From NCBI RefSeq assembly GCF_042242105.1, contig NC_092035.1, forward strand, positions 8,411,477 through 8,475,476: DNA of 64,000 nt, given 5' to 3'. This document shows, piece after piece, positions 1 through 64,000 of the stretch (position 1 is the stretch's first letter; each line of letters opens with the position of its first letter). Source of the stretch: Pempheris klunzingeri (taxonomy: Eukaryota > Chordata > Actinopteri > Acropomatiformes > Pempheridae). The notes beneath the pieces were generated by a model. That model did no database searches. It was not told the origin of the DNA and saw nothing but the letters and a program-made list of their open reading frames with translations. The translations under genes were made by a program, and so were the position numbers.

Positions 1-47
1 ACAAAGATCTGATCTGTTCATCAATTACTCAGCTTTTTAAGCATAAG

Positions 48-200
48 TTAGATATTTTTGGGAAATGAGTGTATTCAATTTCTGACTGAGAGTTAAATGA
101 GAAGATCAGTACCACACTCATGTTTGTCCATCATATATGAAGCTACAGCTAGAGGTCATTTAGCTTAGCTTAGACTCCAGCCAAGAAACAGTCCCTGCAA
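48..200 (+). repeat. interspersed palindromic fish repeat, copy 1
   Basis: This stretch carries the hallmarks of a dispersed repeat seen again at about 11.9, 18.0, 20.2 and 39.3-39.7 kb. They are a TTTTGGGAAAT-type end, then GAGAGTTAAATGAGAAGATC, then ATGAAGCTACAGC and a TTAGCTTAGCTTAG block. I recognise it as a common percomorph non-autonomous element. Only about half of the full element is visible here. Confidence 0.6.
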
Positions 201-449
201 AGCCACAACTTGCCATTTTTACACTTTGTATTTATTTGATTAAACAACAAGATATGGTGTTTCAGAGATCTTTGGTGTAAAGCCACAAAGACAAATTATA
301 AAGGGCAAACCTCTCTGATTCAGCACCACGGACAGAGCTGGCGCTCACTGAACCAACAACTGCAGGGAGACTATGTGCTGTCAAAACAGTGGGCCTTCTC
401 AACAATGGGTGTTTGTTTTGGGGATAACGGGCTGTTGGACAAGTGGGTG

Positions 450-493
<44 letters not shown>

Positions 494-3400
494 ACTATTA
501 GGGTTTAGGAATAATGGGCTACCACACTTTAATCCCCATTGAGCTTTTGCAAATGTTTCCACATCGCCTGATTAATAAGTATTCCAAAAGATTGTTTTTT
601 GGAAATATAAAAACATCTTGGATGAATCTGTAGAAACCAACTGGGAATGTGTAGAGGGGAGTAACCCAGTGCCATTATTTCTCATTTCAGCTTGTCAAAA
701 TCTTGATTGACACAGGTTTTAACGGTAGCAAACACTTCTAGTGTAAGTTTAGAATCCATACAAGAGCAACTAAAAATAATCATATTTGTATCATTATATC
801 ATTTATGACAAAGTGTTCTTGTTGACTCAGACACACAGATGCGTTGCCGGCCTGATGAAAGCTCACCAATGCATTCCAGGTCTCACCCACAACACTTTTG
901 TTAAATTCCTCTCCCTAATGTGCGTGTGATGAATATTTTTCAGATTCTTCCTCTAGGCCATATCTGATCAAAACAAATGCACCTGCACTTTTTTTTTTTT
1001 TTCCTTCTTGCAACTGCAACTCCCCCAGGACGGGTAAAAATTGACTCCCTGGCTTCCTCCACCAAGCAATTACGTGCCATCTGTTCCCATCTTGGTTGTT
1101 CCAGCTCGTTTTGTTTCTGCAATTGTTCGTCTAATATCATAGGCCTGAAAGTGTTAGAGAGGAAGGGGGGGGGTGGGTGTGGAGGGTGGTGGAAGGGGGG
1201 GATACAAAAATGAGGAGTGGCATGAAGAGGAATTAATCGAATCCAACAGCAGAACCAGATCTTCCTCTCTGAAAGGAGATAGTCCCACTAGAATGAGGAC
1301 CATTACCATATTCATCACCTAATATTGCCTGCTGTATGCAAAGTGGGAGAGAACAGTGCAATATGACTTTCTTGACCGCCTTTCTAATTCCATCCAGGAA
1401 ATCTTGGAGACTTCTTTTTTAATTGTTTGTTTGCAACAAGTCCACTTAGTTCCTGCTTCGCTGTGATGCTGCCATTTGTTTGGGAGTGGTAATAATAACC
1501 CATTAACTTCCCTGTCATGTGTTGTGCTGATATTTATATATATATATATATATGGTTGTTATGCTGCCATGCTCAATCACATTATTGTTTTGTTACAGTA
1601 ACTATTGGGCCCATTACTCTCTGCCACACACACAGGCAGGAAGCAGCGTGTAGATTTAATTGCAGTGATGTTGCAGGCGAGGCGAGCAGCTGGATCGGAG
1701 AGTTTTAACAGTGATATCAATAACGTAGCGCCACCTTAGGCCGATATAATTTTCCATCTCTCATGACAGAGCGGAAGATAGAAATAATCAGTCACAACAC
1801 CAGCCAGGCAGCCTGTAGGACCCCGTGTCACATCCAGCAACAGTGATGGCTCAGGACCCATCTGTGTCCAGGGGGCAACGCACAGTGGGAGTGCATGTGT
1901 GTGTGTTTGACTGTGTGTGTAGGAGAGGACGTTGGATCCTATAAGAAGAGGAAATCTGTTACACTGCTTAAAGGCTTATACAGTAGAAAGGCAGAATGGC
2001 TCCTTTATGTGTGTTTATATGAGCTCTTAAAGTTTGACATTTAACAAACTTGATGAGATTTGGAGCAAAAGATAAGACAGATAGAAGATAAAGTGATGTG
2101 AGAACACAAGATGGACTTTGTTAAAAAAGCAAAATGTGCTATACCTTTCTACCTTTTTTGATAATCTTAAACATATTCTCTTTGTCCTCTGTAACTATTA
2201 TAGGTAATAGTATAATATAAGTGTTATGTGAGAGACGGAGTGTAATAACAACATCTAACTTTCAGGAACCATAAATCAGCCATGAAACCTGTAGATCTGC
2301 ATCAAAGGCAATTAAAGTTAATTTCCTCCAGATTTCTGAATGTTACTCTTTTTTTCAAAGCTCCTACCCTGCACACATTTATAAAAACCGTGTGAGTGGA
2401 GTTCCACAAACCAACATGTGGACATAAATATGTGTGATTATGTCATTGCAACACACATACTCTTCCTAAACTACAGCTGAGAGGAAACCAACTAGTCAGC
2501 CACCTGCAACCTGCTATACAAAAAGAAAACAACTAGTTAACGCTATGTGACATCACTTAAATTTCTCTCTGAAATATCTAGTCAGAGGTACCACTTGAAG
2601 ATCTACTCTCTGGTTTTATAGCAGGATTCAGGTTTCTGAATAGAGGGAAAAATACATTTTGAGGAAAATGTAGATCAGGAACAAGATAAACCTTGTAATC
2701 AATAAGTTTTTCATTTGGCTCATCACTCATTACCTCTGCCTTGGTGCGCATGGTAACTACAATATATGCTGTAGAGTAGATTACTGAGGCAGACTGCATT
2801 CTTACAGCAATATAACTGTTGTACATTGTCTTTAATTTAAAGCACATTTGGTTTGAAAGAACACAATGAATTAAGCGCACAGGTTGTGCTCTTTCTGAAG
2901 CTGTGTATCTGCTGACATCTAGTGGTTAGATAGTGAAAGGTCAGTGTGTTCAATTAGTGAACCGGTGTTTTTGTCAATTAAATGGATTTGGGTTAGGGTT
3001 AGGGTGTCTGCGTCACAGGTGTAATCAATACATTCATGTTTACTCAGTGTAAAGTTGATGGCATATAATTACTACTTATGTGGCTTTGGCCTGAAAATCA
3101 AATGAAACAAAGGTCATTTATCGCACAAAACAATTAACGTTTTCAAAACCAGGAAGCATTTCAGAATTTAATAAAACCTGCTGAAGACATTAAACATATT
3201 AAGGATAAAATTATTTTGATTCCAGCTAGTGCCACTTTCCCCAGACTATATTCCCTATACCCTCAAGACATAGTTAAACAGAGCCTGTGTATAGCAGCAC
3301 AATGGCAGCACATTTGCAGGCTAACTTTACAAATGTAATTTCTGAGATGCAACATACTATTTCCAAAAGTAATTAGCAAGCAATATTTACCAATATATTC

Positions 3401-3600
3401 AAAATATTAAACTTTCTATCACTCCAAATGTCAAATTTATGTTTACATGATAAACAACAACTAAATCTACACCATCGTTCTTTTCTGCCATTACTTTGAG
3501 CTTGTGTAAACAAGTATCTGTACGTTCAATCCACAAGTGGTCCATCAAACTCATTTTTCATGTACAAGTCAAATATGAATTTGTTGACCTGCATAGATAA
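201..3600. other. intergenic stretch, no gene seen
   Basis: No exon with plausible splice sites and protein-like coding was found. It holds (TA)n microsatellites at 451-489 and 1535-1553, a G-run-rich patch near 1165-1203, and two tandem TTAGGG copies at 2990-3005 that are too few to be a telomeric tract. Short open frames here are in low-complexity DNA. Confidence 0.5.
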
Positions 3601-3619
3601 AGACGCCACTGCTGTGAGA

Positions 3620-3771
3620 CAACAACTTGTGCAGAGAGCAATGAAAAGAAAGAGGGAGGGAAGAGGGGTGAGATGGGGGAGTGAGAGAGAGGTGGAGGGA
3701 GGAAGGACTGGAGGCTGCAGGGCAGAGCAGAGAAAGCCGCAGAGGAAGAAGCACACACACCTGGGATTCAG
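3620..3771 (+). promoter_or_regulatory. possible non-coding first exon of the TRIM32-like gene
   Basis: A purine-rich (GA-rich) block ends in a strong donor, CAG|GTAGGA, at 3771/3772. The next good acceptor downstream is the pyrimidine-rich TTTTTGTCCTTACAG at 5644, just before the TRIM32-like coding exon. This suggests a 5' untranslated exon and a 1.9 kb intron. No transcript evidence is available, so this is inference. Confidence 0.3.
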
Positions 3772-3789
3772 GTAGGACATCTGTTTTTT

Positions 3790-5640
3790 AATCTTATTTC
3801 ATCTTCTAACTACTTTTTTGTACGTATGTACGCACTGCTGAAAACTCAGATTTTGCATCTTAAAGCCTGAATTAAAAGAAATCTGTTATGCATTTGTACT
3901 TAGAACAGAAATGGAAAAATAAAACAGTCTTTGTTTTGGGTCATTTGCTGTCTACAGATTTCTTTAACTGACTGAAGTATGTTTCATTTAACATTTCAAA
4001 GAGGCCTTTACCTGTGAGCTTTATGCTCTATAACTTGCAGTGAATGGCTCCATTGTTTAGTTTTGATACGCTGGAATGCTCCTGAACATCCTGCATAATC
4101 CTCTCAATTATGAATGGTATCATTTATTCTATAGTCTCAGCACCTCTGCAAAGGCCATCTGGTAACTTAGCAACTAGTGCCTCTCATTCAAAATTAAAGT
4201 GGGGTAACATGAGACGACCCAGTGGCCTCACTCCAGGAGAGTGACAGGGATTTGTCACCGACACATAACCTAAATTTTCCCACATTCCAATAAACAGATT
4301 GATGACTACTTGTTAACCCAAACTGCGCATAAAGTGAATTTCTGACTCTGACATTGTACTCAAGATGTTGTTTCCCATGATCTCCTGCCCCTAATTCCTC
4401 CTTTACGTTCATTTGTAAGTAAATGTTCAAATGTCCTGAAGAAAAAACATCAAATGTCACTCACAGATAACATCTTTAACATCTATTTAAAACATGGGAA
4501 ACTGATTTTATCCATTGACAGTCTTAGAGCACATATTTCCAGGGGGATTTTATTGTGAACATGCAGAGGTAAACTGACACCTCACCCTTTCATGCTTGCA
4601 AAAGCCTTGTTGTTTTGCTCCAAGGGGGTAAAAGGCTCTAACTAGGTCTACGCTGTTAACATATACATACTGGCACCCACAATTGACAACTCAGAATATG
4701 ATCCATTTTGCATAGTCATAAAGACTCAGTGAAAAAAAAAAAGAGAGAACTGACCCTATTCCTGGCAGCCTCTCGCATACCTTGTGTCTGTGGTGAAAGA
4801 CAGAGTTCAGTTTCAATGCCTCGAGCAGATAAGCACTGCTGTCTCATCCAAAAGTGACAATGAGGGTCTGTGCTGCATTCGGAAGCAACTGTTTGAGGCC
4901 GTGGTGGTTTCATGATGAGTGACATTAAAGAGAAGCTTCAACATGGCATGCAATGTCCATTCAATGATCATATAAAGTCAGAAATAGTTACAAATACTGA
5001 TTTTACTTGAATGAAGTGCAGCATTTTACTTGGTGATTCAGGTCAAATGTTTGCTCAACAGAGATATAAATTAGATGACCTTTAGCAGACTGTTTTTTAA
5101 CATCCAGTTTAGGACATTTGTTGTGGAGATCAGTGTTGAAGTCCGAACACAACCCTGACCTCAGGAAAACAGGACAGTGGTTACCTGAGAGCACTTTAGA
5201 GTCTCGTGAGAAACTGAATATTGTGTGGGATGGATAAAGTTGCAACGAAAGGGAACCTGTGTCCCAGTTTGAAAACAGTGACCGAAATGTACGCGACTCC
5301 TTGCAGGGTTTATGTGATACATCTGAGTCAACAGGTAGGTCAAATAGATTCTTAGACTTAAGAGTTCATTTGCAAAACATTACAGGATGACTGTTCTGAA
5401 CAGAGACCCTCTTATTGCATACAATCCTTCGTTTGTTTGAAACTTACTCAGAAAAAAGTGACACTGCACTACATCGACAAAGCTGGACATCTTGTTTAGA
5501 ACTGAAACTCTTTAGTTGTTGCTGTTTTCTTGTACTTTTCTATTTACTGTATCTAACCAAGCTGATTTGGGTCTTTTCAATGCAATGGTGACAGAGTTTA
5601 GATGCTAATAAATTTTCATTTGTATTTTCTTTTTGTCCTT
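3790..5640. other. probable 5' intron of the TRIM32-like gene
   Basis: AT-rich sequence between the putative leader exon and the coding exon. I see no coding exon, RNA gene or clear repeat in it. Confidence 0.3.
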
Positions 5641-5717
5641 ACAGACACATTCTCAAAAAGTAGTGAAAAGTGACACCCCCCCTTTGACAAAAAGATTGCT
5701 CAAATCGACAATCCACA

Positions 5718-8318
5718 ATGTTAATGCGGTCTCATTCAGAGAGAAGAGCCCTCCTTGGCTTCTCAGCCCTGCTGACACACAGCACTACACAGTCAAGAGA
5801 TGTGACTTCCCCACCTCCCCAATCATTCACCCCACGGGAGTCCATCTTTACACCAATATCTCTCACTTCACCCCCTCCCTGGGTGGCTCAGGCCCTTTCC
5901 AACCTGGAGCAAGGAGAACAAGAACTGCAGAGCCTCAGGGAGCGGCAGCAGACTGAAGTAGAGGAGGTGAACCGCGAGTTGGACAACGCTGTGATTGAAG
6001 CTCAGAAAGAGGAGCGTCGTCTTCTTGAGAAGGTTGAGCAGGACCACAGAGAAGCCCAGCGGCAGCTTAGTCAGGTGAAGAGAGAGAATGCTGCAGCGGT
6101 GCGAGTTGTGCAGTCACTTGTTGACCAGCAACTTCGAAAAATTGGACAACTGAAGGAACAAATACAAAGATGGGGCAGTACCGCTGGAGGATCCAACAAA
6201 AATCAGCTCCAAAGAGGAGTGGCAGAGGTCACACAACCCTGGGAAATCTCTCTAACGGTGAAAAGGGTCAGTTTTTTACCAAGCCCTGGGTCCAAGACCT
6301 TAAGCTTGGGGGAAGTTGATGTTCGTGAACAAGGTATGACATACCCAATTGGTGTCTGTGGTGTTCAAGGACAAAAGTGTGCCTTGCACTCAGGGGATGC
6401 AGCATTTTCAAACATTACCCCTCTTGAAATTAGAAAGGAACCACAACCAAATAGAGCTGGGCAAAGGTACAGTCCAGAGGAGAACAATAAGGCAAACAGC
6501 GGGAACATGCGTGTAGTCCGGAAACTACGGCTGTCAAGCTCTACAGAGAATGAGGACGAGCTGAAGTCACCCACCTTAAAGTCACCCATACCAAGACATC
6601 GTGGTGTATCTGAGTCATCTCAAGACGAGGAAGTGGAATCTGTGTGTTCAGACACACAAGGGCAAGACCTTTTCCTCGCTATCCCACCGGTCTCCAGTCA
6701 AGGAGAATCTGAAGGTGACGAATCTGATGGCAGAAAAACAAAGAAGCGCTCCACATTGAAGGGTAAGAGGAAGCAAAAGGCCCTTGTCTTGGTCTCAAGT
6801 GAAGAACCATCCTGCCCTCCTGAAGAAAATGATGAAAAAAGCAGTCCTGTGACAATATCTCCAAAGACTAAGCACAAAGGTTCACTCTCCAGGCACAGTC
6901 TTGTAGATCTCTCTACTAGACATCATCCACTTTCTCAACACACCCTATCCAAGAAAAAGACCTCAAATGAATCTTCAATGGACAGTGGAAGCCCCCCATC
7001 CCCAGTGGACAGTGAAGATTCCTGTTACACCTATACTGTGAACACTCCAACCAATGGATCCTTCAAGCAAGAACACTGTCGCTCAATGTCTACCACTGAC
7101 CTCTCAGGTAAACTTCGCCCCTTGATTAACGGTGACAAGGGTGAGCGTAGCCGAATCAGGAAGGTCAACAGAATGTGTCTTGCCTCTGAACCTTTAACTA
7201 CTGAACAAGGTCAAGGAAATGGCACAGAATCCGAGAAGAGCACTGTGAACTCTGACGAGCGACAATCGAGATCCCAGACGCGTGTTATACAGGGTTTAGG
7301 TTTAAACTGTGTGAGCAGATCTCTGTCCATGTCAGCCATTGAAGGAGACAAATTACACCAAGTCAAGGAATCACACCAATACATCAAGGATAATAAAGAA
7401 AGAGTTGCGCCAGCTTTAAGGGAATTGGAGGAAGAGGGTGGTTCAGCTGCGCTTGACTCAGCTTATCTGGTCAAACAGTTTGGAAAACAAGGATCAGGCC
7501 GCACTGACTTCAACCTACCAAGTGGCATCCATGCAACAGTCAAAGGGCAGCTATTTGTGGTGGATTGTGGGAACGCCCGCATTCAGGTGACTGATCTCCA
7601 GAAGAATGTTGTTCAGCAGGTGTCTCCTACAGGATCAGAAAGGTCTTCCCGCATCTGTAACTACTTTGATGTAGCTGTGAACTCAAAGGGCCTCATTGCT
7701 CTGAGCTGTGCCGCTGAACGAGCTGTGTTGGTGTTCAGCCGCCATGGACGCCTCCTGCAAACGTTTGGAGGCACAACGATTGGTTCCACCAATGAAGAAC
7801 TGGATGCTCCCAGAGGCATAACTGTTACCCTTCAAGATGAGTTCTTGGTCGCTGACATCAAGCGTGGCACGCTTACTTCCCTCAAGCTGGACCCCAAAAC
7901 TGGGGCAAGATTGGAGCGCACAGTGGTGACCGGATACCACAGACCCTATCTGGTTGCAGCCTGTCTCACCACTGGGCTCATGGCAGTATCTGAACGAGGA
8001 AACGAGACGGGACGCGTCCCATGCATCCGAGTCCTGGAGCCTGGCTGGAACACTATCCGAATCCTGGGGGTGTGCTCCGGCCTGGGGCCTGTTCTGACTT
8101 GCCCTTGGGGTCTCTGTATCGACAGCGATGGGGATGTCATGGTGGCAGACTGGGGCAAGCAACACCACCGTGTTCTTATCTACCCATCCCAAGGAGTTGG
8201 CTGGCCTCTAGTGTTCGATAACCTGAGTAGCCCAAGGGGCTTGGCGCTGCTCCCTGATGGCCACATAGTCGTGTCAGACAGCATGAACCACTGCATCAAG
8301 ATCTACCGCTACAAGTGA
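5718..8318 (+). CDS. TRIM32-like NHL-repeat protein lacking RING and B-box
   Basis: This is an 866-residue protein encoded in one exon, as TRIM32 is. Residues 1-55 are Ser/Pro/Thr-rich. Residues about 56-151 are a long charged coiled coil (LREQ/EVEEVNREL type heptads). Residues 155-580 are Ser/Lys/Glu-rich and probably disordered. Residues about 583-866 form NHL repeats aligning with the TRIM32 propeller: motifs FNLPSGI, VVDCGNARIQV, PRGITVTL, WGLCIDSDGDVMVADWG and the ending SDSMNHCIKIYRYK, against DCWDHCIKIYSY in TRIM32. The start was chosen because an in-frame stop lies at 5661, just after the acceptor at 5644, and the ATG has A at -3. That stop excludes an upstream in-frame RING if this acceptor is used. 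It may therefore be an adaptor rather than an E3 ligase. TRIM3, another NHL protein, neighbours HPX in human, but the repeat spacing fits TRIM32 better. Confidence 0.85.
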   Translation: MLMRSHSERRALLGFSALLTHSTTQSRDVTSPPPQSFTPRESIFTPISLTSPPPWVAQALSNLEQGEQELQSLRERQQTEVEEVNRELDNAVIEAQKEERRLLEKVEQDHREAQRQLSQVKRENAAAVRVVQSLVDQQLRKIGQLKEQIQRWGSTAGGSNKNQLQRGVAEVTQPWEISLTVKRVSFLPSPGSKTLSLGEVDVREQGMTYPIGVCGVQGQKCALHSGDAAFSNITPLEIRKEPQPNRAGQRYSPEENNKANSGNMRVVRKLRLSSSTENEDELKSPTLKSPIPRHRGVSESSQDEEVESVCSDTQGQDLFLAIPPVSSQGESEGDESDGRKTKKRSTLKGKRKQKALVLVSSEEPSCPPEENDEKSSPVTISPKTKHKGSLSRHSLVDLSTRHHPLSQHTLSKKKTSNESSMDSGSPPSPVDSEDSCYTYTVNTPTNGSFKQEHCRSMSTTDLSGKLRPLINGDKGERSRIRKVNRMCLASEPLTTEQGQGNGTESEKSTVNSDERQSRSQTRVIQGLGLNCVSRSLSMSAIEGDKLHQVKESHQYIKDNKERVAPALRELEEEGGSAALDSAYLVKQFGKQGSGRTDFNLPSGIHATVKGQLFVVDCGNARIQVTDLQKNVVQQVSPTGSERSSRICNYFDVAVNSKGLIALSCAAERAVLVFSRHGRLLQTFGGTTIGSTNEELDAPRGITVTLQDEFLVADIKRGTLTSLKLDPKTGARLERTVVTGYHRPYLVAACLTTGLMAVSERGNETGRVPCIRVLEPGWNTIRILGVCSGLGPVLTCPWGLCIDSDGDVMVADWGKQHHRVLIYPSQGVGWPLVFDNLSSPRGLALLPDGHIVVSDSMNHCIKIYRYK

Positions 8319-9487
8319 CCCACAGAGTGAAGAAGGTGAAGAAGAGAGAGAGATAGAAACAGATATGGATTGAGTTAAGACTAATTGCTATGATAAATTG
8401 AGGGGTTAAATCTGTGATAGCATTAAAAAGAAAAAAAACACTACATTTATAATGAGTTCCTTTGAGTATGATATACAGCCTCTACCTCCTACCTGCTTTA
8501 ATTTGATAAAATCATATTTGATGAGATGATTTAAAAATGGTGATAGTACTTTATTCTTTTTTCATTCCGATAATCAGTAGAAAACAGTACAAAACATACA
8601 AGCAGAAGATAAAAGTACTAATGCATGCTTTTAATTTAAATTTGTTTCTGATTTTCTTTTCTTGATTTTACCTAAGATTGGCAAACAGCATTGTTTGCCT
8701 TAATGATATTAAATTAAATGTTGTGAGAATATTGAAAGCATTTAATTAGTCAATAATCAAGACAAATTTGAGAACCGAGTGTAATCTGTAATCAGTGTAT
8801 TCAGCAGATCAAACAGTTTGGTGGCTTCAGCTTAGGAGGGGCTTAGTGGTTTTTGTACTGTCAATTTCTCTGAGTAAAAATAATTAAACTTTGATTTAAG
8901 TCTACTTTTGCGTGGTTGTTGTTGTCACTGGTAGTATTGCCTAACCACACTTTACCACATAACCTCAAAGGCTGCTTATTAGCTTTTGCACATTCGTCTG
9001 ATGACTGCGTTTACCCAAATAAGTCTGTATTCCTGAAAAGTCTGTCACCAAAAATGGAGCAAGAAGGAGCTTACTCATCCTAATGGCATGTAATTATCAA
9101 ACAGTTAGAAGTGGTTAAATGTTAACCACCTAACCAGATTTCCTCAAGCATTAAAGCAGCTTTATTAAAAAGGTAGATATTGTGCTTATGGCAGTTATCA
9201 GCAATACAGAACACAATTCTGACATTTCTAGAAAATATAGATATCACCAAATGAGCAAATGTAATGAATTACCATAAATGATCATGTCTAAGCCTTATTT
9301 TGCAACAACTAAAATTCCATCAACCTGTCTATGCAAACACACACACACACACACACACAGTTTCTTAACTTGCCCACCCACACACACAAACATTTCAGTA
9401 CAAAAGTGCAGGTTCAGGTCTTGCACAGCTACAACTCTGCTCCACAGTGAGACTCCACATCAGACGACTTCATCAGGACCGCACAGC
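8319..9487. other. 3' UTR of the TRIM32-like gene and hpx upstream region
   Basis: A variant polyadenylation signal ATTAAA lies at 8422-8427. A (CA)n tract at 9337-9359 sits about 130 bases upstream of the hemopexin start. No further gene is visible. The hpx promoter must lie in the last part of this stretch, but I see no clear TATA box. Confidence 0.45.
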
Positions 9488-9746
9488 ATGGAGCTGTTCA
9501 CCAAAACTCTGTTTCTGTGCCTCGCACTTGCCCTCGCTAATGGAGCACCTGTGTGAGTACTAACGAACTTGAATTGACACTCAGAAATGGCAGGAAGTTC
9601 TAGTTCTAATATCCTGATCCACACTATGTGTATGTTTTTCACGAGTGTTTTCTGTGTGTTCAGATAATTTAATGACTTGCTTAAAATGTGGTATGATTTG
9701 GTTCAGGTTTATTTTCAAGATTCCAACATAGTTCTCTCTCTCTCTC

Positions 9747-9780
<34 letters not shown>

Positions 9781-12700
9781 AATACGGGGCCAGAAAAATA
9801 ATAAAATATCTTGTTATATAATGCAAATCAATACAAAAACCCTGTAAAATGGCACCTTTCCTGTTGAGTCAACTATCTGGTATTTTTTAAAAGATGTACT
9901 TTCAGTCTTTATCTTACATTACATTAATGTATGTTTGTGGCATTAGGCTACATTACACCGTGGGTTATCTTTAAGTTACCCTCTGGAACTCATCAGGATT
10001 TTCTCTTATCAGTTTATCCAGTTCATTTCTCAACTCTATTTGCTAGCTCAAAGTTCACCGGTTAAATCAATTGAACAAATGCAAGAGTCACTGTATTACA
10101 TTAGTGGTCTGTCACTGATTGACCCTGGTATCATGACTCAAGGATTTTTGCTAATGAAATGTAATGTGGTGTTATGCTGAACTGCAGACAAATAAGGATC
10201 TTCTTTCATAATCCACAGGCAACCAGATGCAGCGGTAGACGGTGGGTTTTTAATAAACATATTCAAATCATAACCCTGCTTTCTCAGCTTTTTACATAGC
10301 AGCTAAGCATCTGTCACAGAAACAAACTGTTCTTTCTGTATTTACCATTATTATAGTTGCAGTAATGATAACAGGAGTTCTAATATCTCTATGTTTGTAA
10401 CTCTGAAATAAAGATGGAGATGCCACTCTGCCAGACCGGTGTGATGGTATTGAGTTTGATGCCATCACTCCTGATGAGAAAGGAATCACCTTCTTCTTCA
10501 AAGGTGTGGAACTGTTTGTTTTGGGTTTTTTTTTTACATGAGACTCAGGAATCCATTTTAATAGAGCCAAGCCTCCAATTAAAATCCTTTTTTAAAAAAA
10601 AAAAAAAATAGACTAATGGGGATTATCTAAGTTTCATTTAACATATTCTTTAGTATGTATTCACGGCAGAGTAATGAGTAATGTTTTCCCTTCAGGTGCC
10701 CACTTGTGGAAGGGTTACCATGGTCCAGCTCAGCTCTCCAACGAGTCCTTCAAGGAGCTTGATGACATCCATCATATTGGCCATGTTGATGCTGCTTTCC
10801 GCATGCACAACAAAGACAACCTGGGCGACCACGATCACATCTATTTCTTCCTGGTATGATGCACAGATGCTTTCATTTGGGACACTATTCTGTTCAGATC
10901 GAGCAATATCTGCCACTGTTCTCTAAATTTTCCTGATGTGATCTGTAGGACGACAAAGTGTTCAGCTATTATAACCACACTCTGGAAGACGGGTATCCTA
11001 AAGAGATCCAAGAGGACTTCCCAGGAGTCCCCACTCATCTGGATGCTGCTGTAGAGTGTCCCAAAGGAGAATGTCAGGGCGACTCAGTTCTGTTCTTCAA
11101 AGGTATGTTGGCATTCACCGCAAAACTATTCATCTCACAAAATGAAGATCATAATTTAACTGTAAACTAATGTTTCAAAAAAAGGAAGAAATGATGGAAT
11201 GAGTTTGAGAGAGATGTCAAATGGCAGCGTTAGTCAGAAAAACAGTGGATCAGTTCAGTATCATGAAATACTGCCCCCTATTGGAGGAAATTAGCTGCAG
11301 GAGGGGGGAATATTTCATGTTTTTATGCAGACTTTAAGTATTTTTGATATTCAGATTCTTTTCTTATGCACACATACCAATACCACACTGTAAAAAGCCT
11401 TCCTGTGAAATGGTTATTTTTCTCTCCTAACTAATCATTTCCTCCCACAGGACACGATGTGCATTTTTACGATATTGCCACAAAGACAGTAAAGACCAAG
11501 ACGTGGTCCCACCTGCCACTCTGCACCTCTGCTTTACGCTGGCTGGAGAGCTACTACTGTTTCCATGGACACAACTTCACCAAGTTCCACCCGGTGTCCG
11601 GAGAGGTGACTGGTCCCTACCCAAAGGATGCCCGCAATTACTTCATGAAGTGCCTCAACTTTGGTGAGCCCATGACAGAAGAAACAGTCACCTTTGGGTG
11701 AATTCTTGCATTTGCAAGAATCAGAATAATCAACTGAATAAAAGTATTTCCTTTCAGGTTCATGTGTAATCTTCTGTATTTGACTGCAGGTCATGGAGGT
11801 GATTATAAAGTCCGCAAATGCAGTGACGTCAAAATAGACGCCATCACCACTGATGATGAAGGGAAAACTTATGCCTTTGCAGGTAAAGTCAAAAAAGGAA
11901 AACTAATCTTTACAGGAATAGTTCAACATTTTGGAAAGCTGAATGTGAAAAGCAAATAAGCGTATCTCACAATGAACCATTTCTTTGGTATTCTTTAATA
12001 TTTTTTTCTGCATTGACAATTTCTGAGCTGCTTGTAAAGCTTTCACTAAGACTTCATTTCAATCTGCTCAGGCACCATCTTTATGCGTCTGGACACCCAT
12101 CGTGACGGCCTTCACTCTTTTTCAATCACCAGGGCGTGGAAGGAGGTGACCGGCGGGGTGGATGCTGTCTTTTCTTACACCGACAAAATCTACATGATTA
12201 AGGTAGAGCTTAAGCAAAAACCTCACTGCATTTTCCACTCTATGCTTATCTGCTCACAGAGACAGGACACTTGATGTTTTTGCAGAAACACTGGCCTCTA
12301 AATAACACACTTTTCTCTTCAATGTATTTATATTGTTTTAGCTAAATGTATGTTCTGGAGGCACACATGCACCAAATGTTCCCTTTGGGCAAAAATAAAA
12401 AAAGTCTACCTTCCCATCCATCTATTCATACATCTGTGATGAAGACAAAACTAATGTCTCCCCTGTTCTGACAAACACCTGCAGGACGATCAGGTTTACA
12501 TCTACAAAGCAGCTGCTCACTACACCTTGATTGAAGGCTACCCTAAAACCATCAAGGAGGAGCTTGGCATTGAAGGACACGTTGATGCCGCTTTTGTCTG
12601 CCCCAACGAACACAGAGTTCATTTAATCCAAGGTAAGGATACGGACTGCTTTTTTTCCCTTTTTGGGGAGGCCATGGTTGAAATTGTTTTGGATATTAAG

Positions 12701-13028
12701 AAAACTAAAAAAATATGGCAAGACAGAAAAAAAAAAGTTTGACCAAAAAAGCTTTATGTTTACTCACGAGTGAATAACAATGCACATATTCCTTTCAACA
12801 GGACGCAAAATACGCTCTGTGGACCTTACAGCTACGCCCAGAACTGTGACCGAAGATCTGCCCTTGCCCTTGTCAGATATTGATGCTGCTCTGTGCAGTG
12901 CAGAGGGAATTAAGGTGTACAAAGGCTCACAGTATTACGAGTATGAGAGCCCAATGCTGCTAGCTATGAGCAGAATCGCCCCTGTGCCTCATAATATCAC
13001 CTCAGGAATGATGGGATGTCAGGAGTAG
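9488..13028 (+). CDS. hpx: hemopexin / Wap65-type plasma haem-binding protein
   Basis: Ten exons splice into a complete 433-residue frame: 9488-9552, 10219-10241, 10414-10503, 10696-10853, 10949-11102, 11451-11663, 11790-11882, 12072-12202, 12485-12632 and 12802-13028. All introns are GT-AG and all phases agree. Residues 1-19 are a signal peptide ([19 protein letters not shown]), so the product is secreted. The mature chain has two hemopexin-repeat domains; typical repeats are [35 protein letters not shown] and [10 protein letters not shown]. The join between domains (NFGHGGDYK) is much shorter than the His-rich linker of mammalian HPX. I count ten cysteines in the mature chain, which may fit teleost Wap65 paralogues, but I cannot say whether this is Wap65-1 or Wap65-2. 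It binds free haem in plasma; in fish, Wap65 genes respond to temperature and immune challenge. Confidence 0.95.
9731..9781. repeat. compound (CT)n(TA)n(CA)n microsatellite in hpx intron 1
   Basis: CT dinucleotides run directly into TA and then CA dinucleotides. It lies well away from the splice sites. Confidence 0.9.
11911..11966 (+). repeat. fragment of the palindromic fish repeat in hpx intron 7
   Basis: The sequence contains GGAATAGTTCAACATTTTGG followed by AAAGCAAATAAGCGTAT. This is the terminal motif of the repeat family also present at the left edge and at 39.3 kb. Confidence 0.5.
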
Positions 13029-13249
13029 GAGTCACAGATGATTTCACAGTACTGACCTCAAACAATAGAGAGAGACAGCAATATCAGACTGTTCTCTCCC
13101 TTTATGTACAGAGATTCAGACTGGTGACAGAAAGTTTACCACTTTAGAAACAAACTAACACAAGAACTGGATCTGTGGACCAGTGCAGAGCAAAGAAAGC
13201 TTCATCATAAGAGAAAATAACTGACATGTGTCATGTTTGACTTTCAGAG

Positions 13250-13266
13250 AATAAAAAGTGAATAAA
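13250..13266 (+). terminator. hpx polyadenylation signals
   Basis: Two AATAAA hexamers, at 13250-13255 and 13261-13266, lie about 230 bases after the hpx stop codon. They are the first canonical signals downstream. Confidence 0.75.
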
Positions 13267-14591
13267 ATCTTGTTAATTCCTGTGATTGTCATGAAAACAG
13301 ATGTTAAAGTCACTTCTTAATGGTTTATGTACTTTGAGAAAAAATTCAGAGGGAACTTAAGTAGTGTCTGAGTTTGGCCACTAGAGGACCTACTGTACAA
13401 ATGAATGTGTTACAGGAGGAACAATGAGAGAATCAGACTGATTAAAACATGTAACAGCTGCATTAACAGTCCTAATACAGACCTAGATTGAACCTATAAT
13501 CATGATGCTATTAAGAAGCAGTCCCCTCCAAATCATGTCTTAAGACTCCTCTTTTTAAAGGTTTCCAGATTGTTAAGTGCACAAAATGCCTTTTTTGTGA
13601 GTGTCCTCCAAAAGCCTCTGCTCAACCTAAATTGCCCTCTGACCAGCATAAGTGCTGCTCTTGTGTGAAAATGAGGGTAAGAAAATTACTGTACTTCCCC
13701 TGTACATGGAAGACTTATCCCTGATTAATTTTCAGCCGTGCCGCTTAGAGCCTGTGAACAGCACAGATCTATAGCATGTCAGTTTTGCAAAGCTGCAGGA
13801 TAAATGGGAATCAAGGAATCATGCTCATAGATCATCATGTGCACATGTGAGCAATGAGATTTAGTTTGGCTCAGTTCAGTTGACTCCATATTTTGGCATT
13901 TGTGCCTTTTGTTTGTTGTATTTGCTTCTTTCTTGGCAAATTACTGATTACATTCTTCCTATTTACTTGTGTTTTCTTAAAATGCAGCATATTGATCTCA
14001 CAGGTACACAGGCATAAAGCACTTCAGAGGCAATATACAGCAAAAGAAAAAAAACCCAAACAACCAGAGGAGATTGTTGGAGACAGCTCAGAAGATATGA
14101 AAAGCTGCTGCTCCCTCCTGTGCCACCTTTAATTGATTTCTATCAACGAGCTGCAGGTGTCATTGGGAGCTTAATGAGCGGCCTGCAGGCAGGTGTGAAG
14201 CTCTACATCGCTGGCCTCAATTTAGTGAAATTGCTGGTGGCCAGAAAAGTGAAAAACCAACTTGCCACACAGACATGTTTGCTTTAGATGTCAAGGCTGA
14301 CCTTGTAAGCAGTAGTGCTGCGTAAAGCATGAGAGGCTTTATAATCATGCAGACGTGTCAACTGACAGAGTGAAACACTCGTCCAGCTGAGCCACAAAAT
14401 CTCAGAAAGATTTGTTCCCAATAAAAAACAATCTTGATGTTTGCTCCAATAAAATCCTGTCAAACATTCCCATGCTCTTACTTGATGAATGGGAGTGTTC
14501 AGCCTCTTTCAGTTTCAGTCAATTTTTTATTTTGTTTTCCTTATTTTAAACCAGCCAAACATTCATTAATGAGGCTGGTATTTAGGCTACA

Positions 14592-14690
14592 TCAATTCAA
14601 TTCAATTCAATTCAATTTCTTTTGTATAGCCCAATATCACAACAGAGTGTCTCACAGTGCTTTACAAAGTTCACTGAAATAAACAAGAAG
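14592..14690. repeat. dispersed fish repeat with (ATTCA)n head
   Basis: Four or more ATTCA pentamers are followed by TTGTATAGCCCAATATCACA and a CTCACAGTGCTTTACAA motif. I know this as a widespread teleost interspersed repeat end. Its exact class is not determinable here. Confidence 0.6.
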
Positions 14691-15253
14691 TGTAAGCGAA
14701 CAAACAATCTAATAAAGAGTCCAGCAGTCGATGAGGCCAATGGATCAGTCCGATGGATCATCGCTTTATCGTTAGCCTTTGATAGTTATCATCTACATGT
14801 CTGTCAGTGTGCTGGGTCTTTATATTCTGTCTTAAAATTGAAAAGATAATTTTCAATTAATTCTAAATTAAATTATAAGTTATTTTAGTGTTCATTTATA
14901 TTCTCTGCAACAGCAATGTCTTTCCATTTCCATCCTCCTAAAGTCAAAACTCTTGTGGCTAAGAGGTCTAAAATAATGTAGGAGTTGTGGTCTCTATCAT
15001 AATTGCAATGTACAGTATTTGTGTACAGAATATATACAGTATAAATGTACAGGACAAACACTCCATGCTCATATTGGGCCACATGGACGCGTACGCAGCA
15101 GCCTGCAAGAGTCCAGAGGTCGGGACGGCATTAGCAGGCATTCAAGGCCTTTTCACTCCCTGGAGAGGTTTTTGTTCAGCCAAAATCCCTGGGACTTTCA
15201 GCAAGCATAAAGGAAGTGCTGGCCTCAGCACAGCTTAATGGGCGAGGCCATGA

Positions 15254-15362
15254 GGACACACACACACGCGCACACACACACACCAGAACACACATGCATG
15301 TGCACATAGAAACACCACCGCACATACACACATGCATAGCAGACAGTACACACACACACACA
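15254..15362. repeat. (CA)n-rich tract
   Basis: Interrupted CA dinucleotides with CG and CATG interruptions. They generate spurious Thr/His and Val/Cys open frames on both strands. Confidence 0.85.
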
Positions 15363-18030
15363 CGGGGCCACCAGATGATAAGTGGACCTGCATTAATGCT
15401 AAAATAATTAACATTCCTTTATTTATTTCATTTTGTTTCCCTGAAAAAATAGTCAATCAGCAGCGTGTTTCAGATGTTATTGTAGCTGACTTAGGGTCAG
15501 ACAGAGTGTACGGTGGTTCGTAGGGACAAAATCTGAGCTCATTCAAAAACAAAAGAGGGCACATGCCAAAATGTTGAATCGTTCCTCATTATTTCAGGAG
15601 ACAAGTTTAGTTTAAATGTGTGCAGAAAATATCTATATATCAAGGTTCATCTTTATGCAAAAGCTTTCTGTGGTTTGTTTTTTTTAACACATCCTTCTCT
15701 TGAAATAATTTCAGTATAATTTAATAGCAGAATTGCGCCGTGTCCCTGCAGCATACACAATACAAGATGGAAAGGATTCATCCTCTGTGGAGAATGAATC
15801 TGATCTATACATTTAATTCCAATCAGCAAATTAGGTTTTGTTATTTTTTTATGTTAGAAGTTTTGCTCTGATAGTTGCACTATAGGAAAAGGTTCATCAG
15901 AAACATTCATCCTCTGGGGACCATGAACATCTACTACTTTCAGTGATTTGTTTTAGGGTGGAACTACTAATAAACTGGCAGGAATTGTCATGTTTAGCTA
16001 TTTTCTATTTTCGCCTCACTAGCAGAGCATCTTTCTAAAGTTTTAAGTTTTTTAAACCACGGGTCCCCAGTTTAAGTGAAAAGAACTTAGCGCTATGTTT
16101 GCTAAAGCTGCACGTCCCAGGTAAAATCCTCACCAGTTTATGAACCGTGTGGAGGACATGGAAATAAAGGACCACTTTGTTCATGTTTGGCTGGTAGACA
16201 GCCCAAATATTATAGTGTGTCAGACGTATATTTGTAACATAATGTGTTCAGATATTTATAAAGGAAATGTGTTTTTTGGACCAAGCAACAAGGGGGTTAG
16301 ATTTAGGCCTTATTATTCCTATTTTCAAATGGTGTTTCATTTTTACATGAGAAAAGGCTTTGAGAGTGAGTGACTGCCTTCCAACTCTTTTTTTTAAAAC
16401 ATAGATTGTAACCCCACATATTTGTACGATATTGATACTTTATTTTGCAAACGGTCCGTTGTGGCACTTTTTTACACTAACTGTTTTTTGTGAATTCACG
16501 TTAGTGGATGAGTGCTCGAATGTTTTCTGTTTCTGGACCCCAAATGGAAAAGAAACACTGCAAAAAGAAAACTAGCCATGACAGAAAACAGGTATGGTAC
16601 AAAAAGTTTATTCAGTAACAGTTCTGTAAACATCTGAGGTAAATGAACATTTACATCAACATGTTCTTTAACAAAAGGTTCAGACGCAAGGCACTTCTCT
16701 TCAAAGACAGTCATTTCACAACAGGAGTAACAGCAGGGGTTGTTCTTCATTCTTAACACATGGGAGTCTGTGTCCCTGCTGGTGGGGGCGCCATGAAAAT
16801 CCCATCACACAACCTCAGTTTTCCATTGCGGGATTTTTGATTCAAGGCACTTCCATGGTGTAAAAAGTTGGAGTAGCCAAAAGTCTCTCAATCCACATTC
16901 AGGACAGAAAAAAAAAACTTAACATGTAGATTAATTTCTTGTCCATTCCAAGTCTAATTTGATAGTGTTATTTCCATAAATAAACAAAAATATGTTAATA
17001 TCCCTCCTCCAAGGACACCCTTTTACTTCTATTTATGATATCTTCATATCCTCATAACAGTGGTCTATAACTATCTAACTGTGCAAATCGTTATCTACAT
17101 ATCAAAGGTACTAAGAACAGCTTTGAACAACAAGGTTATGAAAAACAGTTCAGCAATAGAAATAAATAAAATGAACCTTGTTTCAACAATCTTTTAGAGG
17201 CAAAGCTCAGCATAATGTCTTTGTTAGTGGAATTCTTCTTTTAACAGATCCATGAAAGGCTGCAAAACTGGTCTAGTGGTTGGAGCCATGACTCTTTGGG
17301 TTGGGGGGTGAGGTTCCCAAGCAAAGCTCTTTAAAAATCCATCATGTGCTGTGATGTCTTTGGCTCAAATGTCTTTGGTTAAAACGTACACATCAGAGCT
17401 GATAACTTCTTCTCTAAAGTGCTTCAGCTGCCATAGTGTGCTGAAGTTGTTTATTGGCACCTACATCTGATCAGACATGTAAACATTCGACAGAGTCAGC
17501 AAAAAGCATAGATTCAGTCTATGGATAATCCTAAAATAAGTTAAAAAGTAGTAAAAGTGCCTTTTATCGCATCTTGCTTATCATCTGTCACCTCCTGCTT
17601 CATTTGGTGTATAGGCATCAAGTGGTCGCATTCGTGACAAATTGGAAAATTGTTTTTTTTTTAAATAAATAAATAAAAAGGCCCTGCTCATCCCAAGTTC
17701 AGTTTACAGTAAATGAAGCCTTTATGTTCATCCTGAAGTCACAGCGTAGCATCATAGAGATCAGATGTAACAGGAGATATTTAGTGTTGTCACAGCAGGA
17801 ACAGGAACGAGTGTCTGTGCGCCAAAAGCTGAAATATTTCACTTTACACATGTTGTCGTGCTCTGCAACAGCGGCCTTTAGCAAATATGAGAGAACTGTT
17901 GTGTCACATTGTATCAAGTCTGCTTTTTATTCAAATTAGTCATTGCATCATTTGAATACTTTGCTTGTTGGCGATAAAAGAGTTGATTGCTTCCGGCACA
18001 GCTACTCTTAACAAGCCATGAGCTTTGGAA

Positions 18031-18075
18031 GATGAAGGATTAGTTTGACATTTTGAGAAGTATTTGCTAACATTA
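18031..18075 (+). repeat. fragment of the palindromic fish repeat
   Basis: GGATTAGTTTGACATTTTGA followed by GAAGTATTTGCT matches the end motif of the family at 48-200 and 39310-39705, with several substitutions. Confidence 0.4.
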
Positions 18076-18406
18076 CCGTTAGCTAGCAGGTGTTCCTTTA
18101 ACACTTTATTTATCCAAAACATCGAGGAGTCCGGTTTAGATAATGTGCAATAATTAACAACGCTGATCATTTTTGATAAACATATGAAATGCAGGTTAGC
18201 TGCCTACATGGCTGTTCTGCCCAAAAGTTTTAAATAATAAATAAGCTCATAAACAAGTTCCAAGTTGTCATGAATGCAGATGAGCAGTAAACTGATTTAT
18301 CTGTACGGTTTGTGTGACCATTGTAGAGTAAAACACTGATCGAGGCACAGTGAGATCTGACAGCTGCTATAAAGAATGTCAGGCAGCATGATTGTCTTCT
18401 TTTTAG

Positions 18407-18456
18407 GAGAATTAACGGAGGACAAGGACCAGATGTGGTTGAACGCTCTGGAAAAA
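18407..18456 (+). other. isolated exon-like segment resembling INO80B
   Basis: A pyrimidine tract plus TTTTAG acceptor (AG 18405-18406) precedes 50 bases, and a GTGAGT donor follows at 18457. In phase 2 the segment reads ELTEDKDQMWLNALEK. This recalls the WLDALEK segment before GELDDNG in INO80B, as I remember that protein. No matching flanking exons were found on either side. It could be a relic exon or coincidence. Confidence 0.25.
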
Positions 18457-19857
18457 GTGAGTCAGGAGACCTTGAGTTGAGATTATTTTATCAATACGAA
18501 AATAACATTTTGTTGATATAGAAATGTAAACATTGTGGATCAGATTGGTTTGCTTTCATTTGACTGCTTTGGTTGTGGTGTTCAAATGATATTCCAGGTA
18601 ATATGATATAAGTCAACACTTCTTCAAGTATTTTTCCAAGTATTTTAAAAATAATCAACTAATATTCTGCTCAGAGAGAAATACAAAGATGAACAAACCC
18701 AAAACGCTGCTTGCCCCAAACCACTCTCTTTTGTTGACTTACTAATAGGTCCTTTTTGTATTCCTGAATGTTGGATGAAAGATGAATGATTTGGTTTGAT
18801 AAATTAAAGCTGTTGGGAAGTTGCTATAAGGCAACAAAACTGAACTTATATTAGCCATTTTCTTTGGGTTTTTTTTGGCAGGAATTCATGAGAAGAACAG
18901 GAAAAAATTAACATTCCTATATGGGATGTCTGTTAAGAACTAACAGACAAATAAAAGTGATCACTTTTTTAGATCGTATTGCTTTCTTTTTTTCAAGAAA
19001 AAAAAATCTAAAAGCTACTGTATAATCTACAGCTAGTCTAGAAAATTCACTTAGAGTCCTCCTATACAGAACAGCTAGGGGAAACTCGACAGTTCTGTAA
19101 CACACTGCAAACACAAGCATCAGAAAGAAGGTGTAATGATTTTTACGCCCTGTTCAAGCTGCAAAGCTCAAAACTGCTCAATAAAGAACTCAGTGAAATG
19201 TAGTTTTAGCCCTTGATCAGGTATTCGTCTAAAAATCTTCTTTTATCATTGGATTTTTGGATTAAGTGACATGTGGGGGCCAAAGTCAGAAAACACTAAA
19301 GCACTTTTGATTTTTCTGCTATAAATTGCAGCTTGACCAGAAACTAACTTTTTTTTAAATGTAGGTAGTTCTGTATAACATCCTGTGGTGCCTATCAATA
19401 CTATCAATCATTATATATTTACATATTTATATACTTTATATAGTTTACCCTGATGTAACTGCAGAGATGTCATTTTGTAAACACTTAACAAGATTAAGGT
19501 ACCTAAACACACACACACACACACGAACACACACACAGCCTGTGAAGCCTATGGACTATGTCTCAGGGTGGGACTGCTTTTTTTGCTCTCCTCCAGTCAT
19601 CTGCTCTGTCCTAACATCAGTGCATCCCTCTCTTCATTGAAACTACAGGCTGGGTGAGAGCAGCACACACAGACGGACAGATTCAACACGACACACAGAC
19701 CGTTCAGCTCCATCATCACGTCACAAGAAAAATGAAAATAAAGAAACAAAAGTGCAAACCTCTCCTCTGATGTCTCCCAGCAAAGAAATAAAAGAAAGAT
19801 GAAAATAAAAGAATATAGTATTGCTGCCTCTACGCTCCCAAACTTATAAGTTAGTCC

Positions 19858-19858
<1 letters not shown>

Positions 19859-19892
<34 letters not shown>

Positions 19893-19893
19893 C
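19859..19893. repeat. (ATC)n trinucleotide microsatellite
   Basis: About eleven perfect trinucleotide copies. On the minus strand they read as a run of Met codons, which is not a real start. Confidence 0.95.
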
Positions 19894-20208
19894 TATAACC
19901 TTTCCTTGTGGGTGTGTGTGTGTGTGATTATGTGTATGTAAGTGTGTATGTTTGTGATCCCCATTTCATGGGCCTATATCCCTCCACTGTCCAACCTCTC
20001 CAGATAAATGAGAGTATGGCCAGAACAGTAAGTGGCAGCCATGCATGCCAAGCGAGTAATCCAAAAACTGAAAGCAGCTGAGGTGCTGTAACACACCGTC
20101 TGGCAGCCATGTTGGAGATTGTATGGCTTTGACTTAATTGATTTTGTTTGAGTTGTTCGAAAATATGGTAATTACCATTTTTTGCTACCAGTCTCATGTC
20201 TGTGCCTG

Positions 20209-20262
20209 AACTATAGAGCTGATTAGCTTAGCATCAAGACAGGAGGCAGGGGAACACTCCAA
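20209..20262 (+). repeat. fragment of the palindromic fish repeat (internal part)
   Basis: GATTAGCTTAGCATCAAGAC followed by GGAGGCAGGGGAAC matches the internal TTAGCTTAGCATAAAGACTGG region of the family seen at 39.4 kb. Confidence 0.45.
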
Positions 20263-20849
20263 AGCTCAAAAATACACCTCCACTTTTTTCTTAATCTTTT
20301 TTATTGTTTTTGATTCTCTTTTGAAGTGGCTTCCTTCCCCCCCTGCGCAAATTCATTGAGCTTCATAATTGTATGTCTTGTACCATGATGTTTTAAGTAT
20401 GCAACAGTTGGGTACAGCCTTTAGTGTCAAATACAACTAGAGTTTTTTGTTAATAATAAGCATGATACTTTTCACTGTTGGTAAATGACTGAACATTTTT
20501 AGACTTGTGTGCACAGCTGTCTCTCTACTGTTCTCCAGATGTGTTGCTAGGAGATTTCTGCAAAGCTGATGTATTACAAGTTACGCATACGTAGATAGGG
20601 CATCAGCATGGTGCCATCAGTGTAATCTGGCCAAACTCTTTCTATCCCTAACTCTGCTTCATAATTCTGAGATTAAAATAAGCAGCCAACTCCAGCTGAG
20701 TCTACTTGGTAACATGTTTTGCATGTTTTCCTTGCAGGCGTGTCTTTTGCTGGAAGGCCTGCTTGTGTGTGGTTTTATGCTGTTATGCATTGTGAAAAAA
20801 ATGCTTTGTGTGCATGGTTGTGTAAATGTGTGAGTGTGTGTGCTTTTAG

Positions 20850-23263
20850 CTACACTGCCAGGTCATCAGGGCGAGCTCGGACGCCGCTGCTCTTGCTGGA
20901 CCGACTTGGCTTCCGGATGTCTTTCGCAGCAGCAGCAGGAGGCTGATGCATCTCCGCCCTGGTCACCACCGTGAAGTCGTCATGTGGGACCATACAAGGT
21001 GCTGTGGCGACATGGTTTTCCTCATCCACCGCCGACTCCGGTGTCAGGGGGGCAAGAGGGGTATGACGAGGGAGTGTAGGAAACGTGGAGTGTTGTTCCC
21101 CTTGTGGGAGCGGTGGGCTTGTCTCCTCATGAGAGGTGGAGGAGGCGGAGGTGGGAGGGGAAGGAATGAGAGGAGGGGAGGAGGAGGATGAGTTTTTTCC
21201 ATCCAGATTGTTGAGCTCCAGCGCCATGTTGCTCCAGTTCTGCTCCATCGCCGTCAGCTGCCCGTGGCTCCCGACACTCGCTTTCTCGCTGTTGCCATAA
21301 AAAGAATTGGGCAGGGCCTCCAACAGGAAGTCGTCTGGGTGGAACGCTGTGCCGTCCATCTTGAGTCTGGTGGGCACAGGGGTCTCAGTGGGACCGTAGT
21401 TTCCTCCCGCTGCTGCTCCGACCCCCACTACTTTCACGGTGGCATACGTTGGCAAACAGTCGAGCACTGATGGAGAGGTCTGCTCGGGGATCGTCTCTGC
21501 GTCCCCGGGCTCGTCTCCACCCAGCAGCAGCGACTCAGTGTCGGGTACAAACTCATTGGTGACCCCCTGCTTGACTTTCTTCCAGCCCAGGTGGTAGATC
21601 TCCAGCAGGTTGAGGAGCAGAGAGACACAGGCGACCACCAGCATAAAGATGATGAAGATTGTCTTTTCAGTGGGCCTAAGACAACAAACAAACACAGACT
21701 TCATTTACAAATGAAAACTCTTCATAGAAATGTATCAAGAAATAGTATAACAAAGGAAATATTACATTTTAAACACATCATTTCTGTCTTATTATATGTT
21801 TTGTATATTTTTAGGTTGTTTGAACTGTCTGTTCCTAAAACCTCTCTCCGAAAGCAATCATAGCTCAGCAACCATAACAAGGCACAGCTAGCCTGTGGAT
21901 TTCACCACATGTCAAATCACTGTGCATTGGGCTGTAGGAAGCAGGCATTCAGATCGAAAAAAGCCCTGAGGGGTCTGTGCTGGTGGGACATGATGTTTAA
22001 GGCCCCAGTGAGAGAATGAAATATGATCCAGGACGTCCAGTTGGAGTCAGATGGGCTTTTAAATTGCAAAACACTGCAGTGATTTATAATATTCAGAAAC
22101 TAGATTTTACAACTTTTAACTTGAAGACATATGGTGTTCATGTTACATAGTATTCACCAGTAAACATTATAGGGTTATATTTCTAATCATTCTTATAAAC
22201 CAGCTGATAAAACTGATGGTCGAAGGTTGGAAATAAGACTTCTGCTTCTGTGTGAAATCAAGGACCCAATGGTTCAAAAGTTTCAATTAATTTTGAGAGT
22301 TAAATATGCCGTCTTTGTAAACTGCCAGAAAGTTTGATAGGCGAAGCAACAGTAACCAAGCGAATGGTCAATTCAATCAAATATAGAGAGTAATATGAAC
22401 AGTGTCAGTGGAGAAGTTGATTTTGCAAGTGAAAAAAACTCAAACAAATAAGAGAAAAAAAGCACAGAAAGCAAACAAACACCATCATGAAATAAAATCC
22501 TTCTCTCTAACCTGGAGATGAAGCAGTCCACAGTATTGGGGCAGGGCCAGCGGCCACATTTGTAGAGCGGCCTCAGGTGGAAGCCGTAGAGGAAATACTG
22601 TCCCAGGATGAAGCCCACCTCAAACAGAGTCTTGAAGATGATGTTGAAGATGTACGTCCTCAGTAACGCCCCACGGATCCGGATCTTTCCGTGCTCATCG
22701 CGAATTGGCGGCTTCTCCTTCTTCCCGCCTCCTCCTCCGTCACCGACCCCGTTGTGATACAGAGGATCATGGTCCTCCTGGTGCCGTCCGGCCTTTCTGA
22801 GCTCCTCCTCCCTCTCCCTCCTCTTCTCCTCCATGCGGACGATGTGCAGCACATGGCCCAGGTAGATGAGGGTGGGCGTGGAGACAAAGATGATCTGCAG
22901 CACCCAGAAGCGGATGTGGGAGATGGGGAAGGCCTCGTCGTAGCAGACGTTCTCGCAACCGGGCTGCTGCGTGTTACAAGTAAAGTCAGACTGCTCGTCA
23001 CCCCAGACCTCCTCAGCTGCTGCGCCCAGCACCAAGATGCGAAAGATGAAGAGGACGGTCAGCCAAACCTGGGGAGGAAGGGTCACAAGGGTCAGGAGTC
23101 GAATGCTATGGAAGCACAAATGTGATATTCTGTATATTCTGAATGGCGATTGTGTGAGAAGAAACTTTTCATATTTGTCAAGTCACTCACTCACCTTTCC
23201 AATCACAGTGGAGTGTTCTTGAGCATTCTCCAGCAGCCGCCCTAGAAAGCTCCAGTCACCCAT
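20850..23263 (-). CDS. gja3: gap junction alpha-3 (connexin 46-type)
   Basis: Three coding exons, 23195-23263, 22512-23068 and 20850-21675, splice in frame to 483 residues; human GJA3 has 435. An acceptor 20 bases before the ATG (AG 23284-23285) implies an upstream non-coding exon. Exon 1 encodes the N-terminal helix ending VIGK. Exon 2 carries TM1, the E1 loop with C54-X6-C61-X3-C65, TM2, a Glu/Arg- and Gly-rich cytoplasmic loop, TM3 and E2 (C-X4-C-X5-[13 protein letters not shown]). Exon 3 carries TM4 and a long tail. The tail contains MEQNW, an AEMHQPP motif and the ending [13 protein letters not shown], which match GJA3 (AQMHQPP, SSGRARPEDLAI) and not GJA8. It forms gap-junction channels, mainly in lens fibre cells. 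Mammalian GJA3 coding sequence is in one exon, so the two introns (phase 0 after codon 23, phase 2 before PTEKTIF) are notable. Confidence 0.95.
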
Positions 23264-23879
23264 GCTTCACTCGATTTTCTAGCCTGGAGAGAGAAACAAG
23301 AGTCTGTGGTGAACAACACGGGACTCCAAACAAACTACACTCTCATGTTCACTGGAGTAAAAAAAAACATGCCACTCAATACAACAGTGTGGCTCACTGA
23401 TTGATGATAGTTCCCTATTTAGCTAAAAGCTCTTTTTCCCCGGCTTTATCACTCCTCTGTGCTGAAGAATTGAAAACTCAGAAACAGAAAGAGCCACAAC
23501 GAGGAAAAGGGAAGCAGACTTACTAAAGTATTGTTGTATTGTCAGTAATAAATCCATCGACCAGAGATCAGAAGGAAAAACAATATCTGGGAAGGAGAGA
23601 CAAAATGCTCTTGTCAACTTTATAGGTTATTGAGAACAGAAATCACAAATTTGTCACTTACAGTCAAATTTCAAGAACATGGATTAAATCTCACCACCTT
23701 CAAAAGCTTGTTCTTCTGAAGCCACTAAAGTAATCACACTAAATGAGCCAGAGACCAATCAAAGTCTGAGAAGTGTTCGCTCCGTAGAGCTGAAGGGAGC
23801 TTCAGAGATGGTGATCGTTCTTTGTGAATACGTCACTATGAGCGACAAAAATATTGATGCAGTAATATTGGTTACAGCA

Positions 23880-23955
23880 GGACGACCTGGTAGCTGAGTG
23901 GTTAGGGTGCAAACCATAAACGCTCCGAGCATCATTTCCAGTCTGTCTCCACTTT
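23880..23955 (+). repeat. tRNA-derived SINE-like head
   Basis: GACCTGGTAGCTGAGTGG followed by TTAGGGTGCAAACC resembles an RNA polymerase III A box. A decayed B-box-like GAGCATCATTTCC follows at tRNA spacing. A second A-box-like stretch in reverse orientation lies near 24080-24105. It is not a functional tRNA because no stable cloverleaf is evident. Confidence 0.4.
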
Positions 23956-24417
23956 TATCATCAAATATTGGCATTCAATACCATCTTTAAATCATCTTTA
24001 AATGAAAACGAGAATGAGAGACTGCTGCCTTAAATTGATGCCTTTTTGTTTTTGCTTACTTATTTTATTTTTTTACTGTCACCACCTTACCTACTGAGCC
24101 GCACATTTTGGAGGTGAGGACTGAACCTGTTTCTAACATTTCAGTGCTGCGGTGTCTCGTTACTTTTCTACCAACACACATTTACAGTTAGGACTGAAGG
24201 AAAACATTCGATTGTTTGTAGTTTTTAGTTTTCAGAACTGGCTAAACATAAGTATAAAGACAGAACAAATCTGTATCCATTCACCCATCTGTGCGTCACT
24301 GTCTGCAAATGTGGACGTTTATGTTTATGCACGTATGGTACAATCAGTGTGTGCATGCCCGTTTCTTACTTTATCCACATGTACACTCGCTTGCAGACAT
24401 GCACATATTTGTGTGTA

Positions 24418-24418
24418 C

Positions 24419-24450
<32 letters not shown>
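24418..24450. repeat. (TG)n microsatellite
   Basis: Perfect TG dinucleotide run of about 28 bases. Confidence 0.95.
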
Positions 24451-24451
<1 letters not shown>

Positions 24452-25369
24452 CCACAGAGCTGGCTGGCTAGTGGACAATGGCTGGCCATCTGTGGGAAGT
24501 GAATGAGTGGATAACAGGTTGTCCCAGTCAAATGCTGGACTCATCACATCCCAGGAATGCTGAGGAGGGCAAATGTTTGCCTGGGATCGACTGATACAGG
24601 CGCAGACACATCCACACACTCAAAGTTACAGTAGCACACACCACCACCAGCCACCGATGTGAAGCCGCTGACAACTTAATTTACTTCCAACATGAATATA
24701 AACAAAAGGCTTCTGTCTGATTCACCCTCACATGAAGCAGATCAGCAGAACAAAAAAGCAGTGAAAGTCTATAAAGGAATTACCACAAATATAATTTACC
24801 CCTTTTGTTCGATTAATGTTTCAAAATCCACCTTAAATAAACTCTGTCATACATCTCTGCTAAATTAAAGTCCACTCACATTCAGTGACTTTTCCAACTC
24901 CTTCAGCTGATCGAAGAGAGAACAATGTTCTCAGCACATAAAAGAGTAGACTAATTAACTGTCTACTGACACACCAATCTAACAGTGGCATGTGTACATG
25001 TACATGATGTGTTGACGTGATGAAATACCATCTGTCACGACAGACAATAGAGAAGCTGCCAGATGGACATTGTCCTGGCTGGCGTGTGCTTTTGATGGAT
25101 CAGAGGTCTTTGTGCTAAAACAGCCCAAACAGTTAACTCTTGGCCTGCCGTTTGCACCCTGAAAACCTTTTTAAGATATGCAGACAGCGGCAATGTTCAC
25201 ATGAAAGATGGTTCTGTTTGTTACCCAGCTGATCACGTGGCCTAATTTCGGTTAGATGCACATTCATAAACGTTATAGAGCAGTTAGATTAACCTCGCTG
25301 GGTTACTCCATGCATGTAAACATGGCCAATAAGTTGTGCTACAGGATGATAACAGCTCAGGGTCACCAA

Positions 25370-25620
25370 ATGCAAAGGCAGTGCATAAAGTGTGTAAAAA
25401 TGCATAAAACACCTAAAGGTACATGAAGGTGTAAATTTACATGATATTTTGGTCATACGGGTGGCACAAAGGTACAAAAAGGTCTGTAATGGTGCCTAAA
25501 ATGTGCATGTATGTAAATAATGTATGTGAATAAATGAGTATAAAGGTGCAAAAATGTGCATGAAGACGTATGAAGGTATTTAAAAAGGTAAATAAGTGTG
25601 CAATACTACACATTTAGAAC
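25370..25620. repeat. degenerate minisatellite-like tract
   Basis: Short related motifs of the form AAAGGTRCAWAAA and AATGTGCATG recur many times with heavy divergence (for example GTGCATAAA, AAGGTACAAAAAGG, AAAATGTGCATG, AAGGTGCAAAAATGTGC). It looks like an old tandem repeat. Confidence 0.45.
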
Positions 25621-26144
25621 AGACGCTAAACGTGTGTAAAAATACATAACAGTGAGTTTACAGAAGAGCAAAGGCAAACCGTGATGGAAAGAGTCCATCA
25701 GCGTGTCCGACCGTCCAAGCTTTGAGCCCTGAGAAGGCCACATCCATTGATGAAACATCCCAGAATAAACAGGGGATGTGGAGACGGTCATTTTAACAAC
25801 AGGGTGGTTAACAGCAGCAATTTCAATGCGTTCAGCAAAGAACTGTTAGTAATCATAAAAGCTGTCGGAAGCTGAGTCCTGAGTGTGCTGTGTATTGTAT
25901 GTATAATAAAAGGGCCTAAAAGTAAATGATGGCACATCTCAAACTACCAAACACAAGGCACCTTCATAAACCAGGAGATTGGCACCAAAAAAAAAAAAAA
26001 AAAACCTAAGTACCACAGGACGGCAGGTTAATCTGCCAACATTAGTCGCCCATTAGGAACAGCAGCTTGCCTACACATTCAAAACATAATATTATATCAT
26101 AAATAGTAAAATGACATTTTTGTACTCCAAACTAAACTGTTGCT

Positions 26145-26146
<2 letters not shown>

Positions 26147-26185
<39 letters not shown>
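26147..26185. repeat. (CA)n microsatellite
   Basis: Near-perfect CA run of about 38 bases. Confidence 0.95.
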
Positions 26186-26188
<3 letters not shown>

Positions 26189-26449
26189 CTGTGGGTCACT
26201 TTTTGTCAATCCAGCGAAAGACTTTAAAGGCCACCTGACAGTAACATCAATTTATTTACTGTCCAGGACTATTTAATCTGTTTTTAAGATACCAGTGATT
26301 GTTAAAGTTTTTTCTGAAAACTTGAACAGATTGATGAGATCTTAGCGGCCTCCTGTCTCCGTCTTTCCCACGGGGAAGTGAACGCAGCACGAGAGGTGCT
26401 GCTGATAATCCAACAGGTGGAAGGATGATAATCCCTCCTCCTCCCTCCC

Positions 26450-26930
26450 ACCTCAGCCCCAGCATCACTCCAGCATCCTCCTGCTTACCGCCCTCCTCTG
26501 AGACACGGCTCCCCCCCGGCAGCGCGCTCCTTCTCTCACTTCTTCCGCTTTCTTTTACTCCCCCGGGTGGGCTCCAGGCGGAGGAGTAGGTGAGATTAGT
26601 GGGAGAGGAGGGGGGAGAGAGAGAGAGAGAGACGGGGAGAGAATTACAGAGAGAGAGAGGGAGAGAGAGAGAGAGAGAGAGAGAGGAGTGGAAAAAACAC
26701 GCGAGGCTAGTCTAGTCTAAAAAAGGGCGCGTGTGGAACCTGTCCCGCGAAGGCGAAGCGCAGCGGCTGCGTCCCGCGTGGCCAAGGCCATCCGCCACTG
26801 TCACACATGGGTGTCCCCGTGCAGGGGGCGCACCAGGGGGGTGAGGGGGGTTGGGGGGTGCAGGTTCGTGTGCGCGCGCGCGTATGTGTGAGGATGCGTG
26901 GGTAGGGGCAGGGGGGGGCAGATGTGTCAC
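26450..26930 (-). promoter_or_regulatory. GC/CpG-rich block, candidate gja3 promoter and leader exon
   Basis: This is the only clearly GC-rich block between the two connexins. It has GCGCG runs, CCCGGG, many CpGs and a (GA)n tract at 26616-26690. It lies 3.2-3.7 kb upstream of the gja3 start exon, which needs a separate leader exon. Assignment to gja3 is inference from position only. Confidence 0.3.
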
Positions 26931-28705
26931 TTCACTGACAGGATGGATGTCACACTGTTCAAAAGTACTTCAGTAGTTAGTGATACAGTCTGGGAACAAC
27001 AGTAGTGGTTGTTCTAGGTAGTTATTGTAGGGAAATACCTGCAGTATTGTTACAAACATCTCATGTTTGGCAGCAGGCTGATTTCTACGATGGAAAGTTG
27101 GACCAGAAATTCTGCAGACCATCTCAGAAAGTTTGCAGACTAAATAGACGATTTAAAGACACTGTTAAAGCATTTGGTTGGTTTATAACCAGTTTACGGA
27201 GATTTACAGCTCAAAGGGATCACTTAGTGTTAGTGATAGAGCGACTGTTGGACCATGGCAGCTTGTTTGGGTGGCTGCACCTCTTCACACTTGTCTGATG
27301 AAGCTCTGGGTGCCTCAGAGTCACAGACAGGCTGCAGCCACTGCAGCTCACCAGCAGAGGTCAGCGCCGCCTCATACAGGAGAGCAAATGTATTTGTAGA
27401 CCTGCTCTCTCATTTTTCTTTTATCAAAAGTGTTTTAAAGTGACTTTCGACATAAATATAAAAACTGGTGCACATAACAATCTGTGACAGACAGAAACAA
27501 CGATACAGTGAGAGAGAACTAAAGCATAACTCCCACATGTTAGACAGTGTCATCAGTGATTCAGCCTCATCATTTGATGAGAGAAGTACACACCTGAGGA
27601 AGTACTTAACTGTCCTGTCTACTGTGACGTGGTTGAAAATAGCCACACAGTCTAAATCTAATGAGTGTATGATTCAGTAATGAGCAGCCAGGGTGAGAAA
27701 ACTCCTTTCAAACCTCTTTGCTGAGGTACAAAGTTTCTGTTCTACTAAATGAAGTTAATTCTTGAGTCACATTAAATAGGAGTTGTGAATGGTTTGATGT
27801 ATTGTATAGTTCCCACTATATGCTTTTCTGTGATGCAGATGTTGACATGACATTGTACCATCACATTATATACAACATATAAAATAATTCCTGGGTTAGT
27901 CCGTTTAGTTTGCCCATTAGTATCATATATAATCATCCAATGAAACTATGAGGCAACTAACACTAAATTAAGATACGATGAAACTTTATTTGTGGACATG
28001 AATTAAGAAATGGTGAATTGTTATTGAATCCATGAAAAATACACACAGCTTTTGTGTGTGTGCGTAGCTGCTATTGAGTCCTCACTTTTCTTTGCTCATG
28101 TTGTTTTCTTGTTGTCCAATAGATGGCATGATGGCTCGTGATCCTAATCTGTCCTGGCCTATGTTTAATATACATTAGCATATACAAAAGTTACAATCAG
28201 AAAGTATGACAGACAATGTCAAACAACATTATTTAAAAATACAGTTTGGAGTTGTTGCCGCTGATTTTATCCTCTCCACCCCTTCAGTGTTACATCGTAA
28301 CACCAGGTATCATAGAAAATGTTTGCTTTTTGACTTGTATTTACATGTTTTGGCTAGTTGGAGTGTGCACCACTTGTATGCTGTGTTGGAGGTCTTTGGA
28401 AAGTCTTTGCTCTGCGTGTATCATCCACCTTTTTGCTGTTCTTCAGGTTGACACAAATAACTTCTGGTTTGTCTTATTCTGCGTCCTCTCTCTGCTGGAT
28501 TTGTTGCGTGATTTCGTCCTCCTCTGACCAGAGAGACCCCTGAAGAAAGAAGAAGGTACATGTAGACTTGAGGACTTTCTGGATTTTGATAACCCAGGCG
28601 AGGGGGAGGGGGGTTGACACATCTATGTATATAGTAGTGATTTAAACATTGCTGAAATGATAATTGGCAGAATAATTGATAAATTAATCAGTGGATTAAT
28701 CACCT

Positions 28706-30264
28706 CTACCTAGTGACAGCCTTGGCAACAAGATATGCAAGTTCGGCCATGTTAAGGACCATGCAGATGGAAGAGGCAGTGGCCATGAAAACGGTGAAGA
28801 TGGTTTTCTCTGTGGGCCGTGAGATGAAACAGTCCACCAGGTTAGGACACGGCCACTGGTCACACTGCACCAGCCGCGGCATCTGGAAGCCATCGTATAC
28901 CACGTACAGGGCGTACCTGGGGAGACACGGACACGTAAGCTATGGCACGGTTAAACCAAACCAGCAGTATGGCAGTCAGACAGAAGATCTGCATCCTACA
29001 TGAAGCCTCCTTCAAACAGCAGCCTGAACACCAGGCTGCAGGCGTACGTCCACCAGAGGGCACCAGCTATTGGGAGTCTGCGTTTCTTCAGTGTGTCCAA
29101 CTCTTCCTCCTGGGTTTTGCTGCTGAGGAGACCAGCTCTGCCAGAACCCTGTCATCCAGGATGATATGACATGATCAACTAGACACAACAACAACAGACA
29201 TGACATGGTACAACGTGACAGGGCTCGACGATGCAAGGCAAGAGAAGAAAAGACATCACAAGACATGACATGACGTGACAAGATGAAACAATACAAGACA
29301 TGGCCAGACAAGACCTGATACAAGACAGTGAGATAACACATGACCAGAGAAGACGTGATACAAGACAAAACACAACCAGAATAGAGATCACATGACATAA
29401 CATGATGTGGTTAGGTGGAGCAAGACATTGGAAGACAGGATACAAAAGAAGGGCCAAGACTTGAAATAACAGGGTGAAGCAAAAACATGACTTGACACAA
29501 TAAAGCAAGACAAGACATGGATAGGACAGCATGGCATCACATGACAGGACATTAACAGGTCCCATATTAAGCACGCAGATCACTCTGCTCTTTGAAAACA
29601 GAGCAAGCAGACAGAAACTGAAAACAGCTGCAGCAGCCATGTCTGGTTTGAGACCAACCGTGTAAAGCTGATCTGGTAGGACCTCCAAAGCATGAACTTG
29701 AAAAAGAGCAGACTATGGGACCTTTACATGAAACAACAGGTTTGTTTCCCACTAGGAGGCAGACAAACTGAAGCGTGCACACACCTGCAGGAGCCTCGTC
29801 TTATCGCGGTGGTTCCGATAGGCCACATACATGGCAACCAGGAGCGTCGGCGTGGAGACAAAGACGAGCTGAAGACACCAGAGACGGATGTGGGAGACAG
29901 GGAAGAACTGATCATAGCAGACGTTCTCACAGCCGGGCTGAGAAATAGAAGCAGGCACAGAGATCATTACCAAAGCCTTTAAGTGTTGACAGTAGTTTAT
30001 ATTATTAATATCCAGTCATGTGCAGCGTGGGGCTCTGACGTCTGATGGATCCACTACAGTGTGCAGTTCTGACAGGTTACACTCATGCACTACCTGTAGT
30101 GTGTTACAGGTGAAGTCAGACTGCTCGTCCCCCCAGACGCTCTCAGCAGCTACAACCAGCACCATGACCCGGAAAATAAACAGCACAGAGAGCCAGATCT
30201 TGCCCAGGCTGGTGGAGTGGCGGTTTGCCCCGACTAGCTGAGCGTACAGAGCCGGCCAAGACAT
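28706..30264 (-). CDS. gap junction beta connexin (gjb2/gjb6/gjb8-like)
   Basis: Four coding exons, 30094-30264, 29785-29937, 29000-29148 and 28706-28916, join in frame to 227 residues; GJB2 has 226. Exon 1 opens [10 protein letters not shown] and includes TM1 and the first E1 cysteine (C53). Exon 2 gives C60 and C64 (PGCENVC) and TM2. Exon 3 gives the short loop and most of TM3. Exon 4 gives [11 protein letters not shown]2 as C-X4-C-X5-C ([12 protein letters not shown]), TM4 and a very short tail. Short loop and tail with VAMYVAYR and WWTYACS mark the beta class. Its position near gja3 matches the human GJA3-GJB2-GJB6 cluster; which teleost paralogue it is (for example gjb8) is uncertain. 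The acceptor lies one base before the ATG, so the leader exon is upstream. Human beta connexins lack coding introns, while this gene has three. Confidence 0.93.
29160..29560. repeat. degenerate minisatellite in an intron of the beta connexin
   Basis: Motifs such as ACAAGACATGACATGAC, GATACAAGACA and ACATGACC recur throughout with drift. The tract lies in the 636-base intron between coding exons 2 and 3 and produces long spurious Ser/Cys/Val open frames on the minus strand. Confidence 0.6.
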
Positions 30265-31206
30265 CCTGGGGAAACAGAGAGAAACAGGAGGACGTCATGG
30301 GACGGGATGATATTTTCTTTCTCTCTTGGATTTATGTACCAGATTTGTGTCGTTCCTTTGAACTGCACATCTGTCAGCACGCACAGATGGAAGTTCAGGA
30401 GGAAGGCAGTGGCAGAAGATGAAAGCCGAGACAGGCGATGAAACAAAAGAGAAGTTTGAAAGAAGAAGAGGATGAAAAGGAATGAAAGTGAGAGGAGGAG
30501 GAGAGAGGGCCCAGTGCCAGCATTCATGTGAACTGATGAACCTCTCTGCCCACTGTGGACTGTACTGGACTGAGCCCACTCAACTAAAAACACACTGAAC
30601 ACACTGTACAGACCCCACACTACTACAGTCCTCACTGAGCCTCACCATTCACACTCAACGACGGACTGATTTATGGATGTGCTTATTATTTAACTATCTC
30701 CTGCACTGATACGATATCTATCACATATGATACAATCATAAAGAGCAAATGTTTAATTGCAATGAAAAATTCTTCCTAAACAAAATGTATGAATTATGAT
30801 AATAATATGTATGCATTTAAATTCTTCTAAAATACCTTTTGCAAAAGTAATTCAGTGTTTTGACAATGACTTTTTTTAAACAAAACTTTTCTCACCTTGT
30901 GTCTGGAGAGTCAGGTAGTTTGCAGAATATTCCACATTGTCCTTTCAGCAGGAAAACAAGCAAACAAACAAACAGCTCACTGTCACATTTGTACAAGTGA
31001 AAGAAAAGTGAATGGACTCTGGGTCTGATACACTGAACAAACTACAAACCTGCAGCTTCTGCTTCCTTTGCATGAAATAAAAGATGCGCCTCCAGTGTCA
31101 AGTCAGCCAGAACAACGGGAGACGGTTTCCTGCGAGGACTTTCAAAGTAAAACGTCGCGATGGCAAAGCTGTTGCAATCTGCAGTGAGAGGTCACAAACA
31201 TGACAG

Positions 31207-31207
31207 C

Positions 31208-31239
<32 letters not shown>
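31207..31239. repeat. (TAG)n trinucleotide microsatellite
   Basis: Eleven consecutive trinucleotide copies. The minus strand reads as poly-Tyr in one frame, which is spurious. Confidence 0.95.
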
Positions 31240-32694
31240 AGAAATGTGACAGAGAGAAAAACTGTAAAGAGACTGTGATTAAATTTCAATGCAGAGTCAC
31301 CAGTAACAGATGATGGAATAATAGAAAATGGGAAAAACTGTTCCAACAGGCTGCACATCTTTTATGAGCCCTTCACTGACCACTTGGTCTGTCAGTCAGT
31401 CGGCCCACCACTTCAGTCCACACTGAAACATCTTCACAACTAAATTGTATTCATTCACATTTGTGGTCCCTGGATCCTACTGGACTCTGGTGATCCTTGG
31501 ACTTTTGCTGTAGCGGCACCATGAGGTTCACATTTGTGGTTTTGTCTCAACAGTTATCAGAAGGGTTGCTATGAAATTTGCTGCAGACATTCATGATCCT
31601 CAGAGAATTAATCCAAATAACTTGAATTTAGAGTCATCATCAGGTCAAAATTCCACTTTTGTACACTTTGGTTTATGTCCAAATACCTGCAACACTAATG
31701 ACATTCCCATCAGCCTCAGCTGTACTTTGTGTTAGTGCTAATTAGTCTCAGTGGTTTATGTGACAAACGTCTCAATGCAAAGCCAAGATGACCCCAATGA
31801 CATCACCTTTTTTGATATGCAAAGCTGCCTCAGAGACACAGAGGACATGTTATGTAGCGGTTTTCACAGGTTCAGTAGCTCTCTTCTAATGAGTAGAGTG
31901 AACCTCTAAACTATATAACTGAATAAGGTTGCATTGTAGTGAAAAGGTGTGTGTGTGTGTGTGAGATCCCTTTGTGACTGTAACAGGACACAGGTAGGGT
32001 GACCTTTCAGAGCCAAACCATCCCTTGGCAGCAGCCAGCCTGCAGGACAGTACGGCTCTGTGTGCTGCTAATGACTGTGGCCAATGAGCTTTTCCCACTG
32101 TTTGTGAAAGTGTGGGAGCAAAACCAACTTCCTCAGATTACACTGCAGACGCCCACAAAACTGACATGAAAACTCCTGAGGAAGCTGTAACATATTCTGT
32201 ATATTCTGCTTGAGCTACACTGTTTGAATAAGCAGGCCTATATATCATTGATTACAAGATTTGAAGACAGAATCTGGTTCAAGGGTTCATATTTCTGTTT
32301 TCATAAATGATGAGGGAAGCTGGTGAGTCGCATACAGAGAATTTAAAGTCTCCTCAGCATCACTGCATGTAAAGTGACGCTGCAAAATGAGCAGCAATGA
32401 TCTCGAGGGGCAGGAAAACACTCTGAGTTGAGACAGAGAGGGCGTTAGTGATTCTAATGGAGACATTAGGGGAACAACAGCGACACTTTTTCCTGATGCA
32501 TATCAATGAATGGATATCAGTGTCAGGACCGGACTCAAAGACCCACTGTTTGATCCGTCAGCCAGGACAGGGCTACAGAGAAAAAACAGAGGGTGAAAGA
32601 AGGCTGGAGGATTGTTTCAAGCAGGTCCATGCTGATGAGGTGGTGGGGAGGGTCTGAGGGGGGGGTCACACAAAGTGAATGAGTTGGGGGAGAA

Positions 32695-32698
<4 letters not shown>

Positions 32699-32726
<28 letters not shown>
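32699..32726. repeat. (GA)n microsatellite
   Basis: Perfect GA run; a (CA)n run follows at 32861-32898. Confidence 0.9.
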
Positions 32727-32733
<7 letters not shown>

Positions 32734-32860
32734 ATAGAGCTGATTGTTAGAGTAGCCCCTGATCAGCCAGCCAGCAGGAGAACAGAAGGAGCCAGTGTCA
32801 GGATACAGTACACACACAAACACACACTGTACAACATTCACATATATGTTACTCACAAAA

Positions 32861-32900
<40 letters not shown>

Positions 32901-33560
32901 TAATGAGTGAGGGGGAGAGCAGCATGTGACTGGATAGCAGGTCTCAGTTCTGTAGGTGGACTTGGCTGACTGATCCTGGATCAGTGAGACGTCCTGATGA
33001 TCTCTGAAACTTGCAGATTTTGTTGCAGTTTTCTCGTCATTTAACAGTTTCTCTGCAAGACTTTTGGTGCTTTACAGTGACTTCTACTTGCTGTGATGTG
33101 GCACTAAAAATAAAAAAGGTGAAAAGGCGCCAGATTTTTTTTCTAGAAAAGTTCTGTCCAATGACACATTGCACAATAAAATCTTAATTCAAAGCAAATA
33201 TGTTGGTTTCCAGTAGCTTTTTTATGCAAACAAAGATAGATATCTTGCTTAATAAAAGAGCTCATGGCATTACGTTAAGATTTGACCATATTTGTGATTA
33301 AAACAAATCTTTATCACGTCTATTTTTTTTACCCTTAAATAGTAAAATCCTGCCGCGATGAAAATACTTGCAGGTATGTTTTATTATGTTGATCAGAATG
33401 AGAGAATATTTGTCCCATACAGACAAAAGCTTTGCAATGAATGATAAATCATTTTTATTTATTAACTAGTAAACCAGTTTAAAACGATGCGCACTCCGAA
33501 CAATAGGGGGCGACAAAGTTATCACTAGTTACTAAAAACCGCGAACTCAACTTAAAACAC

Positions 33561-33571
33561 ACCGGAAGCGG
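33561..33571 (+). promoter_or_regulatory. candidate ETS/GABP site upstream of sap18
   Basis: ACCGGAAGCGG contains the ETS core CCGGAAG, about 105 bases upstream of the sap18 ATG. Such sites are typical of TATA-less housekeeping promoters. Function is inferred. Confidence 0.4.
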
Positions 33572-33672
33572 AAACAGACTCGGTCTCATTCGTTGCTGCC
33601 CACGATAAAATAATCAAGCACGGTGGTAGAAGTAGCTGCCGAAGTGCATTAATATATCGGTGAAAAATAACA

Positions 33673-35224
33673 ATGGCCCTTGAATCGCGGATCACACAGG
33701 AAGAAATCAAGAAGGAACCAGAGAAGCCCATCGACCGGGAAAAGGTAGGCAGCGAGATCCCGCTCCGGGGCTTGTTTACCTTACGAGCGCTGCCGTAAGC
33801 TAACCCGACTCTGCTAGCTAGCCCCGAAAGGTTTACAGACTGGTTCCTCTATTAATTTAACTTCAAAACATCACAGTACACGTGCACCAGTGTTTTGGCT
33901 TTGTTTGTTTACGCTACGCCGTGGCCATTACGGCTATAAGTAACATAATGTTTAATCAAAGGGAAATAGAGCCTCTGCAGCGTGCTAGTGCTAACGTGTT
34001 AGCTAATCATGTCTATTCACCAGACAGACAATTGATAAAGACACTCTCTAGTTTGCATTGTTTACCTTAACAACAAACGACAAAGCTAGCAAAACGTACA
34101 ATTTCAGGTATGTAAGAAAACTCTGGTGTGCTCGGATAAATTCGGCATGTTCAGTCCCAATTAATACCCACTGTCTCAATATTAGCTTACTTTTACTCGC
34201 CCTGTGTTTGGGATTTGCACCCAAATATTACTGCGGTACACTGAAGACTTACTGGAAGCTGAGGCCACTTTGCACAGGTGTTTCTAATTCATCCACCTGA
34301 ATTCATTTAGGGTGGAAGAAGCTACTTAATTAAGTGTGATGGCTTTGTTTGCAGATATGCATATATTAGGTGTAATTAACTTTATCCTGATTGTTAATCA
34401 ATTGAATGCCTCAAAGGATAACGTAATAGTGTTAATATCTACTGTACATGGGCACTCAAAATGACTAACTTGGAAATTACACAGATTTCATCCCCGTGTT
34501 GGGCTTCATTTTGTCATCATCACCACATCTGTGTTACTTGTCATTATAATGTTGTTTTGGTGCTTTTTCTGCAGACCTGCCCCCTTCTGCTTCGAGTATT
34601 CACCACCAACAGTGGCCGACACCACAGAACAGATGAATTTGCGCGTGGCAACGTTCCCTCCAGCGAACTGCAGATATACACATGGTGAGATTGGGAACAT
34701 TTCTGTGTTGTTCTATGCATAGATGGTGCATTTGTTAATGTTTTGAACTGAGTTCATGAGGCAACAAAGGTGCCTAGTTGATGTACTATCAGGCAGTGGA
34801 GCATGTTTTTGATTGTGTGTGTGTTTTCAGGATGGATGCTACTCTGAAGGAGCTGACCAGCCTGGTGAAGGAGGTGTATCCTGAGGCCAGGAAAAAGGGG
34901 ACCCACTTCAGCTTTGCTATCGTCTACCCCGACCCCAGAGGGAAAGTGTACAGGTTGGTGTCACACTACAACAACACTGGTTGGATCCGCAGAGCATGCC
35001 ACTTGTTTAGAGGTCCAGTGACTTTGTGTGCACCGAATATTGATGTGTGCACCTTTCCCCCTTTCAGGTTGAAAGATATAGGCAACACTGTATCCGGCAG
35101 GAAGGGCACAGATGACTCCATGACATTGCAGTCTCAGCGCTTCCAGATTGGAGACTACCTGGACATAGCCATCACGCCACCCAACAGAGCCCCGCCCCTT
35201 AGCACGCGCATGAGGCCCTTCTGA
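33673..35224 (+). CDS. sap18: Sin3A-associated protein 18
   Basis: Exons 33673-33744, 34575-34684, 34831-34953 and 35068-35224 splice in frame to 153 residues, the human length. The N terminus reads MALESRITQEEIKKEPEKP and the C terminus APPLSTRMRPF, both almost identical to human SAP18. The ubiquitin-like fold spans most of the protein; conserved blocks are LLLRVFTTNSGRHH, NVPSSELQIYTWMDATLKEL and KGTDDSMTLQSQRFQIGDYL. SAP18 is a subunit of the Sin3-HDAC corepressor and of the ASAP/PSAP complexes with RNPS1 and acinus or pinin at the exon junction complex. An AATAAA at 35349 follows the stop by 125 bases. SAP18 also lies near GJA3/GJB2 in human 13q12. Confidence 0.98.
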
Positions 35225-35348
35225 TTGTGTGCACACGCCAACGTGAATACATCAACCAGCACGCGTGTTTTTGTTTTTTTTTTGTTTTTATTTCTTCCTT
35301 TGCATCACCTTGGATGGTTTTTGCCTCATTTTACAAAATGTGACGTGT

Positions 35349-35354
35349 AATAAA
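35349..35354 (+). terminator. sap18 polyadenylation signal
   Basis: Canonical AATAAA, in GTAATAAAGTTG, followed by a T-rich stretch, 125 bases after the sap18 stop. Confidence 0.8.
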
Positions 35355-35359
35355 GTTGT

Positions 35360-35779
35360 TTTTTTTTCCAAAGTTTCTGCTTCTTTCTGTGTAACATACT
35401 ATGCGATGATGTTGGGAATTTAATCTTATTTTATATAATGCATTGAACTGTATTTGTATTATGGGGAAACTACTTTTTTTTTTTTTAATCAGATTTAAGG
35501 CAGAAGTTAACAATTAATGCAGTACATGTAACTGCTCTGGGAAGTTGGGAACTAGCTAAGAAACGGATCATCAGTAACTTGGGAAATTATCCAAAATAAA
35601 AATATATTTTTGAGAACTTGAAACCAAAACAGAAGAGAAAGCTTCAAACTAGAAGTTGGACAGGAAAGGTCTGTCAAAAAAATTGCTGCTATGTCATACT
35701 AGTATTGTTGGGTCATCAATGCCGGTGGTCAGTCTGGGGAATTTTATTTTGTTACAATCGGAAGTTGTAGGCTGTCCGG
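35360..35779. other. sap18-rtraf spacer
   Basis: An AT-rich spacer of about 400 bases, with no gene or repeat of note beyond T-runs. The right end passes into the rtraf promoter. Confidence 0.5.
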
Positions 35780-35791
35780 CTGCGCATGCGT
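35780..35791 (+). promoter_or_regulatory. candidate NRF-1 site upstream of rtraf
   Basis: CTGCGCATGCGT matches the palindromic NRF-1 consensus TGCGCATGCGCA over its core. It lies about 95 bases before the rtraf ATG, a typical place in housekeeping promoters. Confidence 0.5.
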
Positions 35792-35883
35792 AGTGCCACA
35801 TACTAAGAGCTAGCAGAGCATACAGCAAAGTTAGCCAGCTGTTAGCTAAAGAAAGCGGCGATTCACACACTAAACACGTGGAA

Positions 35884-38463
35884 ATGTTTCGGAGAAAACT
35901 GACAGCGCTGGATTATCACAACCCTGATGGATTTGACTGCACAGGTAAGATAAAACCGGTCAATGGGCTCTTGAATGTGGTTCGGTGATTTTAACGTAGA
36001 GAGAGCTAACGTGTGTGCAAGTATCAGAAGTCCTGTCACTGGAGACAACGAAACACCAAACTCTAGTTGTCAAATAGCAGTTTCTTGGTGCTGTTGGCTG
36101 GAAAACCTGTATGTCTGCTAGAACACGACATAAAATATTTTACAACCTCTCAGTACACCACACTTTGATTCGGCATAGCTAATTCTAATAACAAAGTACA
36201 GATTGTTCATTTTTTTAATTGTCTATTTTACCCATTGTGTTCATAGTTTTGTTCCAAGAAATTGTTCATGCTTAACCGCGTAACTTGAAAATGACCAACC
36301 AAACAATATATATATAACAATATGAGTAAGATACTCAGATTTCGGGCTCATTACTGGCTGTAAATATTAATTTGTCGCTGTCAAAGCAGCGCGTTAGAAT
36401 GCTAGCTGCTGTCTGCAGCACTGATCTGTCATGTTTACTTTCTCTGCTCTGCTCAGATGAGACACAGTTCAGGAACTGCATCGTGTGGCTGGAGGACCAG
36501 AAGATCCGACATTATAAGATAGAGGACAGAGGAAACCTGAGGAACATCCTCAGCTCAGAGTGGCCCCAAGCCTACCAGAAGGTCAGGCCACCATCACACT
36601 GCCTCATTAAATCCCATTATCATCACACACAATGAGATTTAAACTACTCTTTGACATCTTGGTGCATTGTCAAGCTTTAACTTCTCAAACACACCACCTT
36701 AAATCTGACATTTTTTGAATTTGCTACCAGACAACTGTAACATCATTGTTACAGTCAGTCAGCTGCTTTCTTCCATTCATGATGAAATGAGTTTGAGTGT
36801 CCTTTTCCTGTGTGCAGTACCTGCAGGACGTGAACTGTCCATTTGGAGGTCCGGAGAGGCAGGAGGCTTTAGACTGGCTACTGGGCCTGGCTGTAAGATA
36901 TGAATATGGAGACAATGGTAAGATGACAGCACGTGTTCGTCAGTGGGGAGAACTGTGCCGTTGTTTGGGATGATGTCAGCAAAATGATTTAAAGGATAAC
37001 TTGACGTGGCTGGGTGTGACTTTTGATCATCTCTAGATCAACAATATGTCTGTAAATAAAATGTGCAACACCTCCCTGTGCACCCTTAATTGAAGTACTG
37101 ACGATGGCCAGTAGATGGAGACACTATAAAAGGAATAATGTTTCCCCATGATGCCAGCTCAGCACCACCCTTTGCTGCACAGTCAAGTTACTCTTTCACA
37201 GAAACTGTGCTGGGAATCCATAAACAAAAGCAGTCAGAACATCTGTAAAGTAGCTTTTGTGTTTCTCTCATGTGTTCTGTTCATCTCCTCAGTGGAGAAG
37301 TATAAGAAATGTGAACCGCTGGCAGCCTCCAGCAACACAGACAAAGCCGTGGACCCTCTCGTCAACCTTGACAGTAAGTAGAAACACGTCTCTGCTCCTC
37401 GGCCTGCCCTTGCACTTTGCTCTCTCGCATTCTTTTCTTCAGTCTCTTCGTTCCAGGTGACAGACGGAATTGTCTCGTGTTTGTTTTTGCAGGTAACTCT
37501 CCAGATTTCAAAGCAGGAGTGACGGCTCTGGCCAACATCCTGAAGATACAACGACATGACGACTACCTGGTTATGCTCAAGGTGGGAGTCGGACTTGGTG
37601 TTATACTTGTTTTTATTATCACTATGTATGTATAAAGATATATGTAATAGAAAACTCATGAATCCATTTGTGTTTACATGTACCCCAACAGGCCATTCGT
37701 ATTCTGATCCAGGACAGACTTTCCCCAGAAGCCATCACCAAAGCCAGCCAGAACAGAGAGGTATTGTAAACTTAACATTTGTGTATTTTGCATCAAGAAC
37801 GTCCTCTAGAGATTCCTCTGTCTGCTTTACAAATCTGGAAAAATAAAACATTGCGCTTCCACAAAGTTGGGATGCTCACAAGAGACAGAAAACAACATGG
37901 TCCAAATTGAAGCAGCGGAGGGTCCAGTGCATCTGGACCCTTCAGTTTCCATAATGTAAATGTAAGATCAGTTTGAGGCATTCAGTTAACCCGGGATGAT
38001 AGTGTCTCTGCAGCTCACGCTAACGTGTGTGTTCCTGTGTTTCCAGGGTGTTCCAGTAGCTTTAGACAAGCACATCTTGGGTTTCGACACTGGAGGTGAG
38101 TCTTGCTTGTTTGATGTAAGAAGTACTGATGTTTAAGGGCTTGACAGAAGGTGATGTAACTCAGAGGTCCCCACACGTTTTGGATTGTTATCACTTGAAA
38201 TGATGCAACATCAGTGCATTGCGGTCCGCTCAGACAGGCTGCTCTGTGATCAGACACACACTGTATCCAGTAATCTTCCTCAGTAAAGTAAAATGCTTTT
38301 CTTCTCAGACGCGACTCTGAACGAAGCGGCTCAGATCCTGCGCCTGCTGCACATCGAGGAGCTGAGGGAGCTCCAGACCAAGATCAACGAGGCCATCGTA
38401 GCCGTTCAGGCCATCATAGCCGACCCCAAGACAGACCACAGGCTGGGCAAGGTCGGCAGATGA
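35884..38463 (+). CDS. rtraf: RNA transcription, translation and transport factor (CGI-99/hCLE)
   Basis: Eight exons, 35884-35944, 36457-36581, 36818-36917, 37293-37373, 37493-37581, 37692-37760, 38047-38095 and 38309-38463, join in frame to 242 residues; human RTRAF has 244. Diagnostic stretches are MFRRKLTALDYHNPDGFDC, VWLEDQKIRHYKIEDRGNLR, LANILKIQRHDDYLVMLKAI and the ending ADPKTDHRLGKVGR. The variable part around residues 97-115 (KKCEPLAASSNTDKAVDP) is the least conserved. RTRAF belongs to the RTCB-DDX1-FAM98 tRNA ligase complex, binds capped RNA and shuttles between nucleus and cytoplasm. It lies tail to tail with nid2, as in human 14q22. Confidence 0.98.
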
Positions 38464-39309
38464 GAGCGAGGATGAAGAGGGACGCTGGAAGACGGAAAGG
38501 GGGGCTGAGCCACGGGAGTTTTAATTTGATTTTGAGAAGGAAAAGCCTTTCTCCGTTTGAGTTGGACATGAATGAGTTTGTATTTTCTCCGTTGTTGCAT
38601 GAGATCAGACTGTTCGGATTGGGAATTCAGAGCAAATATGAGCAGTTCTCAGACGCTGTGTTTCACTTTTGTACTGCAGCATGGATACATTTACACCAAA
38701 ACATGTTACAGTGGCTCAATAGTTGCTACTGAAGTACTCATTTCCACTAAAATGTTGTCATTTTTTTCAAAGACTAATGATCTCCTGGCTTCCACAATCT
38801 CCCCCTCAGACGAAACCACAGAGAAGTTTCTTTAAGAATCAAACTGAGTTATATTTGTATCCATCTTACAGGAAAATTGTTTTTTTGCAAATAGAAGAAA
38901 AGGTTATTTTGAAATGGTCTACAATGACGCTGTGTGGGAAAATATAAATACAGCGTTTGGCTCCTGTGCTTCTTGAGTGGTGATTTTCCCTTTAAGTCTT
39001 AAAGCGGCAGCATCAGAGTTTGGACGTAAACATGAAAACACAATAACCTCCACAGAACCTGTCAAGTACCAAATCACATTTTATTGTTATAAATATCACA
39101 TCTTATAAAAAGATAAAGATTTGACAAGTAGTAGTAGTAAAAATATTTGGCAAAAAAAGAATGTAATGTCATTTCATGTCGTGTGAAATACAGATTAGTG
39201 CAGAGAAATATGGCTGACCGAGGCTGAGGGAAATAGATTACAGTAATCTGATTACAGTTACTATTTCAGTACCTCAACAGTGGCAATCATTGTCCATTTT
39301 CTGCATAAT

Positions 39310-39705
39310 TTATGGAATTTGAAAAGGTTTCTCAGTGTATTTGCTTTTTTACCAAGAGTAGCGATGAGAAGACTGATTTTCTCATCTTTATGCTAAATAT
39401 TAAATTTGAGCACCAGATGTGATAAAGTTAGCTCAGCATAAAGACTGAAGTAGGAGCAGGGGTGTTTTTACATTTCAGTTTGTGTCCAGATCAAACAAAA
39501 CAGATGAACCTTGTTACTTATTGAGCTTTAGAGGTGCTGGTACCTTTGGACGCTGCCCAGCCAGCTGTGTCTGTCTGTTTCAGTCTTTATGCTAAGCTGT
39601 GTTAACCACCTGCTGGCCTTATATTCAGCATAGAGACACGAGAGTGCCGTCTTCTCATCTAACTCTCAGCAACAAAGTGAACATATTTAACTATTCCTTT
39701 TAGTT
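39310..39705. repeat. near-full-length palindromic fish repeat
   Basis: The left arm contains GATGAGAAGACTGATTTTC and TTAGCTCAGCATAAAGACTG. The right arm contains the reverse-complementary CAGTCTTTATGCTAAGCTG and TCTTCTCATCTAACTCTC, ending AACTATTCCTTTTAG. Between the arms are TTTAGAGGTGCTGG and ACCTTTGGAC. This fold-back layout is that of a non-autonomous transposon common in percomorph genomes. Confidence 0.7.
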
Positions 39706-39992
39706 GATTTTATGTATGTTCAGAATCCTCTCTGAATGCTAAATAATTCGACTGGATTTAAAAGCCACGATGGCCAGCTGACCAAAAACAAATCTGTTGC
39801 TTCACAACAGAACTTTGGCTCGAACGGTTTTTAAATTCTTCATGTCTTCTTCGGCCTACAGTCACATACATTTTAACATCTAATTTCATTGTCCTGTAGC
39901 TTTAATTGATAGAAAAACAAAAACAACTCAAGTATAAAAATACAGTAGAAAAAAAAAATTAAAAATGAGGTATAAAACAAATTTACAAAACA

Positions 39993-39998
39993 TTTATT
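39993..39998 (-). terminator. candidate nid2 polyadenylation signal
   Basis: AATAAA on the minus strand, about 220 bases past the nid2 stop codon. It is the first canonical hexamer found downstream. Confidence 0.5.
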
Positions 39999-40218
39999 TT
40001 GGGGTTATATCTTTAAGGTGAGATAATGGGGATTGGGCCAGGGTGAGTGGAGGGGTTGTAAATTTGTTCTGGCGGTAGATCAGGAAACAGGAAGCCATCT
40101 TGCCCCCTACTGAGTGTCCTTTCTTCTGCAGAGGGCACTTTTTAGGGTGGTCCTGCCCTCTGATCTGAACGGCCCCAGAACTGTAGCACCAAAGGACCCT
40201 GCGGCTGCCGGTCCGTCG

Positions 40219-41647
40219 TTAATGGCTCCCTGAGACACAAAAATCAGACACTTGGCATTTTTACATATCTAGTGGAAGTGAGTTTACAGCCCCGGGTGGA
40301 AATGAGGAGTTAAAGGTCTGATTTTCTCTTCCTGTGTCAATCCAAATGTGACGGGATGAAAGCCAAAGTGCTGCAGTGGCCTAATGACAGAACAAACACA
40401 TCCTCCATCCCGAACAAAGCCCTACACTTAGCAACTTGTGGCGACTGAGAATCATCTTTGGAAAGAGTGTGTGTGTGAGTGTGTGCTCATGTATTCAACA
40501 ATGACAGCTTTTAAGCCTCTTGCAACCGACTCCCAAACCCCTAACAAGTGTGTTGAAGAGCTGTCATCATGGTCAGAATTACACCACACGTCGACATCTT
40601 TGAAGCAGGCGGCTGTTATTTAGTAGGAGGCTTTAGAGAGTGACATGCAGACGTGACATTTACAGCAACGCAGCCATCAGTCTGACCATCGTCACAGTCA
40701 GACGCACAAAGTGAACTGTGCACACCACGACCAGATCCAACACTCTGCAGATGTGTGCAGCTTTGACAACGGCATCTGCCAAGGTGCTACTTTAGGGATT
40801 ATCCTGTGTTTAGAGGCCTACTTTGTACTTTAAAGGTGTTTAACACGAGGCTTTGAAAGGACTTGAAGACATCTGCAGACATCAGCACATCAAACATGAC
40901 ACACACAAACACAAAATACAGGTAAGAGGGTCGCACACAGCTGTGGAACCATTCTGCTCTGGTCTCATGTACGCACGCTAACACACACACACACACACGT
41001 AGAGGGTCACAGACGACTGTGTAATCACTGTTCTTGTGTCTATTTCACAAGTATATGTGAATTCACCACACACATACACACACAGGTGTGGAGTAGAAGG
41101 TCTGAGCAGCTGTGTGATGACTGTTTTCTGGTGCAGGTGATGAAAAACTAACTTGGGTTTCTCCGTACAAAAAAAGCTGCATTAAGGTTGGCTGAAAAAC
41201 AAAATCACTTTTATAACCTTCAGAGCTCAGCTTCTCTTCAGTCAGACCCTTTATATATCAAATATTCTAGTTTTTGTTCCTTTATACACAAACTACTCAT
41301 GTTTGACATCTAATTTAATTACTTTATGCAGTTTTCACAGATGTGAAGTCCAATGATCTTTTTAAAAGTTATTACATTTACACCATTCCTTCTCCCTCCC
41401 ATATGAATACATAGAGTGTATCTACACTCACACGTAGTGGCAACCTGAAGTGTATTTTTACTTGAGTGTATTTTCCTGATGTGATTGTGTGTGGTGTCTG
41501 CTATGGTGCTGCTGAACATTGTGTAAGAGGGTTATTGTCTTGGTGCAAATGCACCTTTCAGGCTTAAGGTGACATCTGGTAGGAGTTGACTGATATGATG
41601 ACATCACTGCACACAAACCAATGAGCTCACTGTCTGGTAAACCTTGA

Positions 41648-41685
<38 letters not shown>

Positions 41686-44600
41686 GATGTTTGGTTATTA
41701 TACAGAGCTAAAATAACATGTCTGACCACTGTTGGAAAAGTGTGTGTGTGTGTGTGTGCAGGTGACAGAGAGTGATAGTGTGTGTGTATGTGTGTTCACT
41801 CATATCTCACCTGGTAGACATTGGCTGGTTGCTATGGCGATGCCGTACAGGTGAGAGCGCTGGTCAGGCAGGTATTCGTCAGTGAACTGACTGCTGTCTT
41901 TGCTCACTGCGATCACGCCATCCCTATGAGGGAGCAGACAGAGAGAGAAGCACTGAGGATGAGGAGGCAGCTTCATCCTGACTGACTATCAGTATTACTA
42001 GTTATCAGTAATAAACAACAGCATGGCAAAATGACACAAAGATGAATGCAGATGGCTACCTCCTCCAGTCAGTGTAATAGAAGTGGTTCCTGTAGTAGAC
42101 CATGCTGAAGGGGTAGTTGAGGCTGGGGTGGATCACTCTTCGACCTGAACCATCCGGGGACACACACTCTAAACGCTTTGTACCTGATGGACAGAGCAAA
42201 ACCACAAGAGGGATCATGGGTACCTTAACCATCCTGCTTTTTAGACAGTATTCACATCTTTTATTTCAAGTTAACAACACAATCCAAGTTACAAGTCCTA
42301 CATCAAAGTATGAATTAATGTAAGCTAACTATTCTTAAAGTACTCATTATATTATTATATATGATTGCTTTAATTATTGCTTATACATTAATATATAATT
42401 AGCATTTTACTTTTAGTTTGTTTAGGTGGAGTAAATTTCACTGTTTCCTTTATCTGTTGGGTTGTCAAGTAACTACAAGTGTCAGACAAATGTAGTGCTG
42501 ACCTTCAATGCCTGGGTCTTTTTGGGAAAAACAGTGTCAATAAAAATATAGATGAAAGGATATTTTAAAAACATGTATAGGAGGTGGCAGCACGTTTTAG
42601 CCCCGTGTCTTGCCTGAAGATCTAGAAAAGTGGTGGTCGTAGTAGTAGAGGTGTTTCTACCTGCATCAGCCCAGCAGATTTGTCCTGAAGAAGAGTCATA
42701 CGTGAGAGCGTTGGGCAAACCAATCCCATCAGACACAACTACCCTGCGGTTCTGACCGTCCACTGACGAGCTCTCAATCTTAGGAGCCTCTCGGTTCCAG
42801 TCTGTCCAAAACAAAGTACTGCAGAGAGAAACACAGGAATTATAAAATATTGGACACTTAAACTCCTTTCTGCTAATTATTTAACTTAATCTGGACTGCC
42901 AAGTAAGCCTGGTTTTGCAGTGAGACTGTGCTTTTGCATGGAACTGGATCTGGCTAATATAATGAGACAAGAGGAAAACCACACACAAGCACTCATACAA
43001 ACACACACACACACACACACTAAAGCAGCTATAGAAATGGTACAAGAGCACAGGGCTCGAGGGACCAGCTGTCTCATGCTGATGAGGTCATGGTCAGGTT
43101 ACTCTGAGCAACGTGTGACCTCTGACCCCGGCTCTCCCAGAGCATTTTTTTGAGGAAAATACTGTCTGACACAGATTTTTCAGTTTTGAATAAAGTAGCT
43201 CCTTCATGTTTCTCATGGATGTGTTACTGTGATGAATCAGATCATATTTTATTGTTTGCAACTTATCAAAAGCTCCAATATGTTGCTCAGCAGGATCATA
43301 GCAGAGCTTTAGGCAGAGTGTGTGTGGGCTGCTTATGACGCCACACTGCTTTTCATGTGTAGATGATGGTGTACATGTGGGCAGACTGGGAACGACAGGT
43401 AATACACACCACATGAGCAATCAGCTTACACACACACACACCACGTATTTACGAGTGTGTGCGTTAATCAATTCGATGAACCTATGGGCAAGCAGATGTT
43501 GGTGTGCGAGACATTCATACATGTGTACAAGTTTTTATAGTGTGTGTACGTAGTTTCAGTGTGGCCGCTTTGCTGTGTGTGGTTATGTTTCTGTGTGTGC
43601 ATGTGCAAGGCCACATGTGCAGGCTCAGAAATCACAGAGCACATGCTTGATCATAAGTGTACCCGTGTGAAGCCGTAATTAGCTTTAGGAGTTGGCCTTT
43701 TGTCAGAAAACACACACATACACATGTACTTGGCCTTCAGTCAGAAAATAAACTGTCAAACCAATAATGTGGAACACACATTGAAGGCTTTATGGTTTTG
43801 GTTATTGCTGCTATGGTTAATCATTTGTATCAACCACATTAACACACACATATACGCACACATACACACACACACAGACCTGTTGATTATGTGATTAGTT
43901 GCAATGATGAAAAGCAGATGTTATTCCTGGGGAGCTCAGCGATGACGGCCTCATGCTTTCATCACGAGTGTGTGTGTGTGTGTGTGTGTGTCCAGGATTA
44001 ATAGCCTCAGTAAATCCAGTACAGTTTTCTTGGCTCCGTTTGGTGAAACAAAGCACTAAAAGTCACTTCTATGACAGAATTATCAAACATGTGTTACTGA
44101 AGGGACACTCCACCCCACAAACCACATCCCACTGATTCCTCCTGCACTCGCCTGTCTCACTCTGATGAAGTCATGTTTGGATCACAGTCTCCCCAGTCTA
44201 CAAACAACAAGACTCCTGTCTGCAAACTGGCCTAAAATATAATCTGTACTGTACTAAAGAATTAGATACAGGCCTTGTTGACTCACAGCCTGTCTGAGGA
44301 CTTGTGTTTGATTTCATGGTTGTGCAAATGAGCTGAAAACCATCTGTGCCCTCTTCTGACAGAAAAAATCACCGTGGATACAGTGAAAGCTGTATCTCAT
44401 TCTGCTTCAGTGGAGCAGCTCCAGGATGTTACACTTGATCGCGAAGACGGTGTGTGGGCGCTTGTTTGTTTCTTGCTCAGGGAAGAGATTTGTACATGTT
44501 TGCAAATCCAGGCTACACTGGCCTGATGGCTTTAGAAGTGGCAGGTTTCATAAGTTGGATGGCTCGATTTTTCGGGATGTGATTTTTTCCCCCTAAAAAC

Positions 44601-47600
44601 ATAAAGCAAGACAAAACAAAAGATACAAAAAGAGAAGCGGCTAGATGGAAAGAGGGCTTTACCCGGTGGAAGAGACCACGATGATGGCCCGGGGGTTGAC
44701 CAAGTCAGTGTCAAACAGCGTCCGCCTCCCACTGCTGTCCAGGTTGGCAGTTTCGATCACATCTGGGTTTGAGTCGACCCAGAACATCAACCTGCGAGTG
44801 ACGTCCACCGCCAAACCCTCTGGACTAACCAGATCTACGTGTAGCAGGGATACCACGTTGAAAGTATTGAGATCATTTCAAACAACACTTCTTAGAGAAA
44901 TGAAGGCGTGTAAGTGTGTGTTCTTACTCGTGTTAATGAGTATCTCAGGCTCGGCTCCAGGCACCATCAAAGCTCTGTTGATCGTCCGTGCGGACAAATC
45001 TGTCCAATAGACTCGGTTCTCTTTGCAGTCATAAGCTATACCAACAACTATGGAACCCTGGAGACACATGTATGAACATTAGCAAACACTTCCTGAGATA
45101 TGTAACATAATTACAACCATCTTTCTTATGTTTCACATGTAAAAACATCCAAACCCACAAGATCTATGTGTATAAACAATATAGAGGTAAGAACTGATGT
45201 CTGTGAGTGTGTATCTGTCCATTCATGTCTTACATGTAGAGTCAGTAGTGTTTTGGACCGAGCAGCATCTAGTCTGGTCCCATTAAGAGGCAACGCTCCT
45301 ATTTTCTGTCCCTGAGCGTACAGCAGTGTGACTTCAGTGTTTGTCGGAGGGGTCACATCTGGGCGGGGCAAGGGGCGCATGGTGGGCGGGGCGACTGAGG
45401 GAAGGCCTGGGACAAGATTGGATGGATAAGAAAAAAATCTGAGCCATGATCGGCGACAATAACACGAGCAGATCTGACCACAAACAGATACCTACATGCA
45501 GGCTTGACAACATCATGTGATCGGGTACCAGGAACCTCCCGTCCGTCCTGGTCCACACACCAGCAGTAAGTGGTCTCTCCATAACACTGGACTGGGCTGA
45601 GAAACAATTCACTTTTTAAGCAATTTCTCAATTAAAAAAAACGTTCAGCTACTGTGTGTGTGTGTGTGTGTGTAGTGTGTACCTGAACTGTCCATCTGGC
45701 TCGCACTGAGGCACATACTGTGTTGGGTCTGGTTTTCCACCATAGTGCTCAATCAAAGTGGTCCTCCATCGCTCACACACACTCTCAGGGCGCTGGGTCG
45801 GAGCCACAGGGACTGAGGAGGACATGAATCAAACACACCCAAAGCTGTTACCATCTTTAAAGTTAGATATAATGCTATAATGATGGTTTGTAAAATTACA
45901 ATTCAGATCTATTCTACTGCAATACATCATCATTTAATTATAATGTCTGGGTGTTTTCTAGCTTGAGTTTATATCACAGTGAAAGGTAGGGTGTTTGATT
46001 AATGGTGTAGAGAGGCCCTGTATTTACAGAAGCACACACACATCTTGCTTTTGTCAATACTGTTTATCTTGTAAAATCCATTTAATAACTCACTTTATAA
46101 GAGAGCTTTAAAACTAAACCCAAAACCACTTCAGTCTTCCACTAATGTTTATACTGGCCTCTCTGAAAATTTATAATTTGAGCTGCAGTTTCTAAACTAA
46201 GAAGGAGATTAGGATAAGGATAGATAGAGGAGGGTGAGAAGAGAACGGTTCTACAGTGAGAGATCAGAGGAGTAAATGAGTGAAAGACTAACTAAACAAT
46301 TAAACTGAATCTCACAATAAGCTTTTTCAGCAGGATTTATTGTAGTGGAGGTTAGCAAACTGCAATCCAGTCTTATGAATCACTTGGTTTTCCTTCAATT
46401 TACTGTTTAACCACATGACCCACTGAAATTAGTGGTTCCCATGACTCTGACGCCCTCTTCCCACAAATGTGGACTGTCCACCAAATCAGTGATTTCAATC
46501 CTCATGCTGATTTGCTCATAAGTTGTATTGGTTACACATAAAGACACATTAACTTCAACCAGCTCACACATTTGAGAGTTTAATGTGGGTGTTTGGTGCT
46601 GCCTGAATCACATACACAGCTAAATTTGTTAGAAATTTAAATTATGAAACCAAATTAAGGGCTTACAATAAGAGGTTCTTGTTTCAAATTCTGATTTGGC
46701 CCAGAGGATATGAATACTAAACCAAAACTGAGCAGGAAATGCCCATGCCTCCCTCATCATGAACTATTACAGAGGAATCCCTGAATAAGGCTCCAGAGCA
46801 GTGACCACCGAAAAATAAATAAAACTGTGGTTGCACTGAGCAGCTTCCAGGTGAATATGAGGCAAAGTAGTCATGAAACATGAGTTCAGATTTTAAGAAA
46901 AACAGACGTACAAATCTACAGGCATGTGTAGGGTGGGTGTGACACCGTTTTGTCACTCATGTTTTGGTTTGGTTGCCAGGCAACATTCAGCAGCTCGTCT
47001 CAGCACCAAATGACCACTTCAGATGTTTGGGTGGTCATAAATGGAATTTATAGCAAGAAGTGAGTTTATAGGGCGGCCTGTGTGTGTTAGAGTGCGAGAG
47101 AGCAGAGTCACAGAGAGGTAGGCAAAGAAACGTCGTGTATTTTCTGTTTAAATTGTTAATCGCCACAAGGACATTCCTTGTTAGATTTTCTTCTTTTTTA
47201 GGATTCTCATTCAATATAATTGTATGTTTTATACTGCAATTTTGCAATTATCAAATGAATTACAGTATATTCAGGTGTAATGACTCTTAGAGGAATATAA
47301 TTCTTTCGAGGATCAACACCACTCTGCTACACACAATATAAGCTTCCAGGAAGCCTCTACAGCTCACAAACTCCATTTCATGTTTTTTAATCCGTACAAA
47401 AACCACATTGTAATTTGTGGTTTTATGTGGACAGACTATTTCGTGGGCGGCTGCAGTGACTTGTTGTCTTGTTGTCACTTTGAGGTTGCCAGGCAACGAG
47501 CACAGACTTCAGTGAGCCTTACAGGTGCTGCTAAAGTAGATTTTAACACCTTTGGACGAGCTGTGTCCTAAATAAGAATTTTCATGATCAAATCTGATTC

Positions 47601-50600
47601 GTCAAGTATTTGCTGATCATCAAATTGCGCCTTTTTTTTTCCATATTCTCCTTTGTGACATTTGATTGGTCATATTTCACGTACAGACATGCTGAGAGTT
47701 CTTCTCATTGACCTCTCGTATTCACCAAAATGTTATGCTATTCTTTGATATAAGTTGTATTTCGCTTGGATGCACAAATCATTGGCTGAATCGATATCTG
47801 TGAAACTCAAAGCATCACAAGCAGTGATACCAGCCTCACCTGGTCTATCACAGTCTACAGATGGTGTACCAGGTGGAGTTCTGGTTCCTGCCCTCTCCTG
47901 CCCCAAACTGTCCACACACCAACAATGTCCAGAGGAACCATGGCACTGAAATACATTATGATTAAAAACAATATTCTCTATATCATAAAGATAAGGAATG
48001 AAAACAAGAAAAATAGGAATCCACATGCGTCTGCAGAGTAATCACAGTTGTACCTGTCTGGGTAGGTACTGTCCCTCTGCGTCACACTGAGGAACAAAGC
48101 TTCCAACAATAGGATATCCCTCTGGACTGGTGGTCTGTCCGCTGTCTCTGCGCTGCTCACAGTGTGTCTTAGGACGCTCTGGTTTATCTGGCGAAAAAAA
48201 GAGGAAACACACACAAGTCCTTGACAAAACTGTTTATACTGTAGGTCATTATGATTGACAGAACAGCTTTTCACACTGGTTATGTCTCCTGACTGCCAAG
48301 ACTGCCTTTATTGCCGTCAGGCTTTATCCCGATCCTGACCTTCAAACTCTATAAAGACGACCTTCATCTTTCTTGCCTTTCTTCAGGCTCATGGGTGGGC
48401 GTTGGGAGTCTGTGCATCTCAAGCGGTTTCCTCATTATCTCAGTTTAGCAGTAGCAAAACTATTCTCCTCAAAAAATTCTGCATTCTGTCACTTGTACCA
48501 ACTTTATTAACAATGATTTGGTCAGTGGGAGTTTTTAATCTGTACCTGTCTGTAAGACTTTCTGGTATGCATGAACTTTGTAGTAATTAATCCTGACATC
48601 TGCAGCGCCTCTTTATTATTACAATAATAATGACTCCTGCACGGACTGTTATTCTAGTACAGTCCCTGTCAGCTATCTGGCATGCACCATGGCCATTTCT
48701 CTTTTTGTGGGTTTGACTTGTTCAAGGTCTTCTCATATCTTGAATAAACTATGTACCATAAATATTTCTGGTTAGCCTTGTGTCGAAGTCCTAAAACTAA
48801 GTGTTATTCTGCACCTTCATTCTGGCCTGACTGAGATGATAAAAGCACCTTGTTATATCCACTGCAACACTTACGTATAAAACATAGTCCAAGGGGTCTG
48901 AGGCACAATAAAAATGTAGTCTCACCTGGTCTGTCACAGTCTTTGGGTGCTGTACCAGGTGGAGTCCTGGTTCCTGGCCTCTCCTGTCCCCTACCGTCCA
49001 CACACCAGCAATGTCCAGAGGAGCTGTGGCACTAAAACAGTAATGACTGATATCAAAATGATGGTTACATCTCTTTGTGTTGCTATGGCACAAACACAAT
49101 AAATAAAGATAATGTAAGTATTATGTTAATGATTATATTATATAATTACAAGTTAGTTAAATTGATAATACAACACTGTAAAAGACAGTAAAATAGGTCA
49201 GTCATTAGATGCTGACCTGCAGTGGTAGGTACTGCCCATTAGCATCACACTGGGGAACATAAGCTCCAATAACAGGATATCCCTCTGAACTGGTAGCCTG
49301 TGCTCTTTCTCTGTGGTGTTCACAGTGAGTTTTAGGACGCTCTGGTTCATCTGGAAAACATTTACAAGTTTACACAAGTTATTAATCACAAATTGTTTCT
49401 AGTAAACCTCAAGCTGCAGGTCAGAGTGATATGATTTAAAATCCACATCCTGGTGTGTTATTATGCTTTACGGCGTCAACATGTCAGTAATGTTTTACAG
49501 ACTGTTGGACCTCAGCGTGCACTCATCAAAGAGGACAACTGCACTCCTTGCTGTCCCTCTCCAGTCCTACAATGCAGACGACAATCAAGTATCTTGGCAA
49601 GCTGAGCTCTGAAATACTTTTCCATCCTCTTTGCTGGTATCACACTGACTCCTGCACAGACTGCAGTCTTAGTACGATCCCTGACGTACCCCTTCATTAC
49701 GGGCATTTCTTGTTCTGTAGGACTTTACTACAACATTTGACTTTGCTCAGTGGATTGTTCAAGCTGTCCTTGTACCCTGTAAAAACTGTTATAAATCCCC
49801 CTGGCTGGATTTCTGAAGTATTTTTTGTCTCTCTACAACTCATCTAGAATTCTGCAGAGGGTTTGTGTTTGTGTGTAATCAGCCTATATTATATGATATA
49901 TATTATATTTTGTGTATCAGCTTGCACCTTCACTGCTTCTTGGTTCAGATGTTGCAACCTGCTGTACATATCCACCCAAGTGTTTAGATCGATATGAAAC
50001 TTGGGTAGCTTGTCTCACCTGGTCTGTCACAGTCTTTGGGTGGTGTACCAGGTGGAGTCCTGGTTCCTGGCCTCTCCTGTCCCCTACTGTCCACACACCA
50101 ACAATGCCCAGAGGAGCCGTGGCACTAGAACAGTAACGATTTATATCAAGATGCTGGTTACATTTCTCCATGTTACACAAAGCTGGATTAACATCATAAA
50201 TAAAATGAAATCATCTGTCACCAGATGCTAACCTGCAGCGGCTTGTACTGCCCGTCAGCACTGCACTGAGGAACATGAGCTCCAACAATAGGATATCCCT
50301 CTGGACTGGTGGTCTGTACACTGTCTCGGTGGTGCTCACAGTGAGTTTTAGGACGCTCTGGTTCATCTAAGGATTATGGAATGGAAACATTAGTAAGCAG
50401 ATAGTTAACCCAAAGTACAATGAGTAGGGCTAGTTCAGATGTTGCAACCTGCTGCACATATCCACCCAAGAGTTTAGATCAATATGAAACTTGGGCAACT
50501 TGTCTCACCTGGTTTGTCACAGTCTGCAGCTGTTGTACCAGGTTGAGTCCTGGTTCCTGCTCTCTCCTGCCCCCTACTGTCCACACACCAGCAATATCCA

Positions 50601-53600
50601 GTAGAGCTATGGCACTGAAGTGATAATGAAAGGTCATTTAACTATTATGTCAAGATTTCTATACATGTTGGTCAAAATAATACAAAGACACAGGTGAAAC
50701 ACAGTGAAAAAATGTCAAAAGATGTTTACCTGCAAAGGTACGTACTCCCCATTAGCATCACATTCAGGTGCAAAGGCTCCAAGTAAAGGATATCCCTCTG
50801 GACTGGTGGTCTGCACACTGTCCCTATGATGCTCACAATGAGTTTTAGGACGCTGTGGTTCATCTGGAGAAGAAAAATGGAAGCATTTTCATCATTTCAA
50901 GTAATTGGTAAATGTAGCTGTTATTTGCAAAACACAGGTGAGTCATTATGCTGTCTCATAGACTCTTAGCTATTATATTTAGGAAATACTAATTCAGCAC
51001 ATCAGTATCTTTCACTGAGTTAGATATTCAACGTTGTCAATGGTTATATGACCTAATTTCTTGCTTTGGCTGATGGACTCTTTCCTTTGTCCCGGTCCTC
51101 TTAAATCTTTCACAAGATTTCCACGTTTAAAGTCTTTAGGACATACGGCCTCCTCCCTGACTGTGCATGGGTTATCTGTTTTTACCACTCATCCTCTGCA
51201 CTGAGGCACCACATGGCTCACATGGCCCATTACTATTCCTCCCCACACCAGATCCCTTAACTATGTTGGAATAACCCAAAACCTCCCTGCTACAGACCTC
51301 TCATTTCCTGCTTGGACTACTTTAAATCTGAAAGCTGCACAAAATTTGATTTTACCTGCTGTAGATTACCATTATCTCCCCTCCATTACAGGTTCCTATT
51401 TAACTGAGAGCCAGTACTTGGATATTCTAATAAATCCCAATAAGTTTGGATGCAACAAGTCAGTCTCACCTGGTCTGTCACAGTCTTTGGGTGGTGTACC
51501 AGGTGGAGTCCTGGTTCCTGGCCTCTCCTGTCCCCTACTGTCCACACACCAACAATGTCCAGAGGAGCCGTGACACTGAAATACACAACAATCATAGTGT
51601 AATCATAATGACACAGCAATGACACATTGTCTATTCAGTAAAAAAAAAAACTTACCTGTTGAGATATGTATTGTCCATTAGCATCACACTGAGGTACAAA
51701 CACTCCTGGTATGGGATATCCCTCTGGACTGGTAGTCTGTACACTGTCTCTATGCACCTCACAGTGAGTTTTATGACGCTCTGGTTCATCTGGTTGAGAA
51801 AGATGGACAATAAGAGGATCATATACATGTTCTTTTACAACATGTATAGCAGCAGATAGAACTGTCAATCAAAGTTTAAATACATTGAACAATACTAGAC
51901 TAAACAATTAGATCTACCTTATTCATTTCTTATGCTCTAAAAAGTTTGTTATTACAGGAATAAAAACATGCAAAGGCTTCTACTATAGGTTAATGCAAGA
52001 TTGTAGATTGAGCTGTGTTTGTGTAAAGAGCTACAAATGTACTTTAACAAGGCACATTTTAAAGGGATGACTAGGGTAATGTTTATTTTTTCACGGACAA
52101 CTTGTAGTAAAAAATGGCCAAAGGTCATAAAATCTATTCAGCTGGTCTATTTCTGTGTCAACCTTTAGGTAACATGAGAAAAAATAACTAAGTCGCATTG
52201 CAGTTACACATGGTATGCCAAATGTACTTTTTTCCTTGTATTTCTTTAGCTTAATCTTACTCTGCCTTTGCTTTTGACTTCCCATCACACACAGTGATAT
52301 CACCTGTTTTTACAGGCATTCCAAGGCTATGACCCAATGACCTCAATAGTGCACCACTTACAAGGTTAGACACACACTCGTGTAAACGTGCTGTCTGTTT
52401 GACTTGTCACTGAGTTGAGGAATTAGTGGGTTCACAGGTCAATGTTTAGCAAGAAAGCCTTGGGAGGCCATGACACAACACACCTGTTGATGCTGGGAGT
52501 GTTACCACAGACAACACAACAGTTTAAAGCACTCACGGGAAGCTGAATAGAGGGAGACATCTCTCTTTTCATGTATATTTTTCTCTCTCACCTGGTCTGT
52601 CACAGTCTGTGGGTGGTGCACCAGGTGATGTCCTGGTTCCTGCTCTCTCTTGTCCCCTTCTGTCTACACACCAACAATGTCCACTAGAGCCATGACACTA
52701 AAAAATATACATTTTATTAATTTCATGTGGTTAGAATTTCTTATGTTACATTAACTGAAATTCAATACCAGTTCATCTGCCTGTCAATTAGCCGATCAGT
52801 CAATAGATACTGACCTGCAGTGGCGTGTATTGCCCATTAGCATCACACTGAGGTACATAGGCTCCAACAACAGGATACCCCTCGGGACCGGTGGTCTGTA
52901 CACTGTCTCTGTGGTGCTCACACTGAGTTTTGGGACGCTCTGGTTCATCTGAGGAGGAAAGGAAAAATTTATTTACACTACTACTCTAACAAAAATGGGC
53001 CACAATTACAAGAGAGTGCTGGTAATCAACAGGTTATTCTTTATCTGTTTAATGCATAAAAAACTGAAATGTAAAAATAAACTGTTGTTTGCAAGTGAAT
53101 AATGACAACACTATAAAGCTGGGACTTTCCTCCAAATAAGATTAAGTTTGGTGTGTTTGCACAGTCACAGCAGCGCCTCAATGCCTCAATGCAGTGCGCA
53201 TATGCTGCCAGCTGAAATCTCACCTGGTTTGTCACAGTCTGTGGTTTGTACACCAGGTGGTGTCCTGGTTCCTGCTCTCTCCTGTCCCCTACTGTCCACA
53301 CACCAACAATCTCTAGAGGAAATATGGCACTAAAATAGAAATAGTAGTAACCATAATAAATTGATGTATTTCAAGTTAGTTAAATTGCTGACATGAAAAT
53401 GTTTCATGGAATAAACAAATTATAAGCACGGACTTGTAAGGGCTTGTACTGTCCATTAGCATCGCACTGCGGTACATAGGCTCCAACAATAGGATATCCC
53501 TCTGGACTGGTGGTCTGTACACTGTCTCTGTGGTGCTCACAGTGAGTTTTAGGACGCTCTGGTTCATCTGTGAAGAATTGAAAAAGTAATGACAATTATT

Positions 53601-56437
53601 CATAATTATGCTCTTGCATAAATTGCTAATGTAGTCTCTCAAGGAAAAGACTGATTTCTCTGCCCTGCTGGTTAGCAAATCCTAGCACAAACATTTTGCA
53701 TGCATCTTTTGATCCCATCATATTCTCATCATGTAATGAGCTTCAAGAAAATTAGTTTATTAAATAATTAGCATTTAAAAAGCGGAATGTTGTGTCCCGT
53801 CCACTTCCTTAGGCTTAGCTAAGCTAACACAAAGATGAGAAGATGAGTCCCTTTAAAAAGATAATTTTCATCTTTGATCCTTCTTGTTGGAGATGAGGCA
53901 CACCAGGATGTTGTCATCTGCATATAGGAGCATTTCTTGTGGGTTAATGGCCAGATGTACCATGCTGGCTCCAAGTTACGATCCATGAGTTTCTTATTGG
54001 CTTTTAATGGGGAGCTTGACTTATACTGAGGACTTAAAGTTGGGACATCTGGCCCTTTCCGCTCCGCTTTCTCTTTTTTCTGTCGATCTCAAGTTCCCTA
54101 ACTTTATGGATGTCTAAATGAAGAAGCCCTTAAATGTAAGGGGCTTTTGCATGAAACCTTAATATGCTAAGATAATAAGAACACCCTGAAAGAACATGTA
54201 CATTTTGGGAAGGATGAATGAGAATTCCTTTTCCTCACCTGGTTTGTCACAGTCTGCAGCCGTTGTACCAGGTTGAGTCCTGGTTCCTGCTCTCTCCTGC
54301 CCCCTACTGTCCACACACCAGCAATATCCAGTAGAGCTATGGCACTGAAGTAATAACGAAAGGTCATTTAACTATTATGTCAAGATTTCTATACATGTTG
54401 GTCAAAATAATACAAAGACACAGGTGAAACACAGTGAAAAAATGTCAAAAGATGTTTACCTGCAAAGGTACGTACTCCCCATTAGCATCACATTCAGGTG
54501 CAAAGGCTCCAAGTAAAGGATATCCCTCTGGACTGGTGGTCTGCACACTGTCCCTATGATGCTCACAGTAAGTTTTAGGACGCTGTGGTTCATCTGGAGA
54601 AGAAAAATGGAAGCATTTTCATCATTTCAAGTAATTGGTAAATGTAGCTGTTATTTGCAAAACACAGGTGAGTCATTATGCTGTCTTATATACGCCCCTC
54701 TGCTCACATCAGTTTCTTTCGCAGAGTAAGTCCAAATAACAGTTTTTAAGGTTATATGAACTAATTTCTTGCTTTTGTTGATGGGATCTCTCTTTCCTCA
54801 GTCCCTGCCCTTTTAAAATGGCAAAGATCTACTCATATCCCACATGGACTTACACTGAGCTACACTAAAGTTACATTGATTCCTACATCTCATTTTAAAA
54901 GCTGCACAATGTTTGATTTTTATCTATTATCCTGGCTCCCCTTCATATTTAACTGAGAACCAGTACTTGGATATTTTAATAAATCCCAATAAGCTTGGAT
55001 GCAACAAGTCAGTCTCACCTGGTCTGTCACAGTCTTTGGGTGGTGTACCAGGTGGAGTCCTGGTTCCTGGCCTCTCCTGTCCCCTACCGTCCACACACCA
55101 ACAATGTCCAGAGGAACCGTGACACTGAAAATACACAATAATCATAACGTAATCATAACGAAACAGCAATGACATAATGTATCTATTTAGCAAAAAAAGA
55201 TCTTACCTGCTGAGATGTGTATTGACCATTAGCATCACACTGAGGTACATAGGCTCCAACAATAGGATATCCTTCTGGACTGGTGGTCTGTACACTGTCT
55301 CTGTGGTGCTCACAGTGAGTTTTAGGACGCTCTGGTTCATCTGAGGAGATAAATATGAACAAATGTAAAAGAAAACACACACACACAGTAACCTAATTCC
55401 TTTCTTGAAGACCAACCTCTTGGAACAGAGTTATCAACATTGAAAACACAGTTGTTGCTATCAAGCAATCACAATCAAACTGTCAATGTTTTTTCAGTGG
55501 TTTTATGTGTCACCTGGTCTGTCACAGTCTTTGGGTGGTGTACCAGGTGGAGTCCTGGTTCCTGCTCTCTCCTGTCCTCTACTGTCCACACACCAACAAT
55601 GCCCAGTGGAGCCATGGCACTAAAATGAGTATTAAATCAAATCAGTGCATCACTTGACTCAGGCCATCAGTTAGACATACACATTACCACTGTATCAGTC
55701 AGCACTCACTTGCAGCGGTCGATACCGTCCATCAGAGTCACACTGAGGGATGAAGGCTCCGGGACTTGGACGACCATCTTGTTCCACTCCACTCTGCAGA
55801 CTGTCTCTGTGCTGCTCACACTGGCTCTTTGTGTGACCTGTCTGTGCTGTAGACAAAGAATATTAAAAAAAATATGAAAACTTTTTCTTATTGTCTTATT
55901 TTCTTTCCTCCCATATCTTTGTACCATATTTATGTATTTGTTTATGTTCCTATCAGGCAAACTGTAATGTCAAACATGTTTCTACACACCTACAGTGCAG
56001 GAAAACTGAGAAGCTTCAGACAATGAAATAAAAGTGAAGTGAAATTAAAGTAATTGGAAAAAAAACAAGTGTAACCTTTATCACCATCATGCATGAATAT
56101 AGTGGTATTTTTACTAACCTTGCTGCTCAGAGCAGAAGAAACCATCACCATAAAACCCAGGATGGCACTGACACTGGAAGGAACCCAGTCCATTGATACA
56201 TCTGGCATTGATATGACAGGGAGAGGAGCTGCACTCATCCATGTCTAAGGAAACAGACGGAGCAAAATGTTGAAACACATTCTGTAATTTCCACAAAATG
56301 TATATCGTTATATAAAATAATATCTTAACAGTATTTGATCTGTTTATTCAGTTTATTCCAAAAATTATCGGTCAAGGAGAGAGGTAGGGAGAGTTTAAAG
56401 GGAGTTCATCGAAAGTTCACACTGATGGGTGAAAAGA

Positions 56438-56480
<43 letters not shown>

Positions 56481-59400
56481 CAGGACCTCTCTCCTCCACT
56501 CATTCCAAAGCAAAACACCCGTTGTGTCATTGATCCATTTGTCTTTTACTTTCACCCCCTCTCCAGTCTAATCTCACACCCTACTTCTCACATTAGTCCT
56601 CTCATTTCCACTCTCGTTCTCACATTTGTCACCCATCCCCCCCTCTTGCTGTGTTTCCTTGCTTTTGCAGCTGTGTGTTACTGTTGTGGAAGAAATTTAG
56701 GGCCTGCGCCTGGAAAAAAATATGTGGGTCTCTTCCAAATATTCAGTTCATTTTGGAACATGCAACACTAAAAGCTCCAAAACATCTCTTACGTGACCAA
56801 CAAGTACAACTGACAACCAACCCATTGAATTTACAAGATGAGATCATGATGAAGATGGGAGAATGACATGGCCATTGTAACAAAGAAGGTTCATTTCTAA
56901 TTGCCTGTTAAGAGTATCACATCTATCAAAATTACAGTATATGCAATAAGACGTGTGTCATGGTGCTCAGCTCAAAGATAAACTACCACATTCATTAGAG
57001 AGAATAAATAACAGGCGTTGAAACATGTGCAACAACTTCAGCAGACATAAACACTTCATCTAACACTGACCACCATAAACAACTAGTCACACCACACCAA
57101 ATAAAGTTGTAGCAGCAAAACCTGACTGCATAAAGCTACAAGTGTGTTTTATGATACTGGAATTCAATTTTTTATTTGTAAAAGGTAAGATGTGTTGTTT
57201 CTTTTTTCAAATGTTACATGCCTTACTTACTTTAACTTTCAATGAAGTGCCATGTGTATGTTAATATGCTAACTTCAGCCTAAAACGGCACAGTGCCCAG
57301 AAACAGCCTTACATAGCTTAGAGCGTGGCAAGAGTCTTGTTTTCAGAAAGAGCTCAGAACTTAAACTCATGTCATGAGCACATACTGTACACAGTAGTCT
57401 TATCGCTAGTACATTTTAGAAATTGTAACTCACCAACACAGGTACGCCCGTCATAGCCAAACTCAAAGCCGCTGTGGCACTGGCAGCGATGGCTCCCAGG
57501 CAGGTTCATGCACTGAGCATGAGCACCACATGAACTCAAGCCCTCAGCACACTCATCTATGTCTGCAGAGACAGAAAAGGAGAGAAAGTGTGGCATTTAG
57601 TCTCATTTAGAGTCTATGAACTCATAAACCAGGAATTCCCTCCCCTATCTAAAACATAACAAACTGTAGGTGTATGTGAGTGCAAAGCCTGTAATTAAGG
57701 GTCATTACTGGTGCTTTTAGTACATATACATTGCATGTCTGCATGCTTGTGTTACTATAACATGTACCCCTACACCTGGAGTCTTGTCTGCATCCTTAAA
57801 TGTATTGTGGAACATACAGTACAAAACCACAAAGAGATTATGTGACCAGAGAGAGAAACTGAGGCCCAATCATGGGAACCAAGGCCAAGCCTGGGGCTTT
57901 CCTAGTGCTGTCAGCAGGAGAGAAAGACCTGCTGCTGGGGTAATGATAGGCCACGCAACAGCTTTAATGTTGCAAGAGAAGAGAAGAGAAGAGAAGAGAA
58001 GAGAAGAGAAGAGAAGAGAAGAGAAGTGATTCCTTCCATCCAGCCTGTACTTGACCCCACTGCACTGGATGGGCAGATGTTGATGAAACACAGACAGACT
58101 GCCTTGAACTGTCTTTAACTTTGTCTGCCTGTGTTTATGTGAGTAAGCGTGTGAGGGAGACCCTGTCAGACTAAGACAAATTAAGAGAAGCACCATGAAG
58201 CACTTTGTAATCGACATACTCTGTCACAATGCTGGACAGTATATCCAGGAAAACTTCTTTAGCAGGATGTTGTATGTGCTCAAAGATACCGTAGCAGTTG
58301 CGTCCATCCCCTCTGTAACCAGTCGCACACTGGCACTGGAAGGCCTGGCCCTCCAGTGGGATACACTGGGCTGTCGTGTCACAGTCGTGGTTCCCAGCGT
58401 AGCAGGGGTTGACCAGCTCCGGCCCCGTTGGCTCAACTACAGAGTGGAAGGGAGACACATGAAGTGACAAGAATTATTTCAGTTCATCATTGTTTGATAT
58501 AGGACAACAGTGATTCAAGCCTAAACGTATTATTCTGAAGACCTGCTGTTTAAGAGAAAATCCACTGTACTCAGGATGGAGACAGTAATGGATTATCCTG
58601 TACCTCGGTACTTGTCTTTATGGCTTATGTTACGGTTTTCCATGTTTAATTTACTATCACTGAATGAATTTTAAGAATACAAGCCGTAAGTATTCATTAT
58701 GCGGAATGGCCCTTAGTCCAGAGGGGCACATGACAAGAAAAAATCTACTGCACACCTGCACAGCCTCTGCAACACTCCAAACGTCCTGAATTGAGATGAA
58801 TTGAGATCTGGATCATTCAACAGTTAAAGTCCAATGATTACAGCGATGATTACAGGACAGCCTAACCAAACACACATGGCAACTCACGCCAGACAAATTC
58901 CCATAGGACGGTTTCCTCTAAGGAAGTAACTCCCTCTATGTTCTCAATATTCAACATATGGGTAAGGTTAGACACACATGTACATGAGAGAGATGAACAG
59001 ACGGAGGGATGAGTGAGCGGATGTGTGTGCGGGGTTCGCTCATACCAACACACAGCTCGGACACACAAGACAATTTAAACAACAATCCTCAGACTTATTT
59101 CTGGCAAAATCAGAAAGAAAACCAGCAGAGAAAAGAAAGCAGAGAAATCATTAGAAAAGAATGTGAAAGACTTAAATAAATAAGTGCTGCTCTGCTTCAA
59201 AATGTTCCTGAGAGCATACATCAGGATGGCGGTACAGTGGGAATCCAACCCCAAATCCTGGCTGTTAAATGCCTTTCTCTACCAACTGAATCTAATCCAC
59301 TGAAATGTTTTATTCTAAAAGCATTCATCTGATCATGTGCCTGGTTTGTTTGTGGATTTGACAGGCAGACCACCTCAAAGAAAAACTCACATCACTAAGA

Positions 59401-62400
59401 TCTGTTTTAATGAGGTTTAAGTGAGTTTTAGGGACTTTTTCTGTACATCAGGGGCATCAACCGCTGCAAATAACAACATACACACTTACACCTAAACAAA
59501 ATCACACACACAGACATTATGCACTGCTTGCTTCCATCTCCTTCAGCCAGAGGCCAATTCTGGCTCATTATCAAAGAGGGAGAAGGAGAGAGAGAGAGAG
59601 AGTCTTCAAAGTCCTGAATGTGGCTGGGAAGAAGGGGAGATGAGAGGCCGAGATACATGTGGATGGGAGAAAAGACTAAGGGATAATTAGAGAGAGAGGA
59701 GGCGAGTGAGAGAGAAGGGTGGAGAGAACACACACACACACACACACACACACACGTACTACACATCATCAAAGCAATGACTACAGTTTCCCACCTGTTG
59801 CTTTTTACAAACCCCCCCCTCCCCTGACACACACACAGACTGGTTTACAGGGGCGTAGCTATAACTATATCAAGATGGCAATCTCGCGATCCAATGCACC
59901 ACCCTGAGTGCAACACAAAATGATCCGTCTATCAGCACTGACTTTTACTGACACACTGAAATGACTTGAAATTTAAGAAAGTGGCATTTAAAGGGATGAT
60001 AGCAGCATCTTAGCGCACCTTCAGGCCCCAAATAAGGGGGCAGCATGCGGCCGCAAATGTATAGTGTGACCAGTAGATCCATGATGTTATGGCAGTGGTT
60101 TAAAGGGTCGTTCCATCAATTTAACAGCTAAAGGTCAGTTTTCTCTGCATAGGATTTAAAATGTCTTCTGTGGCTCTGAAGGATGTTTCTGAAGTTTGAG
60201 AAAAGAACCCTGGTCTCATGAAAGACAGTGGGTGACAAAGACACTCACACCAGGAACTTAACAGCATCGGATGCTTCAAGCTTGACTGCTCTTATTAATA
60301 TGTCTCTCACAAGTCCCCCACCTTAATGGTAATACATTACTAAATAGGTGGAGTACCCATTTAAAATCCTATAAGACAGGATTTCACAACTCTTACAAGT
60401 TATAATAGTGACCATTAAAACACAACACAAGGCCAGATGTCATTGTAAGGCAATAAGACTGGATTACTGTTATTACATCCCTGTGGATCAACCCGACATC
60501 CTCACACCAGGTTTGCCTTCTCTCTCCTATTTCACTGTCAGTTCAATTAGCTTTGTTGGCAAGTGTATTTGAAACTGCTAGAGAAAATGTTGCCAGAGCA
60601 TCTCTCTCTCTCTCTCTTTATCTCTCTGTTCGGTGTCTTCAAGTTCTCCTGCAATCTCTGATTCTCATGACATCAGTGGGCAGTTATTCTGCCCGGCAAC
60701 CCCCCCACTAGAAAATCTGTCATTGGCTAGGATATTATTTCCCAGAGAGTGTAAGACCCTTGAACACACGTGCACGCATGTACGCACACACACACACTCG
60801 CGCGCGCATGCACACACACACACACACACACCACTTAACCCATGTTTACAAAACCCCTGATCCCAGAAAGCTCTTCCAGCTGTGCTCTGGGTGTATCAGT
60901 GTGTGTGCATGTGTGTGTGTGAGACATGTGTCATCATAACCTTTTTAATCAACGTGTTGACGTTTAAATGACAGAAACTTGGTCTGGATTCAAAAACTGG
61001 GAAAAAGAGATCCAGTCTCGCTCTCCCAACCTCTTGCTTTTGCCCTCCATCTTTTCTCTTGTCTCTCTCAGTCTCTATCTGGTTTTCATCAGGTAGAGAG
61101 AGTAAAGAAAGCATGACAACTGTGTGTTAACAGAAAAAGAACATGACACGTGTTCATGCTGTATTTCTATACTCATTTCCATATTTGTATAGTCTCTGTT
61201 TTTCTGCTGGTTTCTGGAGAAAGGATGAGTGAAGCAAGAGAAGATAAAAATGAGGGAACACGAAGGTGTGAGAACATAAACATCTAACGCGTAATTAAAC
61301 GAAAGTTGTGTGCTTTCTTCTGACCAGGATCCAAAAGAAACCTCTGTTAAATCACTTCTGATTTATTCATGTAAAAATTTAAATACCACTGAATTTATAG
61401 CATCTATCAGAATCTATCCATCTGTATGTGGCCATATACACCACTGACATTGGCTTGGTGAAACACAGACACTAACATTCACGATATAAAATTTGTATCT
61501 GAACATCTCAAACATGGATGAGATCAATCACTGTGATTAAATGTCACAATTAGGTATTCATTTGAAGGATTCAAACCATTATGGCCATAATGGCCTCCAA
61601 ACAAATGCCACAGAACCAAAACAATCTGGTCACAATACAAAGTATTGTGGTTTTGTTTTTGTTTTCTGGGACCACAAAGTACTTTCAGACACCAAACCCA
61701 ACAATGAGGTGAACATATTTCTCTCCACACTCCCATATTTATTTATTTTCCTATGCTAAAATCTCCTTTCAGCTTTAACTGCTGCACCAGCTCACTCTAC
61801 AGGAGAATGTCAGCACTCAGAAAGGCCCATCAGCTGCATGAACAACCCAAACAAGTCAAATATCTAAAGCCAGCTGTGACGCAAATTGTGGTTACAATGA
61901 TCCTTAAAGTGGTGTAGTGTGTCTGCAGCCTGTGAAACAATGAACCCAGAAACAGCAGACGTAATACGGACATGCTAATATTGTTTTCTATGGTTTCGAT
62001 GTATAATTAGCCCTCAGGTTGCAGCATGTGAGTTTAAAGCTGAGCTCTGTCCAAATCTGCACCGTGGTTTGGCTGAGGTTTCTGTGGCAGCACTGCAACA
62101 ATTACGAGGTGGTCTGGTTGCTAGTTGTGGCTCTGGAACACAAAACCTCACGTTTTCAACGCCCCCAGTGTGTTCACCCACTTAAAGACTGACAGCGGTG
62201 GTCTGGAATGGATTTAAGCAGTCACTTAAATCCTCGGTTCTTAATATAATGGGCCAATATTGGACATCAGCCGTCAGTGTCTCCCCAGGTAGTCTGTGCA
62301 GGCATGTTTTCTAAATATGATTCATACAAGATTGCACTCACATATTTTATTGATATTTATTTCAGATTGACGAGAACTTATGCTGATTTTTAAGGTGGAT

Positions 62401-63756
62401 GAATACACATATCCAGTATTTCAGCATTTCTCGGTATAAATTGTTCTTTTGAGGCCCACGTTCTTATTGAGCACTTAATGTTCTGGTCTGTGTTTCTTCA
62501 CATGGTTGTTGTTGTTTTCAAGTTTGATGTACTATAACTGTTCCTGTCTTTTGAGCATGTTTTTAATGTTCGCTGGCTGAAAAGCAAATTGCCATTCAGG
62601 AACTAATTGAGGTTTACTTTACTTTCTTTCATCACAGTTATACTGTCCTGAGGGTGAACAGCCTGTGAAACAACATTTAGATCATTTCAGGGGATTACAC
62701 CTTACGATTACAACCTTAGATGCTACTTACATTAATGCTGCCATTACAATTTGTGTAAAAACCTTAATATTAAAGGGAGGAGAAAGAGACATACATATTC
62801 GTAAATACATCTGTGGAACTGAATCAAAGTATTTCATTAAACCAAATTCAGCCAAGGGGTTAAGATGATAGTACCAATCAGCTCCACAGTAAATAAAATT
62901 TCCACTGACAGCACCCCATCTGGTTTGTAATAAGAGCTCGATATCTGCAGGTGACGTGTCCATCTAAACCCGGTTTGACTCACCTCCGACTGGGCTGATC
63001 TTGTTGGTAATGGCATATCTCAGGATCCGCTCCTCCTTGACGTACATTACAAACACCCTCTCCATGGTGATCTGCAGCGTCTCCGGGGCAGCAGCACGGT
63101 TGTCATGTCGACAGCCACGGTAAGTGATGTTCTGCTTCAGCTGGAAGGAGAAGGACTCTGAGCCTCGGTCTGCTGAAACCACCGAAAACTCCCTCACAGA
63201 GGTGGAGGTGACAACTGCAGAGAGAGAAGGAGGGGGTTGCAGGCAAACGGAGACATCAAATGTTACACATAATTTGACTGGTGGTGTTAGGTTTACCAGA
63301 TGGGTAGTACTGATAGGTCTCCTTGAAGGGATCCATGGTAACTTCAGCTCCAGGGGGCAGGAAGGGCACATTGCCGTTGATTACAGTATCCACAGTGAGG
63401 TGGTTGTGGTCATCAAGGCCACGGCCTGTCTGGATGATAGACAGGCGCTGGTTGCCTGGATAGAAGATCACCTCTGCACGACGAGTGAACTCAGCACCTG
63501 GTAATATAATCATTCCATCAATAAATCAATTTGTTTGTTTATCTATTTATAGATTTTCATTTTCATACTGCAGACATAACAATGCAGCAGTAGAATATCA
63601 TAAAAAAGTGAAATGTCTGCAATGATTAGCTCTGTACACACGTGCATCTACGTCTACATGCGCACACACAAACAGCTGCTTCCTATTAGAGAGGGGAGGT
63701 GGAAGCCTGATATCACATCACATCCCTGGAGACAGTACAGCTGGCTGGGGAGACCA

Positions 63757-63787
<31 letters not shown>

Positions 63788-64000
63788 CCCCACACAAACA
63801 CTGCAGAGAGGAGTTCCCTCATCTTGCAGATGTGAAAAGTGAAAAGTCAAGATGTACAAGTCAATGTACTTTATCAAACACACACACACACACACAGTTT
63901 ACCTGTGACTTTGAATCCTGCTTGGCTATTGGGCAGCTCCAGAGCAAATAGCCATCCAAACAGTTCCCCTATCGGTGCAACTGGCATCAGAGCCCAGCCC
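40219..64000 (-). CDS. nid2: nidogen-2 with expanded thyroglobulin array (5' end off the window)
   Basis: Thirty-five exons join in frame to 1,481 residues plus one base; the N-terminal NIDO region lies beyond 64000. Order: G2 barrel (63903-64000, 63297-63497, 62984-63214); three EGF domains (58290-58436, 57434-57562, 56119-56244); ten tandem thyroglobulin type-1 units (55846 down to 47840); an eleventh unit (45683-45812, 45496-45596); the YWTD propeller (45234-45406, 44928-45057, 44663-44834, 42661-42818, 42060-42183, 41811-41923); and an 11-base last coding exon (40219-40229). The end [17 protein letters not shown] stops soon after the propeller, as NID2 does, and lacks the final EGF of NID1. 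Nidogens bridge laminin, collagen IV and perlecan in basement membranes. Human NID2 has 1,375 residues and two thyroglobulin domains, so this protein should be several hundred residues longer. Confidence 0.95.
41811..45406 (-). other. nid2: nid2 YWTD (LDL-receptor class B) propeller exons
   Basis: Six exons encode the propeller that binds the laminin gamma-1 chain in nidogens. Blade motifs are [41 protein letters not shown] and [10 protein letters not shown]. The second blade has FWVD in place of YWTD. The first exon starts with a Pro-rich linker ([19 protein letters not shown]) that matches the human NID2 linker PTVAPPMVRP. Confidence 0.93.
42819..44662 (-). other. nid2 intron within the propeller
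   Basis: About 1.8 kb with no exon. It holds CA and TG runs at 43003-43020, 43421-43440, 43840-43875 and 43971-43991. Confidence 0.6.
45496..45812 (-). other. nid2: nid2 last thyroglobulin type-1 domain (ancestral second copy)
   Basis: Exons 45683-45812 and 45496-45596 encode a domain beginning [17 protein letters not shown] and containing [26 protein letters not shown] and KPAC. It matches the second thyroglobulin domain of human NID2 (CERWRENLLEHYGG) closely, so it was not part of the local expansion. The donor GTAGGT at 45495 was chosen over GTATCT four bases later because only it keeps the frame into the linker. Confidence 0.92.
45813..47839 (-). other. nid2 intron between the ancestral second unit and the array
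   Basis: About 2 kb of AT-rich sequence with no exon or decayed thyroglobulin unit that I can recognise. Confidence 0.55.
50505..51800 (-). repeat. duplicated block, copy 1 (units D and E)
   Basis: Units D and E with their introns match units H and I at 54235-55345. The 115-base intron inside D and about 100 bases past its acceptor side are almost identical to those of H. E and I also share the flanking intron text ending ATGCAACAAGTCAGTCTCAC. This is a segmental duplication nested in the array. Confidence 0.85.
54235..55345 (-). repeat. duplicated block, copy 2 (units H and I)
   Basis: Counterpart of 50505-51800, offset by 3,730 bases at D/H and 3,549 bases at E/I because of indels in the intron between the units. 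The intron in I is 82 bases against 80 in E. In H one base change turns KTHC into KTYC. Confidence 0.85.
56440..56478. repeat. (CA)n microsatellite
   Basis: Perfect CA run of 38 bases in a nid2 intron. Confidence 0.95.
57975..58026. repeat. (AGAGA)n pentanucleotide microsatellite
   Basis: About ten tandem copies of GAGAA in the intron between the first two EGF exons. Confidence 0.95.
58437..62983 (-). other. large nid2 intron between G2 and the first EGF exon
   Basis: A 4.5 kb intron without recognisable exons. It holds a tRNA-like repeat at 59222-59297, (CA)n at 59729-59755 and 60783-60830, and GA-rich stretches near 59570-59720. Confidence 0.6.
59222..59297 (-). repeat. tRNA-derived SINE head or tRNA pseudogene
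   Basis: On the minus strand AGATTCAGTTGGTAGAG resembles an A box. GGTTGGATTCCCAC, about 30 bases later, differs from the B-box consensus GGTTCGATTCC by one base. Spacing fits a tRNA body, but the anticodon arm is not convincing, so I read it as a SINE head. Confidence 0.5.
62984..64000 (-). other. nid2: nid2 G2 domain exons (partial at window edge)
   Basis: 63903-64000 encodes [16 protein letters not shown], matching PLAPVGGIIGWMFAVE of NID1. 63297-63497 encodes [16 protein letters not shown] and [16 protein letters not shown]. 62984-63214 ends [16 protein letters not shown]. Together they form most of the G2 beta-barrel that binds perlecan and collagen IV. The domain start and everything N-terminal to it is outside the window. 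Confidence 0.93.
63759..63787. repeat. (CA)n microsatellite
   Basis: CA run in the nid2 intron; a second short run lies at 63877-63896. Confidence 0.9.

Follow-up and report, generated by a model that had tools for sequence, protein, structure and literature searches.

Gene structure and identity

The 64-kb window (the whole stretch of DNA analysed, which contains no N) carries on its minus strand a nidogen gene with an array of eleven thyroglobulin type-1 (TY) domains. Splicing by hand joins 22 exons without a stop into one open frame from 55846, where the first array exon begins, to 45496, where the last finishes; this is, exactly to the exon ends, the span that a first-pass annotation had given for a nidogen-2 with eleven TY domains. 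All 22 exons are flanked by AG and GT, which is weak evidence taken alone since the boundaries were picked by hand. With six further exons upstream and six downstream, the splice comprises 34 exons and encodes 1483 residues without a stop, 879 of them in the array, while the remaining two frames contain 29 and 108 stops. The order in the spliced protein is G2 barrel, three EGFs, TY array and G3 propeller, and this splice and the domain matches confirm the annotated site of the array between the EGF part and the propeller. In the joined protein, Pfam recognizes TY in 11 stretches (718.9 bits) and, as further domains, G2F, EGF and LDL-receptor repeats. The features are listed below in the order of transcription; each TY unit was assigned by Pfam and splicing.

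62984..64000, minus strand: G2 β-barrel, part; three exons (64014-63903, 63497-63297, 63214-62984), the first overrunning the window end by 14 bases; Pfam G2F (155 bits) and splicing
56119..58436, minus strand: three EGF-like exons (58436-58290, 57562-57434, 56244-56119); Pfam EGF_3 (three stretches) and EGF_CA, and splicing
55514..55846, minus strand: TY unit 1, chimeric by its sequence; exons 55846-55710, 55619-55514
55019..55340, minus strand: TY unit 2; exons 55340-55207, 55124-55019
54239..54593, minus strand: TY unit 3; exons 54593-54460, 54344-54239
53224..53567, minus strand: TY unit 4; exons 53567-53434, 53329-53224
52592..52948, minus strand: TY unit 5; exons 52948-52815, 52697-52592
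51470..51789, minus strand: TY unit 6, block partner of unit 2; exons 51789-51656, 51575-51470
50509..50863, minus strand: TY unit 7, block partner of unit 3; exons 50863-50730, 50614-50509
50019..50366, minus strand: TY unit 8; exons 50366-50233, 50124-50019
48926..49350, minus strand: TY unit 9; exons 49350-49217, 49031-48926
47840..48187, minus strand: TY unit 10; exons 48187-48054, 47945-47840
45496..45812, minus strand: TY unit 11, divergent and last; exons 45812-45683, 45596-45496
41811..45406, minus strand: G3 YWTD propeller; six exons (45406-45234, 45057-44928, 44834-44663, 42818-42661, 42183-42060, 41923-41811); Pfam Ldl_recept_b (three stretches) and splicing

The G2F barrel, EGFs, TY domains and YWTD propeller within one reading frame identify the product as a nidogen. 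Its G2 part matches nidogen-1 G2 (PDB code 1gl4; E = 1.6e-52) and its G3 part a nidogen propeller (PDB code 1npe; E = 5.3e-80, chain residues 4-263 of 267). These matches to solved nidogen domains, the frame open over 34 exons and the match of all eleven units to Pfam Thyroglobulin_1 (PF00086) bear out the annotated nidogen with eleven TY domains. The gene model covers G3 through 41811, the 3' end of the gene lying outside it, and the 5' part extends past the window end. On the minus strand of the same contig (C24), 5-13 kb upstream of that end, NIDO (G1) matches are seen as separate unspliced stretches at 8488595-8488783 (E = 1.1e-11), 8488267-8488380 (1.1e-5) and 8480596-8480694 (2.8e-6); they are weaker than those at the nid1 loci described next, and two of the three stretches hold one stop. 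A search of the window against Rfam gave no match at the gathering score.

Two nid1-like loci in the same genome (C12, 18.32 Mb; C3, 1.13 Mb) share with the array gene an exon order of NIDO, EGF, TY and YWTD, and over the 30 kb analysed each shows one TY, contained in a single exon. Reading frames near the array gene match RLL (RTRAF), SAP18 and a connexin in Pfam; RTRAF is also a neighbour of human NID2. The RLL and SAP18 neighbours and the two single-TY nidogen loci elsewhere suggest that the array gene is NID2 rather than NID1. Among the best-scoring candidates, no NIDO match beyond those on C12, C3 and C24 lay close to a TY match, as a second nid2 locus would require. A genome search with one unit likewise gave, among the best-scoring candidates, 32 matches, 20 of them in the array (units 1-10) and 12 elsewhere, and no second run of units.

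The TY units and their conservation

Units 2-10 each have a coding length of 134 + 106 = 240 nt, in agreement with the annotated identical length of nine units, and each is a two-exon cassette with phase 1 at both ends and a phase-0 internal intron. The matching end phases would allow whole copies to be gained or lost with the frame intact. Unit starts are spaced ∼0.5-2.4 kb apart and the introns have diverged and vary in length among copies; Tandem Repeats Finder, with a longest period of 500, reported only an AC run over 44000-57000. As the first-pass annotation had also claimed, frame, CWCV motif and six cysteines are kept in all 11 units (66 cysteines in 879 residues), although in unit 11 an intron splits the codon for the final cysteine. 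Its estimate of about 720 added residues is correct relative to two TY domains (9 × 80).

Among units 2-10, dN/dS is 0.26 (36 pairs) at a mean dS of 0.44, and variable columns number 31, 19 and 48 of 80 at the first, second and third codon positions. In 4000 runs of a neutral simulation on a star tree, at 0.08 substitutions per site per copy (under half of the observed mean dS), nine copies all remained free of stops in 0.2% of runs and a mean of 9.6 of 54 cysteines was lost, compared with none in the real sequence; independent copies on a star tree inflate this contrast. The pattern is that of purifying selection on the encoded TY domains, and judged from their sequence the array is almost certainly genuine coding sequence. 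At that level, the low dN/dS shows that the fold has been kept and says nothing of length as a selected trait. By stretch, pN/pS is highest at residues 67-80 (0.96), followed by residues 21-31 (0.58), with values of 0.39, 0.18, 0.22, 0.21, 0.0 and 0.39 in the other six stretches. Diversifying selection at residues 67-80 was considered and dropped, as the ratio stems largely from a low pS (0.145).

Exchange between units and origin of the array

Units 2-3 match units 6-7 as a duplicated block, in which three intron pairs are 86.1, 91.3 and 98.3% identical where aligned. Coding identity is 98.8% between units 3 and 7 and 78.8-91.7% in the remaining 35 of the 36 pairs of units 2-10. A 457-bp tract shared by units 3 and 7 (54234-54690 and 50504-50960) is 98.7% identical, while the intron sequence beside it aligns at ∼67-76%; as this tract lies within the block duplication, exchange has continued. 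Copies in the array have swapped sequence through block duplication and through tracts that look like gene conversion. Compared with units 2-10, exon A of unit 1 has a mean pS of 0.74 (0.39 within the array) and exon B a mean pS of 0.24 (0.25 within the array); by these values unit 1 is chimeric, combining an old A exon with a B exon of the array type. The locus therefore has both properties of an exon-amplified domain array, namely a symmetric phase-matched cassette and traces of exchange.

Unit 11 stands apart. Its protein sequence is 37-43% identical to units 1-10, its internal intron is in phase 2 rather than the phase 0 of the array units, and it is farther from the nid1 TY domains (45% to C12, 38% to C3) than are units 1-10 (55-65% and 46-57%, respectively). 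Descent of the array from this last unit is thus unsupported, although a very old shared origin is possible given the long branch of unit 11 (1.14). In the unrooted whole-unit tree, unit 11 and nid1 attach at unit 9 with a support of 19, and in the B-exon tree nid1 attaches there with a support of 80; we take both attachments as a long-branch effect, yet they lend no support to rejecting unit 11 as the parent. The better supported whole-unit nodes are 3-7 (96), 2-6 (87), the nid1 pair (87) and unit 11 with nid1 (75), while the inner nodes have supports of 19, 23, 24, 29, 31 and 39. Such unrooted, weakly supported trees do not settle the order in which the units arose. From the annotated arrangement of ten two-exon units followed by the ancestral last one, the in-frame two-exon cassettes stand, while the ancestral status of the outlying unit 11 and an ordinary unit 1 do not.

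Possible function of the array

In human nidogens, TY belongs to the rod that connects G2 with G3 (PMC10972974). The reading that we favour, and consider rather more probable than its competitors taken together, is that amplification of the two-exon TY cassette lengthened this rod in a functional nidogen-2 between G2/EGF and G3, with the spacer as the selected property. Unequal exchange would set the number of units, and eleven disulfide-knotted domains with proline-containing linkers of ∼12 residues would form a long spacer, fixing the reach between the end that binds perlecan and collagen IV and the end that binds laminin; these binding activities of the product are putative, from the homology of G2 and G3. 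The TY domains of thyroglobulin form no simple rod, so length need not rise linearly with unit number. The array is described here from the DNA of one fish genome. As a speculative extension of low probability, the linker might be length-tunable, with unit number varying among individuals and species by ongoing unequal exchange and among tissues by skipping of A+B exon pairs, and with the reach or mechanical compliance of the bridge from laminin to collagen/perlecan adjusted in 80-residue steps; variation between tissues is conceivable because skipping any A+B pair preserves the frame.

Alternatively, unit number may be nearly neutral, drifting by unequal exchange, with the units kept foldable only because misfolding spoils a secreted protein. 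The exchange traces fit such drift, which likewise expects purifying selection on the fold, and amplification of a domain by exon duplication has a precedent in another teleost gene (PMC3484663). The mean dS among units nevertheless implies a long array that has apparently persisted, although conversion may blur such dating, and we regard this explanation as doubtful. It also seems unlikely that the array works as a thyropin, inhibiting or decoying proteases in multivalent fashion, with several units that block cathepsins or metalloproteases or keep them occupied and so shield the basement membrane. The best domain-by-domain PDB matches are to the TY domains of saxiphilin (69.6 and 64.4 bits) and p41 (59 bits), with thyroglobulin domains at no more than 49.5 bits; saxiphilin and p41 are described as inhibitors (PMC7863939), and variation among units is proportionally greatest in the two stretches with the highest pN/pS. 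However, the higher of these ratios owes much to its low pS, inhibition by nidogen TY domains is undemonstrated according to the same review (PMC7863939), and cathepsin S is reported to cleave human nidogen-1 inside TY (PMC3429489). For the human domain this cleavage also counts against protease resistance, a property that the first-pass annotation had proposed for the array as one option beside a spacer and multivalent inhibition. Multiplication of units in the assembly by haplotype copies or misjoined reads is highly improbable: units 3 and 7 are as similar as such an artefact might make them, but the window lacks any N, the reading frame runs through without a break, intron lengths are unequal between copies and the 35 other pairs have diverged far beyond the usual allelic difference.

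Nidogens are widely conserved basement-membrane linkers. A member whose TY count is at least five times the usual one (relative to the two of human NID2) provides a natural experiment on whether the spacing of the laminin and collagen/perlecan ends is important. An eleven-TY nidogen also bears on the role of the nidogen TY domain.

Comparison with known systems

The best-ranked matching papers, in the text available from them, contain no description of TY amplification in a nidogen; the array may well already be annotated in some database. The gene shares the order G2F, EGFs, TY and YWTD propeller with vertebrate nidogen-2 (NID2; zebrafish nid2a and nid2b), but has eleven TY domains where human NID2 has two and NID1 one. 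The basement-membrane linker architecture of nidogens has been described with a rod containing `a Thyroglobulin type-1 domain' (PMC10972974). The nid1-like loci on C12 and C3 differ in that their TY is encoded by a single exon, whereas each TY of the array gene spans two. Thyroglobulin also carries many TY domains in one chain, as a result of which it ranks first by whole-chain score when the unit profile is compared with the PDB (13 stretches listed, eight above the cut-off). Its repeats are, however, broken up by linker, hinge and type-2 segments (PMC13078365), unlike the nine uniform uninterrupted units found here inside a nidogen. A parallel in mode of origin is piccolo b of teleosts, another fish gene with an amplified domain-encoding exon, in which a zinc-finger exon has reached 8-16 copies, attributed to unequal crossover (Nonet, 2012; PMC3484663); its author regards such amplification as a great rarity among the zebrafish genes characterised (PMC3484663). 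Piccolo b differs in gene and domain, and its unit is one exon, whereas the unit here is a two-exon cassette. The array offers a comparable domain amplification in which exchange is still legible, from the chimeric unit 1, the duplicated block and the conversion-like tract.

Gene structure and identity

Splice sites of the gene, taken here to be nid2 and lying on the minus strand, were each set by hand. The features discussed here are as follows.

55846-45496, minus strand: array of eleven thyroglobulin type-1 (TY) units from 22 exons in a single frame
45812-45496, minus strand: unit 11, the last TY unit
53889-53936, minus strand: stretch of the intron between units 3 and 4
54234-54690 and 50504-50960: 457-bp tract shared by units 3 and 7
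29752-36635: connexin, SAP18 and RLL (RTRAF) reading frames adjoining nid2 (Pfam)

The eleven units reported by the first-pass annotation are borne out by the splicing and by Pfam, in which Thyroglobulin_1 matches the joined protein in 11 stretches (718.9 bits). Units 2–10 each combine a first (A) exon of 134 nt with a second (B) exon of 106 nt, so the identical coding length claimed for nine units (240 nt) also holds, as does the estimate of about 720 residues added by nine extra units; the exons of unit 1 measure 137 and 106 nt and those of unit 11 130 and 101 nt. Exon lengths place the intron within units 1–10 in phase 0 and that between them in phase 1, making A+B a symmetric cassette. More than one gain or shift of the inner intron is possible, since it is in phase 2 in unit 11 and TY occupies one exon in both nid1-like genes of this genome (L019 and L022) compared with two in nid2. 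With three G2 (β-barrel), three EGF and six G3 (YWTD propeller) exons, the frame is open across 1483 residues: 315 ahead of the array, 879 within it and 289 behind it. AG and GT flank 34 of 34 exons, but as these boundaries were chosen by hand the dinucleotides weigh less than the open frame and the domains that it encodes.

Other Pfam matches in the joined protein are G2F (155 bits), EGF families and LDL-receptor class B. At E values up to 0.001 the G2 part matched two distinct PDB sequences, both nidogen-1 (1gl4 and 1h4u); the G3 part matched 36, comprising nidogen (1npe, along nearly the whole chain) and LDL-receptor-type propellers with the fold in common. Matches to NIDO, the G1 domain, lie upstream of the array on the same strand, outside the 34-exon model, and are weaker than those of nid1. 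RTRAF is the neighbour of human NID2 as well. The 30 kb read at each of the two nid1-like loci, C12 and C3, contain exons for NIDO, EGF and YWTD and one TY encoded by a single exon, and we take these loci as two nid1 copies; at least one nid2 locus is present in the genome. In zebrafish the nidogen genes number four: nid1a, nid1b, nid2a and nid2b (PMC7044464).

Evolution of the array

Units 2–10 (36 pairs) have a mean dS of 0.44 and a mean dN of 0.115 (ratio 0.26), with 31, 19 and 48 variable columns at codon positions 1, 2 and 3, respectively; 21 columns, including the six cysteines, are invariant in all eleven units. In neutral simulations of nine copies at 0.08, 0.12 and 0.2 substitutions per site per copy (4000 runs each), all nine were stop-free in 0.2, 0.025 and 0% of runs and mean cysteine losses were 9.6, 13.8 and 20.5 of 54, whereas real units 2–10 have no stops and have lost none of the 54, a contrast that is overstated, most of all for close pairs such as units 3 and 7, because the simulation leaves out shared ancestry and conversion.

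Identity is 98.3% between the introns inside units 3 and 7 and 86.1% between those inside units 2 and 6; introns 2–3 (425 bases) and 6–7 (606 bases) share 91.3% identity where aligned, with big gaps. Units 2–3 and 6–7 are a duplicated block. Inside it, the 457-bp tract is 98.7% identical, with one end inside an intron and the other five bases beyond the B exon. It borders intron that aligns at only about 67–76% identity. We read it as conversion-like, within a block duplication that is older, and 50504-50960 and 54234-54690 are one place to look for conversion and unit-number polymorphism. The start of intron 7–8 resembles that of intron 8–9 (93.4% across 76 bases). Separately, one frame of 53889-53936 gives 16 residues resembling YADD, the active-site motif of LINE-type reverse transcriptase; this is probably an old transposon fragment.

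The A exon of unit 1 differs from those of units 2–10 (mean pS 0.74, nucleotide identity 59%) about as much as C12 nid1 does from units 1–10 (0.71, 58%). The B exon of unit 1 (0.24, 89%) is as close to those of the array as they are to one another (0.25, 87%); unit 1 is a chimera of an old A exon and an array-type B exon. The last unit had been taken as the ancestral one, a view that the comparisons do not uphold: unit 11 is distant from units 1–10 (mean nucleotide identity 49% for A and 53% for B), and, whereas protein identity to the TY of nid1 is 55–65% (C12) and 46–57% (C3) for units 1–10, it is lower, 45 and 38%, for unit 11, leaving no sign that the array was copied from it. The trees are unrooted and do not decide the order of units, and in the one built from whole units support is 39 or less at most inner nodes; attachment to unit 9 of nid1 (B exons) and of nid1 with unit 11 (whole units) is taken as long-branch attraction. 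The A exons hint at three or more old TY lineages in nid2 (unit 1, units 2–10 and unit 11), a suggestion only, as the sites are saturated.

Possible function

We favour a role for the array as a spacer; nidogen TY sits in the rod, with G2 on one side and G3 on the other (PMC10972974). The 879 residues contain no N-glycosylation sequon or RGD and have a computed pI of 5.8, and several prolines occur in the linkers joining units. Protease inhibition is possible: when solved TY domains are scored one by one, those of the inhibitor saxiphilin come closest, although by whole-chain score the top match is thyroglobulin. Likeness of the TY core is no predictor of inhibition; according to one review, inhibition is undemonstrated for nidogen TY (PMC7863939), and cathepsin S cuts human nidogen-1 within its TY (PMC3429489). 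The symmetric cassette predicts that whole units could be left out by splicing with the frame kept. A pipefish gene with best match 'nidogen-2-like isoform X5' was 6.14-fold lower in pregnant than in non-pregnant pouch; the entry shows a regulated nidogen-2-like gene with named predicted isoforms and is silent on a TY array (PMC5168715).

Comparison with known systems

Nidogen-2 and the TY domain are already known; the unit count and mode of origin are unusual. Among the matches listed in searches of open papers, none describes an array of TY domains in a nidogen of vertebrates. A sea-squirt nidogen-like prediction has three TY motifs (PMC3464141). The closest evolutionary parallel found is teleost piccolo b, in which a zinc-finger exon was amplified (PMC3484663). 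The main text of that paper does not contain the word 'nidogen'. Its author surveyed 1598 genes that are present twice in zebrafish and have a single mouse homolog; among pairs with one copy unchanged, four had gained at least three domains, two of them misannotations, and annotation was so poor that piccolo b itself went undetected. For the piccolo b amplification, unequal crossover was proposed.
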